Origin: Streptomyces mangrovi
GTDB taxonomy: Bacteria > Actinomycetota > Actinomycetes > Streptomycetales > Streptomycetaceae
Direction: 5' to 3'
NCBI RefSeq assembly: GCF_900114215.1
Contig: NZ_FOSG01000004.1
Location: 355,493 to 419,492, forward strand
DNA length: 64,000 nucleotides
The translations under genes were made by a program, and so were the position numbers. Of this stretch, positions 1 to 64,000 are shown piece by piece. The notes beneath the pieces were generated by a model. The model saw only the letters and a program-made list of their open reading frames with translations, made no database searches and was not told the origin of the DNA. Each line of letters starts with the position of its first letter. Positions within the stretch are counted from its first letter, which is position 1.

Positions 1-312
1 AGAACTGAGACAACAGACAGAAGCAACAGACAGAAGCAACAGAACCGGCAGGCCCGACCGGCCCCTTGGCGAACCTGCCGGCCCCGGCCGAAGCGAGCGG
101 CGTCACCGAGGCCGGGAGACGCGGAAGGCCCCTTGCCGGCGGCCTTCCGGGACGGGAGAGCGAGAGGAGTGACCTGATGACCGCCGAGGAGGACGGCTTC
201 GCCGCCCGCCCTCGGAGCATCCGCCGCCCGGCGCGGCGCCGTCACCCGGCCGGGTTCCGCCGCACCACGTCCCCACCCTGCCGCCGTCCTGCGCGCAAAG
301 GAGCAACCGATC
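1..312. other. Leader region with short direct repeat, no gene seen
   Basis: No convincing coding sequence was found before the P-type ATPase start. The first ~45 bases contain a 13-base unit (ACAGACAGAAGCA) repeated directly in tandem at about positions 11-36. An AAAGGAG ribosome site at about 296-302 belongs to the following gene. The upstream promoter may lie outside the window. Confidence 0.5.
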
Positions 313-3027
313 ATGGTCCAGCAGCCACCCGGCACGGCCCCGCCGCACGCCCTCGAACCGGTGGCCGACGTTCACCTGCGCGGTGCGGCGCAGGTGGCCG
401 GGCTCCTCGGCGTGGACCCGTCCGCAGGCCTGTCCGCGCAGGAGGCGCAGCGGCGGGCCACCGCCTGGGGCACCAACTCGCTGGCCGAACCCGCCCGCCG
501 GTCGCAGCTGCTGCGCCTGCTGGACCAGTTCCGCAGCTGGCTGATCGGCATTCTGCTCGCCGCCGCGGTCATCGCCGGCATCATCGGCGAGATCAAGGAC
601 GCCATCGTCATCACCGCCGTCCTCTTCCTCAACGCCGTCATCGGCTACCTGCAGGAACGCCGTGCCGAGCGCAGCCTGGAGGCACTGCGGCAGATGCTGG
701 TGCCCACCGCCCGGGTGCGCCGTGACGGACGGGTGCAGGTGGTCCAGGCCCGCACCCTGGTGCCCGGTGACGTGGTCCTGCTCGAAGCCGGCGACCGCAT
801 CCCGGCCGACGGCCGCCTGGTGGTCGCGGAGTCCGTCGAGGCCGCCGAGGCCACACTGACCGGCGAGTCCCACCCCGTCGCCAAGTCGACCGCCCCCGCC
901 CCGGCCGACGGCGAGGACCCGGTGCCCGTCGCCGAACGCACCGGCATGCTGTTCATGAACACAGCCGTGACCCGCGGACGCGCCGAGATGGTCGTGACCG
1001 CCACCGGCATGCGCACCGAGGTCGGCCGGATCGCCGCGGCCCTGCGCACCGGCACCGAACCGCCCAGCCCGCTGCAGGTGCAGATGGACAGCCTGGGCCG
1101 GCGCCTGGCCCTGATCAGCGGCATCGCGGTGGCCGCCTACGCGATCGCCTCCCTGGTACGCGGAGAGGATCTGGCCGACCTCGCTCTGCGCGCCGTGGCA
1201 CTGGCGGTCGCCGCGATCCCCGAAGGCCTGCCCGCCGTCCTCGCGCTCACCCTGGCCCTGGGCGTGCACCGGATGGCCCGCCGGGGCGCCATCGTCAAGC
1301 GCCTGGCCTCCGTGGAGGCCCTCGGCTCCGCGACCGTGGTGTGCAGTGACAAGACCGGCACCCTGACCCTGAACGAGATGACCGCCCGGGCCCTGTGGTC
1401 GGCCGGGCGCTTCTACGAGGTGACCGGCGACGGCTACGGCACCGCCGGCAGCGTGCGCCCGGCCGGCACCGGACCGGCGGCCGCGGACCCGCGGGAGGCG
1501 GCCCTGCCGTTCGCGCTGTGCAACGACGCCCGTCTCACCGGCGACGACATCATCGGGGACCCCACCGAGGCCGCCGTGCTCGTGCTCGCCGCCAAGACCG
1601 GCCTCGACCCCGAGACGCTGCGCACCCGCACACCGCGAACCGGCGAGGTGCCCTTCGATCCGGCCGTCAAGTACATGGCCACCTTCCACACCGAGGCCGA
1701 CGGGTCCACCCGCATCCACGCCAAGGGCGCCGTCGACGTCCTGCTGGACCGCTGCACCCACCTCCTGACCGAGCGGGGCCCCGTCCCCATGGACGACGAG
1801 CGGCGCCGGGAGGTCATGGCCGCCGCCACCCGGCTGGGCGGACAGGGCCTGCGCGTCCTGGGCGCGGCCACCGCCACCACCGGCCGGTCGCAGCCGCGAC
1901 AGGTGGCGGGGCTGACCCTGACGGCGGTCGCCGGGATCGCCGACCCGCCCCGCGCCCAGGCCCGCGACGCCGTCGCCCTGGCCCAGGACGCCGGCGTCAC
2001 CGTCAAGATGATCACCGGGGACCATGCCGACACCGCCGCCGCCATCGCCCGCGAACTCGGCATCACCGGCGATGTCGTCACCGGCGCCGAACTGGCCCGG
2101 ATGAGCGACGAGGAACTCGCCTCGCGCGTCGACGGGATCGGGATCTTCGCCCGCGTCGCCCCCGAACACAAGGTCACCATCGTCCGCGCCCTCGCGCAGC
2201 GCGGCCACATCGTGGCCATGACCGGCGACGGGGTCAACGACGCCGCCGCCCTGCGCGCCGCGCACATCGGCGTCGCCATGGGCATCACCGGTACCGATGT
2301 CGCCAAGGAAGCCGCCGACATGGTGCTGACCGACGACGACTTCTCCACCATCGTCCGGGCGGTGCGCGAGGGCCGTTCCATCTACGACAACATCACCACC
2401 TTCGTCCGCTTCCAGCTGTCCACCAACGTCGGCGCCATCCTCACCCTGCTCGCCACCGTGCTGGCCGGGCTGCCCGCCCCCATGACCGCGATCCAGCTGC
2501 TGTGGGTCAACATCATCATGGACGGGCCGCCCGCCATGGCCCTGGGCATCGACCCGCCGCGGGACGGCATCATGCGCCGTCCGCCCCGGCCGCCCGGCGA
2601 GCGCATCCTGGGAGCCCGCCGGCTGGGCGCCATCGCCCGCGCCGGCGCGATCATGGCCACCGGCACACTGGCCGTCTTCGCGGTGGCCCGGGACCTCACC
2701 GATTCCGCGACCGCCGCGACCATGGCCTTCACCACGTTCGTGCTCTTCCAGTTGTTCAACGCGCTGAACGCACGCAGCGAGGACGGTCCCGTCCTCGGCC
2801 GCCACCAGCTGCGCAACCGCACTCTGTGGGCCAGCCTGGCGGCCGTCCTCGTGCTGCAGGCCGTCGCCGTGCAGGTCCCCTTCGCCCACGGTGTCTTCGA
2901 CACCGTCTCCCTCACGCCCGTGCAATGGGGCGTGTGCCTGGCCACCGCCTCCACCGTGCTGCTGGCGGAGCACCTCTGGCGCGTCCTGCGGGCGGGGCGG
3001 GGCCACGCGGCGCGGCGCGGCGGGTAA
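313..3027 (+). CDS. Cation-transporting P-type ATPase (P2 type)
   Basis: A 904-residue integral membrane ion pump that would couple ATP hydrolysis to cation movement across the cytoplasmic membrane. Visible landmarks are an N-terminal cation-ATPase domain, the actuator-loop TGES motif, the transmembrane PEGLP motif, the phosphorylation motif DKTGTLT (Asp about residue 346), and the hinge motif TGDGVND. PEGLP and the overall architecture fit the P2 (calcium / Pma1-like) class rather than heavy-metal P1B pumps, since no N-terminal CxxC metal domain or CPx motif is present. The ion is not decidable from sequence alone. An AAAGGAG ribosome site lies just upstream of the ATG. It is a single gene, convergent with the heliorhodopsin gene and separated from it by a strong hairpin. 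Confidence 0.93.
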   Translation: MVQQPPGTAPPHALEPVADVHLRGAAQVAGLLGVDPSAGLSAQEAQRRATAWGTNSLAEPARRSQLLRLLDQFRSWLIGILLAAAVIAGIIGEIKDAIVITAVLFLNAVIGYLQERRAERSLEALRQMLVPTARVRRDGRVQVVQARTLVPGDVVLLEAGDRIPADGRLVVAESVEAAEATLTGESHPVAKSTAPAPADGEDPVPVAERTGMLFMNTAVTRGRAEMVVTATGMRTEVGRIAAALRTGTEPPSPLQVQMDSLGRRLALISGIAVAAYAIASLVRGEDLADLALRAVALAVAAIPEGLPAVLALTLALGVHRMARRGAIVKRLASVEALGSATVVCSDKTGTLTLNEMTARALWSAGRFYEVTGDGYGTAGSVRPAGTGPAAADPREAALPFALCNDARLTGDDIIGDPTEAAVLVLAAKTGLDPETLRTRTPRTGEVPFDPAVKYMATFHTEADGSTRIHAKGAVDVLLDRCTHLLTERGPVPMDDERRREVMAAATRLGGQGLRVLGAATATTGRSQPRQVAGLTLTAVAGIADPPRAQARDAVALAQDAGVTVKMITGDHADTAAAIARELGITGDVVTGAELARMSDEELASRVDGIGIFARVAPEHKVTIVRALAQRGHIVAMTGDGVNDAAALRAAHIGVAMGITGTDVAKEAADMVLTDDDFSTIVRAVREGRSIYDNITTFVRFQLSTNVGAILTLLATVLAGLPAPMTAIQLLWVNIIMDGPPAMALGIDPPRDGIMRRPPRPPGERILGARRLGAIARAGAIMATGTLAVFAVARDLTDSATAATMAFTTFVLFQLFNALNARSEDGPVLGRHQLRNRTLWASLAAVLVLQAVAVQVPFAHGVFDTVSLTPVQWGVCLATASTVLLAEHLWRVLRAGRGHAARRGG

Positions 3028-3034
3028 GGCCTCT

Positions 3035-3072
3035 GCGCCGGGCCCGGCCGCGGACACGACCGGGCCCGGCGC
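3035..3072. terminator. Bidirectional terminator hairpin
   Basis: A perfect 13-base inverted repeat (arms 3035-3047 and 3060-3072, 12-base loop) sits between two convergent stop codons, 8 bases after the ATPase TAA. This is the expected place and form of a shared intrinsic terminator in a high-G+C actinomycete, although there is no U-tract. Confidence 0.75.
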
Positions 3073-3086
3073 CGGGCGTCCCGGGC

Positions 3087-3869
3087 TCAGCCGGCCAGCG
3101 AGCCGGCGAAGATCTGCCAGGCCAGAAGCGACTTCGCCACGAGGCTGAGGACCAGATAGGCCTTCTCGCCGTACGCGTAGTCGGACCACCGGCCGACTCC
3201 GCGGTACTGGAGCCACTGGTTGAGACCGAAACTGAAGAACAGGGCGGCCTGGACGAGGACGATCCCGTACACGAAGCCGGGGACGGTCTCGGCCGCGACG
3301 ATGTTGTACGCGATCGAGATCCACGGCGTCACGCCCACCAGCGTCCCGAACCAGAAGGGAAGCATCGTGGTCGTCACCCGCCCCGGCGGGTTCGTCATCT
3401 CCTCGACCCAGCCGAACAGGATCATCCCGACATTGGCTCCGATGACGGCGATGACGGCGTTGACGTTGGTGATGCCCGAGTAGAAGCCGATGAGGAGGAT
3501 CATCAGGGTCGCGCTCAGCGCGTACTCCAGCCACCGGAACCGGTTGATGCCGTGCCTGAGGTCGCGTTCGTAGACGCCGCGGAACACCGTCGCCGTCAGC
3601 AGATGGTCCAGTGCGGCCAGAGCGAGGAAGACGGCGACGGCCCAGCCGATCGGCACGTCGAACAGCGCTTCGGAGGCGGGCGCCACCGTCCCCGGCGGCC
3701 CCTCGGGTACGGAGGAGGTGACGGTGATCGAGAAGCTCCCGGCGAGGAGCACGACCGCCGCGGCCTGGGCCAGGTGCAGCAGTGTGAGCCCCAGATTCCA
3801 CGCGCGGAGCCCGGCCAGGCGTTCGGCGGTGACACCGGTGGCCACCGCCGTGCCGTCCTGTCTCCTCAT
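3087..3869 (-). CDS. Heliorhodopsin
   Basis: A 260-residue seven-helix retinal protein of the heliorhodopsin family. The Schiff-base lysine is in helix 7 in LVAKSLLAW (Lys246 from the chosen start), and the helix-3 counterion glutamate is in RWLEYALSA (Glu115), the arrangement seen in the founding member 48C12. Helix 4 contains NVNAVIAVIG and helix 5 PFWFGTLVGV. There is no DTD/DTE pump motif, so this is not a classical proton pump. Family members absorb light and have a slow photocycle; their physiological role is still debated. The ATG at 3869 has GGGAGGA a few bases upstream; a GTG at 3893 is an alternative start (268 residues). No retinal-synthesis gene is adjacent. Confidence 0.93.
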   Translation of the reverse strand: MRRQDGTAVATGVTAERLAGLRAWNLGLTLLHLAQAAAVVLLAGSFSITVTSSVPEGPPGTVAPASEALFDVPIGWAVAVFLALAALDHLLTATVFRGVYERDLRHGINRFRWLEYALSATLMILLIGFYSGITNVNAVIAVIGANVGMILFGWVEEMTNPPGRVTTTMLPFWFGTLVGVTPWISIAYNIVAAETVPGFVYGIVLVQAALFFSFGLNQWLQYRGVGRWSDYAYGEKAYLVLSLVAKSLLAWQIFAGSLAG

Positions 3870-4053
3870 GCTTCCTCCCGGGCTCGACGCCACCGCACCT
3901 CTGCATGGTCGTACCGGCCCGGGCGGGAACCACGGCAGTCATGGCACCGCCCCGCCGGAAGTCACCGGGGTGGCCCAGGGGACCGCCGCCTCCGTCGCCG
4001 ACGGGGCGCCGGGACGGACGGAGCCTCCGGGCAACGACGGGGGATTCGAGACG

Positions 4054-5094
4054 TCAGAGCATGAGCAACAGACGCGTGTTCGGTACGAGTTTCCGGTTCA
4101 CACTGGTGCTCTGCACGAAGATCGTGAAGTCGTCGTTGTGGTCCGGCTTGACGCGTACTTCCACGTCCGGCAGACCGAGCAGGGCCCGGGCCTCGGGCCC
4201 TGCGTACACCCGGTCCGTCTTCTTCTCCAGCACCGCGATCTGCTTTTGCGCCTGGACCTTCTCCGACTTGCTCAGCTGGTAGAAGGCGCCACCGGTGCGG
4301 TAGGTGTGCCCGCATTCGACGACCCAGTCCCGGATCGCCGCCTCACGGGCCACCGGTATCAGCTGGTACTTCGACGCGTCCACCGGGGTGAGGCCGGCAG
4401 CCTTGATGGTGTCCTTGTTGACCGTCTCCGCCCCCGTGGAGAACACCGCCCGCGATCCCCGGATGCCCTGGGCGCGGCCCACCATGAAGTTCTCGGTGGC
4501 CTGCCGGATGACCTGTCCGGCCTCCTCCAGCCCCTGTGTACTCGTGGCGTCCCAGATGGCGATGTTGTCCTTCGGGAAACCGCACTGCATGGCCTCGCGC
4601 CTGCCCATCTGGTCCGGTACGAGGACGGCCAGTGTCCAGTTGTCCTCCTGCGTCCTGATCATCTCGGCCACGGCCCGGACCAGCTCACGCGGATTCCTGT
4701 CCGGGGCGTCCGGGCAGCGGTGGCTTGCGTTCTCCTGCCCGTCGGTGAGCACGAACGTCAGGAAGCTGTGGTCTCCGTACAGTTGAGCCGTCTGTGCCAG
4801 CTCCCGCTGCGACTTCAGCGCGGCCGCCAGCAGAGCCGTCATTCCCCCCACCCGGTACAGCTGCTTCAGCGACGGCATCCGCAGCACGTCCTTGTCGTAG
4901 ATGACGCACTCCACCCTGTCCGCGAAGACGTACACCGTGACGCGGGTCTCCTGGTCGAGCTCCCGCGACCGGCGGGCCAGGTAGGCGATCTGCTGGTCGG
5001 CGACTTCGACGACCTTGTGGCTCAGGTGCGACATGGACGAACTGGCGTCCAGCACGAGAGCGACGTGGTTGATGTAGTTCTGGCTTCCGGACAT
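4054..5094 (-). CDS. von Willebrand factor A (VWA) domain protein
   Basis: A 346-residue protein with a VWA fold over roughly residues 8-220. The metal-ion-dependent adhesion site is complete: DASSS near residue 16, a threonine in GGMTAL, and the aspartate in VLTDGQENAS. VWA proteins bind partner proteins through this metal site. There is no signal peptide or membrane segment, so it is probably cytoplasmic. The C-terminal ~120 residues (an AREAAIRDW and LSKSEKVQAQKQIAVLEKKTD region) are predicted partly helical and not assigned. A GGGGGAG ribosome site precedes the ATG by 5 bases. It lies 184 bases upstream of the heliorhodopsin gene on the same strand; co-transcription is possible but not shown. 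The partner is unknown. Confidence 0.85.
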   Translation of the reverse strand: MSGSQNYINHVALVLDASSSMSHLSHKVVEVADQQIAYLARRSRELDQETRVTVYVFADRVECVIYDKDVLRMPSLKQLYRVGGMTALLAAALKSQRELAQTAQLYGDHSFLTFVLTDGQENASHRCPDAPDRNPRELVRAVAEMIRTQEDNWTLAVLVPDQMGRREAMQCGFPKDNIAIWDATSTQGLEEAGQVIRQATENFMVGRAQGIRGSRAVFSTGAETVNKDTIKAAGLTPVDASKYQLIPVAREAAIRDWVVECGHTYRTGGAFYQLSKSEKVQAQKQIAVLEKKTDRVYAGPEARALLGLPDVEVRVKPDHNDDFTIFVQSTSVNRKLVPNTRLLLML

Positions 5095-5256
5095 GACAGC
5101 TCCCCCTCTTCTTCCTGCCGACTGGATGCCATCACCGTCTCACCCGCCACTGACAATCGATCATGGTTCTCCGGCCGGGTGGGGAGCCCACCCGGCCGCG
5201 CGCCTTCGCCGAGGCCCTGCCGGTCTCGCGGGGGCGGATCTGTGGTGAGCGAAGCC

Positions 5257-6024
5257 CTACCGCTCCTCGCGTCGGCGCGCGAGGTGGACGGTGATGTCAG
5301 CGACGATCCCGACCGTCTCGGGCAGTACTCGCGCGATCCGGCTGAACACCTGCTCGCGCTTCGCGTCCGGCAGCACGAGATACGCCGAGACGGTCGAGAG
5401 CTGACCGACGTATTCGGAAGCGCTCACCGTCAACCGCCTTTCGACGACCGACTGTCGGACATCGGTGAACGACGGGGATCGCCGGAGTTCCGTGCCCGGC
5501 CACCGCATGGCACATCCCGAGGGCGTCCCGTCGGGGGAGGGGACCTCGTCGTTCTCCAGGAACGGTGCCCGTGCCGTGCGGACGGCCTCTTCCACCATCG
5601 GGTCGGCCGGTCGGGCAGATCCGCCGAACGAAGCGAACACGCCGCCCGGTTCCAGCAGTGCGGCCATGCGTGGCCACCGGCCCCGCGGGTTCGTCCAGTG
5701 CAGCGCCGCCGCCGCGTAGACCAGCCCGTACTCCCGGTCCGGTCGCAGGTCCTCGAAGGAGGCCTGCACCGTCCTGACGTCCGGCGGTACGTGTTTGCGC
5801 AGTTCGGCGAGCATGGCCCCGTCGGGGTCGGTCGCTGTCACCGTGATCCCCTGTTGGGCGAACAGGCGGGTCGCCTTGCCCGTCCCCGCGCCGATCTCGA
5901 GCGCGGTCCGGACGGGCCGGCCCGCGTACGCCGTCACCGTGTCGACGAGCTCCACGGGATATCCCGGCCGGAAACGCTCGTATGCTTCCGCGACCTCTCC
6001 GAAGCTCAGCGCGCGGTTGGACAT
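5257..6024 (-). CDS. Class I SAM-dependent methyltransferase
   Basis: A 255-residue Rossmann-fold methyltransferase of the UbiE/Methyltransf_11 type. Motif I is LEIGAGTGKAT, the acidic end of strand 2 appears in TATDPDGAML, and a YAAAALHW segment matches motif post-II. The N-terminus (SFGEVAEAYERFRPGYP) is typical of the small free-standing methyltransferases that often act on lipids, quinones or metabolites. The substrate cannot be inferred. The ATG at 6024 is preferred because AGGA lies about 8 bases upstream and it begins the conserved N-terminus; an ATG at 6033 is in frame. It appears to be a single-gene unit. Confidence 0.85.
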   Translation of the reverse strand: MSNRALSFGEVAEAYERFRPGYPVELVDTVTAYAGRPVRTALEIGAGTGKATRLFAQQGITVTATDPDGAMLAELRKHVPPDVRTVQASFEDLRPDREYGLVYAAAALHWTNPRGRWPRMAALLEPGGVFASFGGSARPADPMVEEAVRTARAPFLENDEVPSPDGTPSGCAMRWPGTELRRSPSFTDVRQSVVERRLTVSASEYVGQLSTVSAYLVLPDAKREQVFSRIARVLPETVGIVADITVHLARRREER

Positions 6025-6154
6025 GCCGAGCATCCTGACAGACTCGCACTGCCGGCACCCGGCCTTTCCGCGCCGTTCCGGCTGCCGGTGCGGCGGAGCC
6101 GCGGTACGGCCGGACCAGGCATCGGACAGTGCGGGCTGCGGTCCCGCGTCGCTT

Positions 6155-6205
6155 CCCCGGGCCGACGCGCCTGCCCCGGGCCGGCGCAGGCGCGTCGGCC
6201 CGGGG
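6155..6205. terminator. Strong hairpin after the SulP gene
   Basis: A perfect 20-base inverted repeat, arms 6155-6174 and 6186-6205, with an 11-base loop. It lies about 80 bases beyond the SulP stop codon on the minus strand and upstream of the next minus-strand gene. It very probably ends the carbonic anhydrase/SulP transcript. The loop itself is G+C-only and could extend the structure. Confidence 0.75.
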
Positions 6206-6286
6206 CGTCAGGCGGTCGTCCCCGCCCGGCTGACCGGCTGCCGCCGACGCGCCGGAACGAGGGAACCGCCGTCCGGTCCCCGGTGG

Positions 6287-7780
6287 TCAGGCCGCCAGGA
6301 GGCGCACCGGATCGACACCGGCCGTGGTGTGCCGTTCGGCCCAGCTCTCCAGCGCCGAGCGGCAGGCATGGTCCAGATGGTGCAGCCCGGACAGGTCCAG
6401 CTCGATCGGGCGGTCCTGGGGAAGGGCCTCCAGAGTGTCGAGGATCTTCGGCAACCGCAGGAAGGTCGCGTTTCCCGACAGGTGCGCCTGGATGGGACCG
6501 GCGCCCTTGTCGACGACCTCCAGCTTGACGTGCGAGGCGTCCCAGGCGGTCTTGACGACCGACAGCACCAGGCCGATCAGCACGCCCTCGAACATGTTCA
6601 CGGCGACGATCGAGACGGCCGTGACCACGAGGATCAGAGCCTCGCCCCGGTTCCCCCGCCACAGGGCGGCGACCCGGCGGAACGGGATCAGTTTCCAGCC
6701 CGCGTGCACCAGGATGCCGGCGAGGGCGGGGATCGGGATCAGCGCCAGGGCCGAGGGCAGCAGCGCCGCGAACACCAGCAGCCATACGCCGTGCAGCACT
6801 CGTGACGCCTTGGTCCTCGCACCTGCCCGGACGTTGGCCGAGCTGCGCACGATCACCGCGGTCATCGGCAGTGCGCCGAGCACGCCGCACACGGTGTTGC
6901 CCGCGCCCTGGGCGATCAGTTCCCGGTCGTACCGGGTCCGCGGGCCGTCGTGCAGCCGGTCCACGGCCGCCGCGCTGAACAGGCTCTCCGCCGAGGCGAT
7001 CAGGGTGAAGGCGAGGACGGTGCCGATGAACGCCGGATTGGCCAGCTCGGCGAAGGCGTCCGCCCCGGGCGGCTGAATCACGCCGAGCAGACCCTGGACC
7101 TCCACCGTGGCGACCGGCAGGGAGAAGACCGCCGAGGCGGCGGTGGCCAGCAGTACCGCCGCGAGCGCGCCGGGCACGGCCCGCGCCCTCCTGGGCATCC
7201 GCTGCCACAGCACGACGACGGCGACGGTGCCCGCGCCGACCGCGATCGAGGTGAGCGTCGCGGCGCTGCCGAGGGCGTCGACCAGAGCCTCGGGCATGCC
7301 CAGGATCTTGTCGACGCCGCTCTCCGGGGCAGTGGTGCCCGCGGCCGCGTACAGCTGGCCGGCGATGATGACCAGGCCGATGCCGGCGAGCATGCCCTCG
7401 ACCACGGACAAGGAGATCGCCCGGAACCAGCGGCCGAGGTTGAGCGCGCCCATCCCCAGTTGGAGCAGTCCGGTCGCCAGCACGATCACGCCGAGCGCGG
7501 GCAGCCCGAACTGGCCGACGGCACCGAGGACCAGCACGGTCAGGCCTGCGGCGGGGCCGGACACCTGAAGGCTGCTTCCCGGCATGAGACCGGTGACGAT
7601 GCCGCCGACGATCCCGGTGACCAGGCCGAGTTCGGCCGGAACCCCTGAAGCGACCGCCACGCCGACACACAGCGGGAGCGCCACCAGGAAGACCACCAGG
7701 GAGGCGGTGAAGTCCTGTCTCAGATGGGGGAACCCGGTCGTGGCGCGCTTCCCGTCCGCCGTGCCCCTGCCCGCCCTCAC
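6287..7780 (-). CDS. SulP-family anion (probable bicarbonate or sulfate) transporter
   Basis: A 497-residue SLC26/SulP permease. The N-terminus (FPHLRQDFTASLVVFLVALP) begins the first of about 10-12 hydrophobic helices, the conserved GLMPGSSLQVSGPAAGL region follows, and the last ~110 residues form a STAS domain (IELDLSGLHHLDHACR). The GTG start at 7780 overlaps the carbonic anhydrase stop by four bases (GTGA), so translation should be coupled. Pairing with a beta-carbonic anhydrase suggests that bicarbonate is the transported anion, as in other SulP/carbonic anhydrase pairs and fusions, but sulfate cannot be excluded. Upstream in-frame codons lie within the anhydrase gene and are not credible starts. 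Confidence 0.9.
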   Translation of the reverse strand: MRAGRGTADGKRATTGFPHLRQDFTASLVVFLVALPLCVGVAVASGVPAELGLVTGIVGGIVTGLMPGSSLQVSGPAAGLTVLVLGAVGQFGLPALGVIVLATGLLQLGMGALNLGRWFRAISLSVVEGMLAGIGLVIIAGQLYAAAGTTAPESGVDKILGMPEALVDALGSAATLTSIAVGAGTVAVVVLWQRMPRRARAVPGALAAVLLATAASAVFSLPVATVEVQGLLGVIQPPGADAFAELANPAFIGTVLAFTLIASAESLFSAAAVDRLHDGPRTRYDRELIAQGAGNTVCGVLGALPMTAVIVRSSANVRAGARTKASRVLHGVWLLVFAALLPSALALIPIPALAGILVHAGWKLIPFRRVAALWRGNRGEALILVVTAVSIVAVNMFEGVLIGLVLSVVKTAWDASHVKLEVVDKGAGPIQAHLSGNATFLRLPKILDTLEALPQDRPIELDLSGLHHLDHACRSALESWAERHTTAGVDPVRLLAA

Positions 7781-8355
7781 AGCGCCTCGAAGGTGTCGGT
7801 CTGCGGACGGTGCGCCAGGACCGTGCCGGTGTGTACCTCGTAGTACCAGGCGTGCAGGCTCAGCTCGCCGCTGCCGAGCCTCTCGGCCACGCACGGGTAG
7901 GACCGCAGGCGCAGCACCTGGGTCAGGACGTGGTTCTGCACTCCCTCGGAGACGGCCGGGTCCTGAGGGTCTCCCTTGGGGCAGGGAGTGGCGTGGTGGA
8001 GCCAGTCGCGCACGGCCGACACGGTGTCCAGGTCGTCGCCGCGGACCAGAGCGCCCACCGCGCCGCAGTGCGAGTGACCGCAGACGACGACGTCCTTCAC
8101 CCCGAGCACTTCCACGGCGTACTCGATGGTGGCCGCCTCGCTGGTGGGACGCTCGAACGTGTGGGGCGGCACGATGTTGCCCGCGGTGCGCAGCTCGAAG
8201 AGTTCGCCGGGGCCGGCGCCCGTGATCAGGGCCGGTACGACCCGGGAGTCGGCGCAGGTGATGAAGAGCACCTGCGGGGTCTGGCCTTCGGCGTGTGCGG
8301 CGAATTCCTTCGAACGCTGCCCGAACACGCGGGCATGGTCGATGAAGGGTTGCAT
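7777..8355 (-). CDS. Beta-class carbonic anhydrase
   Basis: A 192-residue zinc enzyme interconverting CO2 and bicarbonate. The beta-class signature is complete: Cys34-Ala-Asp36-Ser-Arg38 and the GHSHCGAV segment supplying His94 and Cys97, giving a Cys2His zinc site with the Asp-Arg dyad. The ATG at 8355 is chosen because AGGAGGA lies about 8 bases upstream; an upstream in-frame ATG at 8397 has no such site. It is the first gene of a two-gene operon with the SulP transporter. Supply of bicarbonate for carboxylases or pH control is the likely role. Confidence 0.94.
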   Translation of the reverse strand: MQPFIDHARVFGQRSKEFAAHAEGQTPQVLFITCADSRVVPALITGAGPGELFELRTAGNIVPPHTFERPTSEAATIEYAVEVLGVKDVVVCGHSHCGAVGALVRGDDLDTVSAVRDWLHHATPCPKGDPQDPAVSEGVQNHVLTQVLRLRSYPCVAERLGSGELSLHAWYYEVHTGTVLAHRPQTDTFEAL

Positions 8356-9150
8356 GGGGTGAATCCTCCTGGCGCGTCGTGGGGGCGCGTCGGGCACGCA
8401 CGGTAGGGATCGGGGCGTCTCTCGCCCGTGTCAGCGGCGGAAGGCCTGAAGAGCCGTCGGCGGTATGGAGAGACGTGAGTGTGGGGCATCGGACACGGCC
8501 GGCTCGTGGCCGGCCACCGGGTTCCGGGTGGGAAGCGTGTGTCCGAGTACCAGGTGTGTGGGGGCGGAGACGCGGTACCGGCCGCAGGGGTGGAGCGGCT
8601 CGGGCGGCGCTCCGGAACTGTCACGGAAGCGAGAAGCCACGCTGTCGTTGCGTGAGGTCTTTCCGTTCACGCGATCTCCGGCTGCGATGCCTTGGCCTCG
8701 GCGTGACCGAGGGTGTGTGCGGAAGCGAACGACACGAAGGGGAATGAGGAAGCGAGGGGTGAACGGGGCGGCGGTGACGAACGCGGCCGCATCCCATGGC
8801 TCCACACCTCGCAACATACGCCCCTCTCCGGGCAGCGCGTACTTCTCGTCCAGGCCAAGCGTTGGTCAACGACCATTCAAGAAAAACCATATCCCGGTAA
8901 AGCGGCTTGCATGAGCAAGTCGACACTTCCGGCCCAAGAGAGCCCGAAAACCGAGGGTCCGATGACGTGAATCCGCCCTGTCACCCCTCGTGCCCGGCCG
9001 CTGGGCCCCGCTCGTGGCCGTACGAAGCCGCCCGTGGCCGTACGAAGCCGTACGAAGCCGTACGAAGGAGCCACGGCGATTCCGGGGCACCCGAACATGC
9101 TTCACGCGCAAGCGACGAGTTCGTGCGCCGGCCCGGACCGTTGTCCGGGC
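8356..9150. other. Long non-coding stretch with repeats
   Basis: No supported gene. The carbonic anhydrase promoter must lie here. A locally A+T-richer segment near 8860-8900 contains a small palindrome (TGGTC-AAC-GACCA, 8863-8875). A short tandem repeat occupies 9013-9067 and a hairpin 9128-9153. Open frames across the region change composition continually and resemble no family known to me. Confidence 0.5.
9013..9067. repeat. Short tandem repeat (TACGAAGCCG units)
   Basis: The decamer TACGAAGCCG occurs at 9021-9030, 9041-9050 and 9051-9060, with a partial copy at 9061-9067; the first two copies are part of a longer repeat containing CGTGGCCG. Copies are near perfect and spacing is 10 or 20 bases. 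There are too few units and no spacers of CRISPR type. Function unknown. Confidence 0.7.
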
Positions 9151-9153
9151 CGG
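9128..9153. repeat. Perfect inverted repeat (hairpin)
   Basis: Arms of 11 bases (9128-9138 and 9143-9153) around a CGTT loop. It lies at the left end of the reductase-like remnant; it may be a terminator or a scar of the event that truncated that gene. Confidence 0.6.
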
Positions 9154-9368
9154 GATCGGGTCCGGTGACGAGGCCCTGCACACCTGGGCGTTCTCCGAGT
9201 ACCCCGACGACCGCAGGATCCTGCGCGAGGCCACCGCCCGCCCGGGCGCCGTCGTCCTCGGCCGCCGTCTGTTCGACATCGTCGACGGGCCGAACGGCTG
9301 GGACGGCACCTCCGGCTACGGCGCCGGAGAGGCCGGCAAGCCCGCGTTCGCCGTCTTGCGGAGAGCCA
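9151..9368 (+). pseudogene. Remnant of a dihydrofolate reductase-family (RibD C-terminal-like) gene
   Basis: The plus strand encodes a stretch with ALHTWAF, DDRRILREA, GAVVLGRRLFD and VDGPNGWD that reads like the first half of the small dihydrofolate reductase-family proteins common in Streptomyces. The usual start with the SLDGF-type segment is missing or scrambled, and homology stops where the convergent methyltransferase gene ends. No start codon or ribosome site is present. I infer a truncated, non-functional relic; the family assignment is from memory of the motif pattern. Confidence 0.6.
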
Positions 9369-9375
9369 GGGGGAG

Positions 9376-10224
9376 TCAGGGTGCCGGAGGCCTGCCCGTG
9401 CCGATGTTGAGCGCGGTGTGCAGCACCGCGCCCGGCGCGCCGCCCGAACGTTCACGGAGCATGCCCTCCAGGATCCGGCGGACCTCGGCGGCCTGGCTCC
9501 CGGTGAGGCCGGTGATCCACTGGGCGCCGAGCGGATGACTGCTGCGGACGGTGTCCAGGACTTCCGCGGCGGACGCGAAGAATGTGTCCGTCACGGTCCG
9601 GTGGACGTTCCCCTCCACCAGCCCCGCCTCGCGCAGCACCGCCGAGAACCGGTTCGGGTCCGCGAGCCGGAAGGGCAGGGGCGGCGGGTCGGTCGGCATG
9701 CCGGCGAATCCGGGGACGGCGGCCCGCAGAGCGCCCAGCGTCCACGCGATGAACTCGGCGTCCCGCGGTGAGCCGAACGCCGCGACCAGCACCGTTCCGC
9801 CCGGCCGGGTGACCCGGACCATCTCGGCGAGACCGCGCTCCAGGTCGGGGAAGAGCGACACGCCGTTGAGCGAGGCGGACACGTCGAAGGCGTCGTCCTC
9901 CAGGTCCAGGTGCTCGCCGTCCATGACGAGGGCGCGGACGTGGTCCAGCCCTTCCTCCCGGGCGCGGGCGGCGAGCCGTTCCACCATGGCCGGCGCGATG
10001 TCGACGGCGACGACGCGGGCGCCCCGGCGCGCCGCGGGCAGAGCGAGGGCACCGCTGCCGGCCCCCACGTCCAGGAAGCGGGTGCCGGGTCCGATGGCGG
10101 TCTCGTCCAGGATTTGTTCGCCGTACCGCATGGTGTGCGGCGTGGTGTGGCGGTCGAAGCCCGGGGCCAGGGCGTCCCAGGCGGTGCGGATCTGTTCCGC
10201 GGGGTGTTCGGTCCGGGTGCTCAT
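9376..10224 (-). CDS. Class I SAM-dependent methyltransferase
   Basis: A 282-residue methyltransferase. Motif I reads FLDVGAGSGALALPAA, motif II region VVAVDIAPAMVERL, and the post-II region DVSASLNGVSLFPDLERGLAEM with the usual VTRPGGTVLV strand. This matches the UbiE/Methyltransf_11 type acting on small molecules. The ATG overlaps the stop of the upstream alpha/beta hydrolase (ATGA), so the two are co-translated and probably work on the same substrate. The C-terminal ~90 residues likely form a substrate-binding cap. Substrate unknown. Confidence 0.87.
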   Translation of the reverse strand: MSTRTEHPAEQIRTAWDALAPGFDRHTTPHTMRYGEQILDETAIGPGTRFLDVGAGSGALALPAARRGARVVAVDIAPAMVERLAARAREEGLDHVRALVMDGEHLDLEDDAFDVSASLNGVSLFPDLERGLAEMVRVTRPGGTVLVAAFGSPRDAEFIAWTLGALRAAVPGFAGMPTDPPPLPFRLADPNRFSAVLREAGLVEGNVHRTVTDTFFASAAEVLDTVRSSHPLGAQWITGLTGSQAAEVRRILEGMLRERSGGAPGAVLHTALNIGTGRPPAP

Positions 10225-11114
10225 GACCGGCTCCCTCCATGTGCGGGGTGCGAGGCGGCGCGGAGGGCCGCCACGAGGGCATCGGGGTGTTCGAGGTGGG
10301 CGTCGGCGCCGCAGTCGTCGATGACGTGCAGCGGCCACCCGAACCGGGCGGCGGCGTCCTCGCCGTACCGGAGCCTGGTCTCGGGGTTCTGGCGGCCCCA
10401 CACCAGCGTCGTGGGGACGGGGATGGCGGCGAGGTCGGCCGGTGGGATCGCGAAGAGCGCGAACTCCTTCATGAGCGTCCGGCTCCCGGACCTGACGGCG
10501 GGAGTGCGGGCGCGGTCGAGCACGTAGTCGGCGATGCCGTCCCAGCGCTCGCCGAGGTCGTCCCGTACGCCGTCGTAGTCGACCATGCAGCGTCCGAGCA
10601 TGCGGTCCCTGGACCGTGCGGTGGTGTGCATCTGGTACGTCGCGGCGGTGACGGCGAAGCGCGACTTCGGGCGGAACGGGCCCAGGCCGAAGGCGTCGAC
10701 CAGGACCAGCGCGGCGAGCCGGTCACCGTGCGCCGAGGCGAAGCGGGCGGCGACGGCACCGCCCAGGTTGTGGCCCACCAGGACGGGCGGAGCAGGGCAG
10801 GTGGCCGTAATGAGCTCCGCCAGCCACTCCATGACCCGGCCCGCGGTGAGCGGGACGTCCCTGGGGACCTCGGAGGCACCCTGCCCCGGCAGGTCCGGTA
10901 CGGCGAGAGTCCAGGACGGCACGAGGTCCGGGATCACCCGGATCCAGCCGAGCGAGGTCTGTCCGAGGCCGTGCAGGATGACCATCGGCGGTCCTTCGCC
11001 GCCCTCGAGTACGGCGGTGGGGACACCGGCCAGATCGCGGTGGTGCTCGGTGAGCGGGATCTGCGCGAGGAGCCGCTGCCGGGCCCCGGCGCCTACGGTG
11101 GACGTGCGGTTCAT
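10221..11114 (-). CDS. Alpha/beta-hydrolase fold protein with Asn at the nucleophile position
   Basis: A 297-residue alpha/beta-hydrolase. The oxyanion-hole segment VILHGLGQTSLGW, the strand VPDLPGQGAS, and a C-terminal VWGRQNPETR plus DAHLEHPDALV segment fit the fold and the usual acid and histidine positions. The nucleophile elbow reads GHNLGG: the catalytic serine is replaced by Asn116 (codon AAC, 10769-10767). The protein may therefore be catalytically dead, a binding protein, or use another chemistry. It is coupled to the methyltransferase by a four-base overlap and follows the frameshifted LuxR gene. Confidence 0.83.
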   Translation of the reverse strand: MNRTSTVGAGARQRLLAQIPLTEHHRDLAGVPTAVLEGGEGPPMVILHGLGQTSLGWIRVIPDLVPSWTLAVPDLPGQGASEVPRDVPLTAGRVMEWLAELITATCPAPPVLVGHNLGGAVAARFASAHGDRLAALVLVDAFGLGPFRPKSRFAVTAATYQMHTTARSRDRMLGRCMVDYDGVRDDLGERWDGIADYVLDRARTPAVRSGSRTLMKEFALFAIPPADLAAIPVPTTLVWGRQNPETRLRYGEDAAARFGWPLHVIDDCGADAHLEHPDALVAALRAASHPAHGGSRS

Positions 11115-11147
11115 CTCCGCCTCCTCTCCTCGGGTCCGCGGAGCTTC

Positions 11148-11205
11148 CGCTTTTACGGACTGCGGATCCGCAGGCCTGCGGACCGGGGATCCGCGCTTCT
11201 ACGGA
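11148..11205. promoter_or_regulatory. Interlocked palindromes and direct repeats upstream of the hydrolase/methyltransferase pair
   Basis: Within 58 bases are two direct copies of CGCTTYTACGGA (11148-11159 and 11194-11205) flanking two overlapping perfect palindromes, TGCGGATCCGCA (11161-11172) and CCGCAGGCCTGCGG (11168-11181). This lies in the 180-base gap between the LuxR stop and the hydrolase start, so it could be an operator or promoter control region. Function is inferred from position only. Confidence 0.5.
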
Positions 11206-11293
11206 GAGTGTGGGCGAGGGGGCGCCGACGGCGCATCGGCCGGAATGTGCATGTCGGGAACCTGGGGCGAGTGGGTGGAACGACCCACACGCC

Positions 11294-13014
11294 TCAGACG
11301 AGGTGGTGCTCGTACGCATACGCCGTGGCCGCCGCGCGCGAGCAGACGTCCAGCTTGTGGAACATGTTGTTCAAGTGACGGGCGACGGTCTTCTCGCTGA
11401 TGACGAGCGCGGCTGCGATCTCGCGGTTGGTGGCGCCGGCCGCGACATGCCTGAGCACCTCCGCCTCGCGCGGAGTGAGGCCTCCCGGCAGCCGGTGGGC
11501 GGCGCCGCGCCGGGACAGCCGGTCCACGCGGGTGAGCTGCGGGGCGGCTCCGAGCCGCTCGAACACGGCGCGGGCGGATTCCAGTTCCATCCCGGCCGAG
11601 TCGTGGTCGCCGAGCGCCCGGAAGACCTCGGCCCTCAGCAGACGCACCCGCGCCGCCTCGTACGGGACCTCCAGCTCCTGCCATGCCGACCAGGCATCGC
11701 GCAGCGCCTCCCCGGCCCCCTCCACCTCTCCTTCGGCGAGCAGGACGGCGCCGCGGGCGCCGGCCGCGACCGCGCGCAGGTACGGCGCCGCCAGGCCGTC
11801 GGCCGCCCGGGCGAGCTCGGCGGCGGCGTCGCGGGCGGTGCCGGTGTCGCCCGCCGCGAGGGCGATCTCCGCGTACGCGGCGAGGACGCGGGAGCGTCGC
11901 ACCAAGTCGTGCTCGGTCTCGGCCGCGACCCGGTGGACGGCCGCCAGGGCGTCTTCGGTGCGGCCCTGGGCCAACCGCAGGAGGGCGAGCCCTGGCTGCG
12001 GGAATGCCCCCACCGGTCGGCCTCGCGGTACGCCTCCTCCGCGCGGGCGAAGGCGCCACGCAGGCGGAGCAGTTCGGCGCGCTGGTAGTGGGCCATGCCG
12101 ACGGCGGGGTCGCCGGCCGGCGTGTCCATGTGGGCGCAGGCCTGCTGTGCCTCGGCCAGGGCGTCGGTCCATTCGCCGTGCAACTGCATGATCTCGGAGC
12201 GGTGAACGAGGCACTGCCCGCGATAGGGCCTGAGGTCGGGCTGGGCGGCGCACCAGCGGCTGAGCGCGGTGGTCCACTCGGCAGCCCGGTGGATGTCGAA
12301 GGTGTCCCGGCACGCGATGATCACGGCGCAGTAGACGATGCCGGCGGTGATCGGGGAGACCTCGTCGGCCGTGACCGCGACCATCGCCTCGTCGAGCAGG
12401 ACCCGGCCCTCGACGACATCGCCGTCGGCGATGAGCGCCTGTCCCCGGCCGAGGCGGCCGAGGGCGGCGAGGTCGGGGTCGCCGAACCGGTCGGCGATCC
12501 GTGCGGCCTCGGCGAACGCGGCGCGCGCCGCCGCGTGGTCGCCGGCGGCCATCGCCCGGAGCCCGGCCGGCACCAGGAGGTAGCCGCGCTCCACATAGTC
12601 GCCGCCCGCGTCCTCCAGGAGCCGGGTGGCGCGGCCGAACCAGCCGCCGGCGCGCTCGTGGTGTCCGTGCCGGGCCAGAGTGAGGCCGAGCCAGAAGGCG
12701 CAGCGTGCGGCGGGACCGACCGCGCCCACCTCGTGCAGCGCCAGATGGGCCCGCTCCCAGAGCTCCTCGGCGCGCTCCTCCCGCCCGGTCAGATACGCGG
12801 CACGGGCGAGGAGGTCCAGGTCGTGTGCGGGAAGCGGACCCCGGGCCTGGGCGGTGGCGAGGCGTCCGTACGCCTGCGCCCAGGCCCGCCGCCGGAATGC
12901 TTCGCGGCCCTCTTCGAGGAGACCGTCTTCGCGGGGTGCCCCTTCGCGAAGACCTTCGGCCGTGGCGCCGCGGGGCACGGCCGACGTCCTCTGTGCCGTC
13001 CTGCGTTCCGCCAT
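11294..13014 (-). pseudogene. LuxR-family TPR regulator, frameshifted in a G homopolymer
   Basis: Two adjacent minus-strand frames together encode one regulator of about 573 residues. The upstream frame (from the ATG at 13014, GGAG 8 bases before it) carries a helical TPR-like region rich in LARAAYLTGREERAEELWERA-type repeats up to EADRWG. The downstream frame resumes with AFPQPGLALLRLAQGR and continues to a C-terminal LuxR helix-turn-helix (LTPREAEVLRHVAAGATN ... ISEKTVARHLNNMFHKL). The break is in a run of five C (plus strand 12007-12011, five G in the gene); one more G restores the frame. It is either a real inactivating mutation, phase variation, or a sequencing error. It lies upstream of the hydrolase/methyltransferase pair. 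Confidence 0.85.
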
Positions 13015-13311
13015 CGCGTACTCCGTGGGTCGGGTCTGCCACCGGGCCGTACGCACGCCGTCGCCCGGCTCTTCGCAGTCCGTCAGTAACCCCGGCCACC
13101 GTGGTTACACCACTCGCCCGGCCCTGTCTCGCATCAGGCGGTGACGGAAAGCGGGAATCCGGCTTCCCGGCCTCGCGGAGAGTTTCCGCAGGGAGGGGCT
13201 GATCACCCGCGCCCGTGTCCCTGCCGTCGCAGCCTCCCCGAGGCGCGGCGGGACGCTCGCAGCGCCCTCTTCGGACAGGGCGTCGCGAGCCACGGGAGCC
13301 GCCCCGGGTCG

Positions 13312-13656
13312 TCAGGTGGCGATGATGGCGTGGAAGAACAGGACGGCGCCGGCGAAGGCGGCGCCGCCGGCGAGGAGCGCGGTGGCGGTGTTGTGCTGGG
13401 CGAGATAGGTCAGCACGGCGGTACCGGTGGCGGCGAGGGTGCCGAGCAGCAGGATGAGGGCACTGCGCAGACACAGCAGGGGTTGTCCCCCGCCGGGAGC
13501 AGAGGGCTGTGGGGGGTGTGAGCCGGCCGGGGTGTGCTGGTGGGGCGCGGCCTGCGGGGCCTGGTCGGCGGGGACCCCCGGGGTGGGGGAGGGGCGGCCG
13601 GTGGCCTGGCCGCCGGTGCGGCTGTGGTGCTGCTCGGGGAGGGAGTGTGCGGTCAT
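13312..13656 (-). CDS. Small membrane protein of unknown function
   Basis: A 114-residue protein. The first ~60 residues are a Pro/His/Gln/Ala-rich, presumably disordered segment; the last ~55 form two hydrophobic helices (ALILLLGTLAATGTAVLTY and LLAGGAAFAGAVLFFHAII). A GGAGGAG ribosome site precedes the ATG. It has no enzymatic motif and is transcribed divergently from the sigma-like gene. I do not recognise a family. Confidence 0.65.
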   Translation of the reverse strand: MTAHSLPEQHHSRTGGQATGRPSPTPGVPADQAPQAAPHQHTPAGSHPPQPSAPGGGQPLLCLRSALILLLGTLAATGTAVLTYLAQHNTATALLAGGAAFAGAVLFFHAIIAT

Positions 13657-13918
13657 GGTCTCCTCCGGTGAGGTGGCGGGTGGCCGCCGCGGTTGCGGTG
13701 GCCGCTTGGTATGGGTGTAGAGGGCCGCCCCCCACCACCCCCCGTGTGACGCACATCACATATCCCGGGTGAAGGTGGGGAGGGGGGGGAGAACCGCACG
13801 GCGCGCCTATGACCTCGTTGATGACACGGGCGGCGGGTTCGGGACCCGCCGGAGGGGCGAGCCGAGGGAGCGAAGTGTGCCGGATGGAATCTGTGAGGGG
13901 CGTGCTCCCCGCGGCGTT

Positions 13919-14737
13919 ATGTCGCACAGCGGGCGGGTGACCGCCGAGGTAGACGGTTTCCTGCACACCTTGGAGGAGGACCTCGCCGGCGCGGAGAGCG
14001 CACCGACTCGCGCGCGGCGCCGTGAAGCCGACGCCGCCCTGGTGGAGTTCCTGCGCCGCCGGGGCTTCGCGGGCCCCCACTACCGAGCCTTCACCGAGGA
14101 GCTGATGGAGTACGGCTGGCGCACGTTGAGCACCTGGAGCGCCACAGGCCACATCTTCGACCGCGCGGCCGGCATGGGCCGCCCCATACCGCCGGACATG
14201 CTGCCCACCACCTGGACGTGGAAGTACGAGGACCGCACCCAGGTCGTCACCGACACCGTCATCAAGGGCAGCGCCCTGTTCCGCGAGCACGGACTGATCC
14301 GCGGCAAGTGGACGCCGCACGGCGGCGCCGGCCTGACGACCTACTTCGTCGGCGCCGGAATCCTCACCTTCCCCGCCGTCTACACCCGCTGGTTCAAAAC
14401 CCACCGCCTGGGCCAGGCCGAACTGGACCGCCGCCCCGGCGACGGCGACGGCGACGGCCTCCTCCACGCCCGGCGCGACATCCCCGACCAGCGCGCCACC
14501 GACCCCGCCCACGCCGCCGCCCTCCACGACGACATCCGCCGGCTGCGCCCGCTGCTGCCCGACGAGCAGTTGCGCGAGGCCCTCGTATGGATGGCCCTGG
14601 GCTACACACAGGCCGAGGCCGCCCGGCAGATCGGACTGACGCCCAAGGCGCTCGAGAGGCGTCTGGCCCGCGCCCGCACCAAGGTTTCCGCCGCCGGCTC
14701 CCACCGGAGCCGGCCGGAGGAGGGGGGAGCACGATGA
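13919..14737 (+). CDS. Sigma-70-like DNA-binding protein (region 4 HTH)
   Basis: A 272-residue protein whose C-terminus (LRPLLPDEQLREALVWMALGYTQAEAARQIGLTPKALERRLARARTKV) is a sigma-70 region 4 helix-turn-helix. The N-terminal half contains an acidic helical segment and a TEELMEYGWRTLSTW stretch resembling a degenerate region 2, followed by a less typical middle part. It may be an atypical ECF-type sigma factor or a regulator. The start is uncertain: ATG 13919 agrees with where third-position G+C bias begins, but a GTG at 13877 has a better GGAG site 6 bases upstream. Its stop overlaps the start of the SsgA-domain protein by four bases, so the two are made together. Confidence 0.7.
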   Translation: MSHSGRVTAEVDGFLHTLEEDLAGAESAPTRARRREADAALVEFLRRRGFAGPHYRAFTEELMEYGWRTLSTWSATGHIFDRAAGMGRPIPPDMLPTTWTWKYEDRTQVVTDTVIKGSALFREHGLIRGKWTPHGGAGLTTYFVGAGILTFPAVYTRWFKTHRLGQAELDRRPGDGDGDGLLHARRDIPDQRATDPAHAAALHDDIRRLRPLLPDEQLREALVWMALGYTQAEAARQIGLTPKALERRLARARTKVSAAGSHRSRPEEGGAR

Positions 14738-16575
14738 GTGTCCACAAGGACGAGGCGATGCACACCACCACCGCTGACGACACCGAGTTCGCGGCCCTCA
14801 TGGCCGCCTCCAGCCTGGGCGCACCCCATGTGCGCGCCCTCGGCACGGCCATCCCCGAGGAGGCCAGGCGCCGGCTGCACGCCGCCGCCGACTCGGAAAC
14901 CACCTGCGACAGCGATGGCGAGGACCCGGCCGCACCCGGGGACGACGGCGGCACATCCCGGGAGCAGGCCCCGTCCGAGGGCACCGATGGCACGCCGGAG
15001 GCGGACACGCTCGCCCAGGCGGCCGGAACAGGCCGCGTGCCGCTGCCCGGCCTGTGGCGTCTGCTCCGGAAGGACGGCCACGGTCTTCTGCCGGACCAGA
15101 ACGTGGCCGCATCCGGTGGCCCCTCGCCGGCCGCCCGGTTGCTGACCGCACATCTCAACCCGCCGCGGCCGCGGGGCATCGCCGCCAGGCTTGCGCTGGA
15201 CCTTCTGTGGGCCTACGCGGACTCCCGGGCCGTCGAGCACCTCGGCAAGCCCCACACCGCGGACCCGGGCAACACCACACGGGTGGCTGCCGCCGCGCTG
15301 TGGCTGGTGGTGAGCAGCAGGCGAACCCGCGGTGGGCAGACCCTCTTCCACCCGGCGGCCGAGTACCCGGGCATCTGCCCCACCGCACCGGCCGTGAGCG
15401 GCGGCTTCACAACGGCGCCCTCTCCGGTGCAGACGGGCCCCGCTCCCGTCGCAGGCGGCCCTGCCGCCACCGCGTTCGCCAACGGCTGCGGTCACGGGTC
15501 CCCCACGGCTGCCGCAGCCGGAAGCGCCCTGTGGCCCTGGTTGTCGGCAGAGGTATGGCCCGGCATCCCGGGCGTCCGCGCGGCCCGGCGCCGGCCGGCG
15601 GCACAGCCACCCGCCGGCCGGGAGAGCGCGGCGTCCGCCGACGCCGTCGTGGAGGTCGGCCTGCCGCCCGGACGCGCCGAGAAGAGCGGGAGCAGCCTGC
15701 TGTCCTCCGCGCGCCTGACCGACCTTCTCCGAGTGGCCTCACCGCTACCGTGCGACCACGCCTGCCCGCGACTCCTCCACCCGAGCCTCACGGCAGAGAT
15801 GTGGGAGATCGGCGCGGCACACCCCGCGTTCTCTGAGGCCCGCCTGCTGGTGGCCGCCGAACTCGCGGTGGACCTGGCCCCGGCGCACCGCCGGGCCATC
15901 CCGGCCCAGCCACCTCCGCCGCCGGACATGGACGCCTACGCTCCCCGGCCCAGTAGTGCCCTGCTGCTGCCCACCGCCGTGGGCCGCCCTCCGCGCAGCA
16001 CAGGGCACCGCGCCGCCGCGGACGGCGCTGTCGACACTCTGCCGAGAACCGCCCGCCTTCCGCAGGCCCCGCAGCCCCCCGGCACCGACGGCGGGATCCT
16101 GCTGTGGCGCGAGCAGGGCGGCGGCGGGCCCGAACAGCACGCGCAGCTATGGCTGCGCCTGCACGAGGAAGAAGACGACCGCGGCAAACGGCTTCCGGTG
16201 CGCCTGGTCCACCGCGCCGCGGACAGGTACGCGATCACGGCCGTCTTCAACGCGGGCACCGCCGAGGAAAGGACGTGGCTCTTCGCCCGCGAACTGCTGG
16301 CCGACGGCCTGCGCCACAGCGTCGGCATCGGCGACGTGATCGTATGGCCCGGACCTGATGAGCCGCACCTCGCCGACCACCGCAGGCGGATCTTCATTCG
16401 GCTGCGCTCTGCCGGGGGAACGGCGCTGCTGTCGATGGCACGGGAAGACGCCGTCGCCTTCCTCGACGCCGGCGCACCACTGGCGGAGCAGGCGACCACG
16501 ACCGCCCCGGCGGACACCCTCGACGAGTGGGAGAAAGAGCTGACCGAAATCATCTGCCCCCGTTCCGGTGAGTGA
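14734..16575 (+). CDS. Large protein with C-terminal SsgA-like (SALP) domain
   Basis: A 613-residue protein. The last ~140 residues (about 16135-16530) match the SsgA-like family of Streptomyces sporulation and cell-division proteins: VRLVHRAADRYAITAVFN, WLFARELLADGL, GIGDVIVWP and a closing FIRLRSAGGTALL strand. Normal SALPs are about 130-145 residues, so the ~470-residue N-terminal extension is unusual. That extension is Ala/Pro/Gly-rich with no motif I recognise and includes an acidic low-complexity stretch near residues 50-100. The ATG has a GGAGG-rich ribosome site and overlaps the sigma-like gene's stop (ATGA). A role in septum or cell-wall control is inferred from the SALP domain. Confidence 0.75.
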   Translation: MSVHKDEAMHTTTADDTEFAALMAASSLGAPHVRALGTAIPEEARRRLHAAADSETTCDSDGEDPAAPGDDGGTSREQAPSEGTDGTPEADTLAQAAGTGRVPLPGLWRLLRKDGHGLLPDQNVAASGGPSPAARLLTAHLNPPRPRGIAARLALDLLWAYADSRAVEHLGKPHTADPGNTTRVAAAALWLVVSSRRTRGGQTLFHPAAEYPGICPTAPAVSGGFTTAPSPVQTGPAPVAGGPAATAFANGCGHGSPTAAAAGSALWPWLSAEVWPGIPGVRAARRRPAAQPPAGRESAASADAVVEVGLPPGRAEKSGSSLLSSARLTDLLRVASPLPCDHACPRLLHPSLTAEMWEIGAAHPAFSEARLLVAAELAVDLAPAHRRAIPAQPPPPPDMDAYAPRPSSALLLPTAVGRPPRSTGHRAAADGAVDTLPRTARLPQAPQPPGTDGGILLWREQGGGGPEQHAQLWLRLHEEEDDRGKRLPVRLVHRAADRYAITAVFNAGTAEERTWLFARELLADGLRHSVGIGDVIVWPGPDEPHLADHRRRIFIRLRSAGGTALLSMAREDAVAFLDAGAPLAEQATTTAPADTLDEWEKELTEIICPRSGE

Positions 16576-16730
16576 GCGCTCTCCGGCCTCAGGCTGATGT
16601 GGGCGGTGCCGCCCCGCGGTCCGCGGGGCGGCCGCCGGGACTTCACGATGGCCGCGGTCTGCTCACCGAAACCGAGGATGCGGATGCGGGCGTGGGAGCG
16701 TTTGCGGGCCCGCTGCCCGGTCGACGACGG
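16573..16730 (-). pseudogene. Fragment of an IS5-like transposase gene
   Basis: A short minus-strand stretch encodes KRSHARIRILG followed by EQTAAIVKSRRP and a degenerate tail, resembling the C-terminal NRSHARIRALGE...TLKSWRLLRKL segment of DDE transposases of the IS5 group. No catalytic residues, start codon or terminal repeats remain. The assignment rests on about 40 residues of pattern similarity. Confidence 0.45.
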
Positions 16731-17043
16731 CCGCTGCGGCGGCGGGTCCGGTGAGCCTGCCGTCGCATCGCTCGGGAACCGTTGACGGTCTGTGTCGGTT
16801 CGTCGGCGCGGTTCCGGTGGTGATATGCCGGGTTCCCGTGATGGTGCCGCTTCGGACAGGAGCGGTCTCCCGGTCGGCCGGCTGTACCGCGCCCAGCAGG
16901 ACGCCGGGCCCCTGGAGACGGCTTCCGGCCCGATCTGTTCCGGACAGCCTCGGCCACCGCGGCCCGATCGCCTACGAGCGAGCACCCCGGACAACACCGA
17001 CCACGCCGGCCGAAGCCGCATGTCCAGTGTTCAGGACCAAGAG
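16731..17043. other. Intergenic stretch, no gene seen
   Basis: Between the transposase fragment and the 3' end of the reductase gene. Open frames are short and without codon bias or motif. It may contain further degraded insertion-sequence DNA and the end of the six-gene operon transcript, but no clear terminator hairpin was found. Confidence 0.4.
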
Positions 17044-17994
17044 TCAAGCCCCGCTCGCCGCTCGCCCGCAAGCTGTCTTCCGGCGACTCCTCAGGAGAGC
17101 GGTTTCGTAGTCGTGGAGGGTGCGACCGGCCACCCACCCCTGAGACCGGGCCCTGGAGACGTCCAGGACCACGGAGTGTGCCAGCTGGTCGACGGCGTAG
17201 CGGGTGAGCGGCGGTTCCGCGTGCGGGCGCAGCCGGGCCAGCGTCTGGGCGGCGCCCGCCACGGCCCGGGCCACCGGCAGCGGGATATGGCCGATGCGCG
17301 CCCGTACGCCGTGGGCGCGCAGGACCGTCCGTATCGCCTCGTTCCGTTCGTACGGCGCCGGGTCGGCGATGTTGTACGCGCCCGCCGGCCAGCCGGCGGC
17401 CATGAGGCAGGCGTCGGCGAGGTTCTCGGCGGCGGTCAGACTCAGCCGCACGTCGGGTCCCGGCAGCAGGAGCAGGCCACGGCGGACGCGGGACAGCAGC
17501 CGGGGCACCAGGTGCGGGTCCCCGGCTCCGTAGACCGCCCGCGGCCGCAGCACCACGGCGCCCGCGGCCAGCGCCAGCGCCTCGCCGGCGGCCTTGGTGC
17601 GGCCGTACGCGTTCAGGTGCCCGCGTACCGGATGGTCCTCGGTGATGCCGGCGCGCCCGGACCCGGGCGCGTAGACGCTGGCGCTGCTCACCCACACCAC
17701 CGGCCGGCCGGCGGCCCCCTCCAGCAACCGCGCCGTGCCGTCGACGTTGACGGCGTGCATGGCGGCCTCGGCCGGGGAGCCGGGCACCGGGTCGCCGACG
17801 GCCGCCGCGCAGTGCACGACCAGGTCGGCGCCGGACAGGTCCGGCACCTCGCGCGCGGCGTCCCAGGGGATGTGCCGGCCGACCGGGCCGGGGCGCCGCC
17901 CGACGCACAGGACGTCGGCGCCCCGGGCGGCGGCCGCGGTGGCGACGTGCGAGCCGCAGAAGCCGCTCGCGCCGGTGACGGCGATCGTGGTCAT
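17044..17994 (-). CDS. NAD(P)-dependent extended SDR reductase (OleD-like)
   Basis: A 316-residue extended short-chain dehydrogenase. The nucleotide-binding motif is TGASGFCGSH, the catalytic Tyr and Lys are in AYGRTKAAGEAL, and the RPRAVYGAGDP segment is typical of 3-beta-HSD/epimerase relatives. In Ole pathways such an enzyme (OleD) reduces a 2-alkyl-3-ketoacid made by OleA before OleC closes the beta-lactone. That role is inferred from the operon, which also encodes an OleA-like KASIII and an OleC-like AMP ligase. The ATG overlaps the P450 stop by four bases. It is the last gene of the operon. Confidence 0.85.
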   Translation of the reverse strand: MTTIAVTGASGFCGSHVATAAAARGADVLCVGRRPGPVGRHIPWDAAREVPDLSGADLVVHCAAAVGDPVPGSPAEAAMHAVNVDGTARLLEGAAGRPVVWVSSASVYAPGSGRAGITEDHPVRGHLNAYGRTKAAGEALALAAGAVVLRPRAVYGAGDPHLVPRLLSRVRRGLLLLPGPDVRLSLTAAENLADACLMAAGWPAGAYNIADPAPYERNEAIRTVLRAHGVRARIGHIPLPVARAVAGAAQTLARLRPHAEPPLTRYAVDQLAHSVVLDVSRARSQGWVAGRTLHDYETALLRSRRKTACGRAASGA

Positions 17995-19139
17995 CGGTCC
18001 TCCGGGGATCGACGGGCTTCGGCCGCCCGGACGGCGAGGGAGCGCCAGCCGGGCAGGGCCGCGCCCCGGTCCACACGGGCGCGCTGGACGGTGGGGCGGT
18101 GAGGGGCGAGCGAGGCGAGGGTGTCGTCGAGCTGGGCGCGGGCCAGGCGCGCACCGGGGCAGGTGTGGGGGCCGGTACCGAAGACGAGCCGGGCCAGGGC
18201 GGGCGGGGCCGGGCGGTGGACGTCCGGTGGCTGGTCGTGGGCCCGTGCGGCGTGCCGGGCCACCAGGATCAGACGGTCCCCGGCCCGCACCGGGCAGCCG
18301 TCCAGCTCGGCGTCGGCCGCCGCCACGCGGGGCAGCAGCGGTGAGGGGGCGGTCACCCGCAACAGCTCGCCCACCAGCGTCGGACGCAGCCGGTCGTCGG
18401 CGGCCTGTTCCCACAGCCCCGCGTCGGCGCACCAGGCGGCGGCCCGCGGGAGGGCCGCGACAGTGGTGTTGACGGCGGCGACCGCGAGCATGGCCCGCAG
18501 GGCCGGCTCCGCCGCTTCGCCGTGGGCAGGGGCGAGCAGACCCTCCAGCCGCGCGGCCGCCGCGGCGGCCGCGCGTGCGCTGCCCGGTCTCCGTGGGCCG
18601 GGCAGGTGGTCGCGCACCGCGGCGGCTGCCGCGGCGGACGCCGCCACGGCGATCTCCTCCGGTTCGCCGGTGGTGCGCAGCAGCGCGCGGACGGTGGCGC
18701 CGGCCACTTCGCGGGCCAACGGCACGAGGTCGACGTCGCGGCCCGCCCCGAGCGGGGCGAGCCGACGGGCCAGGACGTCCCGCCACACCGGGCGCAGGCG
18801 CTCCACCCCGGCCGCGCCGAGCTCCTCGGCGAGCGCGCGCCGGCCGGCGCGGTGGCCGGCGCCCTCCTGGTCGAACAGCGTGCCGCCGCAGGACAGTTCG
18901 CGGGCGGCGCCCCCGGTGGTGCCGGCCGCGGTGCGGTCCAGCGGGAGGCGGGTGAGGGCCTGCCGGTAGGGCTCGGTGCCGTGTACCAGTACCGCGCCGC
19001 CGATACGGGTGACCGCGCGGCGGCGGGCGGCGGCGAGGAGGGCGAACAGCACGGGATGGGAGCGGGTGTAGACGCGCCGGTCGCGGCGCCGGGCGGTACG
19101 GAGGGAGGACGCGGTGGGGGTGGCGGGGACCGTGGTCAT
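17991..19139 (-). CDS. Cytochrome P450
   Basis: A 382-residue P450 monooxygenase. The heme-thiolate loop is FGTGPHTCPGARLA (Cys327), and the ExxR motif is Glu258-Arg261 (GELLR). In the I-helix the usual acidic residue before the oxygen-activating threonine is replaced by asparagine (AVNTTVA, Asn224). This is uncommon and could alter proton delivery or favour peroxygenase-like chemistry. Ferredoxin and reductase partners are not adjacent. The ATG and the stop both overlap neighbouring operon genes by four bases. A role in hydroxylating or tailoring the long-chain product of the operon is inferred. Confidence 0.88.
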   Translation of the reverse strand: MTTVPATPTASSLRTARRRDRRVYTRSHPVLFALLAAARRRAVTRIGGAVLVHGTEPYRQALTRLPLDRTAAGTTGGAARELSCGGTLFDQEGAGHRAGRRALAEELGAAGVERLRPVWRDVLARRLAPLGAGRDVDLVPLAREVAGATVRALLRTTGEPEEIAVAASAAAAAAVRDHLPGPRRPGSARAAAAAAARLEGLLAPAHGEAAEPALRAMLAVAAVNTTVAALPRAAAWCADAGLWEQAADDRLRPTLVGELLRVTAPSPLLPRVAAADAELDGCPVRAGDRLILVARHAARAHDQPPDVHRPAPPALARLVFGTGPHTCPGARLARAQLDDTLASLAPHRPTVQRARVDRGAALPGWRSLAVRAAEARRSPEDR

Positions 19140-19381
19140 CCGGCGTGCACCTGCTTCGGGTCGGCGGGGCGGCAGCGGTGGTCCCGGCGCCACAGGGGCG
19201 TCCGGCGGGCGCCCCGGGCCCGTGGCCGGCGCGGGCTGCTGTGCACCACCATTCGCTCGGACCGGGCGATCCGGTCGCTGCGCTCGCGCGCCCGTCCGAG
19301 GAGGACGACCTCCTCGGACGGCCCCTCCAGCGGGGTGCGGGAGCGCCCCCACAGCGCGGGCGTGCTGCCGGGCGCGGTCAT
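19136..19381 (-). CDS. 81-residue basic protein embedded in the Ole-like operon
   Basis: A short frame whose ATG overlaps the AMP-ligase stop by four bases and whose stop overlaps the P450 start by four bases. This exact telescoping, matching all other junctions in the operon, is the main evidence that it is translated. The product is arginine-rich (about 20%), with an EEVVLLGRARERSDRIARSE helical stretch and no cysteines except one near the C-terminus. There is no signal peptide or known domain. I do not recognise it; it could be an adaptor, a small RNA-binding-like protein or a translational bridge. Confidence 0.6.
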   Translation of the reverse strand: MTAPGSTPALWGRSRTPLEGPSEEVVLLGRARERSDRIARSERMVVHSSPRRPRARGARRTPLWRRDHRCRPADPKQVHAG

Positions 19382-20853
19382 GGCCGCCTCCGTGCCGCGA
19401 GGCTCCGGGCGGCGAGCCGTGCGGTGGCGGCGCGGTCGGGCTTCAGGGAGCGGCCGGACAGCGGGATGCCGGCGAAGAGCACCGCGTCCGGCCGGGCGGA
19501 ACCCATGCGCTCCAGCGGTCCGTCCAGAGCCGCCCGCAGCGTGTCGTGGTCCGCCCCGGCGTCCGGCTGGACGACGGCGACCAGACGCTCGTCGCCGTCA
19601 CCGGCCGGCACGCCCACGAGCAGGGCGAGTTCGACGCCCGGTACGTGCAGCGCCGGCTCGTACAGCCCCGGGTAGATGTTCTCCGCGCCCCGCAGGACCA
19701 TGTCCTTGCGCCGGCCCTCCAGCACGATCCTGCCGCCGTCGAGACGTGCCCGGTCGCCGGTGGCGACCCAGGGGTCCGGCTCCCCGCCCAGGTAGCGGTC
19801 CCGGGCGGCGGGGCCGGACAGCAGCAGCTCCCCGGAGGCGTCGGTCCTGGCCGCCACTCCGGGAAGCGGGGCGCCGACCAGGTCCCCCTCACCGGTGAAG
19901 CCGGCCTTGTCGGCCTGTTCGACCGCCGCGGCGGGGAACAGTTCGGTCAGCGCGTAGACGCCCCACGCCTCCGTAGCCCCCGCGCGCTTGACGCGGGTGA
20001 GCAGCCCGGCGCTCGCGGGAGCCGATCCGGTCCACACCCGCCCGGTGAACCGGCCGCCCTCCGCGAGCAGCCGCCTTGTCTGCGGCGGCGTCAGATAGAT
20101 GGCCTGCGGGGCGAGACGGCGCAGCTGACGGGAGAGCACGCGCGCGGAACGGGCGGGCAGCGCGACCGGTGCTCCGCTCGCCAGGGACGGCACGAGGACG
20201 AAGAAGGTCCCGCCGAGAACGGGCCGCCCGGCCTCGGGCCGGACCAGCTCGGCCACCGCAGTCATGCCGGCGGCGAGCGAGGAACGGGTGTGCACCACCG
20301 CGCGGGGCCGGGAGGTGGTGCCCGAGGTGAACACGATGACCGCGTCGCCGTCACCGTCCACCGGGGGCGGCAACGCGGTCCGCACTCCGGTGTCCAGGGC
20401 GGGGGCGCAGCCGGGCAGCCGTGGCCCGACGGTGGCCACCGGTCCCAGCTCCGCGAGGTCCGGCAGGGCCAGGTGGGCCCGGCGGGCGAGCGGCCGGGCC
20501 CAGCCGGCGACCGCCTGGGCGGCGGCGTCGGCCAGGACGATGTCGGGACGGGCCAGGGCGAGACGGGCGCGCAGCACGTCCGGCCCGGCTCCCGGGTCGA
20601 GCACCGCGGCCCGGGCGCCGAGGCGGTGCACGGCGAGCATCACGGCCAGAGCCCGGGGCCCCGGCCGTACGGCGACGCCGACGGTGCCGCCGCGTGCGAC
20701 GCCCCGCGCGTGCAGGGCGGCGGCGCAGCGGTCGGCGAGGTCGGCCAGGTCTCCGCACGTGACCCCGGTGCGTACGGCGCCGCTGCGGGTGGTGCCGAGG
20801 ACGGCGGGCCGGCCGGGGTGGCGCCGCAGGGCGCCGGCGAGAGCGTCGAGCAT
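19378..20853 (-). CDS. AMP-dependent ligase / beta-lactone synthetase-like (OleC-like)
   Basis: A 491-residue ANL-superfamily enzyme. Core motifs are present: the phosphate loop FTSGTTSRPRAVVHT, YALTELFP, TGDRARLDGGRIVLEGRRKD, and a C-terminal lysine in SGRSLKPDRAA. ANL enzymes activate carboxylates as adenylates; OleC relatives activate the carboxyl of a beta-hydroxyacid, which then closes to a beta-lactone. The neighbouring OleA-like and OleD-like genes favour that role over ordinary acyl-CoA synthesis, but the two cannot be separated by reading alone. The ATG overlaps the glycosyltransferase TGA by one base. Confidence 0.85.
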   Translation of the reverse strand: MLDALAGALRRHPGRPAVLGTTRSGAVRTGVTCGDLADLADRCAAALHARGVARGGTVGVAVRPGPRALAVMLAVHRLGARAAVLDPGAGPDVLRARLALARPDIVLADAAAQAVAGWARPLARRAHLALPDLAELGPVATVGPRLPGCAPALDTGVRTALPPPVDGDGDAVIVFTSGTTSRPRAVVHTRSSLAAGMTAVAELVRPEAGRPVLGGTFFVLVPSLASGAPVALPARSARVLSRQLRRLAPQAIYLTPPQTRRLLAEGGRFTGRVWTGSAPASAGLLTRVKRAGATEAWGVYALTELFPAAAVEQADKAGFTGEGDLVGAPLPGVAARTDASGELLLSGPAARDRYLGGEPDPWVATGDRARLDGGRIVLEGRRKDMVLRGAENIYPGLYEPALHVPGVELALLVGVPAGDGDERLVAVVQPDAGADHDTLRAALDGPLERMGSARPDAVLFAGIPLSGRSLKPDRAATARLAARSLAARRRP

Positions 20854-21593
20854 CAGCGCGGGTCCTCCCCGTGACGGCCCGGGCCCTTGTCGAGGTACCA
20901 GCGGGCGGTGCCGACGAGGCCGTAGGCGCGCAGCCGGCGGGTGGAGTTCTCCACGACCATGTCGCGGGCGTGGACGATGGCGGTGGTGCGGCGGCGCACC
21001 CGGTTGAGGAAGAGCCGGTCGGTGGGGGAGGGGCGGCGCGGCATCCCGCCGACCGCCTCGTACAGCGCGGCGGTGATGGCCATGTTGTTGCCCGCGTGCA
21101 TCCGGTAGGGGGCGAGATAGCCGTGGCGGCGGCGGTGGGCCGGGCGGACGCGGCCGAAGAGGGCGGCGACGCGGACCAGCACACGGAAGACGGCCCGCCC
21201 CAGCGGTCCGTGCTCGTCGCGGCGTGCGTCGACGCGTCCGCACACCAGGCCCGCGCCGCACCGCAGGGCGCCGCGGGCGCCCGCCGTCCAGCCGGGCCGC
21301 GGCAGGCAGTCGGCGTCGGTGCGGGCCAGCAGCGTGGCGCCGTGTCCGATCGCGTACCGGAAGCCGGTGTCCACCGCGCAGCCCACGCCCTTCTCCGGCT
21401 CGCCGATGACGTGTACCGGAAAGGGGGCCCGGCGGGCGAAGTCGCGGGCGAGGGCCGCGGTGTTGTCGGTGGAGGCGTTGTCCACGACGACGAGGGTGAA
21501 GTCGCGGTCGCGCTGGGCCGCGAGCGCCTCCAGGGTGGCGCCGATGCGTGCGGCCTCCTGGTGCGCGGGCACGATCACCCACAGGACGCTCAT
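20853..21593 (-). CDS. Family 2 glycosyltransferase
   Basis: A 246-residue GT-A fold glycosyltransferase. The N-terminal strand WVIVPAHQEAARIGATLEAL, the VVVDNASTDNTAAL nucleotide-sugar segment and the DTDADCLPRPGW-like DxD region (TDADC) are typical of GT2. No membrane helices are evident, so it is probably soluble or peripheral. It starts four bases before the KASIII stop and ends against the AMP-ligase start. Its presence suggests that the operon product, or an acceptor used with it, is glycosylated; donor and acceptor are unknown. Confidence 0.85.
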   Translation of the reverse strand: MSVLWVIVPAHQEAARIGATLEALAAQRDRDFTLVVVDNASTDNTAALARDFARRAPFPVHVIGEPEKGVGCAVDTGFRYAIGHGATLLARTDADCLPRPGWTAGARGALRCGAGLVCGRVDARRDEHGPLGRAVFRVLVRVAALFGRVRPAHRRRHGYLAPYRMHAGNNMAITAALYEAVGGMPRRPSPTDRLFLNRVRRRTTAIVHARDMVVENSTRRLRAYGLVGTARWYLDKGPGRHGEDPR

Positions 21594-22621
21594 GCCTTCT
21601 CCCAGACCATCGTCATGATGCTGACGCCGCCGCCCAGGCCCACGAACAGGACCCGGTCGCCAGGACGCAGATGCTCGTGGACGCGGTCGAGCTGCACGCC
21701 GAGGGTGGCGCTCGCCATGTTGCCGAGTTCGGGGACCGTGACGACGAGCCGGTCCCGGGGGACGCCGGTGAGCTCCACGAACCGCTCCAGGTACGGCACG
21801 GTGACCTGATGCACCAGGATGTGCCGGAAGTCCTCCCACGCCAGTGAGGTGCGCTGCCGCATCCGGTCGAGCACCGATGTGCCGACCTTCTCGAAGACCT
21901 CGCGCAGCTCGCCGCCGTCCCCGCGGAAGTAGGTGTGCTCGTCCCCGCGGGGGTGGCGCGAACCGCCGCCGAAGATGCCGCCGACCGACCAGTGCTCGGA
22001 GTGCGTCTCGGTGTCCACGTCGAGGATGCCGCCCCGGTCCACGGCCTCCAGGACGACCGCGGCCCCCGCGTCGCCGAAGGTGTAGCCCGCGAAGCCGTCC
22101 CGGAGCTGGCCGGAGTCGGAGGGGGCGTGCCGCACGGCACGGCTGGGGGTCTCCCCGGTGACGACCAGGGCGCGGCGGGCACGGCCGGCGAGGATCATCG
22201 CCCGTGCCGTGTCGATGCCGTTGACGAAGCTGTTGCACGCGTTCGTCACGTCCAGCGCGTGCGCCCGCGAACCCAGCTCGGCCTGGACGATGTGCGCGGT
22301 CGCCGGTTCGGCCACGTCCCGCGTGGCGGAGGCGAACACCAGCAGGTCCACGTCGTACGGAGCGAGTCCGGCCCGGCCCAGCGCCGTACGCGCCGCCCGT
22401 ACCGCGAGCGTCGAGGCGTACTCGTCCTCCGCGGCCGCCCGGCGCGAGGCGATGCCGGTGGTCCGTTCGAGCATGCGCGCCGGCAGGGACAGCCCGGAGG
22501 CCGTGGCGAGGCGTTCCTGCAGCTGCCGTGAGGTCACTTCGAGCTCCGGCAGGCAGGAGGCCACCGCGGTGATGCCCGCCCGGCGGCGCACCGGCTCGGG
22601 AGCAGCATGGTCTATGTGCAT
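21590..22621 (-). CDS. KASIII-family thiolase (OleA/FabH-like)
   Basis: A 343-residue condensing enzyme. The catalytic triad of the FabH/OleA group is visible: Cys129 in DVTNACNSFVNG, His271 in LVHQVTVPYLERF and Asn301 in ELGNMASAT. The TNAC context resembles OleA, which joins two acyl-CoAs head to head by a Claisen condensation, more than FabH, but that choice is inference. It is the first gene of a six-gene operon in which every junction overlaps. The 285-base upstream gap carries a possible operator and strong inverted repeats. Confidence 0.85.
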   Translation of the reverse strand: MHIDHAAPEPVRRRAGITAVASCLPELEVTSRQLQERLATASGLSLPARMLERTTGIASRRAAAEDEYASTLAVRAARTALGRAGLAPYDVDLLVFASATRDVAEPATAHIVQAELGSRAHALDVTNACNSFVNGIDTARAMILAGRARRALVVTGETPSRAVRHAPSDSGQLRDGFAGYTFGDAGAAVVLEAVDRGGILDVDTETHSEHWSVGGIFGGGSRHPRGDEHTYFRGDGGELREVFEKVGTSVLDRMRQRTSLAWEDFRHILVHQVTVPYLERFVELTGVPRDRLVVTVPELGNMASATLGVQLDRVHEHLRPGDRVLFVGLGGGVSIMTMVWEKA

Positions 22622-22656
22622 GGGCCGGACGCTACGAGCGAATCGGGACAGCCGCC

Positions 22657-22672
22657 TGAGTGCCGGTACTCA
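22657..22672. promoter_or_regulatory. Possible operator upstream of the Ole-like operon
   Basis: An inverted repeat TGAGT-GCCGGT-ACTCA lies 36 bases upstream of the KASIII start codon, in the position of a promoter-proximal operator. No regulator gene is adjacent. Assigned from symmetry and position only. Confidence 0.4.
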
Positions 22673-22697
22673 ACTGGAATAGGTGATCGGCCGGTCA

Positions 22698-22738
22698 CCG
22701 GCCTGCCCGGCCACGTGCACCGTGGCCGGGCAGGCCGG
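22698..22738. repeat. Perfect 18-base inverted repeat between divergent genes
   Basis: Arms 22698-22715 and 22721-22738 with a 5-base loop. It resembles a terminator but sits between two divergently transcribed genes, where no transcript should end. It may be an attenuator, a double-sided operator or a relic of a lost gene's 3' end. Confidence 0.65.
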
Positions 22739-22806
22739 CGGGAAACCGGCAGACCGCGGGCGTGTCCCGGTGTTTCACTGTGCCGGCCGATGTCACGCGC
22801 CCCGGC

Positions 22807-22856
22807 GCTCAGGGCTTAGGCGAAATCGCCCGGTGGCGGTCGCCTGAGCCCTGAGC
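22807..22856. repeat. Long imperfect inverted repeat upstream of the ankyrin/HEAT gene
   Basis: Arms of 17 bases (22807-22823 and 22840-22856) with one mismatch that would form a G-U pair in RNA; the 16-base interior can pair further. It ends about 50 bases before the start of the ankyrin/HEAT gene and could lie in its 5' leader. Confidence 0.6.
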
Positions 22857-22905
22857 GGTCGTAGGGGCAGCCGGGTACGGGGCGGGATCGTTCAGGAGGA
22901 GGGGC

Positions 22906-24273
22906 ATGGGAGCGGGGAAGCGGGATGTCCGGCTCGTCGCGGAGGTTCGTGCGGGGGACGCCGAGGCGGTACGGGCCCTGCTGGCGGCGGGCGCGGATCC
23001 GAACGCGGTGGACGAGACGGGACTGCCGGTGCTGTGCGCGGCGGTGGCGACGTTCGACGCGTCCGTGGCCGAGGCGCTCGTGGACGGCGGCGCGGATCCG
23101 GACCGGCCGCTGCCGGACGGCACCACCGCGCTGCTGCGGGCCGTCGAACTGGGCTCCCCGGCGCTCCTGTGGGCGGTGCTCGGCCCGGAGCCGCGGTCAC
23201 GGCTTCCCGAGGCCGCCCGGGGAGGACTCCTCACCATGGCCAGGAACTGGTACGACACCGGCGTGGCGGAGGAACTGCGGCGCAGAACCGGAGCCCGGGG
23301 GCCGGCCGAGACGGTACGGGTCCAGGATGACGAGTACAACCACGTCGACCAGGTGTCGCTCGGCGGCCTGACCGTCCGTGCCGGGCACGGCGCCGTCCTG
23401 ACATCGCTGGAGAGGGCTTTCCGCGTTCCGGCCCCCGCCGAGGAGTTGGTTGCCCGTGCTCTGCGGCAGCCGGACGAAAACCATGTGGACTACTCGGCCG
23501 CCCGCTTCGCCCTCGCCCGGCGCTCCGACGACAGGACATGGTCGGCCCTGGCCGCCCTCCGCCGCCACCCCGATCCGGCCCACCGTCTGTTCGCGGCCCG
23601 CGTCCTGTGGAGCTGTGACCCCCTCCTGGACGAAGTCCACCCCTACGGAAGGAGGAGAGGCGAACTGTGCGCCGCCTGGGCGCTGGAGGAGCCGGATGAC
23701 GAGGTGCTCGCCGAGGTGCTGGACACGTTCGGCAACTGCGAGCATCCGGACATGGAGGCCGTCGGGCTCCGCCATGCCGCCCATCGCGACCCCCGGGTAC
23801 GCCGGCAGGTGCCCGATCTGCTGTGCGCCGAAGGCGTGCCCCTCATCTCCGAGGGGGAGGACGCGCTGCTCACCCTCGCGCACGACCCGGACCCCCTGGT
23901 ACGCGCCGCCGTGCACACCGTCTGCAGGGGGATGCCCGGCCTCACGTCCCGGATGAGCCGGGAGCTCGTCGCGGCCACCCGGGACCCGCACGTCACCGTG
24001 CGGAGCGTCGCGGCGGAGACCCTGGCTGCCTCGAGTGACCACAGCCCGGTCGCCACCGCCGCCCTGTGGGCCCTGCTCGACGAGGAGCACCAGCTGATCC
24101 GGCTGGAGGCCGCCTACGGGCTGGCCCGGCGCGACGACCCCCGCACAGGGGAGGCGTTCGACCGGGTAGGGCCGCTCGGCCCCGGCTTCGAGCACGACCA
24201 CCGGCTCCATGCGCTGCGGGAACGGCGGTGGCACGAGGAGGAAGCCGCCCGCAAGGGCACCGGGGCTCCCTGA
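22906..24273 (+). CDS. Ankyrin/HEAT-repeat protein
   Basis: A 455-residue solenoid protein. Residues ~5-95 form ankyrin repeats (GDAEAVRALLAAGADPNAVDETG, then LVDGGADPDRPLPDGTTAL). From about residue 190 onward HEAT-like helical pairs predominate (HPDPAHRLFAARVLW, DPDPLVRAAVHTVC, DPHVTVRSVAAETLA, ALLDEEHQLIRLEAAYGLARRDDP). Such proteins are scaffolds for protein-protein contacts; no catalytic motif is present. There is no signal peptide, so it is probably cytoplasmic. AGGAGGAGG precedes the ATG. The partner is unknown. Confidence 0.85.
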   Translation: MGAGKRDVRLVAEVRAGDAEAVRALLAAGADPNAVDETGLPVLCAAVATFDASVAEALVDGGADPDRPLPDGTTALLRAVELGSPALLWAVLGPEPRSRLPEAARGGLLTMARNWYDTGVAEELRRRTGARGPAETVRVQDDEYNHVDQVSLGGLTVRAGHGAVLTSLERAFRVPAPAEELVARALRQPDENHVDYSAARFALARRSDDRTWSALAALRRHPDPAHRLFAARVLWSCDPLLDEVHPYGRRRGELCAAWALEEPDDEVLAEVLDTFGNCEHPDMEAVGLRHAAHRDPRVRRQVPDLLCAEGVPLISEGEDALLTLAHDPDPLVRAAVHTVCRGMPGLTSRMSRELVAATRDPHVTVRSVAAETLAASSDHSPVATAALWALLDEEHQLIRLEAAYGLARRDDPRTGEAFDRVGPLGPGFEHDHRLHALRERRWHEEEAARKGTGAP

Positions 24274-24487
24274 GAGGCGCTGACACGGTTCGAGTACTCG
24301 CAAGGAGCGGGCTACGGACCGTTCTGTCGTCGCTGAGGTCAGCGCTCCTTCCTTCCGACAGCCTGTCGCGCCGGCATCGGTCCCAGGCGCGCGGCCGTAC
24401 GGCGAGCACCGGACCGATAACCGGTTGCCGCCTGCTGCCGGGGCCACCAGGGTGGTGCCTTCGTGTGCCGAAACGAAGGAGGGCCTG

Positions 24488-25492
24488 ATGGCAGAGGACG
24501 CTTCGGCCGGGACGGGGCTGTGGGCGATGGCGGACCTGGTGACGCCGATGGCGTTACGCGTGGCGGCGACCCTGCGGCTCGCCGACCACATCACGGCGGG
24601 ACTGCGGACGGCACCGGAACTGGCCGCCGCCACGGACAGCGACACCGACGCGCTCGACCGGACGATGCGCCACCTCGTCTCTGTGGGCGTGCTCGGGCAG
24701 GACTCCTCGGGCGGCTACACCCTGACGGCACGGGGCCGGGAACTGCGCGGCGACCACCCGTCCGGCCTCCGTGGCGTGCTGGACCTCGATGGCGCCCTCG
24801 GCCGCGCCGATCTGGCGTTCGTCCGGCTGCCGCACAGCGTGCGCACCGGCGAAGCCGCCTTCCCCGCGCAGTTCGGCAAGCGCTTCTGGGAGGACCTGGC
24901 GGAAAACCCCGCGCTTACCGCCTCCTACGACGCCCAGATGGGCACCGACGTGGCCGCCTGGGCCGAGGACATCCTTCCCGCCTACGACTGGGAATCGCTG
25001 GGCAGGGTGGTCGACGTCGGCGGCGGCAACGGCACGCTGCTCACGGCCCTGCTGCGCGCGTACCCCGCACTGCGGGGCACCGTCCTCGACCAACCCGACA
25101 CCGCGGCGGCCGCCCGCGAAACCCTGGCGGCGGCCGGTCTGACCGACCGGGGCGATGCCGTACCCGGCGACTTCTTCGAGACCCTGCCACCGGGCGCCGG
25201 AGGCTACCTGCTGTGCGCGATCCTCCATGACTGGGACGACGATGCGGCTCGCGCCATCCTGCGGCGCTGCGGGGAGGCGGCGGGAGAGCACGGCCGTGTC
25301 TTCGTCATCGAGATGACCGGCCCCGACGGCGTGTCACCCGATACCGGGATGGACCTGCGGATGCTCGCCTACTTCGGCGGCCGGGAGCGCGGTGTCGGTG
25401 AACTTACCGCACTCGCCGCCCACGCGGGTCTGCGCACCGTGGCGGTACACCACGCCGGCCGCCTGGCCATCATCGAACTCACCACTGGCTGA
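24488..25492 (+). CDS. O-methyltransferase, plant-COMT-like family (Methyltransf_2)
   Basis: A 334-residue SAM-dependent O-methyltransferase with an N-terminal winged-helix dimerisation domain (MALRVAATLRLADHI, ELAAATDSDTDALDRTMRHLVSVGVL) and a C-terminal Rossmann domain: VVDVGGGNGTLL, VLDQPDTAAAAR, PGDFFETLPPG. The general-base histidine is in AILHDWDDDAAR. Enzymes of this class methylate phenolic hydroxyls of polyketides and related metabolites. The gene contains a TTA leucine codon (24554-24556), so its translation may depend on the bldA tRNA, as for many Streptomyces secondary metabolism genes. The ATG has GGAGG 6 bases upstream. No other pathway gene is adjacent. Confidence 0.88.
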   Translation: MAEDASAGTGLWAMADLVTPMALRVAATLRLADHITAGLRTAPELAAATDSDTDALDRTMRHLVSVGVLGQDSSGGYTLTARGRELRGDHPSGLRGVLDLDGALGRADLAFVRLPHSVRTGEAAFPAQFGKRFWEDLAENPALTASYDAQMGTDVAAWAEDILPAYDWESLGRVVDVGGGNGTLLTALLRAYPALRGTVLDQPDTAAAARETLAAAGLTDRGDAVPGDFFETLPPGAGGYLLCAILHDWDDDAARAILRRCGEAAGEHGRVFVIEMTGPDGVSPDTGMDLRMLAYFGGRERGVGELTALAAHAGLRTVAVHHAGRLAIIELTTG

Positions 25493-25744
25493 ACGCCACT
25501 CGGGGATCGGGGACAGGAACCGACCGCGAGGGGGCAGGGGTGCCCGACCGCCTGGACAGCAGCCACGGGCCCGGCCCCGAGTGGGACGCCGGTCACGTCG
25601 CGTTCCTCCCGGCCCTTGTGCTCCTCGGCGACCCGTTCGGCCGACTCGCCGTTTCCGGCACGGGCCGGCGGGGTCGGCCTGGCCGTTCCCGCGTGGCGGG
25701 CCGTCCGCGGAGGAGCCGGGCCAGGCGGGCAGTTCGTCCGGGGG

Positions 25745-27406
25745 TCACAGGGCCAGCCACACCGCCGTGTCGCCCGGCAGACGGCCCCCTTCCAACTCCT
25801 CGCTGGCCAGGAGCACCTCGCGGTGGGCGGGCAGCGTCACCGGATCGCCGGAGAGGTTCGCCACGCACCGGAACCCGGGGGTGCGGACGAACGACAGCAC
25901 CGGGTCGTCCGGGGCGCTGTCCCAGGTGAGCGTGCCGTCCCCGAGTGCCGGGTGGCTGCGGCGCAGGGCCAGCGCCGACCGGTACAGGTTCAGCATCGAC
26001 GACGGATCGCGGTCCTGTGCCTCGGCCGTCAGCGGTTTCCACACGTCGGGCTGCGGGAGCCAGGGCGGCCTCCCGGCGCCGCCGGAGCTGAATCCGAACG
26101 GCGGGCCGTCCCCGCTCCACGGCAGCGGGACACGGCAGCCGTCACGCCCCCGGTCGGTGTGCCCGGAGCGCTGCCAGGTGGGGTCCTGGAGCAGCCCCTC
26201 GGGAAGGTCCTCGACCTCCCACAGGCCCAGTTCCTCTCCCTGGTACAGGTACGCGCCGCCGGGCAGGGCGAGGGTGAGCAGGGCGGCTGCCCTGGCCCGG
26301 CGGGTGCCGAGCCGCAGGTCCGCGGGCCCCCGCAGGTCCGCAAGCGAGCGCACCGGCCCGTCCGGCTGCGGCCTGGCGTAGCGGGACACATGCCGGGCGA
26401 CATCATGGTTGGACAGCACCCAGGTGGCCGGTGCGCCGACCGCGCCGAGCGCGGTGAGGGACTCGTCGACGATGCGGCGCAGGTGGTCGGCGCGCCAGGG
26501 CGCCATCAGGTAGTCGAAGTTGAACGCGGTGTGCAGTTCGTCGGGGCGGACGTAGCGGGCCAGCCGCTCGGGGAAGCCCGCCCACGCCTCCGCGACGAAC
26601 GCGCGGGGATCGTCGTACGCGTCGGCGACGTTCCGCCAGCCCTGGAAGATCTCGTGCACCTCCTCGCGGTCCCAGTGCGGATGGTCCAAGTCGCCCGCCC
26701 CTTCGAGGAGCTTGCCGTCGAGGGAGCCGATGTCGGGCAGACCGGGCGCTTTCACCAGGCCGTGCGCCACGTCGATGCGCACTCCGTCGACGCCGCGGTC
26801 GAACCAGAAGCGCAGGATCGACTCGAACTCGGCCCGCACCTCGGTGTCGTCCCAGTTCAGATCCGGCTGCTCGGGGGCGAACAGGTGCAGGTACCACGGG
26901 CCCGGGGAGCCGTCGGGCTCGGTGATCCGCGTCCAGGCGGGGCCGCCGAAGACGCTTCTCCAGTCGTTGGGCGGCAGTTCGCCTCCGGGGCCGCGTCCCG
27001 GCCGGAAGATGTAACGCTTCCTGGCGGGGGAACCGGGCCCGCCGGACAGCGCCTCGCGGAACCACGCGTGCGCGGACGAGGTGTGGTTCGGCACGATGTC
27101 GATGAGGAAGCGCAGACCGTGCTCGTGCGCCTCCTCCACCAGCGCCCGCGCGTCCTCCAGCGTGCCGAAGACCGGGTCGATGTCCCGGTAGTCCGCTACG
27201 TCGTAGCCGCCGTCGGCCATGGGGGAGGGGTACCAGGGGGTCAGCCACAGCGCGTCGACGCCGAGTCCGGCGAGGTACGGGAGGCGCTGCCGTACTCCTG
27301 CGATGTCGCCGATGCCGTCGCCGTCGCCGTCGGCGAAGCTGCGGATGTACACCTCGTAGATGACGGCGTCGCGCCACCAGTCGGCGGTGGTCCGGGCGAA
27401 TGCCAC
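25745..27406 (-). CDS. Alpha-glucosidase / alpha-amylase family enzyme (GH13)
   Basis: A 553-residue GH13 TIM-barrel hydrolase. Catalytic residues are visible as Asp212 (GVRIDVAHG), Glu273 (FVAEAWAGF) and Asp335 (LSNHDVARH); the N-terminal WWRDAVIYEVYIRSFADGDGDGIGD segment is typical of alpha-glucosidases and oligo-1,6-glucosidases. It lacks a signal peptide and so should act on imported maltodextrin-type oligosaccharides in the cytoplasm. The GTG at 27406 has GAGGAG just upstream and begins the conserved N-terminus; in-frame codons further upstream (to 27556) have unlike composition. No sugar ABC transporter or LacI regulator is adjacent. Confidence 0.9.
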   Translation of the reverse strand: MAFARTTADWWRDAVIYEVYIRSFADGDGDGIGDIAGVRQRLPYLAGLGVDALWLTPWYPSPMADGGYDVADYRDIDPVFGTLEDARALVEEAHEHGLRFLIDIVPNHTSSAHAWFREALSGGPGSPARKRYIFRPGRGPGGELPPNDWRSVFGGPAWTRITEPDGSPGPWYLHLFAPEQPDLNWDDTEVRAEFESILRFWFDRGVDGVRIDVAHGLVKAPGLPDIGSLDGKLLEGAGDLDHPHWDREEVHEIFQGWRNVADAYDDPRAFVAEAWAGFPERLARYVRPDELHTAFNFDYLMAPWRADHLRRIVDESLTALGAVGAPATWVLSNHDVARHVSRYARPQPDGPVRSLADLRGPADLRLGTRRARAAALLTLALPGGAYLYQGEELGLWEVEDLPEGLLQDPTWQRSGHTDRGRDGCRVPLPWSGDGPPFGFSSGGAGRPPWLPQPDVWKPLTAEAQDRDPSSMLNLYRSALALRRSHPALGDGTLTWDSAPDDPVLSFVRTPGFRCVANLSGDPVTLPAHREVLLASEELEGGRLPGDTAVWLAL

Positions 27407-27977
27407 GTCTCTCCTCAGGGCGTGATCGGGATGTCGGACGAGGGGTCGGTCGCCTGACGGCGCCCGCGACGGGTCCCGCGCCGGAGGACCGGCATCAAGA
27501 TCACCGCGCGGGCGGTGCCGGGCCCGCAAGCGGCCCGTCAGTGGAAGGCGTTCCACAACTGTCTGCCCGCCCCGCCGCCGAAGATGTCCGAGGAGGGCAC
27601 CGGTGGGGTGGGGGAGGGGCCGGAACCGGCCGGCCCCTCACCCGCCCCGGCCCGCGCGGGGAAGGTTCCGTCGCTGGAGCGACGCCGACGGCGGCGGCCG
27701 CGGCACCCGGTGGGAAGCTCTGCTCGCCGAAGCGACCATGCCCCGGGCGAGGCGGCGGGTGTGCACTTCGGCGGGCGCTGAGAATCCGGGTGCGGGAGGG
27801 GTGATGGGCTTGGAAGCCGGTTTTCACTCGACCGGCGGGATTGGTCGTCCCGGACGCGCGCCTCCATGCGCGGAGGGCGGCACGCGTGTGCTCCTCGCGC
27901 GGTCGTCCGCGCTCTGACCGGGGCTGCGACGACGGAGGCAGGCTGGTCACCGCGGCGGCTGCACCGGGCAGCCGCCG
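27407..27977. other. Intergenic stretch, possible gene remnant
   Basis: No supported gene. On the minus strand, 27538-27654 encodes a G/C3-biased stretch ending PSSDIFGGGAGRQLWNAFH and a stop, but with no start codon or ribosome site nearby; it may be the tail of a lost gene. The rest has no codon bias or recognisable motif. Confidence 0.4.
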
Positions 27978-28583
27978 ATGTCGATCATGGAAGGGATGGA
28001 GAAGATCTTGCTGTTCCGAGGGCGTCTTCGGACTCTGCTGACCGTTGCGGTGGCCGCCATGGCCACCGCGGGGCTGTCGGTATCGCCGGCCCACGCCGCA
28101 CTCCCGGTGGGCCAGGATGTGATCATCAGCAACTACGCCAGCAACTGGTATCTGTCCACCGATCACCAGACCGTGGCCGAGAACCAGCGCGTCCAGATCT
28201 GGGACCGTGACCCGATGGCCAACAACGGCGCCGGCAGCATCTGGCGTCTCACCCCCCGCACGGACGGAAGCTACAGCATCTCCCCGAGCGAGCCGTACGG
28301 CCGCACCCCGCAGTTCTGCCTGTCCAACGAGAAGGACCCGAACCGCAGCGGTGAGGGGGCCGTGTGGGTCAGGCGCTGTGCCGGCGCGGACTCGCGGCAG
28401 TCCTGGTGGATCGGCGAGACCAGCAGCCGCTCCTACATCCACACCATCATCCCCGCGAACGACACCGGCTACGCGCTGGGCCCCCACCGCGGCCTGGCCG
28501 CGGCCGACGTCCATGTCAACGTCACCCGCCGGCAGGGCGGCACCTCCGCGACCGTCCAGATGTGGAAGATCAACCCTGCCTGA
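27978..28583 (+). CDS. Secreted ricin-type beta-trefoil lectin-like protein
   Basis: A 201-residue exported protein. Residues to about 40 form a Sec signal peptide: a basic n-region (LLFRGRLR), a hydrophobic core (TLLTVAVAAMATAGLSV) and a probable cleavage after SPAHA. The mature part has features of a ricin/RICIN_14-like beta-trefoil (NYASNWYLSTD, RVQIWDRDP, SIWRLTPRTDGSYSI, VQMWKINP), suggesting carbohydrate binding outside the cell. Cysteines in FCLSNE and RRCAGAD could form a disulfide. In-frame ATGs at 27978, 27987 and 27996 are all possible starts; none has a well-spaced ribosome site. A terminator follows. Confidence 0.75.
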   Translation: MSIMEGMEKILLFRGRLRTLLTVAVAAMATAGLSVSPAHAALPVGQDVIISNYASNWYLSTDHQTVAENQRVQIWDRDPMANNGAGSIWRLTPRTDGSYSISPSEPYGRTPQFCLSNEKDPNRSGEGAVWVRRCAGADSRQSWWIGETSSRSYIHTIIPANDTGYALGPHRGLAAADVHVNVTRRQGGTSATVQMWKINPA

Positions 28584-28616
28584 GGCCCAGCCGCTCAAGG
28601 CCTCCGCCACGGAGCT

Positions 28617-28650
28617 GTTCCGTGTCTCCGCGCTCGCGGAGACACGGAAC
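28617..28650 (+). terminator. Terminator hairpin after the secreted lectin gene
   Basis: A perfect 16-base inverted repeat (arms 28617-28632 and 28635-28650; in practice the innermost pairs open to form the loop) starts 34 bases after the lectin stop codon. Position and stability fit an intrinsic terminator. Confidence 0.75.
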
Positions 28651-28837
28651 CGTGCGGGAAGGCGGCTTGCACCGGCGGTCGGGCCTGACCTCTGACAGCC
28701 GGTAAACGGCTCAGAGCGACCTCGCCGAAGCCGCTTGACACCCACAGGAGCATCCTCGATGCCCCGGTGAAGATCTGTCGCCGAGGTGATGCCGGAAGGC
28801 GCCACGGGATGCGCTTGAAGGCGTGAGGTCCCGGCCC

Positions 28838-29025
28838 GTCACTCGTCGGGTGCGTCCAGCCGGTCGGGCCCGGTGGTTGCGGCGGCGTAACGACGGGCGA
28901 GTGCGGCGCAGGCTTCGTGGAGGGCCGGCGGGCCGATGACGTGCAGGTTTGCGTCGAAGCGGCCAGGGCCGGCGGCAAGGGCGGTCCAGGACCAGGATCC
29001 TGTGATGACGCTGCATCGCGGCGCC
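28838..29025 (-). pseudogene. C-terminal remnant of a WYL-domain regulator
   Basis: The minus strand encodes CSVITGSWSWTALAAGPGRFD followed by LHVIGPPALHEACAALARRYA and a stop, resembling the end of YafY-type WYL transcription regulators. There is no N-terminal helix-turn-helix, start codon or ribosome site in the window upstream. I infer a truncated relic; the assignment rests on about 60 residues. Confidence 0.5.
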
Positions 29026-29117
29026 TGCCGGTGTGCTGGCCGTCACCGGCCTTCAGGGGCTCCTCATCGCCTTACCGGTCGCTTAGCATGAACGAACTAT
29101 GAAAAGAGCGTTTTCGG

Positions 29118-29145
29118 TCAACGCCGGTAGATCATCCGGCGTTGA
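29118..29145. repeat. Inverted repeat upstream of cstA
   Basis: A perfect 10-base inverted repeat TCAACGCCGG / CCGGCGTTGA with an 8-base loop (TAGATCAT). It lies about 320 bases before the cstA start. It could be an operator or a weak terminator; apart from it and the WYL remnant, 28651-29463 shows no gene. Confidence 0.5.
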
Positions 29146-29463
29146 TGTCGGAGCCGGCGGTGACGTCGGCCACGGCGTGCACGGCGGAAGCAGCGCCCCC
29201 GAGGCGGTCGGGACCGGGCTTCGTCTCGGCGAACTGCTCACCGAGGGCTGCCGCGGCACAGCCGCCGTCCGGGCGCGGCGCACCACGTCCGGACTCGCCG
29301 CCAAGCTGTGCGAAAGGGGCGCACGTAGCCGGTTCCCCCGTTCCGGCCGCCGGCCTGCCCCGGCCGAGGAAGGCCACGCTCCACCGTCTTTGCTGTCTGC
29401 TTGCCGGGCGCACGTCTCGTGCGGACCGGCATCCCGTATTCCAGACCTCAGAGGGCCTCTCGT

Positions 29464-31164
29464 ATGAATGCACTTCCCCTGCTCCTGATCGGCCTCGCGA
29501 TGTTCGCGGGCGGATATGTCCTGTACTCGAGATTCCTGGGCAACCGGGTCTACAAGCTCGACGCGTCCTTTCGGACGCCCGCGCACGAACTGCAGGACGG
29601 CGTGGACTATGTCCCGACCAACAAGTTCGTGCTGTGGGGACACCACTTCACCTCGGTCGCGGGCGCGGCGCCCATCGTCGGCCCCGCGGTCGCCGTCATC
29701 TGGGGCTGGCTGCCCGCGTTCCTGTGGGTCACCCTCGGCACGGTCTTCTTCGCGGGCATGCACGACCTGGGCGCCCTGTGGGCCTCGGCACGCAACAAGG
29801 GCCGCTCGATCGGTACGCTCTCCGGCCGCTACATAGGCGGCCGGGGCGCCAACCTCTTCCTCGTCGTGATCTTCCTGTTGCTCCTGATGGTGGTCGCGGC
29901 CTTCGCGGTGGTGATCAAGAACCTGCTGATCTCCACTCCCTCGGCGGTGATCCCCGCCTGGGGCGCGGTCGCGGTGGCGCTGCTGGTCGGCCAGGCGGTC
30001 TACCGCTACAGGATGAGCCTCGGCCTGGTCACCGTGATCGGCGTCGGAGCGCTCTACGGCCTGATCCTCCTCGGCGACGCCGTCCCGGTGGAGCTGCCCG
30101 ACCCGATCCTGGGCATGTCTCCGGCGACCTTCTGGATCATCGCCCTCTTCGTCTACGCCGGCGTAGCCTCCCTGCTGCCCGTGTGGGTGCTGCTCCAGCC
30201 CCGTGACTACATCAACGGCGTCCAGCTCTTCGTCGGGCTCGGCATCCTGTTCACCTCGGTACTGCTGAGCGCTCCGACGATCGTCGCCCCGGCCTTCAAC
30301 GACGCCGTGCCCGCGGGCACCCCGAGTCTCGTGCCGCTGCTCTTCGTCACCATCGCGTGCGGCGCGATCTCCGGCTTCCACGGCATGGTCTCCTCCGGTA
30401 CCAGCTCGAAACAGCTGGACAAGGAGACCGACGCCCGTTTCGTCGGCTACTTCGGCGCGGTCGGCGAGGGCCTGCTCGCGCTCGGCGCGATCATCGCCGC
30501 CGTCGCGGGCTACCGCACCCTGGCCGACTGGGAGGCCGTCTACAGCGCCTTCGGCCAGGGCGGCGTCGCGGCGTTCGTCGAGGGCGGCGGCGCGATCCTC
30601 AACAGCGGACTGGGCCTGCCCGTGTCGCTGAGCTCGACGGTCCTGGCCACCATGGCGATCCTGTTCGCCGCCACCACCATGGACACCGGCGTGCGTCTGC
30701 TGCGCTTCGTCGTCCAGGAGGCCGGCGAGGTCGCGAAGGTGAGGATCGGCAATGTCGCCGGCACGCTCATCACGCTCGCCGTCGGTGCGGGGCTCACCTT
30801 CAGCCAGGGCGCCGGGGGCGAGGGCGGCCTGCGCATCTGGCCGCTGTTCGGAACCAGCAACCAGCTGCTGGCCTCCCTGACGCTGTCCATCGTCGCCGTC
30901 ATGCTGATCCGCAAGCGGCGCAATCCGGCGCCTGCGCTGATCCCGCTCGCGGTCGTGTTCGTCATGTCGTTCTGGGCCGCGGTCGTGCAGCTCGGCGACT
31001 TCTACGAAGCCGGGGACTGGCTGCTGCTGATCATCGACCTCGTCATCATCGTCGCCGCCCTGTGGGTCGCCTTCGAGGCGGTCGTCGCGATGCGGCGGGC
31101 GTCCCGGGAGCCGCCGGAGGCTCTCGACGCCGATGTGACGGAGAAGGGCGAACTGACGAAGTGA
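29464..31164 (+). CDS. cstA: Carbon starvation protein A family transporter
   Basis: A 566-residue membrane protein of the CstA family with about 14-16 hydrophobic helices. Family landmarks include the N-terminal GGYVLYSRFLGNRVYKLD, PTNKFVLWGHHFTSVAGAAPIVGPA, GMHDLGALWAS, ISGFHGMVSSGTSSKQL and GGEGGLRIWPLFGTSNQLLA. E. coli CstA and YjiY transport peptides or pyruvate during carbon limitation; the actinobacterial substrate is not certain. It is the first gene of a tightly overlapping trio with a cory-CC-star protein (GTGA overlap) and an ArsA-like ATPase. The ATG has a GAGGG stretch about 10 bases upstream. Confidence 0.93.
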   Translation: MNALPLLLIGLAMFAGGYVLYSRFLGNRVYKLDASFRTPAHELQDGVDYVPTNKFVLWGHHFTSVAGAAPIVGPAVAVIWGWLPAFLWVTLGTVFFAGMHDLGALWASARNKGRSIGTLSGRYIGGRGANLFLVVIFLLLLMVVAAFAVVIKNLLISTPSAVIPAWGAVAVALLVGQAVYRYRMSLGLVTVIGVGALYGLILLGDAVPVELPDPILGMSPATFWIIALFVYAGVASLLPVWVLLQPRDYINGVQLFVGLGILFTSVLLSAPTIVAPAFNDAVPAGTPSLVPLLFVTIACGAISGFHGMVSSGTSSKQLDKETDARFVGYFGAVGEGLLALGAIIAAVAGYRTLADWEAVYSAFGQGGVAAFVEGGGAILNSGLGLPVSLSSTVLATMAILFAATTMDTGVRLLRFVVQEAGEVAKVRIGNVAGTLITLAVGAGLTFSQGAGGEGGLRIWPLFGTSNQLLASLTLSIVAVMLIRKRRNPAPALIPLAVVFVMSFWAAVVQLGDFYEAGDWLLLIIDLVIIVAALWVAFEAVVAMRRASREPPEALDADVTEKGELTK

Positions 31165-31418
31165 CGTCCCGCTGGGCCTCGCTGCGGGCCGGGCTGGAGG
31201 AGTTCTACGCCGGTCCCTACCGGCGTACCCTCGCCCGCGCCCGGCGCGAGGAGGACGACCTGTTCCGGATGGTGGTCCTCGCGGAGGCACTGGGCGTACC
31301 GGATCCGGCGGCGTACTACACCGCCGAGCTGATGCCCGCCCTCTACGAGGACTTCCACGCCTGGCACCGCCGTATGGGCATGGACCGCTCACCACTGGAG
31401 CACATCGGGTGCTGCTAG
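31161..31418 (+). CDS. cory-CC-star family small protein
   Basis: An 85-residue protein ending in HIGCC immediately before the stop, the hallmark of the family named for its C-terminal Cys-Cys-stop. The body is helical and charged (LRAGLEEFYAGPYRRTLARARREEDDLFRMVVLAEALGVPDP, ELMPALYEDFHAWHRRMG). Its GTG start overlaps the cstA stop (GTGA) and its end overlaps the ArsA-like gene start by 10 bases. The paired terminal cysteines could bind metal or be modified. Family members are known next to CstA and ArsA-like ATPases, but I know of no established function. Confidence 0.85.
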   Translation: MTSRWASLRAGLEEFYAGPYRRTLARARREEDDLFRMVVLAEALGVPDPAAYYTAELMPALYEDFHAWHRRMGMDRSPLEHIGCC

Positions 31419-32401
31419 ACCTCATCACCTCGCGCAGGGTCGTCTTCGTCGGCGGCAAGGGCGGGGTCGGCAAGACGTCCGTCGCCGCGGCGCTCGCCCT
31501 CGGCCGTGCCCGGTCGGGCGCCCGCGTGCTGCTGGTCTCCACCGACCCCGCCCACAACCTCGGCCACCTCTGGGGCCGTCCCGTGGGCGACGAGCCCGTA
31601 CGTCTCGCCGGCCCGGGGGACCTCGTCCCCCGGGCCGGGGTGGCCGGCCACGTCGACGGGCTGGAGATCGACCCGGAGCGCACGGTCGAGCAGCACCTGT
31701 CCGCGGTCGCCGAGACGATGCGGCGGCTGCTCCCCGAGCGGATGCACGCACCGGCCGCCCGGCACCTCCAGCTGGCCCGGCAGGCGCCCGGCACCCACGA
31801 GTCGGCGGTGCTGGAGCGGATCGCCGAGGCGGTGGAACTCGCAGAGGAGGCCTACGACCTGGTCGTCTTCGACACCGCGCCGTCCGGGCACACACTGCGG
31901 CTGCTCGCGCTGCCCGAGCAGCTCACCTCCTGGACCGAGACCCTGCTCGCCAACCGCGACCGGTCCGAGCGGTTCGGCGCCGCGGTGCGCGGTCTCGGCG
32001 GTGGCGGGGACAGTGACCGCGACGCCGAGCTGCGCCGCGTCCTGCTGCGCCGGCGCGACCGCTTCTCCCGGCTGCGCGAGGTGGTGACGGACCCGGCGCG
32101 GACCGGATTCGTGCTCGTACTGACCGCCGAACCGCTCCCGATCGCCGAGACCGTGGAGGTGTACGAGAAGCTGACCGGCCTCGGTGTCGACGTGGCCGCG
32201 CTCGTCGCCAACCGCCGTTCCCCGGCCGGCGCCGGTGAGCTGCTGGAGCGCCGCCGGAGGCTGGAGGACAAGCACCTCGCCCGGCTGCGGCGGCGGGTCC
32301 CGGACGTCCCCCTGCTGGAGGTGCCGCTGCTGCCGGGGGATCTGGTGGGCACGCGGGCCCTCGCCGCGCTGGCTGACCGGCTCGGGCCCTCCCCTTCCTG
32401 A
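31409..32401 (+). CDS. ArsA/Get3-like P-loop ATPase
   Basis: A 330-residue deviant-Walker ATPase. The P-loop is GGKGGVGKTS, followed by an LLVSTDPAHNLGHLWG switch I and a VVFDTAPSGHTLRLL switch II, exactly as in ArsA/Get3 proteins. It lacks the paired metal cysteines typical of arsenite-pump ArsA, and no arsB, arsC or arsR is nearby, so arsenic resistance is unlikely. Get3-like handling of membrane proteins is a reasonable alternative given its coupling to a polytopic transporter and a small Cys-tailed protein. The GTG start lies inside the end of the cory-CC-star gene. Confidence 0.88.
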   Translation: MLLDLITSRRVVFVGGKGGVGKTSVAAALALGRARSGARVLLVSTDPAHNLGHLWGRPVGDEPVRLAGPGDLVPRAGVAGHVDGLEIDPERTVEQHLSAVAETMRRLLPERMHAPAARHLQLARQAPGTHESAVLERIAEAVELAEEAYDLVVFDTAPSGHTLRLLALPEQLTSWTETLLANRDRSERFGAAVRGLGGGGDSDRDAELRRVLLRRRDRFSRLREVVTDPARTGFVLVLTAEPLPIAETVEVYEKLTGLGVDVAALVANRRSPAGAGELLERRRRLEDKHLARLRRRVPDVPLLEVPLLPGDLVGTRALAALADRLGPSPS

Positions 32402-32403
32402 GA

Positions 32404-32720
32404 TTCCGCACTCCCGCCGGCCCGTGGCGCGCACCGAGTCGGCGTCTGCGCCGCTCACCTTCGTGGTCGGCACAGCCGGTGTGCTTCGGCCGGCGCCGCG
32501 ACGAAGCAAACACGTGGCCTGTGTCGACGGAGACATGGTTCTGAGTGCCGGCGAGATCGGCTTCGTGCGTGAGGCGGGCCGGTGGGCCGTGAGCGAGATC
32601 GGCAACCGGTCCACCGGCTACCGCCCGGATGTCGGCTCCTGGGCGGATGTCGCCCGTGCCCTGGACGCTGTAGAGCTCCGGCGGCCCTCCGGCTTCATCC
32701 ACTTCCCCACGCTGCATCTC
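32404..32720 (+). pseudogene. Remnant of a conserved Streptomyces hypothetical gene
   Basis: The plus strand encodes FVVGTAGVLRPAPRRSKHVA, then DMVLSAGEIGFVREAGRWAVSEI, NRSTGYRPDVGSWADVARAL and DAVELRRPSGF, all in one frame with good codon bias. This resembles a conserved Streptomyces protein of unknown function that usually continues into a Cys-rich zinc-finger-like tail; here similarity stops and the sequence becomes unrelated. It has no start codon with a ribosome site. I regard it as a truncated pseudogene; the comparison is from memory. Confidence 0.45.
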
Positions 32721-32893
32721 ACCGTCGCCGCACCACCGGCGAGCGAGCACGAGGCGCCCCTGGCCGCGGCCGGCATGACGCCTGCCCGGCTTTGGCGATC
32801 GGCTCCGTCGGCACAGGACCGCTCGATACACTGCCGCGATCTGTAGTCGCTCCCCACGGGTGCGGGGAGCCGATCCGCGATGGAGCGAGCAGT

Positions 32894-33763
32894 ATGACCG
32901 ACTTCGCCGGCACTGACGCCGACACTGACGCCGACCAGCGGGGCACCGCGGAATCACCCACGGCAAGGTCGGCCTCCAGCGCCCGTGTCTACAACGCCAT
33001 GGGCGGGGGCAAGGACCACTATTTACCGGATGAGGAGATCGCCCGGAAGATCGTCGAACTCTGGCCGACCGTGGGCCGGGCAGTGCAGGCCAACCGCGCC
33101 TTCATCCACGCCTCCGCCCGCTGGCTCGCCCAGGAGGTCGGCATCCGCCAGTTCCTCGACCTGGGGTGCGGCATTCCGGCGCCGAACTCCCCGAACCTCC
33201 ACGAGACCGCCCAGCAGATCGCCCCGGCCTCCCGGGTGCTGTACGTGGACAACGACCCGACCGTGCTGGCCCACACCTCGGCGCTGCTGGTCAGCGCCCC
33301 CGAGGGGCGCACCGCCTACCTGAATGCCGACGCCACCGCCCCGGACAGTGTCCTGACCTCTCGGGAACTGACGGGCACCCTGGACCTGGGCCGGCCGGTC
33401 GGCCTGTTCCTGTGCGCCCTGTTGCACCTGATCCCCGACCACCAGGACCCCCGGGGGATCGTCGGACGGTTCACCGAGGCCCTGGCACCGGGCAGCCACG
33501 TGGTCATCAGCCACGCCACCCCCGACCACGACCCGGCGCTCATGGAGCAGGTCGCTGAGGTCTACGCCCGCAGCGGACGGGTCAACGCCACCGGAACCCT
33601 CCGCCGCCGCGAGGAGATCGAGCACCTGCTGGGCGACCGGCTGGAGCTGGTCGAGCCCGGCATCGTGCCTGCCCATCGCTGGCAGCCAGGTACCGCTGCC
33701 AGCGATGCGGACCTGCCCGACGACGCGATCAACTGCTACGCCCTCGTCGCCCGCAAGCCGTAG
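32894..33763 (+). CDS. DUF574-family SAM-dependent methyltransferase
   Basis: A 289-residue protein of the actinobacterial DUF574 methyltransferase family: SARVYNAMGGGKDHY at the N-terminus, QANRAFIHASARWLA, the SAM-binding FLDLGCGIPAPNSPNLHE, VLYVDNDPTVLAHTSALL and the LFLCALLHLIPD strand. The family is greatly expanded in Streptomyces, often near developmental regulators; substrates are unknown. A TTA leucine codon lies at 33023-33025 (in HYLPDEE), so translation may need the bldA tRNA and be limited to late growth. The ATG at 32894 begins the conserved N-terminus. Confidence 0.9.
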   Translation: MTDFAGTDADTDADQRGTAESPTARSASSARVYNAMGGGKDHYLPDEEIARKIVELWPTVGRAVQANRAFIHASARWLAQEVGIRQFLDLGCGIPAPNSPNLHETAQQIAPASRVLYVDNDPTVLAHTSALLVSAPEGRTAYLNADATAPDSVLTSRELTGTLDLGRPVGLFLCALLHLIPDHQDPRGIVGRFTEALAPGSHVVISHATPDHDPALMEQVAEVYARSGRVNATGTLRRREEIEHLLGDRLELVEPGIVPAHRWQPGTAASDADLPDDAINCYALVARKP

Positions 33764-33941
33764 CGCCGAGCGCCCCTGAACGAAAGACAGGACAGGGCCC
33801 CCACCCTGACCGGCTGCTGCCGGGGACGGGACCTTGTTCTGCGCCGTATGTGCGCCCGTCCGGGTCGGCTCCCGAGGTTCGTGGAGACCTCCGCCCGGGG
33901 GAGACGTGCGGCCCGCGCACCGCCGCGCCGGACACGAAGCG

Positions 33942-34580
33942 TCAGGGTCTTTCCGTGTGCTCCTGCAGACGAGCGGAGACCAGGGACTCGAGCGCGTCGG
34001 CCGCCAGCTCGGCGTACCGGGCGAAGTCGGTGTCGTCGCCGGCGGCCGCTGCCACCCGGAAGCCGTCGGTGAGGGCCCGCCCCATGACAGCCATGTCGTG
34101 CGCCAGCTCCGCCGCGACGTCGTCCGTCACTCCCGCGTACGAGGTGCGCAGCCGGGACGCGATGAACTGGAACATCTCCTTGCGGATGGCGAGGTACCGC
34201 TGCCGGGCGAGGTTGTCCTCCAGTCGCCGCTCGAAGGCGAAGACGAGGCCGATGCTCCAGAACGCGGCGGCCGGATCGGCGAGGCTGCGGGACGCCGCTG
34301 CCGAGTCGCTGATGCTGCGGCGCAGCAGTTCGCGCAGGTCGCCGACGGACTCATGGGTCCTGCGCCAGACCTCGAAGCAGTAGTCCAGCAACTCGACGAA
34401 GAGCTGCTCCTTGTTCCGGAAGTGCCAGTAGACGGATCCGATCGGCAGGCCGGACACGCGCGCGACGTCGGCCATGGTCGTCCCCTCGTACCCGGCCTCG
34501 ACCGCGCGCGAGAGCACCGCCTCGAGTATCGCCCGCTTCGACACCTCGGACGCCCGGTGCGTCTTCCGCCGCGTGGCCAT
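33942..34580 (-). CDS. TetR-family regulator of the phenylpropionate operon
   Basis: A 212-residue TetR protein with an N-terminal helix-turn-helix (YEGTTMADVARVSGLPIGSVYWHFRNKEQLFVELL) and a C-terminal ligand-binding domain. It is divergent from the mhp-like operon, and a CTAGAA-N6-TTCTAG palindrome lies in the shared promoter region. Its DNA-binding domain is very similar to that of the second TetR at 41826-42506 (TTMAxVxxxSGLPxGSVYWHF). It probably represses the catabolic operon until the aromatic acid or a metabolite binds. Inducer inferred, not shown. Confidence 0.88.
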   Translation of the reverse strand: MATRRKTHRASEVSKRAILEAVLSRAVEAGYEGTTMADVARVSGLPIGSVYWHFRNKEQLFVELLDYCFEVWRRTHESVGDLRELLRRSISDSAAASRSLADPAAAFWSIGLVFAFERRLEDNLARQRYLAIRKEMFQFIASRLRTSYAGVTDDVAAELAHDMAVMGRALTDGFRVAAAAGDDTDFARYAELAADALESLVSARLQEHTERP

Positions 34581-34632
34581 CGGCCCCCCTCACCCTCTTC
34601 GGACTGCAGTTCTACCAAATGCACGCCGACTC

Positions 34633-34690
34633 TTGACACCGACCGCAGGCGCTCGTCAATGTAATGGCGATTCTAGAACGTAACTTCTAG
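34633..34690 (+). promoter_or_regulatory. Probable promoter and TetR operator of the phenylpropionate operon
   Basis: A TTGACA -35 hexamer lies at 34633-34638; a weak -10 (TCAATG) is possible 17 bases later. Just downstream, CTAGAA-CGTAAC-TTCTAG (34673-34690) is a perfect interrupted palindrome, and its left half is part of an 8-base palindrome TTCTAGAA. It lies 100 bases before the transporter start and 93 bases before the TetR start. Related sites occur near 41764 and 43392. Confidence 0.6.
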
Positions 34691-34789
34691 GTTTCGCCGA
34701 TGGGGCGCGACCCGGTGCGCGCTCCATGTCCTCCTTGCGGGCCGCTGCGATGGCATGGGTCCGCTCTGTCCCGAAACAGGGAGACTTGC

Positions 34790-36151
34790 ATGAGGATCAC
34801 CGACCATGTCCCGCAGGAGAAGATGAGCGGTCTGCAGGTCCGCGCCATCGTCATCGCGATCACTCTGGTCGTGCTCGACGGCTACGACGTCTCGCTCACG
34901 TCGTTCGCCGCCCCGTACATCGAGGAAGGCTTCGGGGTCTCGAAGGCCGAGCTCGGACTCGTCATGTCCGGCGCCCTGATCGGCATGCTCGTGGGCTCGA
35001 TCGTCGTCGCGCCGCTCGCCGACCGCATCGGCAGACGCAACATGGGCGTCATCTCCACCGTGACGATCGCGGTGGGCATGTTCATCGGCCCGTTCGCGAC
35101 GCCGGAGACCGGGACCTGGCCTTTGGTCGTGAGCCGCATCGTCACCGGCATCGGCGTCGGCTCCCTGGTCGCCGTGGTCGGCGTCATCCTCTCCGAGTAC
35201 ACGGGCAAGCGCGTGTACGCGCTGGTGATGGCCGTCTACGCCGCCGCGATCAACATCGGCGGACTGCTCGGCTCGATGATCGTGGGCCCGATGCTCGACA
35301 CGCGTGGCTGGCAGTTCGGCTGGTGGATCGGGTTCGTGCTGAGCGCGATCGCCGCGGTCGCCACGTACGCCCTCCTCCCCGAATCGCTCGCCTGGCTCTC
35401 CGAAGGGCGTCGCCCGGACTCCCTGCGGCGGCTCAACGCGCTCCTGGCGAAGATGCGCCGCCCCGCGCTCACGGCGCTCCCCGCGCCCGACTCGACGAAC
35501 GTCGAGGTCAAGGGCTCGCTGCGCACCGTGTTCACCGGCCGCACCGGCTTCTACACACTGCTGATGATCGTCGGATACGTCGCGTACATGCTCAGCTTCT
35601 ACTTCATGACGAACTGGGCGCCCAGCAGTGTGGCCTCGGCCAACGACAACCCGGCGCTGGCCCCGCAGCTCGTGACCGCCTTCAGCATCGGCGGCATCCT
35701 CGGCAACGTGCTCTTCGGGTACCTGGGAGGCAGGATCGGCATCCGCCTCCTGGCCCCGGTCTTCCTGGTCCTGGCCACCGTCACCCTGTCGCTGTTCGGC
35801 ATCGCCGGATCGGGGATGCCCACCGCCTGGTGGACCCTGTTCGCGGCCTCCTTCTTCGTCTGCTCGGGCACCGCCGCCTTCTACGCGATCGTCCCGACGC
35901 TCTACCCGACGCTGGCCCGCTCGACCGGTTTCGGTGTCGTCATCGGTGTCGGCCGGTTCGGCGGCATCGCGGCGCCGGTCATCGGCGGCGCGGCCTTCGA
36001 CGCGGGCTGGGGGATGGCCGCGGCCTTCACCGTCTTCTCCCTGCCCATGCTCATCGCCGGCGTCTGCATCCTCGCCCTCCACCTGAGCCGGCGCCGCTCC
36101 GACGCGGCCGAGGCCCGGCCCGAGCCCGCGCTCTCCGGTACGTCCGCGTAG
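34790..36151 (+). CDS. mhpT: MFS aromatic-acid transporter (MhpT-like)
   Basis: A 453-residue major facilitator of the aromatic acid:proton symporter type with 12 helices. The helix-1 signature LVVLDGYDVSLTSFAAP and the loop 2-3 motif PLADRIGRRNMG are as in MhpT/PcaK relatives; a second loop after helix 8 (GYLGGRIGIR) echoes it. It would import 3-(3-hydroxyphenyl)propionate or a related acid for the enzymes encoded downstream. GGGAG precedes the ATG. It is the first gene of the operon; the next gene follows after 36 bases. Confidence 0.85.
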   Translation: MRITDHVPQEKMSGLQVRAIVIAITLVVLDGYDVSLTSFAAPYIEEGFGVSKAELGLVMSGALIGMLVGSIVVAPLADRIGRRNMGVISTVTIAVGMFIGPFATPETGTWPLVVSRIVTGIGVGSLVAVVGVILSEYTGKRVYALVMAVYAAAINIGGLLGSMIVGPMLDTRGWQFGWWIGFVLSAIAAVATYALLPESLAWLSEGRRPDSLRRLNALLAKMRRPALTALPAPDSTNVEVKGSLRTVFTGRTGFYTLLMIVGYVAYMLSFYFMTNWAPSSVASANDNPALAPQLVTAFSIGGILGNVLFGYLGGRIGIRLLAPVFLVLATVTLSLFGIAGSGMPTAWWTLFAASFFVCSGTAAFYAIVPTLYPTLARSTGFGVVIGVGRFGGIAAPVIGGAAFDAGWGMAAAFTVFSLPMLIAGVCILALHLSRRRSDAAEARPEPALSGTSA

Positions 36152-36187
36152 CGGCCGTCCACCTCTTTCGAGAAAGGAACCACTTCC

Positions 36188-37123
36188 ATGCCGCTGGCCG
36201 TCGCAGCGCTCTCCCACGCGCCGTCCTTCGGCAACGTCGACCCGGGCGGGGAGACGTTCGCCGAGATCAATGCCGCCATCGACGAGGTGAAGGAATTCGT
36301 CGCCGGGTACGACCCGGACCTGGTCGTGGTGTTCGGGCCCGACCACTTCAACGGCCAGCTCTACTCGCTGATCACCCCGTGGGCTATCGGTGCGGTCGCC
36401 GAGGGCATCGGCGACTACGGCACCACCGCGGGGCCGCTCCCCGTCGACGGCGACGCCGCCCGGGCCCTCCACGCGGCAGTGCTGGACGAGGGCATCGACA
36501 TCGGCCGCAGCGAGCGGATGACGGTCGACCACGGCGTGGTCCAGCCGCTCGACTTCGTCTTCGGCAAGAACTTCACGCAGCCGATCGTTCCGGTGTTCGT
36601 GAACGCGATCGGCCTGCCACTCACCCCCATGCGGCGAGTGCGCCTGATGGGCGAGGCGTTCGGCCGGGCCGCACGTGCCCTCGACAAGGAGGTGCTGTTC
36701 CTCGCCTCGGGCGGCATCTCCCACAACCCGCCGATCCCGCGCTGGGACGGAGCCCCCGGCACCGTGCACGAGCGCCTGGTCGCGTACGCGCCCTCGCCCG
36801 AGGAGCGGCGGGAGCGCGAGCAGATGATCGTCAAGGGCATTCAGGCGATAGCCGACGGCAGGGCGCCCAGCGACCCGCTGAACGAGGAGTGGGACACGCT
36901 CGTGCTCGACGTGTTCCGATCCGGCGACCTCGGCCCGGTCGACGGCTGGGAGAACGGCTGGTTCGTGGCGGAGGGCGGCTCGGCCGCGCACGAGATGCGC
37001 AGCTGGATCGCCGCCTACGCCGCGCTGTCGGCGGCCGGCTCCTACCGCTTCGCCGTCGACCGCTACTGGGCGGTCGAGAAGTGGGGCGCCGGCTTCGCGA
37101 TCCAGGCGGCGGTGACCGCATGA
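36188..37123 (+). CDS. mhpB: 2,3-dihydroxyphenylpropionate 1,2-dioxygenase (extradiol, LigB type)
   Basis: A 311-residue extradiol ring-cleavage dioxygenase of the LigB/MhpB class, which opens 2,3-dihydroxyphenylpropionate by meta cleavage with Fe(II). Family segments include AALSHAPSFGNVDPG, VVFGPDHFNGQLYS, ERMTVDHGVVQPLDF, VLFLASGGISHNPPIP, DPLNEEWD and HEMRSWIAAYAALS. Conserved histidines in SHAP, PDHFN, VDHG and ISHNP are in place. The stop overlaps the mhpC start (ATGA). GAAAGGAACC lies just upstream of the ATG. Length agrees with E. coli MhpB (314). Confidence 0.93.
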   Translation: MPLAVAALSHAPSFGNVDPGGETFAEINAAIDEVKEFVAGYDPDLVVVFGPDHFNGQLYSLITPWAIGAVAEGIGDYGTTAGPLPVDGDAARALHAAVLDEGIDIGRSERMTVDHGVVQPLDFVFGKNFTQPIVPVFVNAIGLPLTPMRRVRLMGEAFGRAARALDKEVLFLASGGISHNPPIPRWDGAPGTVHERLVAYAPSPEERREREQMIVKGIQAIADGRAPSDPLNEEWDTLVLDVFRSGDLGPVDGWENGWFVAEGGSAAHEMRSWIAAYAALSAAGSYRFAVDRYWAVEKWGAGFAIQAAVTA

Positions 37124-38004
37124 GCCGGGCGGTGAAGACGCACTTCGCGACCCTGTGGGAAGAGATCGCGGACCTGGAGCACTCGCTGCGGTACGTGGAC
37201 GCGGGCGGCTACCGCACCCGGGTCCTCGACATCGCCGGAGCGACTCCGGACGCGCAGACGGTCGTGCTCGCCAGCGGGACCAGCGGCCACATCGAGGCGT
37301 GGACGCAGAACGTCCGGGCGTTCGTGGAAGCCGGTTTCCGGGTGGTCGGCTACGACTACCCGGGCCACGGGTACACCTCGCTGTCCGACCATCCGCTGGA
37401 GATCCGCGACTACGTCGAGCACCTGCTCGCCCTGCTCGACGCACTGGCGCTGGAGCGCGTGCACCTCGCCGGTGAGTCGCTCGGCGGCTGGCTCGCGCTG
37501 AAGTTCGCGCCGAAGCACCCCGACCGCCTGCGCACGGTGATCCTGTCCGCACCGGGCGGGCGGGTGGTCGGCGAGCCGCGGCTGGACCGGACGCAGTCGG
37601 TGAGCGCCAAGGCGGTGAGCGAGCCGACCTTCGACAACGTGAAAAAGCGCCTGCAGGTCGTGATCCACGACCCGGAGAACATCACCGACGAGCTCGTACG
37701 CGTCCGCCGGGCGATCTACGCCCGCGACGGGTTCAGCATGGCGCACGTGTCCGCCCTGCGGGAGCCGGAGCGGCGGTGGCGCAACCGCGTGACGGACGAG
37801 GACTTCGCGGCGGTCCCGGTCCCGGCCCTGATGGTGTGGACCGACCACGAGCCGACCGGCGACGAGGCCGAGGGCGAGCGTCTGTGCGGGCTGATCCCGG
37901 ACGGCGAGTACCTGCTGGTCCGCGGTGCCGCGCACTGGCCGCAGTGGGAGGGAGCCGCGCAGTTCAACGCCGCGGCGGTCGCCTTCCTGGAGAAGCATGC
38001 CTGA
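37120..38004 (+). CDS. mhpC: Meta-cleavage product hydrolase (2-hydroxy-6-oxonona-2,4-dienedioate hydrolase)
   Basis: A 294-residue alpha/beta-hydrolase that would split the ring-fission product into 2-oxopent-4-enoate and succinate. The nucleophile elbow is GESLGGWLALKFA, the oxyanion region VVLASGTSGHIEAW, the histidine is in GAAHWPQWEGAAQFN, and VWTDHEPTGDEAEG supplies the acid. Position between the dioxygenase and the hydratase matches mhp clusters. The ATG overlaps the mhpB stop. HGTSG-type elements are slightly altered compared with E. coli MhpC, so the exact substrate may differ. Confidence 0.85.
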   Translation: MSRAVKTHFATLWEEIADLEHSLRYVDAGGYRTRVLDIAGATPDAQTVVLASGTSGHIEAWTQNVRAFVEAGFRVVGYDYPGHGYTSLSDHPLEIRDYVEHLLALLDALALERVHLAGESLGGWLALKFAPKHPDRLRTVILSAPGGRVVGEPRLDRTQSVSAKAVSEPTFDNVKKRLQVVIHDPENITDELVRVRRAIYARDGFSMAHVSALREPERRWRNRVTDEDFAAVPVPALMVWTDHEPTGDEAEGERLCGLIPDGEYLLVRGAAHWPQWEGAAQFNAAAVAFLEKHA

Positions 38005-38017
38005 TGAAAGGACCGCA

Positions 38018-38812
38018 GTGAGCGTCCCCCCGGAGACCATCACCCAGATCGCGCGCGAGCTGTTCGAAGCCAAGCGCGGCGTGTACACCGTGCCGTACGT
38101 GAGCCCCCGGCTCCCCGAGCGCGATCTCGAAGCGGCCTACGCGATCTCCGCCGAGTTCGCCGCCCTCCGTGAGCGCGAGCTGGGTGTGAAGCGGGTGGGC
38201 CGCAAGGTCGGCCTGACCAACCCACTCGTGCAGCAGCGCGTGGGCATCGACGAGCCCGACTACGGCATCGTCCACGACGACATGGTGCACGCCTCGGGCA
38301 CACACCTGCCGCTGTCCGCGTACAACCGCCTGCTCATCGAGGCCGAGGTCGCGTTCGTGCTGAAGATCGACGTCCTGGAGGCCTCACGCGAGAGCGTGGA
38401 GGCGGCGATCGACTATGTGACCCCCGCGTTCGAGGTCGTCGACTTCCGCTACGACGGTTCGGTCGGGCAGATCGTCGACACCATCGCCGACAACGCCGGC
38501 TGCAGCGGAGTCGTCCTCGGCGAGGAGCGGCACCCCTACGGCGAGGTCGACCTGACCGAGGTCGAGATGGTCATCACCGGTGGCACCACCGAGATCACCC
38601 GGGGCGTCGGCGGCAACGTGCTGGGGGACCCGGTCAACGCGGTCGTCTGGCTGGCCGAGACCGCGATCCGCACGGGCGAGCCGCTGCGCGCCGGCGAAGT
38701 GCTGCTGTCCGGGTCCATCGGCTACATCGAGCCGTGGCCCGCCGACGTCGAGTGCGTCGCCACCATCACCGGACTGGGTCGCGTGGTCGCGACCGCGGAT
38801 TCGAAAGGCTGA
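38018..38812 (+). CDS. mhpD: 2-oxopent-4-enoate hydratase
   Basis: A 264-residue hydratase of the MhpD/HpcG family, adding water to 2-oxopent-4-enoate to give 4-hydroxy-2-oxovalerate. Family features are KRVGRKVGLTN, the metal-binding IEAEVAFVLK, a VVDFRYDG segment, DNAGCSGVVLG and the C-terminal LLSGSIGYIEPWPADVECVATI. The GTG at 38018 has AAAGGA 5 bases upstream and gives a typical N-terminus; an in-frame ATG at 37997 within the end of mhpC is an alternative. The next gene starts 2 bases after the stop. Confidence 0.9.
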   Translation: MSVPPETITQIARELFEAKRGVYTVPYVSPRLPERDLEAAYAISAEFAALRERELGVKRVGRKVGLTNPLVQQRVGIDEPDYGIVHDDMVHASGTHLPLSAYNRLLIEAEVAFVLKIDVLEASRESVEAAIDYVTPAFEVVDFRYDGSVGQIVDTIADNAGCSGVVLGEERHPYGEVDLTEVEMVITGGTTEITRGVGGNVLGDPVNAVVWLAETAIRTGEPLRAGEVLLSGSIGYIEPWPADVECVATITGLGRVVATADSKG

Positions 38813-38814
38813 AC

Positions 38815-39279
38815 ATGAGTGACTACCGCCCCGTCGACGCGGCCACCCGCGTCGAGATCGAGCAGCTCATCGCGGAGATGCTCTACCGCCTCGACCACAA
38901 CCGGGCGGACACCACCTGGGAGCTGTACACCGAGGACGGCGTCTCGGTCGGCCCGATGGGCGACATGGACCGTGAGGCCATGAAGGCCTGGGGGGCCAAG
39001 CGCGCCCGGCAGACGGACGTCGTCGGCCGTCACTTCATCGGCGGGGTCCGCCTGGTGTGGGACGGGGAGGAGGTCGAGGGAACAGTGCAGTACCTGACCT
39101 TCCGCGACGCCAACGAGCCGCAGACACTGCCCGCGTCGGTCGGCGAGTTCCGTGAGCGCTACCGCAGGGTCGACGGCCGGTGGCTGTTCGCCCGCCGGGA
39201 GATCGTGCCGGTCTTCGGCGGCCGGGCGGCCGCGGCCCACGCCGCGCGCGTGGCCGGGCGGGAGGGGTCGGCGCAGTGA
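38815..39279 (+). CDS. NTF2/SnoaL-like protein in the phenylpropionate operon
   Basis: A 154-residue protein with a SnoaL/NTF2-like fold pattern: an N-terminal helix EIEQLIAEMLYRLDHNRADTTWELYTEDG, a strand region GRHFIGGVRLVWDGEEVEGTVQYLTF and the terminal RYRRVDGRWLFARREIVPVF, the same arrangement as ring-hydroxylating dioxygenase beta subunits and SnoaL cyclases. No large Rieske subunit is present. It may be a small enzyme or a binding protein that assists the pathway; no such gene is in E. coli mhp. It is placed directly between mhpD and the aldolase. Confidence 0.75.
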   Translation: MSDYRPVDAATRVEIEQLIAEMLYRLDHNRADTTWELYTEDGVSVGPMGDMDREAMKAWGAKRARQTDVVGRHFIGGVRLVWDGEEVEGTVQYLTFRDANEPQTLPASVGEFRERYRRVDGRWLFARREIVPVFGGRAAAAHAARVAGREGSAQ

Positions 39280-40046
39280 AACGAGCAGCCCTCGGCGGGC
39301 GGACCCCCGTCCTGTACCACCAGACGGTCCCGTCGTTCTCGATGACGGAGTGGGCGACGGCCGCCGGGTACGACGGCGTGATCCTCGACCTCCAGCACGG
39401 CGAGCTGGGGCTCGAGGCGGCCTGCGGCATCCTGCGCTCGGTCCCGAGGGACAACGCGTACGCGTACGCCCGGGTGGGCTCGCTGGACCCCGCGCCGATC
39501 CTGCGGCTTCTCGACAGCGGGGCCCGCGGCATCGTCGCGCCCACCGTCGAGTCCCGCTCCCAGACCGAGGCCCTGGTCGCCGCGGCCAAGTACCCGCCGA
39601 CCGGGAACCGCAGCCTGGGGCCCTCGCGACCCGCGCTGTACCCCGGCGGCTCGTACACCGAGGCGGGCAACCGGGCGGTGTCCGCCGTCGCCCAGATCGA
39701 GACGAAGACCGGAGTCGACCGGGCAGAGGAGATCGTCTCGACCCCGGGCCTGGACTCGGTCTACATCGGGCCGGCCGACCTGGCCGTCTCCTACGGCCTG
39801 CCCGGACGCGGCGACTGGGAGGACGGCCCCGTGCGCGAGGCGATCGCCCACCTGCGGGAGGTGACGAGCGCGCACGGCGTCACCCTGGGCATCTACTCCG
39901 GCCGGCCGGAGTACGCGGCCGGCCTGTTCGCCGACGGCCTCGTCGACTACACGGGCCTCGGCATCGATCTCGTCCTGCTGAACCGCGCGTTCGGCGACAC
40001 CATCGCCGGGCTGGACTCGGCACGATCCACACGGAGCACCTCATGA
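39276..40046 (+). CDS. HpcH/HpaI-family class II pyruvate aldolase
   Basis: A 256-residue metal-dependent aldolase of the HpaI family. Landmarks are GYDGVILDLQHGELG, VGSLDPAPILRLLDSGARGIVAPTVES, YPPTGNRSLGPSR, VAQIETKTGVDRAEEIVSTPGLDSVYIGPADLAVS. By position it should cleave 4-hydroxy-2-oxovalerate into pyruvate and acetaldehyde, the step done by the unrelated MhpE in E. coli. HpaI enzymes are known to accept this substrate. No acylating acetaldehyde dehydrogenase (MhpF) gene is present, so acetaldehyde must be handled elsewhere. The GTG overlaps the preceding stop by four bases and its stop overlaps mhpA. Confidence 0.87.
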   Translation: MKRAALGGRTPVLYHQTVPSFSMTEWATAAGYDGVILDLQHGELGLEAACGILRSVPRDNAYAYARVGSLDPAPILRLLDSGARGIVAPTVESRSQTEALVAAAKYPPTGNRSLGPSRPALYPGGSYTEAGNRAVSAVAQIETKTGVDRAEEIVSTPGLDSVYIGPADLAVSYGLPGRGDWEDGPVREAIAHLREVTSAHGVTLGIYSGRPEYAAGLFADGLVDYTGLGIDLVLLNRAFGDTIAGLDSARSTRSTS

Positions 40047-41656
40047 ACAAGGCCTGCGACGTTCTCGTCGTCGGGGCGGGTCCGGTCGGCCTGACCCTGG
40101 CCAACCTGCTCGGACAGCAGGGCGTCGACGTCCTCGTCGTCGAGCGGGAACACGAACTCATCGACTACCCGCGGGCCGTGGGCATCGACGACGAGGCACT
40201 GCGCGTGATGCAGACCGCCGGCCTCGTCGACGAGGTGCTCCCCCACACCATCCCCGACCAGAAGATCTACATGATCAATGGCGACCGGATGATCCTGGCC
40301 GAAGTGAACCCGACGACGCGCGAGTTCGGCTGGCCGCGCCGCAACGGCTTCGTGCAGCCGCTGGTCGACCGGGTGCTGCTCGCCGGCCTCGACCGCTTCC
40401 CCAACGCCGCCGTGCGCTTCGGCGCCGAGGTCGTGGACCTGTCCGAGGACGCCGACGGCGTGCTCGCCACCCTCGCGAACGGCGAGACGGTGCGCGCGCG
40501 GTACGTCGTCGCCGCCGAGGGCGGGTCCTCACCCACCCGCAAACGCCTGGGCATCTCGTTCGAGGGCGAGACCCGGCCGACCGACGGCATCGTGATCGAC
40601 GTCGCCAACGACCCGATCGGCACGCCCCACGCCGTCTTCGGCGGGGACCCGGCCCGCAGCTACGCCTCCATCGCACTGCCCCACGGCATCCGGCGCTGGG
40701 AGTTCACCCTCTTCGAGGACGAGGGCGAGGCCGACGTCGAGGACGACGCGTTCGTCTTCGGCCTGCTGGCGCCGCACGTGCATGACCCGTCCGAGCTGGA
40801 CATCATCCGCCGCCGCGTCTACCGGCACCACGCCCGGGTCGCGGGCCGGTTCCGTCACGGGCGGATCTTCCTCGCCGGTGACGCCGCCCATGTCATGCCC
40901 GTCGTCGGCGGTCAGGGCTGGAACTCGGGGATCCGCGACGCCTTCAACCTCGGCTGGAAGCTGGCCGCCGTCGTCAAGGGCCTCGCGGCCGACGGTCTGC
41001 TGGACACGTACGAGACCGAACGGCTGGGCCACGTCACGCAGATGGTGGCCGTCTCCCTCCAGATGGCGAAGGAGATGACCGACCACGATCCGCAGAAGGC
41101 CGCCGAGCGCGACCGGATCGCCGCCGGCCGCACCCCCGAGGAGCGGGAGGCCCAGAAGCGGCAGGCGTTCAAGCCGCAGCCGAAGTTCGACCGGGGTGTG
41201 GTGGTGCACACCCCGCTGCCGGTGTCCAAGTCGCTGCCCGACCGCGACGTGCCCCGGCTGGCGGGCACGATCTTCCCCCAGCCGACGGCCACCGACGCCG
41301 ACGGCGTGGAGATGCTGCTCGACGACGCGACCGGACAGGGTTGGCGGATCCTCACCTGGAACAACGACCCGACGGCGTTCCTGTCGGCCCCGAGGCGTGC
41401 CGCGCTGGACCGGCTCGGCGCCCGCCTCGTGCAGGTGGTGCCGAAGGCGCAACTGCCCTGGGCGCGCAAGCAGGCCACGGCCGGCATCACCGTCGTCGGC
41501 GACCTCGGCGGCGAGTCGGGCCTGCAGGCCTGGTTCGACGCGCGGCCGGTCGGCGCGGTCGTCCTCCGACCCGACCATGTGATCGCCGCCGAATGCCTGG
41601 CCCAGGAGCTCGACGACGTTCTCGCCCGGGTTCTGGAGGCCGCCCGCGCCGCGTGA
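40043..41656 (+). CDS. mhpA: 3-(3-hydroxyphenyl)propionate hydroxylase (FAD monooxygenase)
   Basis: A 537-residue class A flavoprotein hydroxylase. The FAD-binding motif is VVGAGPVGLTLANLL with VVEREHEL closing the fold; the substrate-proximal YPRAVGIDDEALRVMQ, the DG-like VVAAEGGSSPTRK, and GRIFLAGDAAHVMPVVGGQGWNSGIRDAFNLGWKL are in place. It would ortho-hydroxylate the phenol using NADH and oxygen to give the catechol for MhpB. It is the last gene of the operon; a terminator hairpin follows. Placing this first-step enzyme last differs from E. coli mhpA-F order. Confidence 0.92.
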   Translation: MNKACDVLVVGAGPVGLTLANLLGQQGVDVLVVEREHELIDYPRAVGIDDEALRVMQTAGLVDEVLPHTIPDQKIYMINGDRMILAEVNPTTREFGWPRRNGFVQPLVDRVLLAGLDRFPNAAVRFGAEVVDLSEDADGVLATLANGETVRARYVVAAEGGSSPTRKRLGISFEGETRPTDGIVIDVANDPIGTPHAVFGGDPARSYASIALPHGIRRWEFTLFEDEGEADVEDDAFVFGLLAPHVHDPSELDIIRRRVYRHHARVAGRFRHGRIFLAGDAAHVMPVVGGQGWNSGIRDAFNLGWKLAAVVKGLAADGLLDTYETERLGHVTQMVAVSLQMAKEMTDHDPQKAAERDRIAAGRTPEEREAQKRQAFKPQPKFDRGVVVHTPLPVSKSLPDRDVPRLAGTIFPQPTATDADGVEMLLDDATGQGWRILTWNNDPTAFLSAPRRAALDRLGARLVQVVPKAQLPWARKQATAGITVVGDLGGESGLQAWFDARPVGAVVLRPDHVIAAECLAQELDDVLARVLEAARAA

Positions 41657-41702
41657 CGCGCGGCGGAGCTTCGGCCTCGGCGGGGCGGTGTACGACGTGT
41701 GC

Positions 41703-41742
41703 GGGGCCGAAGTGGTCGAGAGGAACGCGCCACTTCGGCCCC
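41703..41742 (+). terminator. Terminator of the phenylpropionate operon
   Basis: A perfect 13-base inverted repeat (41703-41715 and 41730-41742, 14-base loop) followed by a T-richer stretch, beginning 47 bases after the mhpA stop codon. Confidence 0.8.
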
Positions 41743-41761
41743 GTCTTCGTTGGTAGCCCCC

Positions 41762-41781
41762 TTCTAGAATGACGATGCTGG
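41762..41781 (+). promoter_or_regulatory. Putative TetR operator upstream of the second TetR gene
   Basis: TTCTAGAA (41762-41769) is an 8-base palindrome identical to the left half of the site at 34671. With the same N6 spacing, the right half here (TGCTGG) matches TTCTAG at four of six positions. It lies about 57 bases before the TetR start and may be autoregulatory. Confidence 0.5.
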
Positions 41782-41825
41782 TGTAGCGCGGGGCACGGAC
41801 GACGGGCGGCGACAGGGTGGCGGGC

Positions 41826-42506
41826 ATGAAGCGGGGCACGCGGCAGGGCAACGGCACGAAGGGCACGCGGCAGGCGCGCTCGGACCGGAGCCGGGAGCAG
41901 ATCCTGCGGGCGGCCCTGGACCTGGCGCTGGAACACGGCTACCAGGGCACGACCATGGCGGCCGTCAGCACGGAATCCGGCCTGCCCGTCGGCTCGGTCT
42001 ACTGGCACTTCAAGAGCAAGGAGCAGCTCTTCGTCGCCCTGCTCGAGCACTGCTACGAGGTGTGGATGCGGATCCACTCCGGCCCCGACGGGCTGCGCCG
42101 CAAACTCTCGCGCGGCATCGCCGGCCTGTCCGGCGCCGACCCGGAGCAGTACACGAAGGAGGAGGCCCTGCTCAAGGCCGCGGCGGTCTGGGCGTTGAGC
42201 AGGCAGCTCGGCGGTCTGGGCGAGGACAGCGAGGTCCGTGCGGCGTACCTGCGGATGCGGGAGGAGATGTTCAAGGTGGACGTTCAGCGGCTCACCGGGT
42301 CCATCCCCGCCGAAGTCGCCGAACGCTTCCCCGACATGGCCACCAAACTCACGGTGCTGAGCCTGGCGTTCACCGACGGCTTCTACGTCCACGCGAACTC
42401 CGACGTGCACCTGGAGCTGGACTTCGGCGAGTACGCCGATCTGGCGGCGCGGGCGCTGGAGGGCCTGGTGGACGACTTCGCCCGCCGGGCGGCCGAGGAG
42501 CGGTAG
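41826..42506 (+). CDS. Second TetR-family regulator, paralogue of the first
   Basis: A 226-residue TetR protein. The helix-turn-helix YQGTTMAAVSTESGLPVGSVYWHFKSKEQLFVALL is nearly the same as that of the TetR at 33942-34580, so both may bind the same operators. The preceding N-terminus is basic (MKRGTRQGNGTKGTRQARSD). The C-terminal domain is different enough to sense another ligand or form mixed dimers. The start is uncertain: the ATG at 41826 or a GTG at 41817. It is convergent with the SDR gene, whose stop is 32 bases away. Confidence 0.85.
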   Translation: MKRGTRQGNGTKGTRQARSDRSREQILRAALDLALEHGYQGTTMAAVSTESGLPVGSVYWHFKSKEQLFVALLEHCYEVWMRIHSGPDGLRRKLSRGIAGLSGADPEQYTKEEALLKAAAVWALSRQLGGLGEDSEVRAAYLRMREEMFKVDVQRLTGSIPAEVAERFPDMATKLTVLSLAFTDGFYVHANSDVHLELDFGEYADLAARALEGLVDDFARRAAEER

Positions 42507-42538
42507 GGCGGTCTTGAACCGTCCGGCGGGCGGGGGAG

Positions 42539-43249
42539 TCAGACGCCGCGGGTGAGTCCGCCGTCGACGCGCAGGTTCTGCCCGGTGGTGTAGGTGGCGT
42601 CGCAGGCGACGAAGGCCACCGTTCGGGCGACCTCCTGATGGGCGGCGGCCCTGCCCAGCGGGATCGCGGAGGTGTACGCGGCCGGTACGGCTTCCGGGTC
42701 GGCGACGGTGTACCCGGGGAGCACGTTGTTGATCCGGATGCCGTCCGCGGCGACCTCGTCCGCCCACAGCTTCGTCCAGGTCGTCATCGCGGCCCGGGCG
42801 ACCATGGAGGTGGGGAAGCGGGGCGAGGGCTCGGTGGGGCTGGCCGAGGAGATGTTGACGATGCTGCCGCCGCCCTGTGCGCGCATCGGAGCCAGGGCGG
42901 CGCGGCAGGCCCGCACCACGTTGTAGAAGTACAGGTCGAACCCGGTGGCCCAGTCCTCGTCGGTCAGTTCCTCGACCTTCCCCTTGGGACCGTGGCCCGC
43001 GCTGTTGACCAGCACGTCCAGCCGGCCCCAGGCGGAGACCACCTGCCCGACGGCCGCCTCGACGACCCCGGCTTCGGTGTAGTCGCCGCGGATGGCGAGG
43101 CCGCCGAGTTCCCCGGCCAGCTCGTCCGCCCCTTCGCCGCGCGCCAGCACCGCCACCCGGTGGCCGCGCGCGGCCAGTTCACGTGCTGAGGCGGCGCCGA
43201 TGCCGCTGCTGCCGGCGATCACGAGGGCGGTGGGGGGTGCTTCGGTCAT
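42539..43249 (-). CDS. SDR-family protein lacking the catalytic Tyr-Lys pair
   Basis: A 236-residue classical SDR by fold: VIAGSSGIGAASAREL binds the nucleotide, VNSAGHG corresponds to NNAG, and NISSASP carries the usual serine. The catalytic YxxxK is absent: the aligned segment reads PTSMVARAAM with Ser148 and Arg152 in place of Tyr and Lys. It ends with the expected NVLPGYT and DGGL segments. The gene may encode a non-reductive enzyme, a binding protein or a diverged reductase. An operator-like cluster upstream resembles those of the mhp-like operon. Confidence 0.8.
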   Translation of the reverse strand: MTEAPPTALVIAGSSGIGAASARELAARGHRVAVLARGEGADELAGELGGLAIRGDYTEAGVVEAAVGQVVSAWGRLDVLVNSAGHGPKGKVEELTDEDWATGFDLYFYNVVRACRAALAPMRAQGGGSIVNISSASPTEPSPRFPTSMVARAAMTTWTKLWADEVAADGIRINNVLPGYTVADPEAVPAAYTSAIPLGRAAAHQEVARTVAFVACDATYTTGQNLRVDGGLTRGV

Positions 43250-43790
43250 GCTGCACTACTCCTGGTTACGGGGCCGGATCCGGTCAGGCCGGCCGCACGG
43301 CCCGCTTCCTCACGGCCGCGGCGGTCGCCGGTGTCCCGCTCGGGCGCGAGCTCGACGGCCACAGGGCGACTTCCTGACTGGAACAACCCCTCTAGAATTA
43401 CTGTTCCAGTCGAACGTAACCGGCCTCACCCCGGACGTCAACGGCCGGGGCCGACCTGCGGAGCGGGGTACGAACCGCTGGATCCGGCACCAGCGGCAGC
43501 GTGGGCCGGCGCTCGCCGGAGTCCGCGGTTTCCCCCGCCCGCCCGGCCCTGGTCTCCCGTCCGGCCTGGACGCCGACGACGCCCACTCGCGCCGGGGCGT
43601 CGGCAGGCCCGTCGACGCCGCGCAGACCGCCGCCCCGCGCCCGCCCACGCCCCGAGCACGGCCGTCGGCAACCGAAGCTCTCCGGCGAACGCGCCCCGTC
43701 GAGCATGGCCCGGCCGACACACCGAGTGGCAGAGGGGCGCACAGGACCTGCGCCCAGAGCGGCCGGCGAGCATGTGCCCACCGTCCGGCG
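43250..43790. other. Intergenic stretch with operator cluster, otherwise no gene
   Basis: This gap holds the SDR promoter region with its operator-like repeats (43377-43410). The remainder, about 43410-43790, has only short frames without codon bias or motif. No terminator was identified for the upstream cluster. Confidence 0.45.
43377..43410 (-). promoter_or_regulatory. Operator cluster upstream of the SDR gene
   Basis: A perfect 9-base inverted repeat ACTGGAACA / TGTTCCAGT (43377-43385, 43402-43410) encloses CTAGAA (43392-43397); CTAGAA-N6-TTCCAG (43392-43409) matches the operon site at 34673 with one mismatch. It lies about 130 bases upstream of the SDR start and suggests control by one or both TetR proteins. 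Confidence 0.5.
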
Positions 43791-44768
43791 TCACCCGGAG
43801 CGGGGAAGGTCGGTGACACCGCTTGTGATGCTTTCGGGGTGCCAGAGCCGGGACGCCATGGCCAGCGCGCACACGCCACTGACCAGCAGATCCGTCACCA
43901 GGCAGACGGCGCGGCTGGCCACCGCCACGGCTGTGGCCGCGGTGACGGGCAGCACCTGGGAGAGTGTTCCGATCAGGACCAGCTCCCGGATCAGGGCGCC
44001 GTCGGGCAGCACCACGACGACCGAGCTGATCCCCGTGGCCAGCGCGAACGCTCCGACGCTGATCACCAGAGACCGCCCCATGGGCGCACCCATGGGGAGC
44101 GTGAGCAGCCACAGATGGAGGCCGGAGACCAGACGGCAGGCAAGCTGCCAACCGATGGCCGCGCGGATCTGCCGTCCCGAGCCGGATGCGGTCAGTTTCC
44201 GGCGCAGCAGGCGGGCGGCCGCCTGTGCGGCCCGTCCCACCAGCGACGGCCGCGCCAGCACGAAGGCCAGCGACGCGGCCGGGAGCAGCAGCAGCCAGCT
44301 CCAGGCGCCGAACACCTGGGGCGCGGCCAGGCTGCCGACGACCATACCGGTCAGCAGCACGACCGGGATGTTGAGCAGCGAGACAGCGACGGTGACCAGC
44401 GTTCCGACACCGACGCTCTGGGCGAGCCGCGCATGGGTGAGAGCCACCCAGAGCCCCCCTGGCGCGTACTTGGCGCTCATTCCGACGAAGTAGACACCGG
44501 CGGCGGTGCGGCGAGGCAGGACGTGTCCCAGATCGGCGAGGATGCCGCGCCAGGACATCATGGCGCACAGCAGGGCCGCCACATTGACCACGCAGGAGAT
44601 CAACAGAAAGGGCAGTGCCCGGGAGGTCATCATGGGGCGTGTGGCCGACCAGTCCTGTTCACGGAGGGTCAGTACGAGCCCGACGGCGATGACGCAGGCC
44701 AGCGCCCAGCCGGCCAGCAGCCGCCAGCGAGGCCGCCAGCGCCGTCGGCGGCGGCCGGTGTCATCCAC
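43791..44768 (-). CDS. LPG synthase / flippase-like (AglD/UPF0104) membrane protein
   Basis: A 325-residue polytopic membrane protein with about 8 helices: LLAGWALACVIAVGLVLTL, LPFLLISCVVNVAALLC, VSLLNIPVVLLTGMVVGSL, WSWLLLLPAASLAFVLA, SLVISVGAFALATGISSVVVVLP and others. The GMSAKYAPGGLW and LPDGALIREL segments match the lysylphosphatidylglycerol synthase TM / AglD-like family. Such proteins often accompany glycosyltransferases and are thought to translocate or transfer lipid-linked groups. Its start overlaps the upstream GT4 stop by eight bases. It is the last gene of the cluster. Confidence 0.8.
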   Translation of the reverse strand: MDDTGRRRRRWRPRWRLLAGWALACVIAVGLVLTLREQDWSATRPMMTSRALPFLLISCVVNVAALLCAMMSWRGILADLGHVLPRRTAAGVYFVGMSAKYAPGGLWVALTHARLAQSVGVGTLVTVAVSLLNIPVVLLTGMVVGSLAAPQVFGAWSWLLLLPAASLAFVLARPSLVGRAAQAAARLLRRKLTASGSGRQIRAAIGWQLACRLVSGLHLWLLTLPMGAPMGRSLVISVGAFALATGISSVVVVLPDGALIRELVLIGTLSQVLPVTAATAVAVASRAVCLVTDLLVSGVCALAMASRLWHPESITSGVTDLPRSG

Positions 44769-46152
44769 GGCTGGACTTCCGGCGCGTCAGGCTCTCGTAC
44801 AGGCCGAGAGTGCGGGTGACGGTGCCCGGCCAGCGGAAGTTCCGGCGGGCGTGGGTCCGGCCACGGGCGGCCAGCCGTGCGGCCGCGGCGGGGTCGTCCA
44901 GCAGCCGGCAGATGAGGGCGGCCAGCTCGTCGGGGGTGTCACCGCTCATCCGCAGCGCCGCTGGACCGCCGTCGTCCTCGCCGTCGGAGATCAGCGCAGA
45001 GAAGCCGGAGCCGAGCACCACCGGGGCTGCCAGGGCCATCGCCTCGACCGAGACCAGCCCGAACGGCTCATAGCGGGAGGGGAAGACGCAGGCGTCGGCG
45101 GCGAGATAGTGGCGTCGCACGTCCTCCTGGGGCAGATAACGGTGGTAGACGTGCGTCCGGTCCCCGATGCCGAGCTCGGTGACCAGCCGGTCCACCGCCG
45201 TGCCCTGGTCCGTGCCGGCGAGGCCGACGCCGAGCATCACCAAGTGAACTCCGGGATGGCGGCGGGCGACTGCGGGCAGGGCGTGGAGCAGCGTGGGCAC
45301 GCCTTTGACCGGGCTGAGCCGGCCGGCGAAGACCAGCAACGGGGTGTCGGGGGGAAGCCCGAGTTCCGCGCGGAGCCCGCTTCGCGCTCGCTCCCGCTCG
45401 CGGGCGAGCTTCGCGTCGTCGGGGTCCCGGCCGGCCGGGGTGTCGGTGGTCTCGCAGCCGTGCGGGATGACGCTGATGCGGTCCGCCCGCCAGCCGTGCG
45501 CGACGACCAGTCGCCTCAGCTCCGGGGTGGGCACGACGGTTTGGGCCGCGACTTTGGCGAGCAGCCGCTGGTTGATTTCGATCAGCCGGAAGGGATCGGT
45601 CATATCGGGCTGCTCGACCATCGTCATCTCGGTGTTGTGAACGTGGTAGACCACGGGCAGCCGTAGCACGGTGGCCGCGAGGATTCCGGCCGGGGCACTC
45701 TGCCAGTCGTGCACGGCCACCACCGTGCCCGACCGGCGGGCTCGCACGAGCGCGGGCAGTGTCGCCAGATTGAAGGCGAGCAGGGAGAGCGCGAACAGGG
45801 CCCGGCCGCTGAGCGCCAGATGGTTCTTCGGTGCCACGATGCGCCGCTTGAGCCGGCTCGGCAGCCAGGGCCGCCGGATCGTCACGGAGCCATGCCGCTC
45901 CCGGCGGGGGAGGTTCGCCGGGCAGTTCAGGGTGTACAGCGTCAGTGACACGTCGTCGCGCTCCCGTTGGACGCACTGGACGAACCGCTGCGCGTACTCC
46001 GCCAGACCGCCCAGGGCCCAGGGCGGGTACTGGTGACAGACCACTACCACCCGCCGCAGCGGGGAGCGTGGTGGGGCGGTGCCGGGGGCCGGGCTCAGGC
46101 GACTCAAGTGGACCATCCTCTCTTTGCAGCCCTGTAGGCGCCGATCCGCCAT
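44761..46152 (-). CDS. Family 4 glycosyltransferase
   Basis: A retaining GT-B glycosyltransferase of about 463 residues. The acceptor-side VVVCHQYPPWALGGLAEYAQRFV, the linker IPHGCETTD, and the nucleotide-sugar site VFPSRYEPFGLVSVEAMALAAPVV (an E-x7-E pattern) are typical of GT4. VFAGRLSPVKGVPTLLHALP is also conserved. The start is uncertain: in-frame ATGs at 46215, 46152 and 46116 all precede the conserved core; none has a strong ribosome site. Donor and acceptor are unknown, but the prenyltransferase and second GT4 in the cluster suggest a lipid-linked glycan. Confidence 0.87.
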   Translation of the reverse strand: MADRRLQGCKERMVHLSRLSPAPGTAPPRSPLRRVVVVCHQYPPWALGGLAEYAQRFVQCVQRERDDVSLTLYTLNCPANLPRRERHGSVTIRRPWLPSRLKRRIVAPKNHLALSGRALFALSLLAFNLATLPALVRARRSGTVVAVHDWQSAPAGILAATVLRLPVVYHVHNTEMTMVEQPDMTDPFRLIEINQRLLAKVAAQTVVPTPELRRLVVAHGWRADRISVIPHGCETTDTPAGRDPDDAKLARERERARSGLRAELGLPPDTPLLVFAGRLSPVKGVPTLLHALPAVARRHPGVHLVMLGVGLAGTDQGTAVDRLVTELGIGDRTHVYHRYLPQEDVRRHYLAADACVFPSRYEPFGLVSVEAMALAAPVVLGSGFSALISDGEDDGGPAALRMSGDTPDELAALICRLLDDPAAAARLAARGRTHARRNFRWPGTVTRTLGLYESLTRRKSSRG

Positions 46153-46268
46153 ACGGTTCTCGGGTCGCGCTGAAGGATTCGGGCATACGTGCAGGCACGG
46201 ACTCGAGGCGTGCATCGGCTGCGCGGTTGTGGCAGTGGGGGCGGAGACGGTGTTTTCCTAAGTCGTAC

Positions 46269-47327
46269 TCACAGAAATCGGCTGACGGTCAGAACGATCA
46301 GCCACAGAATGCCGTTGATCATGAACGGTGCGTCCGTGAGTACGTCATGGCCCGGCTCTTCACTGCCGCGGTGCAGCGCTATCAATTGCAGATAGCGGCA
46401 CAGGGCGAAGATGGCGAGGGGCATGGTGACGACGGCCAGCACGGCAGCGTGTGGATGCGGTGCGGAGAGGACGAACAGTTCATAACTGATCAGCGTGACC
46501 GCCAGCAGCAGGACCATCAGCTGGTCGAGCAAGGAGACCGAGTACCCCGTGAGAGCAGGCCGCTGCGTAGCCGCCCGCTCCTGGATGTCCGCGGTGACGA
46601 GTTCGTGGCGTCGCTTGCCGAGCGCCATCAACAGGCAGGCACAGTACACGGATATGATCAGAGGAGGGCTGAAAGGCGCCGACACCACCAGGCAGCCCGC
46701 CAGCGCCCGAAGGGCGAAGCCGATTGCTATCACGCTGACGTCGACCAGCGGGAAGTGCTTCAACGCCAGGCAGTAGGCCAGATTGAGCATCACGTATGCA
46801 GCGGTGACAGCCTGCACTGCCGGCGGCAGCAGTGCGCCACAGGCTGCCAGTGTCGTCAGACAGCCCGCGCCCAGGAGCAGCGCGCCGAGTGGGCCGATCT
46901 GCCCGCTGGCCAACGGCCGATGGCGTTTGACCGGATGCAGCCGGTCCTGCTTGCGGTCGAGCCAGTCGTTGAGGACGTAGACCGCGGCGGAGGCCGCCGT
47001 GAACGTGGCGAAGGTGGCGAGTCCCCACGCGATGTGGTGCAGGAGCGCCGCGGGGGCCACGGCCAGCGGAATGATGAGGACGAAGACGTTCTTCACCCAC
47101 TGGCGAGGGCGCAGCAGCACCAGTGCCGCCGGCAGCCGGGAAGGCCGGGGAGTGGTGCGTGACGTGCCCTCCCGGAGGGAGCCGTGCGAGCCGCTCGTCG
47201 CGCGGGCCGGTTCCGAGGGAGCCGTCGCCGACGCTGCCGGGGGTGCGGACGCCCCAGGACCGGGCGGTGCGGCCGCGGCCGGGCCGCCCTGGTCGTCCAC
47301 GGTGTCTCCGCCGCCCAGCCGCTTCAC
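46269..47327 (-). CDS. UbiA-family prenyltransferase (decaprenyl-phosphate phosphoribosyltransferase-like)
   Basis: A 352-residue intramembrane enzyme. After a ~70-residue Pro/Ala/Ser-rich leader come LRPRQWVKNVFVLIIPLA and the first aspartate motif NDWLDRKQDRLHPVKRHRPLASG, then about eight further hydrophobic helices and a LPDV-like second region KHFPLVDVSVIAIGFALRALAG. The RPRQWVKN start is characteristic of decaprenyl-phosphate 5-phosphoribosyltransferases (DprP/UbiA of mycobacteria), which join polyprenyl phosphate to PRPP. The GTG overlaps the upstream GT4 stop by four bases. A polyprenyl-linked pentose is the inferred product. Confidence 0.82.
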   Translation of the reverse strand: MKRLGGGDTVDDQGGPAAAAPPGPGASAPPAASATAPSEPARATSGSHGSLREGTSRTTPRPSRLPAALVLLRPRQWVKNVFVLIIPLAVAPAALLHHIAWGLATFATFTAASAAVYVLNDWLDRKQDRLHPVKRHRPLASGQIGPLGALLLGAGCLTTLAACGALLPPAVQAVTAAYVMLNLAYCLALKHFPLVDVSVIAIGFALRALAGCLVVSAPFSPPLIISVYCACLLMALGKRRHELVTADIQERAATQRPALTGYSVSLLDQLMVLLLAVTLISYELFVLSAPHPHAAVLAVVTMPLAIFALCRYLQLIALHRGSEEPGHDVLTDAPFMINGILWLIVLTVSRFL

Positions 47328-48460
47328 GGCCGACTGCCGCTCAGGAGCTTCCGGAACGCCTCTTCGTGCGCGTCGAGGAACGCCTCCCCACCGAAGAGCT
47401 TCGTCGCTGCTTCGCGCCCCGCCCCGCGGTCCTCGGCAGGCAGTTCGGCCATCTCCAGGAGCGCCGCACGCAACGCCCCCGGGTCCCTGGGCGGGACCAG
47501 CCGCCCGAAGCCCGTGGCCTCGATGGGGTAGCGGGAACCGGGCAGTTCCGTGCTCACCGGCGGGATTCCGGCCATCATCGCCTCGACCTGGACGATGCCG
47601 AAGGACTCCGATATCGAGGGCAGTGCGAAGACGTCGATCGAGGCGTAGAAGTCCCGTACCGCGTCACCGCGCAGCAGGCCCGTGAAGCGGATCCGCTGGT
47701 CGTCGCCGGCCTCCCGGCGGAGCTGCGCGATGTTGCTGCCACCCGCCACGGTCGCGTAGTCCCCCGCGATCAGCAGTCGTGCCCGGGGGTCGTCGATGGC
47801 GCGGAAGGCCCGTATGAGGTATTCGATGCCCTTGTCCACGGTGATCCGGCCCATGAAGCCGATGTGCAGCCCGTCCCCGTCGCGCAGCCGGGGCGTGCCA
47901 CCGTTGCGGTCCACGCACGGTGAGGAGACGGGCAGCAGCCGGCGGCGCCTGATCGTCGGCCAGATACGGGACCCACGTGCCTGGTCCTCGCTGTTCGTGA
48001 TGACCAGGTCCGCCTTCCGTACGGCCGCCTTGCACGACTGGTCGACGGCCCACATCCCAAAGCGGTTGACGGGGCTGTCGGGCAGGAAGACGTCGATGTG
48101 GTAGGTCACGACCAGCCGTGCGCTGCGCTTGAACGCGGCGACGAAGGCAGCCTCGGGGTTGGGCAGATGCATGTGGACGATGTCCGAGCGTGCCGCCAGA
48201 CGCCTGGCCAGTAAAGGAAGTTGAGGGCTGATGAAGCCCCTGCTGATCCGGGCGAGTACCGGAGCCCTGAAGACGTGGACACCGTTGAGGACTTCCTGAC
48301 GGGCGAGTGCGGGATCGTGCTGGGCGCAGACCACCGCGACCTTCCAGCCACGGCCGGCGAGCCCCTCGGCGGTCAGCCGCGCAGCCTCCGTCAGACCACT
48401 GACATACGGGCTGTAGTAGTCGAGCATCACCGTCACGTCGAACGTGTCAGGTTGCAGCAC
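47324..48460 (-). CDS. Family 4 glycosyltransferase
   Basis: A 378-residue GT-B enzyme. Features are an N-terminal VTVMLDYYSPYVSGLTEAARLTAEGLAGRG, IVHMHLPNPEA, GFMGRITVDKGIEYLIRAFRAI and a nucleotide-sugar site FALPSISESFGIVQVEAMMAGIPPV with the E-x7-E pattern. It is co-translated with the UbiA-family gene (four-base GTGA overlap) and follows the EEP gene after 37 bases. It probably adds a sugar to the same lipid-linked intermediate handled by the second GT4. Confidence 0.88.
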   Translation of the reverse strand: MLQPDTFDVTVMLDYYSPYVSGLTEAARLTAEGLAGRGWKVAVVCAQHDPALARQEVLNGVHVFRAPVLARISRGFISPQLPLLARRLAARSDIVHMHLPNPEAAFVAAFKRSARLVVTYHIDVFLPDSPVNRFGMWAVDQSCKAAVRKADLVITNSEDQARGSRIWPTIRRRRLLPVSSPCVDRNGGTPRLRDGDGLHIGFMGRITVDKGIEYLIRAFRAIDDPRARLLIAGDYATVAGGSNIAQLRREAGDDQRIRFTGLLRGDAVRDFYASIDVFALPSISESFGIVQVEAMMAGIPPVSTELPGSRYPIEATGFGRLVPPRDPGALRAALLEMAELPAEDRGAGREAATKLFGGEAFLDAHEEAFRKLLSGSRP

Positions 48461-48497
48461 GGTGCTTCCCTTCCTGTGTCTGACCTGGTGTCGCGAT

Positions 48498-49715
48498 TCA
48501 CGAAAAGACCTGGTCCGGGACGACTACGCGGATCTTTTGGGCCGAATGGTCGGAGAGGGCCTCGCCGCCGCGGAGGTGGTAGCCGGAGACCGCCAGGTCC
48601 TCAGTGGTGAAAAGCCAGTCGAAACGCCACAGTTGGGGCAGTGCGCGCCACGACCGGGGTAGTGAGCAGGAGCCCTCGCAGGCAGGCCAGGAGAGGGCGG
48701 GAAACAGGGAGCCACTCGGGTTGTGGGGCCGAGTACCGGCTCCGAGTGAGTAGAGATTCATCCAGGCCGCGTTGAAGTCGCCGGCCACCACGGCCGGGTG
48801 GGGGTTCCTGCCCAGATCCGCGCGCAGTTTGCGGTATTCCCTGATCCACCAGTCCCCTTGTTCCCTACCGGCCTGGTAGAAACGGTCCAGCCCGTAGCGG
48901 ATGTCGCAGGGCCGGAAGCGAATCGGCAGGTGCACGTTGTAGAAGGAGACCGTGCGTCGGCCCACTCGAATATCAGTGCGCTGAGCCTTCGCCCCCTTCC
49001 AGTACCAGTCATCACCCGTGGCGGGAACCTGCTGATTGGGCGCTGCGACGACCGGCAACCGGGACAGAGTGAGCAACTCGCCCTGCACGAGCAGCCGGTA
49101 GCCGGGAAACTCCGCACGCAGCCGGGCCGAGTCGTCGATGCGGACAGGACTTGTGCACTTCTTCTGCTCGTCCCTGTTCGAGTAGTTCCAGTTGAGGTAT
49201 TCATGGAGGAGATACACGTCGGCATCCTGGCGGCGCAGAAAGGCGTAGAAGGCCTCCTTGTCGTCGGACGCCATCTGCCAGTAGTCCGTGGACCAGGCGA
49301 AGACCTTGACCTCCGTGCCCCGGGAGCTGCCCGCGGTGGTGCCCGTCCATCCGAAGTCGGCCACGTACGCCCCGGCCAGCAACAGGAGCACCAGGACCGC
49401 GGAGAGCCGGCGGCGCACCGGCGTCGCGAACGGAACGAGTACGAGCAGCAGCACAGGCACCACCACCACGGTCAGCGGCGGGGTGGTCTCGACGATCAGC
49501 CATGGCCACCAGCGGCCGATGAGTAGGACGTGGAGGGCGAGGAGGACCGTCCAGACCGCCGTGCTCGCCACCAGCAGTCGCGTTCCCCAGCACCAGCGGC
49601 GGGCGGCCGGTGCCTCTTCCGGTGCGTCCGGTGCCTGTCCCGGTGCGTCCCGGCCGGTGTCCTCCTCGGCCGGGGGTGTGGACGAGTCGCCGCCCGGTGC
49701 GTCCGTGGCGGCCAT
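48498..49715 (-). CDS. Membrane-anchored endonuclease/exonuclease/phosphatase (EEP) family hydrolase
   Basis: A 405-residue protein. Residues ~45-125 contain three hydrophobic helices (LLVASTAVWTVLLALHVLLI, TVVVVPVLLLVLVPFA, LSAVLVLLLLAGAYVADF), after which the EEP domain should face outward. Its catalytic landmarks are visible: Glu in YLLHEYLNW, SFYNVHLPIRF, AGDFNAAWMN and a terminal LSDHSAQ. EEP enzymes are Mg-dependent phosphodiesterases or phosphatases; in a lipid-glycan cluster it could remove a phosphate or cleave a phosphodiester. The start overlaps the epimerase TGA by one base. Confidence 0.85.
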   Translation of the reverse strand: MAATDAPGGDSSTPPAEEDTGRDAPGQAPDAPEEAPAARRWCWGTRLLVASTAVWTVLLALHVLLIGRWWPWLIVETTPPLTVVVVPVLLLVLVPFATPVRRRLSAVLVLLLLAGAYVADFGWTGTTAGSSRGTEVKVFAWSTDYWQMASDDKEAFYAFLRRQDADVYLLHEYLNWNYSNRDEQKKCTSPVRIDDSARLRAEFPGYRLLVQGELLTLSRLPVVAAPNQQVPATGDDWYWKGAKAQRTDIRVGRRTVSFYNVHLPIRFRPCDIRYGLDRFYQAGREQGDWWIREYRKLRADLGRNPHPAVVAGDFNAAWMNLYSLGAGTRPHNPSGSLFPALSWPACEGSCSLPRSWRALPQLWRFDWLFTTEDLAVSGYHLRGGEALSDHSAQKIRVVVPDQVFS

Positions 49716-50812
49716 CAGAAGAACACCTTCGCGAGTCCCAGCACGCCCTGCCGCCACGGGTCCCGGCTGGTCCGTCCGCCGCCCTTGCCCGCCGGGACGC
49801 CTGCCGCCGTTGCACGCTGTGTGCGCCACCAGTCGTACGTCTGGAGGATGGCGTCCTGGTTGGACAACCGGGGGCGGAAGCCGAGTTTCTCCCGGGCCTT
49901 GTCGACGCTGACGTAGGAGTCGGCGAGCAGCTTGGACACCAGCCTGCCGTACACGGGGGACAGCTTCGTCCGTTCCAGTCCGCGCAGCACCGCCACCGCG
50001 GGTCCGCCGGGCATCGACACCACATGCCTGCCGTGCCCCGCGGCGTCCAGCACGCACTGGAAGTCCTCCCGCAGAGTGCCGAATTCGGCGGCGCCGATGT
50101 TGTACGTGTCGCAGGCCACCTCGTCCGGGGCGCGCAGCACCTCCAGCACCGCATCCACGAGATCGTCCAGTCCCAGCATCTGGATGCGCACATCGCCCTT
50201 GCCGAGCACGGGAAAGTTCCTGCCCTCCTCGGCCCATTGGAAGAGCATGTCGAACAGCCCCATTCTTCCGGGACCCAGGAAGGTCTTGGGCCGCAGTACC
50301 GGCAGGCACATACCTCCCGCCCGGAACCGCTCGACGACCTTCTCCGCCTCCGCCTTCGCGGAGCTGTAGGGATCCACCGGCTCAAGCGCGTGGTCCTCGG
50401 GTGTGGGTACCAGCCGGGGCAGTCCGTAGACGGCGGTCGAGGAGATGTGCAGCACTCTGGGCACGGCCGCGGCGCGGGCCGCTTCCAGCACGGTGGTGGT
50501 GCCTTCGACGACGATCGATCTGATGTCCGCCACGGGGTAGCTGGGCAGCGCGGAGGCGCAGTGCACCACGGCGTCGGCGCCTTCGAAGGCTTCGGCCAGG
50601 GCGTCCGCGTCACGTATGTCCCCGGTGAACGGCTTCAGCCCGGGTCTCGTGGGCACCGGTGCCAGATCGAAGGCGCGGACCTGGCTGTCCGCCGCCAGCA
50701 GGCGGTTCACCAGGTGTGTGCCGAGTACGCCGGCGGCACCGGTGACGGCGACATGGCCCGGGAGAGCAGCCCGGCCCGGGGACGGCAGCCCGTGCGGCGC
50801 GTCGGTCACCAC
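49715..50812 (-). CDS. NAD-dependent sugar epimerase/dehydratase (extended SDR)
   Basis: A 365-residue extended SDR. The dinucleotide motif is VTGAAGVLGTHLVNRLL, the catalytic residues are in HISSTAVYG and DPYSSAKAEAEKVV (YxxxK), and the RPKTFLGPGRMG segment follows. Such enzymes epimerise, dehydrate or reduce nucleotide sugars. It is coupled to the preceding aminotransferase: the GTG at 50809 overlaps its stop by four bases, and a GTG at 50812 is equally possible. Together with the aminotransferase it could make an amino-sugar or related precursor. Confidence 0.87.
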   Translation of the reverse strand: MVTDAPHGLPSPGRAALPGHVAVTGAAGVLGTHLVNRLLAADSQVRAFDLAPVPTRPGLKPFTGDIRDADALAEAFEGADAVVHCASALPSYPVADIRSIVVEGTTTVLEAARAAAVPRVLHISSTAVYGLPRLVPTPEDHALEPVDPYSSAKAEAEKVVERFRAGGMCLPVLRPKTFLGPGRMGLFDMLFQWAEEGRNFPVLGKGDVRIQMLGLDDLVDAVLEVLRAPDEVACDTYNIGAAEFGTLREDFQCVLDAAGHGRHVVSMPGGPAVAVLRGLERTKLSPVYGRLVSKLLADSYVSVDKAREKLGFRPRLSNQDAILQTYDWWRTQRATAAGVPAGKGGGRTSRDPWRQGVLGLAKVFF

Positions 50813-52233
50813 GAGCTCACCCGTTCCCGTATGAAGCGGCCGAGCAGCCGGTTCATGCCCTCGGCAAGGGTGGCCTCCAGGGCGCCGAGGAAGTGTTCGG
50901 CCTCTTCGGGGCCCGCTACCAGCGGCGGGCTCACGACCAGCGGACTGCGACCGTTGAGGGTGTTGTAGGTGTAGACGTCGTGCTTGCGGTACAGCGTGTC
51001 GATGACCGCCGCAGTGATGATCTTCGTGCGGATCAGCGGGTCCTTGGCCAGGTCTCCGGCCGGCAGCTTGCCGATGAGGTCCAGCACCTTGGGCCCGCCG
51101 GAGAGGAACACCCCGTAGAGCGCGCCGGAGCCGCGCACATCGGCGATCAGGTCGGGATGGGTCTTCCGGATGCGCTCAAGACCTGGCCGCAGCACCGCTT
51201 CCAGGGCGCGGGCCCGCCCCGGATAGTCGTCCTCGACAGCCACGCAGACGGCCTCGACGGCCGTCGCGGTCTCCTCGCCGAAGCCGTAGTACGTCGTGGA
51301 CGTGCTCTGCATCATCGCGTCGCCCATGTTGTCGTACGCCTTGCGGAAGACCGGCTCACGCGCCACGTAGGCGGAAATGGAGGACTTGCCGCCGCCGAAC
51401 GACTTCGAGGTCGTCACCACGTCGGGCACGAGGCCCTCGTACCGGGTGAAGTAGAACATGCTGCCGGTCTTACCCCACCCGGTGTAGATCTCGTCGAATA
51501 TCAGCACGATGTCCTCGGCCGTGCACAATTCACGGAGTTCACGCAGGAATTCCTCGGAGCACCAGCGCATGGTCGACGCGCTGAACGGCTCAATGAGGAG
51601 TGCGTACACCTCGCTGCGGCCCCGCGCGTCCCTGTTTTCCGCGAGAACCCGCCGAACCGAGTCGATGTCGTCGTACTCGAAGGTGCCGATGCCGGGAATG
51701 GTGGGGAACTCGAAATGGTTCTGCGCCCCGCCGGTGAGCCCGCCGGAGCCGAGGAGTTTGCCGTGGAAGCTGCTGTCCGCCCGCAGGATCCGGTTCCGTC
51801 GGCCACCGTGGTACTTGTACGCCAGTTTGACCGCGCCCTCGACCGCCTCCGCCCCGGAATTCGGCAGGAACGAACGGTTCAGATCACCGGGCAGGACCGC
51901 TGCCAGATTATTGCCCAGGGCGGCGAGATACGGCGAGAAGTAGGTCTTGTGAACCTCCATGCGCCGCTGTTCCTGGAAGCGCCGACGCGCTGCGAGAATG
52001 CGCGGATGGTTGTGCCCGTGGTTGAGTACGCCGACTCCGCCGGTGAAATCCAGAATCTTACGGCCGTCACGCGTGTAGATGTAAGAGCCCTCGGCATGGT
52101 CGACAAGCTCCCGGCCGAAGCCGAAGGAGGTCATCAGCCGGACCTGGCTCTTGTTGATATACGTGCGGTAGAGTTCGTGTACTTCCTCGACGTCCAGCTT
52201 CTCGGCCTCTTCCAGGCTGACGAGATGCGCCAT
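50806..52233 (-). CDS. Class III PLP-dependent aminotransferase
   Basis: A 475-residue aminotransferase. The GGVGVLNHGHNHPRIL, SFLPNSGAEAVEGAVKLAYKY, IFDEIYTGWGKTG and VTTSKSFGGGKSSISAYV segments give the PLP pocket, with the Schiff-base lysine in TTSKSFGGG. Class III members usually act on omega-amino or acetylated acceptors but also on sugars and sphingoid or hopanoid-type chains. As the first gene of the seven-gene cluster it probably supplies the amino group of the product; the natural substrate is unknown. An A+T-richer upstream stretch may hold the promoter. Confidence 0.88.
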   Translation of the reverse strand: MAHLVSLEEAEKLDVEEVHELYRTYINKSQVRLMTSFGFGRELVDHAEGSYIYTRDGRKILDFTGGVGVLNHGHNHPRILAARRRFQEQRRMEVHKTYFSPYLAALGNNLAAVLPGDLNRSFLPNSGAEAVEGAVKLAYKYHGGRRNRILRADSSFHGKLLGSGGLTGGAQNHFEFPTIPGIGTFEYDDIDSVRRVLAENRDARGRSEVYALLIEPFSASTMRWCSEEFLRELRELCTAEDIVLIFDEIYTGWGKTGSMFYFTRYEGLVPDVVTTSKSFGGGKSSISAYVAREPVFRKAYDNMGDAMMQSTSTTYYGFGEETATAVEAVCVAVEDDYPGRARALEAVLRPGLERIRKTHPDLIADVRGSGALYGVFLSGGPKVLDLIGKLPAGDLAKDPLIRTKIITAAVIDTLYRKHDVYTYNTLNGRSPLVVSPPLVAGPEEAEHFLGALEATLAEGMNRLLGRFIRERVSSW

Positions 52234-52675
52234 GGGCCCTTCCGATCGACGTTTTTGGGTGCTCCGACATCTATGGCAAGGATTCGTGTCCCGCTGTCAC
52301 TGCGGTCCTCGTCCGCGAGATCCGGACCGGGCGCGCCACCTCGTTCGACGGGCCGGGAATCCGCGGAGGCCGGCTGTCCCGGCCACCGTCCGTCCCCGCC
52401 CGTGGCCGCCACTCTCACCGCCGTGTCTTCCGGACGGCTTCAGAGAGTTACGGCCTCGGGCATCAAGGACTCTCCCGTGTACCTGTGGTTGGACGTGCCC
52501 CCGCTCCCGTGTCCCTCGGGCCCGAGGGGGATGCGTGACCGGGCGCCCCGCAGAGAGGGCTCTTGCCGTGCCTGGAGGCGTGCGGCTCGGCCCCCCTTCG
52601 TGGACCACCTCAGTAGAGCACAGGGCCGCTGTCAGAAATCTCGCAGTTAACGTCAGGGATATGCCAGTGACGCCG
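52234..52675. other. Intergenic stretch between SARP gene and aminotransferase
   Basis: No gene seen. It should contain the aminotransferase cluster promoter, perhaps a SARP target, but I could not recognise the usual pair of direct heptamer repeats. A perfect 16-base palindrome CCCTCGGG-CCCGAGGG lies at 52513-52528. A TTGCCATAGATG stretch on the minus strand about 40 bases before the start could be part of a promoter. Confidence 0.4.
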
Positions 52676-55612
52676 TCACCAGCCCGCGTCGGCCGTCGGC
52701 GCACCGAGAAGATCGCCTGCTCTGGCAGCGTTCGAGTCCCCCAGCTCTTCGAAGAAGGCTGTGGTCCGGCCCCATACCCGCCGCGCCTCCACCGACCGGC
52801 CCGTCTCACACAGGGCGTGGCTCAACACGTTGAGGATGCGGGTCTTGGCATACCGGGCACCTGGCTCGTGGCAGCGGGCGAGGGCACGCCGGCACCAGGC
52901 GATGGTCTCCTCGTGCCGACCGAGGGCGGCGTACGTCAGGCACAGGTCCCGCAACGCGATGCCCTCCCCCCAGCGGTTCCCGATCCTCCGGAAGACCCCG
53001 ACCGCCCTCGACTGGTGTTCGCGGGCACACTCGGACTCGTTCAAGTCCTGATAGACGCGGCCGAGACCGGCCAGGGCGAAACCCTGCCCCCAGTGGTTTC
53101 CGATCTCCTCGAAGATGCCGAGAGCCTCCGCGTGGTGCTCCAACGCACGCCTGGGCTCGCCCAGGTTCCCGCGAACCCGGCCAAGGCCGGTCAGCGCGAT
53201 GCCCTCCCCCCAGCGGTCCCCGAGCTCGCGTCGCAGCACGAGCGCGCTCTCGAGCCACTCCAGCGCTTCGGTGAACCGCCGCTGGTTCCACCGGGCGAAC
53301 CCGAAGCCGGTAAGCACCGAGGCCTCGCCGCAGCGATCACCCTGTGCCCGGGCGGCGGCGAGGCCCACTCTGTGGCTTTCGATCCAGTCGCCCCAATGTT
53401 TACGCAGGTTGAAGAAGCCCCACAGGACGGTCGGGAGCCGCCAGGCGATGGTGTACTCACCGACCTCGAAGGCGAGCCGGACAGCGGCCATCAGATTGGC
53501 GCGCTCTGTCTCACTCCACCGCAGCGCCTCCTCGTGCGAGGAGAAGGCAAGCGGTTCACAGCCCTCCTCGAACGGGTCGGGCGGACGGTGCTGGTGGCCG
53601 GGGTTGAGCATCCGCTCGGCCGCATCGGCGGTGTGCAGGTACCAGCACAGGACGCGATGCAGCGCCGCCAGCCTGGTCCGCTCGCTCTCCTCCGCCTCGG
53701 CCCGCTCCGCCGCGTACAGGCGCATCAGGTCGTGGAACCGGTAGCGGTACCGGTCCCGGCCCGCCCGCTCCAGCAGGCCCCGGCCCGTCAGCCCCTCCAC
53801 CAGCCGCCGCGTCTGTTCCGTGCCGACGCCGATGAGCACGGCCGCCGCCTCGATGCTGATGTCGGGTCCGGGGTGCAGGCCGAGGACGCGGAACGCGCCG
53901 GCGGCGGCCGTGTCGAGCGCGTCGTAGGACCAGGAGAAAACACCGCGAACCGCCGAGGTCTCGTCGTCGCCCACACTGAGCACATCCAACCGGTCCCGCT
54001 CCACGGCGAGTTCAGCGACGAGGTCGTGCAGTGGTGCGGTGTGCCCGGCCGCCGATCCCGTCCGGTTGTCCGGGCCGGACAGGTGGTGGATGCGTTCGGC
54101 GGCCAGGGCCAGGGCCAGGGGCATATGAGCGCACAGACCGGCGAGTCGCACGGCGGTGTCCGGCTCGGCCGCGATCCGGTCCTCGCCCACGACACCGGCG
54201 AGCAAGGTGACCGACTCCTCGACAGACAGCCGGTTGAGGCCGACGCGGTAGGCGCCGTGCCGCACCGCCAAGCCGCGCAGCTGGCCGCGACTGGTGACCA
54301 GGACCAGGCAGTGCGAGCCGGGCAGCAGCGGACGCACCTGCGCGGAGTCGTGCGCGTTGTCCAGCAGCACGAGCACCCGCCGGCCGGCCAGGGTGCTGCG
54401 CAACAGCGCGGAGCGGCCGTCCAGTTCCGACGGGATCTGCTGCGCGGGGACGCCCAGGGCTTGCAGGAACATCTCCAGGACAGCGGTGGGCTCCACCGGA
54501 GCGCCCGAGCCGTAGCCGCGGAGATCGGCGTAGAGCTGCCCGTCGGGAAACCGGTCGCGCACGTGGTGTGCCCAGTGGATCGCCAGGGTGGTCTTGCCGG
54601 CCCCCGCCGCCCCGTCGACCACGGCGATCGCCGTGGTCTGTGCGGACTGACCGCGTTCGGCGGGCAGCAGGCCGTCCAGTCTGGCCAGCTCCCTGGTGCG
54701 GCCGGTGAAACAGGGGATGTCCGGCGGAAGCTGCTGTGGGCGGATCGGCGGCGACTGCGCGGGTGGCTCGACGGCGGAATGGACGATCGTGCCGACGACC
54801 GGCTCCAGCTCGCCCGCGCCGCCGGCAGGGGAGGGGGTCGCGCCGCCGTCGAGGACGGACCGGTGCAGTTCTCGCAGCTCGTCGCTGGGATCGAGCGCCA
54901 ACTCGTCCCGGAGGATCGCGAGGACTTGTTGGTACGCCTCCAGGGCCTCGGCGCGGCGACCGCACCGGTGCAGGGCCAGGATCAGACGCTGCCAGCTCGC
55001 CTCGTGCAGCGGGTGGGCCGTCGTCAGCTCGCGCAGCTCGTGAATCAGCTCATAGTGCCGACCCGCCGCCATCTCGAGGTCGATGCGGCACATCAGAGCG
55101 CTCAACCATTCCTCGTTCAGCCGGGGTACTACCCCGCGGTCCAGCCACGGGGAGGCGACATCGGAGAAGGGGTCGCCGCGGCGGAGCGCCAGAGCTTCGC
55201 GCAGCAGAACCAGCCTCTCGCCGGAGTCATCTCCGGCGGATTCCGAGCGTCGGACGAGATCCCGGAACCGCAGCAGGTCCACGCTTTCGGCTGACACCCG
55301 CAGGGCGTACCCGCCGGGTCTCGTCTGCACCAGGTCGGGGCCGAGTAGGTGGCGCAGCCGTCTCACGCAGGTGTGCAGCGCGCCGCGCGCCCGTTCCACC
55401 GGGGTCTCCGCCCATATTCGATCGATCAGCGTGTCGCTGGAGACGACCTCGTTGGGCGACATCACCAGGCACGACAGGAGCACACGCAATCGGCCTGCGG
55501 GTAACTGCACCACCCGCTGTCTGTGCCTCACCTCGAGTGGCCCCAGCACCCGGACGTCGAAGTCCTTGCATGCCGCCGCGTCTCCAGGTGGGACCGAAAC
55601 CAATGAGCGCAT
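52676..55612 (-). CDS. AfsR-type SARP regulator (SARP, NB-ARC, TPR)
   Basis: A 978-residue multidomain regulator. N-terminal DVRVLGPLEVRHRQRVVQLPAGRLRVLLSCL and TCVRRLRHLLG form the OmpR-like SARP DNA-binding domain, followed by the bacterial transcriptional activation domain (about 80-245), a NB-ARC/STAND ATPase with P-loop GAAGAGKTTLAIHWA (about 325-340), and C-terminal TPR-like repeats (GEGIALTGLGRVRGNLGEPRRALEHHAEALGIFEEIGNHWGQG). Such proteins switch on secondary metabolism. It lies directly upstream of the aminotransferase/glycosyltransferase cluster in the same direction, so it is the likely activator. The ATG at 55612 is chosen; a GTG at 55693 is in frame but less likely. Confidence 0.88.
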   Translation of the reverse strand: MRSLVSVPPGDAAACKDFDVRVLGPLEVRHRQRVVQLPAGRLRVLLSCLVMSPNEVVSSDTLIDRIWAETPVERARGALHTCVRRLRHLLGPDLVQTRPGGYALRVSAESVDLLRFRDLVRRSESAGDDSGERLVLLREALALRRGDPFSDVASPWLDRGVVPRLNEEWLSALMCRIDLEMAAGRHYELIHELRELTTAHPLHEASWQRLILALHRCGRRAEALEAYQQVLAILRDELALDPSDELRELHRSVLDGGATPSPAGGAGELEPVVGTIVHSAVEPPAQSPPIRPQQLPPDIPCFTGRTRELARLDGLLPAERGQSAQTTAIAVVDGAAGAGKTTLAIHWAHHVRDRFPDGQLYADLRGYGSGAPVEPTAVLEMFLQALGVPAQQIPSELDGRSALLRSTLAGRRVLVLLDNAHDSAQVRPLLPGSHCLVLVTSRGQLRGLAVRHGAYRVGLNRLSVEESVTLLAGVVGEDRIAAEPDTAVRLAGLCAHMPLALALAAERIHHLSGPDNRTGSAAGHTAPLHDLVAELAVERDRLDVLSVGDDETSAVRGVFSWSYDALDTAAAGAFRVLGLHPGPDISIEAAAVLIGVGTEQTRRLVEGLTGRGLLERAGRDRYRYRFHDLMRLYAAERAEAEESERTRLAALHRVLCWYLHTADAAERMLNPGHQHRPPDPFEEGCEPLAFSSHEEALRWSETERANLMAAVRLAFEVGEYTIAWRLPTVLWGFFNLRKHWGDWIESHRVGLAAARAQGDRCGEASVLTGFGFARWNQRRFTEALEWLESALVLRRELGDRWGEGIALTGLGRVRGNLGEPRRALEHHAEALGIFEEIGNHWGQGFALAGLGRVYQDLNESECAREHQSRAVGVFRRIGNRWGEGIALRDLCLTYAALGRHEETIAWCRRALARCHEPGARYAKTRILNVLSHALCETGRSVEARRVWGRTTAFFEELGDSNAARAGDLLGAPTADAGW

Positions 55613-56493
55613 AGAGCAGACCCCTGTCTCCCGTGACGTGCTGTCGATAACGGCCGATACGCGGTCCGAGGGCTCGGACGAAAAGTAGGCCACACGCTGT
55701 CAGTCGATGTTCATTCCCCGCTGCGGGTGGCGGGAACCCGTCGGGCGTCGCGTCCGCGCATGCGGTAGCCGTCTGTCTTCGGAGAGATGACTTCGGCGTG
55801 ATGGACGAGGCGGTCGATCATCGCGGCGGCGACGACCTCGTCCCCGAAGACCTCTCCCCAGCGATCTGGGGCCGGCACTCGTTCCCTCACAAGGATTGCC
55901 GCTGCCACCTGGCCATATCCCGTTCCTGAAGTCCTCGTTGGCTCTCGTGGCTGCGGCCTGGTCTCGAAGGTGCTGCCCCGACCGTTCAGGTGCGAGGAAG
56001 GTGTGCCGGTGGCCCGGGCGAGGTTCCAGGTCATCGCGGGTCGCGGCGCGCCTGCGCGCCCACGACGTCCCCGTCGAAGCGCACCTCCGTCCCGCCGCCA
56101 ACCGGTGGCGCCTCCAACTCGACGACACCGGCCTGGCCGGCCTGGCCCACGCCATCCGCCTGGAGGTGTCGGCCGGGCCGGTGACCACCGCAACCGCCTG
56201 TACCACGCCTGCGGCCCCCCATCCCCACCACCCCGTCTGCCGAGCCCGCGACGGTCGACGCGGTGGCCCTGGAAGAGCCACCGTCGCCGGCCCCCGGTCT
56301 CCTCGGCTGAAGCCTCCTCCGGCGCATCGCCCGGTGTGGCCGACTCCCGACCCCACGTACAACCACTGGCGCAACTTGTGCACGAAGTCACCTGTAGGGG
56401 CGCATCTGCGTTTGACTTCAACCATGCCTGAGCTTCTAGCTTCGTTACAGAGCCGCAGGAGCTGACCGGCGGTGCCTTTCAAGGAGGTTCGTC
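55613..56493. other. Intergenic debris region
   Basis: Contains the IstB-like remnant and, around 56035-56180 on the plus strand, a codon-biased stretch (VAARLRAHDVPVEAHLRPAANRWRL, then DDTGLAGLAHAI) that looks like a fragment of a lost gene I cannot name. No complete gene, start or ribosome site was found. An AAGGAGG site at 56480-56486 belongs to the next gene. Confidence 0.45.
55720..55900 (-). pseudogene. C-terminal fragment of an IS21-type IstB helper ATPase
   Basis: The minus strand encodes DRWGEVFGDEVVAAAMIDRLVHHAEVISPKTDGYRMRGRDARRVP, which closely follows the end of IstB-like ATP-binding proteins (WGEVFGDEVVAAAMIDRLVHHAEV being the diagnostic part). The P-loop half and the transposase IstA are absent, as are terminal inverted repeats. 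It is a scar of an IS21-family insertion. Confidence 0.7.
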
Positions 56494-56979
56494 ATGGCCG
56501 AGCGCACAGCTCACATCGAGATCCCCGGCCGTTACCGCTATGCCGTGATCCCGCACATCATGGTCGATGACGCTGCCGCGGCGATCGACTTCTACCGGCG
56601 GGCGTTCGGTGCCCGCGAGGACTTCAGGGTCGACGCTCCGGACGGCGGGATTCTGCACGCCGAGATCACCATCGGACAGTCGGTGCTGATGCTGGGCGAC
56701 GCCAGCGTGGACGAGGCGGAGGCCGGCTCCTTCGCCGCGCCGGCCTCGCTCGGTGGAGGCACGTCCGTCACCCTGCATGTTTTTGTGCCGGACGTCGACA
56801 GCCTGGCGGAGCGCGCAGAGGCTGCCGGCGCCGAGATCCTCCAGCCGCCGACAGACATGTTCCATGGTGACCGCACCGTCATCCTCAAGGATCCTTCGGG
56901 TCACATGTGGGTGTTTCTGACGCATGTGGAAGACGTCTCGGAAGAGGAGCTCCGGCGCCGACTGGCCGCCGCCGGGTGA
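56494..56979 (+). CDS. VOC/glyoxalase-fold protein (PhnB-like)
   Basis: A 161-residue vicinal oxygen chelate protein with two beta-alpha-beta-beta-beta modules: VIPHIMVDDAAAAIDFYRRAFGARE ... ILHAEITIGQSVLMLGD and TLHVFVPDVDSLAERAEAAGAEILQP ... TVILKDPSGHMWVFLTHVEDV. Metal ligands His and Glu positions are partly present (HAEIT, PSGHMW). Function of PhnB-like relatives is usually unknown; it could act as a small isomerase, dioxygenase-like enzyme or binding protein. AAGGAGG lies 7 bases before the ATG. Isolated gene in a debris region. Confidence 0.85.
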   Translation: MAERTAHIEIPGRYRYAVIPHIMVDDAAAAIDFYRRAFGAREDFRVDAPDGGILHAEITIGQSVLMLGDASVDEAEAGSFAAPASLGGGTSVTLHVFVPDVDSLAERAEAAGAEILQPPTDMFHGDRTVILKDPSGHMWVFLTHVEDVSEEELRRRLAAAG

Positions 56980-57381
56980 CCGCTCGCCGTCGCGCGCGGG
57001 ATCCGCACCGACGCCCTGGCAGAGGCCGGCGGCCACCGGATCGGCTGGGAGGTGCAGCTGTCCACCGCCGGCCCCGGCGCGCCGACCTGCCGCCCCTGGC
57101 AGCACCGATCCCCGATCGGCTCCCGCCCGGGGGAGACGCCGGCGGGGCGCCTCGCACGGTCCCCGCCGTCACCGATGCCAAGACACGACTCCATTCCACA
57201 GACCGGCTGCGGTGCTCCCTGGTACCCGCCCGGCGCCCGGCTCCCTCCTGGACGCGCGTCCACCGGTCCGCTGGTGCGATACGGCCGGCTGGGCGCCCGG
57301 CGCATTGCCGAGGCCCGTGCCGCCGGTCGGCCCGCAGCGGGGCCGACCGGACGGGCAGCGTCGGCCACTCCTGGGGCCCGG
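56980..57381. other. Intergenic stretch, possible fragment
   Basis: The first 120 bases on the plus strand read LAVARGIRTDALAEAGGHRIGWEVQL in frame with good codon bias but no start, so another gene fragment is possible; I cannot identify it. The remainder, up to the 126-residue gene, shows no coding signal. Confidence 0.35.
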
Positions 57382-57762
57382 CTACGGTGTGGCGCCCGGT
57401 GGCAGGTCGGGCGGTCGGTGCCCGGGGACGTCCCACGGCAGGTGATCTCCGGGTCGCTGCTTGGCTTTCCGGCGGCGCAGCCGCCAGGCCTCGACGAACA
57501 GCCGCTCCTGTCCGGTGAGCCGACCGAGGACGTCGGCGGGCAGGTCGTCGCCATACCATGTGGCACCGGGTAGGCGGGGAAGACTGGACGGTACGGGGCG
57601 GCCTGCTCCGAGAGCCGCGTCCGCTCCGGCGGGCAGCGCGACCAGCGCCAGCCGGGGCGGCAGCGCCTGGATCACCGTGGCACGGGCCCGCAGTTCTTCG
57701 AGGAAGGTCTCGTGGCCGCCGTTCTCCGCGATCACGAGCACTTCGCTCAGTTCGCCGGCCAT
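57382..57762 (-). CDS. 126-residue protein paired with the metalloprotease
   Basis: A small protein beginning 24 bases after the metalloprotease stop on the same strand. Residues 1-80 look folded (EVLVIAENGGHETFLEELRARATVIQALPPRLALVALPAG, then LPGATWYGDDLPADVLGRLTGQERLFVEAW), with a proline- and arginine-rich tail. The first part resembles a ferredoxin-like or propeptide-like alpha/beta module. It has no signal peptide. An inhibitor, chaperone or cofactor role for the protease is inferred from gene order alone. I do not recognise the family. Confidence 0.6.
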   Translation of the reverse strand: MAGELSEVLVIAENGGHETFLEELRARATVIQALPPRLALVALPAGADAALGAGRPVPSSLPRLPGATWYGDDLPADVLGRLTGQERLFVEAWRLRRRKAKQRPGDHLPWDVPGHRPPDLPPGATP

Positions 57763-57786
57763 GGTGCGGGCGCCTCCTGCCGTGGC

Positions 57787-59256
57787 CTACCGGCCGCTGC
57801 CCTCGATGCGCCAGCGCTGGCTGTCGTCGTTTCGCCAGTCCTGCTGGACCGCTGAGGCCCCGTTGTCCTTGGAGCCGCCCTGTATGTCGAGCACCTTGCC
57901 GCTGTGTTTGGCCACCAGGCGGAAAGATCCTTCGGGTGTCGGGTCCAGGCGCCAGCGCTGGTTGTCCCCGCCGTGCCAGCTCCACTGAATCACAGCGGCG
58001 TCGTTGTCCCCGGAGTCGTTCTTGACGTCGAGCACCTTGTCGCTGTGCTTCGCTGTCGCGCGGACGTATCCGTCACCCATCGTGTCCAGGCGCCAGCGCT
58101 GGTTGTCTCCGCTGTACCAGTCCCACTGGACCACCGACGCCCCGTTGTTCCTGGACGCGGCGTTGACGTCGAGCACCCTGCCGCTGTGCCTGGCGTACAG
58201 CGGGGTTTCCACCGACCATCCGATGTGGCTTTTCGTGCAGTCGCAGAGACTGGGGGTGTTCTTCTTCATCAGGCAGGGGACACCGTGGCCGGGAGCGCAC
58301 CTCTCGCAGTTGCCATTGGGTGCGTCGAAGCGGCCCCAGCGTCCTCCGCACGTGCAGTTGCTCTTGGCGTACTCGTCAGGGCAGTTGAAGATGTGCCCGG
58401 TCTCGTGGGCGAAGACCCGGTCCATGTTGTCCGGTCCCCAGTTGTCGAGGGCGTAGTCCATCACGAGGTGAGGGCCGCCGAGGTACGCGTACGCGAAATT
58501 CCACAGTGGGTATTTGGTGAAGAAGGCGCAGTACGCCCACCTCGCCTTGAACCAGCGGCGAACGGAGCTCGCGTAGTCGTGGACCCCGCCGAGCCCGATC
58601 GCGGCCATGGCGGGATCACGCCAGCGTGCTTCCAGATCGCGGGCGAGAGGGTCCGGTTGCACATCCAGTGTGACGGACTGTATGTCGGCGCTGTAGCTGA
58701 TGTCCCCGCTCGGCGCGATCCGCGCGAGCCACCCCAGTCCTTCCTGTACTTCCGCAAGGATCTTGGTGCGTTCCTCGTCGGAGAACTTCAGCTCACTGCC
58801 GGGGCCCTCCACGATGATGATGCCGACCCCGACCCGGCCCTCCAAGTACGAACTCAGCGGCTCACCCCCCATAGCGGTCCGTGCATCGTTCGGGCGGGGA
58901 GCCACCGCGGTGCAGCCGGGCATGTCCCAGTCCTCACCGTCCCTGGGGCGGGCGCTCTTGGTCGCGCGGTATTCCTCGGATTGCCGCAGACGCAGCGCGG
59001 CGAGACCGAGCCGCTCCGTCTCGCTGAGGTCGGGCGGTGGGTGCGCGGGATCGAGTGCCTCCGGCGCCGGTACCGCCTCTCGGCCGGCAGGCTCGGCGAG
59101 GATCTCCACCCGCCCGTACCGGTGAATCGTGCGCCATGCCGTCCCGGCCCCGACCTGGGGATCCTCGGGGGACGTTGGTGAGGACCCCCCACTCCGCAGG
59201 ACGGCCTGTTCATGGGTGCCGATATAGCCCGTCATCGCCATACCTAACCTCTTCAT
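57787..59256 (-). CDS. Zinc metalloprotease with C-terminal ricin-type lectin domain
   Basis: A 489-residue protein. The zinc-binding HExxH motif is AHETGH (His284, Glu285, His288), followed by IFNCPDEY in which Asp or Glu could be the third ligand; a cluster of cysteines (KSNCTCGG, NCERC, SLCDCTK) suggests structural disulfides or metal. Residues ~355-489 are three ricin B-like repeats with SGDNQRWRLD, GGDNQRWRLD and NDDSQRWRIE (QxW motifs), a carbohydrate-binding beta-trefoil. No signal peptide is visible, so export would need another route or the protein acts inside. GGGAG is 8 bases before the ATG. Confidence 0.82.
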   Translation of the reverse strand: MKRLGMAMTGYIGTHEQAVLRSGGSSPTSPEDPQVGAGTAWRTIHRYGRVEILAEPAGREAVPAPEALDPAHPPPDLSETERLGLAALRLRQSEEYRATKSARPRDGEDWDMPGCTAVAPRPNDARTAMGGEPLSSYLEGRVGVGIIIVEGPGSELKFSDEERTKILAEVQEGLGWLARIAPSGDISYSADIQSVTLDVQPDPLARDLEARWRDPAMAAIGLGGVHDYASSVRRWFKARWAYCAFFTKYPLWNFAYAYLGGPHLVMDYALDNWGPDNMDRVFAHETGHIFNCPDEYAKSNCTCGGRWGRFDAPNGNCERCAPGHGVPCLMKKNTPSLCDCTKSHIGWSVETPLYARHSGRVLDVNAASRNNGASVVQWDWYSGDNQRWRLDTMGDGYVRATAKHSDKVLDVKNDSGDNDAAVIQWSWHGGDNQRWRLDPTPEGSFRLVAKHSGKVLDIQGGSKDNGASAVQQDWRNDDSQRWRIEGSGR

Positions 59257-59657
59257 GACAAAACTCCCTAAGGGAAATATGACCCTCCTGGGCTACGCGC
59301 TCTGCTCTACAGCTCGGATATTGCTCCATCCGGATGAACAGGTCGGGTGGTCGCAGGCTGTTGTGGCTCGGTGTGCACCCGCCTCGACCGCACCGTCCGT
59401 TTGAGCCCACGCCCGACAGCGTGGGTGGTGCCTTCCACCTCGTCCGGCCCGGCCCGCGCCCCAGTTGTGCGGGGCGGCTGAGAGGAGCCGCCCGGGGTCC
59501 TCTTTCTCCCCGGCCGGCTCCTCGACGATCCCGGCCAGAACGTCCTCGCCCGGCCACATGTATGCCGAGGTTGCCCGGTCGGTGGAGTCGGCGGCCCTCC
59601 ACTGCCCTGGCACAGGAAGAACCCGGTAAAGAGCTCTGGAGTCACGAGGTGAGGGTG
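59257..59657. other. Intergenic stretch, possible remnant on the minus strand
   Basis: Between the divergent metalloprotease and monooxygenase genes. On the minus strand about 59440-59610 a codon-biased stretch (AADSTDRATSAYMWPGEDVLAGIVEEP) suggests a gene fragment, but without start or recognisable family. No complete gene was found. Confidence 0.35.
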
Positions 59658-59700
59658 TTGACTTCACGGCTCGATGGCGTTAGCTTCTAACAAATGTTAG
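59658..59700 (+). promoter_or_regulatory. Promoter and operator of the FAD monooxygenase gene
   Basis: TTGACT (59658-59663) and TAGCTT (59681-59686) are separated by 17 bases, a good -35/-10 pair. Directly downstream, CTAACA-AA-TGTTAG (59687-59700) is a perfect inverted repeat overlapping the expected transcription start. A TetR gene follows the monooxygenase, so repression at this site is likely. Confidence 0.65.
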
Positions 59701-59722
59701 TCAATAACACTTGGAGGCCGGG

Positions 59723-61234
59723 ATGAGCACGTCGACCGTCTTGATCGCCGGGGCAGGTCCCACCGGGCTTGCCCTGGCGTGCGGGTTGCGGGCCGCCGGG
59801 ATCCGGGTCCGAGTGGTGGACAAGGCGCCGGGCCCCGCGACGACCTCGCGGGCGCTGGGACTGCAACCTCGGGGATCGGAGGTTCTGGACCGCCTCGGGG
59901 CCCTGGACGACCTGCCGCAGCGTTCGGTGCCGATCCGGCGGGTGGTCACCCATGTCGACGGGGAACCCCTGGCCCGGCTGGACGTCGGTGGGCGGACCAG
60001 ACTGGTGACCAGGCCCGGCCTGCTGATCTCCCAGGCCGAGGTGGAAGCCCGGCTCCGGCATCGGCTCGCCGCACTGGGAGCCGAGGTGGAGTGGGGACGG
60101 GAACTGCTGGCCGCCGACCAGGACGGGGAGGGGGCGACCGTCCGTCTCACCGACGGGCAGACGCGCGCCGACTGGCTGGTGGGGTGCGACGGAGCACACA
60201 GCAGGGTGCGCAAGGCGGCGGGGATCGATTTCCCCGGCGTCGCGGTCATCGAACGCTTCCTGCTCGCGGACGTGCGGGCCGACCTGCCGTTGCCCCGGGA
60301 CACGGTGTCGGTGTGGCTGCGTGCCGATCGGATGATCGGTGTCTTTCCCCTGCCCGGCACCGACGTGTGGCGCCTGATGGCCCCGGCACCCGCCGGAGCC
60401 GGTGACGATCTCGATGCCGACGCCGTGCCGACCGCACTGATCGAGGTGTTGAGGAGCGAGACGGGCCTGACCGAGGCAACGGTGCGGCAGGTGCTGTGGA
60501 CCTCCATGTTCCGCATCCACCGCCGCCTGGCGTCCGCCTACCGGCACGGGCGGATCCTGCTCGGCGGAGACGCCGCCCACATCCACAGCCCGTTCGGGGG
60601 ACAGGGCCTGAACACCGGTCTGGGCGACGCCGAGAACCTGGCCTGGAAACTCGCCCTCGTCGCCACCGGCGGCGCCCACGACGCGCTGCTGGACACCTAC
60701 CAGGCCGAACGACGACCCGTCGCACGGGAGGTTCTGGAGTCCACCAGTGCCATGACCCGTCTGGTCGTCGGCCGGACCCGGCCGGCCCGGGCGGTGCGCG
60801 ACCACCTCTTCGTTCCGCTGATGAACCGGCCTCTCGTTCAGCGACTGATCTGGGAGAAATCCTCCCAGTTGAAGGTCGGCTACCGTCGCGGCCCCCTGGC
60901 GCCCGGACCGCTCCCGAGCCTGGCGACTCCCCGGCCGCGCCCCGGCGACCGCGTTCCCGACCTGGAGTGCGACCGCGAAGACGGCAGCCGAACCCGCCTG
61001 CACGCCGAACTCGGACCCCGCTGGGCCCTCCTCGCACCCGCTGCGAGGACGGACCTCACGGCTGTCGCACGGCACCGCCTGGGGGAGGAGAACACCGCCG
61101 CACTGATTCCCGCCGACGGCGGGAAGCGCGCGCTACTGGTACGACCCGACGGGCATCTGGCATGGTCCGGCACCTCCCCGGCTACGCTGGACCGGTGGCT
61201 GACCCGCGTGCTCGGCAACGGCCGCGTTCGGTGA
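59723..61234 (+). CDS. FAD-dependent aromatic monooxygenase (PHBH-like)
   Basis: A 503-residue class A flavoprotein monooxygenase. The dinucleotide motif is LIAGAGPTGLALACGL, the DG motif GCDGAHSRVRKAAGI, and GRILLGGDAAHIHSPFGGQGLNTGLGDAENLAWKL binds the FAD ribityl chain. A C-terminal thioredoxin-like segment (from about residue 400) is typical of phenol hydroxylase and antibiotic-hydroxylase relatives. It may hydroxylate a phenol or inactivate an antibiotic such as rifampicin or a tetracycline; the substrate is unknown. GGAGG lies 6 bases before the ATG. A TetR gene follows 45 bases later. Confidence 0.88.
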   Translation: MSTSTVLIAGAGPTGLALACGLRAAGIRVRVVDKAPGPATTSRALGLQPRGSEVLDRLGALDDLPQRSVPIRRVVTHVDGEPLARLDVGGRTRLVTRPGLLISQAEVEARLRHRLAALGAEVEWGRELLAADQDGEGATVRLTDGQTRADWLVGCDGAHSRVRKAAGIDFPGVAVIERFLLADVRADLPLPRDTVSVWLRADRMIGVFPLPGTDVWRLMAPAPAGAGDDLDADAVPTALIEVLRSETGLTEATVRQVLWTSMFRIHRRLASAYRHGRILLGGDAAHIHSPFGGQGLNTGLGDAENLAWKLALVATGGAHDALLDTYQAERRPVAREVLESTSAMTRLVVGRTRPARAVRDHLFVPLMNRPLVQRLIWEKSSQLKVGYRRGPLAPGPLPSLATPRPRPGDRVPDLECDREDGSRTRLHAELGPRWALLAPAARTDLTAVARHRLGEENTAALIPADGGKRALLVRPDGHLAWSGTSPATLDRWLTRVLGNGRVR

Positions 61235-61279
61235 GCCCGTTCCCCAGCACCCGACCAGGCCACGGGAGACACGAAAGCC

Positions 61280-61867
61280 GTGAAACCGTCCCCCAACCCG
61301 CCGACGGGCCTGCGCGCCCGCAAGAAGGCCCAGGTCCGCCGCACCATTCAGGAACAGGCACTGAGGCTCTTCCTGAGCAAGGGGTACGAGAACACCACAG
61401 TCGAGGAGATCGCCGCCGCTGCCGGGGTGTCCCACATGACCTTCTTCCGGCACTTCCCCACCAAGGAAGCCGTCGTCGAGACCGACGACTACGATCCGAT
61501 GATCATCCAGCTCATCGAACGCCGCCCTCCGGACGAGGACGCGCTCACGGCCCTGCACCGAGCGCTGATCCAAGGGCTGGAAGCCGTATACGCCGGAGAC
61601 AAGGACGCCCTCCTGGTCCGCACCCGGCTCATCCTGACCACACCGGCCCTCCGCGCCCGCGTCTGGGAGAACCAGTACGCCACCGAGCGGCTGTTCGCAG
61701 AAGCCCTCGCCGCCCGTCAGCCGGAGGCCGACGCCCTGCGCATCCGCGTCCTGTCCGCGGCCGCGCTGGCCGCACTGAACACCGCCCTCGCCCTGTGGGT
61801 GGACAGCCAGGGCGCCGAAGACCTGCCGCCCCTGGTGGACCGGGCGTTCCGGGCTCTGCGCGACTGA
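61280..61867 (+). CDS. TetR-family regulator of the monooxygenase
   Basis: A 195-residue TetR protein. The helix-turn-helix YENTTVEEIAAAAGVSHMTFFRHFPTKEAVVETDDYDPMII is typical, with the C-terminal domain containing a LHRALIQGLEAVYAGDKDALLVRTRLILT helix pair. It starts (GTG) 45 bases after the monooxygenase stop and is likely co-transcribed, giving feedback control at the CTAACA-AA-TGTTAG site. The inducer is probably the monooxygenase substrate. Confidence 0.85.
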   Translation: MKPSPNPPTGLRARKKAQVRRTIQEQALRLFLSKGYENTTVEEIAAAAGVSHMTFFRHFPTKEAVVETDDYDPMIIQLIERRPPDEDALTALHRALIQGLEAVYAGDKDALLVRTRLILTTPALRARVWENQYATERLFAEALAARQPEADALRIRVLSAAALAALNTALALWVDSQGAEDLPPLVDRAFRALRD

Positions 61868-62096
61868 ACCGGCGGAGACGACACGGCAGAAGACCGACCC
61901 GCCCCCTCCCGGCCGGCGGCGGCTCCGCCCGGTGAGCAGGACGACGAACCAGCCGGGCGGGAAGGACGTTGCGACGCTTCCGGGCCGCCACGTCGTCCAG
62001 GTCGGAGACCGCGTTCTCGCCCGTCCCCGCCACGTGGTTGCGGGAACGGAGTCACAGCACCGGCGGGGAGCCGGTCACGACCAGCAGGAGGAGAAC
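61868..62096. other. Short intergenic stretch
   Basis: No gene seen between the TetR stop and the broken secreted-protein gene. AGGAGGAG at about 62087-62094 is the ribosome site of the latter. No clear terminator. Confidence 0.4.
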
Positions 62097-62325
62097 ATGG
62101 CCACAGCGACGGTACGGCTCGCGTCACGGCCCTTGTCCCGCGAAGGTCGGCGCCGCCGCAGGCACCTCGCCCGGCGGGCCGTCGCCGGTTCCGTCCTGGC
62201 CTTCCGTCACCGCGCTGCTCATGGTCCTCTCCACGCCCGCCCATGCCGGGGGCCCTACATCTGGACCCCGGCCGGCACGCCGACTTCCGGAACCGACCCA
62301 GCCCGGGGCACACCTCTTTTGAGTT
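62097..62325 (+). pseudogene. Broken gene for a secreted protein
   Basis: After a strong AGGAGGAG site, an ATG starts MATATVRLASRPLSREGRRRRRHLARRAVAGSVLAF, a basic signal-peptide n-region. The hydrophobic core and cleavage region continue only in the next frame (VTALLMVLSTPAHAGGP), so one extra base near 62207 has shifted the frame; the second frame then stops at about 62325. What the mature protein was cannot be told. It is convergent with the chitinase gene. Confidence 0.55.
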
Positions 62326-62503
62326 TTGAGCCGGGCCGCGAACGGGCATCGGACGAGGAACAGGCACCGGGAGAGCCGTCCGGCAAGCGGTTCTCACGAG
62401 TCACCCCACCCGATGCCCCGCAGCACGCTGCGGGCAGCCGACCTGCCCACGCACCACTGCCGCCGTACGAGTCAGCGGTTCAGTCCGAGGGCACCCCGGC
62501 CGC

Positions 62504-64000
62504 TCACGGTCCGAAGTAGCCGTCGAAGTTCCGCGAGAACTCCCAGCCGCCGTAGCGGTCCCAGTTGATCGACCACGTCATCAGTCCGCGCAGGTCGGGC
62601 CAGGTGCCGTGCGTCCGGTAGGTGCCGCAGGCCGTGCCCTTGGTGAGGCAGTCCAGGGCCTTGGTGACCTCGGCGGGACTGGTGTGTCCGCCACCGGCCT
62701 GACTGGTCGCGGGCAGGCCGATCGCCACCTGCGAGGGCTTCAGCGGAGGGAAGACCTTGCCGGGGTCGCCCGCGACGGGGAAACCCGTCAGCAGCATGTC
62801 GGTCATCGCGATGTGGAAGTCGGCGTTGCCCATGGTGTGGTACTGGCCGTCCAGCCCCATGATCGGGCCGGAGTTGTAGTTCTGGACGTGCAGCAGCGTC
62901 AGGTCGTCGCGCAGGGCGTGGATGACCGGCAGGTACGCTCCGGCGCGCGGATCCTGACCGCCCCACCGCCCCGATCCGTAGTACTGGTGACCCAGTTGCA
63001 CGAAGAAGGTCTCGGGAGCCATGGTGAGGGTGAAGTCCTCACCGTAGCGGGCCTTGAGAGTCCTCAGCGCCGAGATCAGGTTGACGATGACCGGGCTCCT
63101 GGGGTTCTCGAAGTCGGTGTCGCCGTCGTCCAGGGACAGGGAATGTCCCTCGAAGTCGATGTCGAGGCCGTCGAGGCCGTACTCGTCGATGATCGCCCCG
63201 ACCGAGCGGACGAAGGCGTCGCGTGCGGCCGTGGTGGTGAGGCGGACCTGGCCGTTCTGGCCTCCGATGGAGATCTGGACCTTCTTGCCCGCCGCCTGCT
63301 TGGCCTTGATCGCCTGTTTGAACTCCTCTTCCGTCTCCACGTTCGGGCACTCGCTCGGCGGGCAGAGCGCGAAGCGGATGTCACCGGAGGTGGTGGAGGT
63401 GGGCTCGCCGAAGGCGAGGTTGATGACATCCCAGGTGTCGGGGACGTCGGCCATGCGCGTGTAGCCGGAGCCGTTGGCGAAGCTGGCGTGGAGGTAGCCG
63501 ACGAGGGCGTGGCGTGGCAGACCGGTGTCCGGGCCGCCGCCGTCGCCGGTCCGGTCGGTGGTGGCGGTGACGGGGGCGGACTTGGCCGACTCGCCCGCGC
63601 CGTTGACGGCGCTGACGCGGAACTCGTAGGAGGTGGCGGCCGCCAGTCCGGTGACGGTCGCCGAGGTGCCCTGCACCGACAGCGCCTTGGTCCCGTCCTG
63701 GTAGACGGTGTAGCCGGTGGCGCCGTCGACGGCGTTCCAGTTCAGGGTGACCGAGGAGGAGGTGGTCGCGCCGACGGCCGGTGCGCCGGGTGCGGCCGGG
63801 GGCTGGGGGTCGGGGTCGGGTTCGCCCGGGTCGCCGCCGGGGCCGGCGAGGGAGACGTCGTCCACGTGGTAGGCGCTCTGGCCGTACCAGCCGTGGGTGT
63901 GGACGGTGACCGAGGTGGTGTCCGGGCCGGTGGTGAAGGAGGTGCGCAGTTGCTGCCAGCCGGAGCCGCCCGGGGTCCAGGTGGAGACGTCGGTGGTGCC
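62504..64000 (-). CDS. GH18 chitinase with fibronectin III and carbohydrate-binding domains (5' end outside window)
   Basis: The last 498 residues of a secreted chitinase. From the window edge inward come the end of a jelly-roll carbohydrate-binding domain (TSFTTGPDTTSVTVHTHGWYG, HVDDVSLAG), a Gly/Pro/Asp linker, a fibronectin type III domain (APAVGATTSSSVTLNWNAVDGATGYTVYQDG), and a GH18 catalytic barrel. The DxxDxDxE motif is DGLDIDFEG; LVGYLHASFANGSGY begins the barrel and GLMTWSINWDRYGGWEFS ends it. It hydrolyses chitin outside the cell. The start codon and signal peptide lie beyond position 64000. Confidence 0.93.
   Translation of the reverse strand, partial: GTTDVSTWTPGGSGWQQLRTSFTTGPDTTSVTVHTHGWYGQSAYHVDDVSLAGPGGDPGEPDPDPQPPAAPGAPAVGATTSSSVTLNWNAVDGATGYTVYQDGTKALSVQGTSATVTGLAAATSYEFRVSAVNGAGESAKSAPVTATTDRTGDGGGPDTGLPRHALVGYLHASFANGSGYTRMADVPDTWDVINLAFGEPTSTTSGDIRFALCPPSECPNVETEEEFKQAIKAKQAAGKKVQISIGGQNGQVRLTTTAARDAFVRSVGAIIDEYGLDGLDIDFEGHSLSLDDGDTDFENPRSPVIVNLISALRTLKARYGEDFTLTMAPETFFVQLGHQYYGSGRWGGQDPRAGAYLPVIHALRDDLTLLHVQNYNSGPIMGLDGQYHTMGNADFHIAMTDMLLTGFPVAGDPGKVFPPLKPSQVAIGLPATSQAGGGHTSPAEVTKALDCLTKGTACGTYRTHGTWPDLRGLMTWSINWDRYGGWEFSRNFDGYFGP

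What the first reader, a model, noticed from the sequence alone, without database searches (positions are those of the whole stretch)
17044..22621. Six-gene Ole-like (olefin/beta-lactone) operon with P450 and glycosyltransferase but no OleB
One minus-strand operon encodes an OleA-like KASIII (Cys129/His271/Asn301), a GT2 glycosyltransferase, an OleC-like ANL ligase, an 81-residue protein, a P450 and an OleD-like reductase; every junction overlaps by 1 or 4 bases. OleA, OleC and OleD are the enzymes that join two acyl chains, reduce the ketone and close a beta-lactone; OleB, which decarboxylates the lactone to an olefin, is missing. A beta-lactone end product, as in lipstatin- or nocardiolactone-type pathways, hydroxylated and perhaps glycosylated, is the inference. 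I know of no characterised pathway with this gene set.
Basis: partly seen in the sequence, partly recalled or inferred. Interest (0 to 1): 0.75.

Follow-up and report, generated by a model that had tools for sequence, protein, structure and literature searches.

The report
Glycosylated fatty beta-lactone operon in Streptomyces
This Streptomyces operon, whose five main genes keep their order in 64 of 80 related loci from several actinomycete genera, likely makes a sugar-bearing lipid, probably a beta-lactone, as was already proposed in print in 2020 for an Actinoplanes gene region with the same gene set; its sixth gene, the small one, is the leftover end of a second sugar-transferase gene.

Summary
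The operon is real and its coordinates are right. The core, KASIII - GT2 - ANL ligase - P450 - SDR, keeps its order in 64 of 80 related loci; 13 of the 16 others lack genes and stop near a contig end. Three corrections. (1) The "81-residue protein" is no separate protein but what an internal deletion left of a second GT2 gene, full-length in 17 of the 64 complete loci. (2) The KASIII has the Glu-Pro signature of OleA and scores nearer OleA than FabH. The ligase is not OleC by sequence: nine of the ten other ANL proteins found in the genome score higher on an OleC profile. The reductase is only weakly OleD-like. (3) Gene set and product idea were published in 2020 for Actinoplanes atraurantiacus (PMC7064751); a KASIII of that species is 68% identical. 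New support for a lactone: in two Micromonospora loci orthologues of this KASIII and P450 sit beside a genuine OleC and an OleD. No OleB-grade protein was found in the genome. No product is known.

The parts
21590..22621 (-). OleA-type KASIII (condensing enzyme), 343 aa; Cys129/His271/Asn301 plus Glu105-Pro106
   Evidence: KASIII Pfam domains; Glu-Pro at the OleA Glu117 place in at least 97% of 81 rows and in 14 of 14 actinobacterial OleA.
20853..21593 (-). First GT2 glycosyltransferase (GTa), 246 aa, DAD motif
   Evidence: PF00535, 77 bits; DAD in 76 of 76 rows kept; fold model of mean pLDDT 84.7 matching GT2 structures.
19378..20853 (-). ANL (AMP-forming) ligase, 491 aa, own subfamily with Arg in place of the P-loop Lys; predicted beta-lactone synthetase
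   Evidence: PF00501, 122 bits; P-loop Arg in 66 of 67 rows, the other a gap; OleC profile 85 bits; tree.
19136..19381 (-). Remnant of a second GT2 gene (GTb): start plus C-terminal end joined by an internal deletion; still an open frame overlapping both neighbours
   Evidence: 91 bits, profile positions 183-252; intact copy in L026; full-length in 17 of 64 complete loci.
17991..19139 (-). Cytochrome P450, 382 aa; haem Cys327, Glu258-x-x-Arg261, Thr225 preceded by Asn224
   Evidence: (PF00067): haem Cys in 61 of 62 rows, Glu258 and Arg261 in 62 of 62, Asn224 in 52 of 62.
17044..17994 (-). Epimerase-type SDR, 316 aa, weakly OleD-like reductase; Tyr130-x-x-x-Lys134
   Evidence: (best NCBIfam models are the two OleD models, far below cut-off); Tyr and Lys in 64 of 64 rows kept.

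Best explanation
This operon, whose core order KASIII - GT2 - ANL ligase - P450 - SDR holds in 64 of 80 related loci, likely makes a hydroxylated, sugar-bearing fatty beta-lactone. The KASIII would join two acyl-CoAs head to head without loss of CO2, using Cys129 for acyl transfer and Glu105 of the partner subunit as base, as in OleA (inferred from motif and profile). [quoted passage not shown] The ANL ligase would adenylate the carboxylate and let the beta-hydroxyl close the lactone; this is the weakest step, because the protein is not OleC by sequence. The P450 would hydroxylate an acyl chain and the GT2 would put one sugar on it (both inferred; donor, site and chain length unknown). With no OleB found in the genome the lactone would be the end product. 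A second GT2, full-length in other strains, is only a remnant here (shown), so this lineage would make a product with one sugar fewer (inferred).
For: Conserved unit: 64 of 80 loci complete and in order; in the flanks of 63 long loci and the window no other gene family comes near that spread. KASIII: Glu-Pro signature in at least 97% of 81 rows and in 14 of 14 OleA, absent in the three FabH-type paralogues of the genome; OleA profile 148 bits against 80-84 for those paralogues and 83-95 for four KASIII of other genomes without Glu-Pro. Swap: in Micromonospora L113 and L120 orthologues of the KASIII (66%) and P450 (62%) stand beside a ligase with 392-397 bits on the OleC profile and an SDR with 228-233 bits on the OleD profile, with no GT2 and no close relative of the window's ligase (27-29%) or SDR (32-34%); in L113 an adenylation and carrier-protein module follows. 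So in that branch the same condensing enzyme and P450 go with genuine lactone-forming genes. No OleB-grade protein found. Known catalytic residues of the five enzymes are conserved, save the ligase P-loop Lys. A KASIII of Actinoplanes atraurantiacus was active in the OleA p-nitrophenyl ester assay (PMC7064751); a database KASIII of that species is 68% identical to the window's, and that the two are one protein is inferred.
Against: The ligase scores 85 bits on the OleC profile; nine of the ten other ANL proteins found in the genome score 102-179. Its place beside OleC has only 87/83 support on a long branch. On NCBI's OleD model the SDR is third in its own genome. By single-sequence search the KASIII matches PqsD (119 bits) and a FabH (115) better than Xanthomonas OleA (103) among solved structures, and Foldseek does not separate them. 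The KASIII tree warns of long branches meeting, and one far outlier of the genome falls on the OleA side. The Actinoplanes protein did not condense any acyl-CoA tested in vitro (the assay ran from C8 to C16); little protein was available (PMC7064751 section 10).
Confidence: 0.5

Rival explanations
1. The product is a glycosylated branched beta-hydroxy fatty acid or an ester or thioester of it, not a lactone. The KASIII and SDR would act as above, but the ANL ligase would be an acyl-CoA or acyl-AMP ligase that feeds a chain in or passes the finished acid on.
For: The ligase is not OleC by sequence, and nine of ten other ANL proteins found in the genome score higher on the OleC profile; its best NCBIfam models are a long-chain-fatty-acid-CoA ligase (88 bits) and MenE (82), with the OleC model at 51; P-loop Lys replaced by Arg, unlike the OleC read out in L113.
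Against: The Micromonospora loci pair the same KASIII and P450 with genuine OleC and OleD; in the tree the ligase is, weakly, nearer OleC than the genome's other ANL proteins.
Confidence: 0.35
2. The KASIII is not a condensing enzyme here but an acyl transferase that puts an acyl group on a sugar or another oxygen, as some KASIII-like tailoring enzymes do (recalled), and the operon makes an acylated glycoside.
For: Best solved-structure hits by sequence are PqsD and FabH proteins; GT2 and P450 are typical tailoring genes; the Actinoplanes relative showed ester hydrolysis but no Claisen product.
Against: The Glu-Pro signature, whose Glu is described as essential for condensation in Xanthomonas OleA (PMC7064751), is kept in at least 97% of 81 rows; the OleA profile prefers the protein to FabH-type paralogues.
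Confidence: 0.1
3. An olefin pathway in which an OleB coded elsewhere decarboxylates the lactone.
For: OleA-type KASIII and a weakly OleD-like SDR are present.
Against: No OleB-grade protein found in the genome: best 48 bits, and 66 bits on a profile on which eight OleB score 380-480. A GT2 and a P450 would be idle.
Confidence: 0.03

Closest known systems
Actinoplanes atraurantiacus oleACD-type region (Smith et al. 2020 mBio, PMC7064751)
   Same: Same domains, listed in the text in the same order: OleA, glycosyltransferase, OleC, P450, OleD, no oleB (section 11); same product proposal (hydroxylated, glycosylated beta-lactone). A KASIII of that species in the database (P0288) is 68% identical to the window's.
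   Different: The window carries the remnant of a second GT2. The ligase and SDR, named there by domain, are tested here against OleC and OleD profiles and do not reach them. I did not fetch the A. atraurantiacus region itself; the syntenic relative seen is Paractinoplanes tereljensis L115.
OleABCD olefin pathway of Actinomycetota (loci L151-L168)
   Same: OleA-type KASIII with Glu-Pro, reductase of the epimerase SDR type, an ANL enzyme.
   Different: No OleB; ligase far from OleC (85 against 622-726 bits); SDR far from OleD (131 against 465-511); GT2 and P450 added.
Lipstatin pathway (LstAB from review PMC12141560, passages read; the other lst genes recalled)
   Same: Non-decarboxylative joining of two acyl-CoAs by KASIII, lactone end product.
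   Different: Lipstatin uses a KASIII heterodimer in which one subunit has Cys/His/Asn and the other an essential Glu; here one protein has all of them. No GT2 or P450 in lipstatin (recalled). The Micromonospora variant L113 is nearer to lipstatin than the window is.
Nocardiolactone pathway (nlt genes recalled; Nocardia brasiliensis oleACD without oleB in PMC7064751)
   Same: OleA, OleC and OleD types without OleB.
   Different: No GT2 or P450 known to me; not compared by sequence here.

Membership tests
OleA (non-decarboxylative KASIII) | Cys-His-Asn triad | tested here: met
   Cys129, His271, Asn301 each at least 97% conserved in 81 rows.
OleA (non-decarboxylative KASIII) | Glu followed by Pro at the place of Xanthomonas Glu117 | tested here: met
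   Glu105-Pro106 aligned to Glu-Pro of 14 of 14 actinobacterial OleA; the three FabH-type paralogues of the genome lack it.
OleA (non-decarboxylative KASIII) | Closer to OleA than to FabH by profile and tree | tested here: met
   148 bits against 80-84; tree puts the family and OleA on one side of a 100/99 branch, with a long-branch warning. Single-sequence search of solved structures does not favour OleA.
OleA (non-decarboxylative KASIII) | Inside the OleA clade proper | tested here: not met
   Sister side, not inside; 14 OleA score 523-603, this family 128-154 on the OleA profile.
OleA (non-decarboxylative KASIII) | Claisen condensation of two acyl-CoAs | not testable with these tools
   The Actinoplanes relative gave no condensation product in the published assay.
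OleC (beta-lactone synthetase) | OleC-grade profile score and place in the OleC clade | tested here: not met
   85 bits against 622-726 for OleC and 75-179 for ten other ANL proteins of the genome; next to OleC at 87/83 only.
OleC (beta-lactone synthetase) | ATP-dependent closure of a beta-lactone without CoA | not testable with these tools
   Needs the enzyme.
OleD (2-alkyl-3-oxoalkanoate reductase) | OleD-grade profile score | tested here: not met
   NCBIfam 81-85 bits against a cut-off of 580; actinobacterial profile 131 against 465-511.
OleD (2-alkyl-3-oxoalkanoate reductase) | Most OleD-like SDR of its genome | tested here: inconclusive
   Third on NCBI's model; first of the eight best places on the actinobacterial profile, 131 to 123.
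OleB (olefin branch) | OleB present | tested here: not met
Actinoplanes-type region with OleA, GT, OleC, P450, OleD | Same domains in the listed order with a homologous KASIII | tested here: met
   Text listing; KASIII of the species 68% identical; syntenic Paractinoplanes tereljensis L115. The A. atraurantiacus DNA was not fetched, and its ligase, GT, P450 and SDR were not compared.

The most novel reading that the evidence does not exclude
The ANL ligase of this operon is a second, separately evolved beta-lactone synthetase: in one branch of the family a genuine OleC and OleD serve the same KASIII and P450, in the other a different ligase and reductase took their place and sugar transfer was added, giving the first glycosylated fatty beta-lactones, with two sugars in strains that keep both GT2 genes and one in strains such as this that lost the second.
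Probability: 0.35. Interest if true: 0.7.

Novelty: new member of a known kind. Interest (0 to 1): 0.42.

Why it matters
The KASIII occurs in 29 of 295 Streptomyces genomes sampled, and the operon keeps its order across genera, yet I found no product for it. Beta-lactones include antibiotic, antitumour and antiobesity compounds (PMC7064751, abstract), among them lipstatin. If the ligase closes a lactone it is a new sequence family for that reaction, which searches built on OleC would miss; if it does not, the published prediction for the Actinoplanes region needs revision. Strains with and without the second GT2 make a ready comparison by mass spectrometry.

Tried and rejected
The 81-residue frame as a small functional protein: rejected, it is the end of a second GT2. 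OleD by NCBI's model: not specific; 245 of 296 genomes of the phylum and 9 of 14 control genomes have matches at E 1e-15 or better. Structure search for the KASIII: does not separate OleA, PqsD and FabH. Structure search for the GT2: nearest are a mannosyltransferase, a fucosyltransferase and UDP-sugar enzymes at TM 0.6-0.7, so no donor can be named. P450 as a haem-less glycosyltransferase activator (best NCBIfam hit TIGR04515, 57 bits against a cut-off of 343): rejected because the haem Cys is kept in 61 of 62 rows. Idea that GTb remnants stay in frame to couple translation to the P450: in L041 and L073 two GTb pieces lie in one frame, and in the window, L043 and L077 the piece lies in an open frame ending over the P450 start. 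But of 48 rows without full GTb (47 loci and the window) 16 have no overlapping P450 start by my mechanical test and 4 only a short frame that does not reach the ligase, and some of the 16 'relay' rows are artefacts; so not claimed. A missing seventh gene: see full report. Literature: eight paper searches, seen as listings, showed no product for this gene set; opened were PMC7064751 (sections 10, 11, 12 and passages), PMC7158056 (outline with abstract, and passages, not used further) and PMC12141560 (passages). Most subscription papers are not held, so this is not proof of absence.
Full report
Observation. The window has six minus-strand open frames at 17044-22621 with overlaps of 4, 1, 4, 4 and 4 bases. 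Pfam gives KASIII, GT2, AMP-binding, nothing for the 81-residue frame, P450 and epimerase-type SDR. The genome behaves as a Streptomyces: the nearest KASIII proteins are from Streptomyces sp. SS8 (95%) and S. barkulensis (97%).

Conservation. A scan of genome contigs with a KASIII alignment found 266 relatives and kept the best 80 loci, from Streptomyces, Kitasatospora, Micromonospora, Actinoplanes and its kin, Actinacidiphila and Yinghuangia. In 64 of 80 the order KASIII - GT2 - ligase - P450 - SDR is complete on one strand. Of the 16 others, 13 lack genes and have under 5,500 bases left after the KASIII; L091 keeps only KASIII and SDR pieces, and L113 and L120 are a variant. In the flanks of 63 loci of at least 15,000 bases plus the window, called with a rough gene finder, the most widespread other families occur in 6-9 loci of Streptomyces alone or mainly of Kitasatospora (4 with 2 Streptomyces); one adenylation family is in 3 Streptomyces and 2 Micromonospora loci; a 7-locus family read from three genera lies antisense over the operon and is an artefact (only families in 5 or more loci were printed). 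So the five genes look like the whole unit. The KASIII is in 29 of 295 Streptomyces genomes sampled.

The sixth frame. In L026 and others a second GT2 gene lies between ligase and P450, about 53% identical to the first. A profile from 19 such proteins (one of them, L046, itself degraded) matches the window's 81-residue frame at 91 bits, E 3e-28, over profile positions 183-252. The frame begins like the second GT2 and then jumps to its C-terminal end, so an internal in-frame deletion made it (reading by eye). Among the 64 complete loci the second GT2 is full-length in 17; it is degraded in L046 and L073 and left as pieces in L041, L043 and L077. In the other 42 I recognised none; the profile was run on the spacers of 30 loci and the window, not on all.

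KASIII. The Cys-His-Asn triad is joined by Glu105-Pro106, aligned with Glu-Pro in 14 of 14 OleA proteins of actinobacterial ole loci. PMC7064751 (discussion read) says that this Glu, 117 in Xanthomonas, is essential for condensation and was followed by Pro in all but two of the OleA proteins aligned there. The OleA profile gives the window protein 148 bits, the three FabH-type paralogues of the genome 80-84, and four KASIII of other genomes without Glu-Pro 83-95; five distant relatives with the Glu-Pro stretch have 101-118. A tree of 53 rows (two rows, own_L004 and own_L008, dropped before it) puts this family, those relatives and OleA on one side against FabH-type proteins, as sister groups, with a warning of long branches and with one far outlier of the genome on the same side. 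Against this, a single-sequence search of solved structures ranks PqsD (119 bits) and a FabH (115) over Xanthomonas OleA (103), and the predicted fold matches all three alike.

Ligase. On a profile of 15 actinobacterial OleC it scores 85 bits; of the ten other ANL proteins that one search found in its genome nine score 102-179 and one 75. In a tree of 38 rows (five rows dropped before it) it stands on a long branch next to OleC with 87/83 support, which is neither shown nor rejected. Its P-loop has Arg where the L113 OleC has Lys; Arg in 66 of 67 rows, the other a gap. NCBI's OleC model gives 51 bits against 88 for a long-chain-fatty-acid-CoA ligase model. The name OleC is thus not earned by sequence.

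Reductase. NCBI's two OleD models are its best NCBIfam hits at 81-85 bits, far under the cut-off of 580. Two other SDRs of the genome score higher on one of them. On a profile of 14 actinobacterial OleD it leads the eight best places of the genome by 131 to 123. So it is weakly OleD-like.

P450 and GT2. Residue counts come from one search, which kept rows by identity, score and length: 81 for KASIII, 76 for the first GT2, 67 for the ligase, 62 for the P450 and 64 for the SDR, out of 81 (80 loci and the window). The haem Cys is kept in 61 of 62 P450 rows and Glu-x-x-Arg in 62 of 62; the residue before the conserved Thr is Asn in 52 of 62. The GT2 has DAD in 76 of 76.

OleB. A genuine OleB finds at best 48 bits in the genome. 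An OleB profile gives at best 66 bits to the open frames at the places fetched, against 380-480 for its eight members.

A natural swap. In Micromonospora musae (L113) and Micromonospora sp. 15K316 (L120), orthologues of this KASIII (66%) and P450 (62%) stand beside a ligase with 392-397 bits on the OleC profile and an SDR with 228-233 on the OleD profile, without GT2. In L113 a protein with adenylation, adenylation C-terminal and carrier domains follows; L120 has a similar frame that I did not scan with Pfam. That resembles a lipstatin-type set (LstAB from PMC12141560, passages; the rest recalled). Since the same condensing enzyme and P450 stand there with lactone-forming genes, I infer that the window's ligase and SDR do the same jobs with other proteins. 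This is the main reason to keep the lactone reading above the rival.

What is in print. PMC7064751 section 11 (read) lists for Actinoplanes atraurantiacus OleA, a glycosyltransferase, OleC, P450 and OleD without oleB, and proposes condensation, reduction, hydroxylation, glycosylation and lactone closure. A KASIII of that species in the protein database (P0288, found) is 68% identical to the window's; that it is the assayed protein is inferred. The published enzyme was active on a p-nitrophenyl ester but, in short supply, did not react with any acyl-CoA tested, the assay ranging from C8 to C16. So the finding is a member of a published, uncharacterised kind. What is added here: the breadth of conservation, the lost second GT2, the failure of the ligase as OleC, and the Micromonospora swap.

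Verdict. OleA-type condensation about 0.75 likely; a beta-lactone as final scaffold about 0.5; a sugar on the product about 0.6, since the first GT2 is conserved with its DAD motif. Interest 0.42.

Noticed in passing
window 44761-55693 (-): A separate cluster: two glycosyltransferases that match GT4-type models, a UbiA protein near decaprenyl-phosphate phosphoribosyltransferase, an epimerase-type SDR, an aminotransferase of the acetylornithine/putrescine type and a large AfsR/SARP-type regulator.
   Followed up: partly
window 49715-50812 (-): This SDR scores higher on NCBI's OleD model (89 bits) than the operon's own SDR (79 bits), a warning about the model's specificity.
   Followed up: yes
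L091 9001-12207: Decayed operon: KASIII and SDR pieces remain, GT2, ligase and P450 are not found.
   Followed up: no
L113 and L120, 9001-16857: Micromonospora variant with KASIII and P450 orthologues next to genuine OleC and OleD; in L113 an adenylation and carrier-protein module was also identified, which looks like a lipstatin-type cluster with a P450.
   Followed up: partly
L031 9060-10918 and L036 2048-4015: More distant relatives (KASIII 41-44%) beside a GT2 and P450-like stretches, in other arrangements.
   Followed up: no
L016, L017, L018, L019: Streptomyces KASIII proteins at 31-38% identity with the same Glu-Pro-Ala-Thr-x-His stretch in other contexts; a further OleA-like branch.
   Followed up: no
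window 18459-18485 (-), P450 residues 219-227: The residue before the conserved I-helix Thr is Asn in 52 of 62 family rows, unusual for a P450 monooxygenase (the usual Asp or Glu is recalled).
   Followed up: partly
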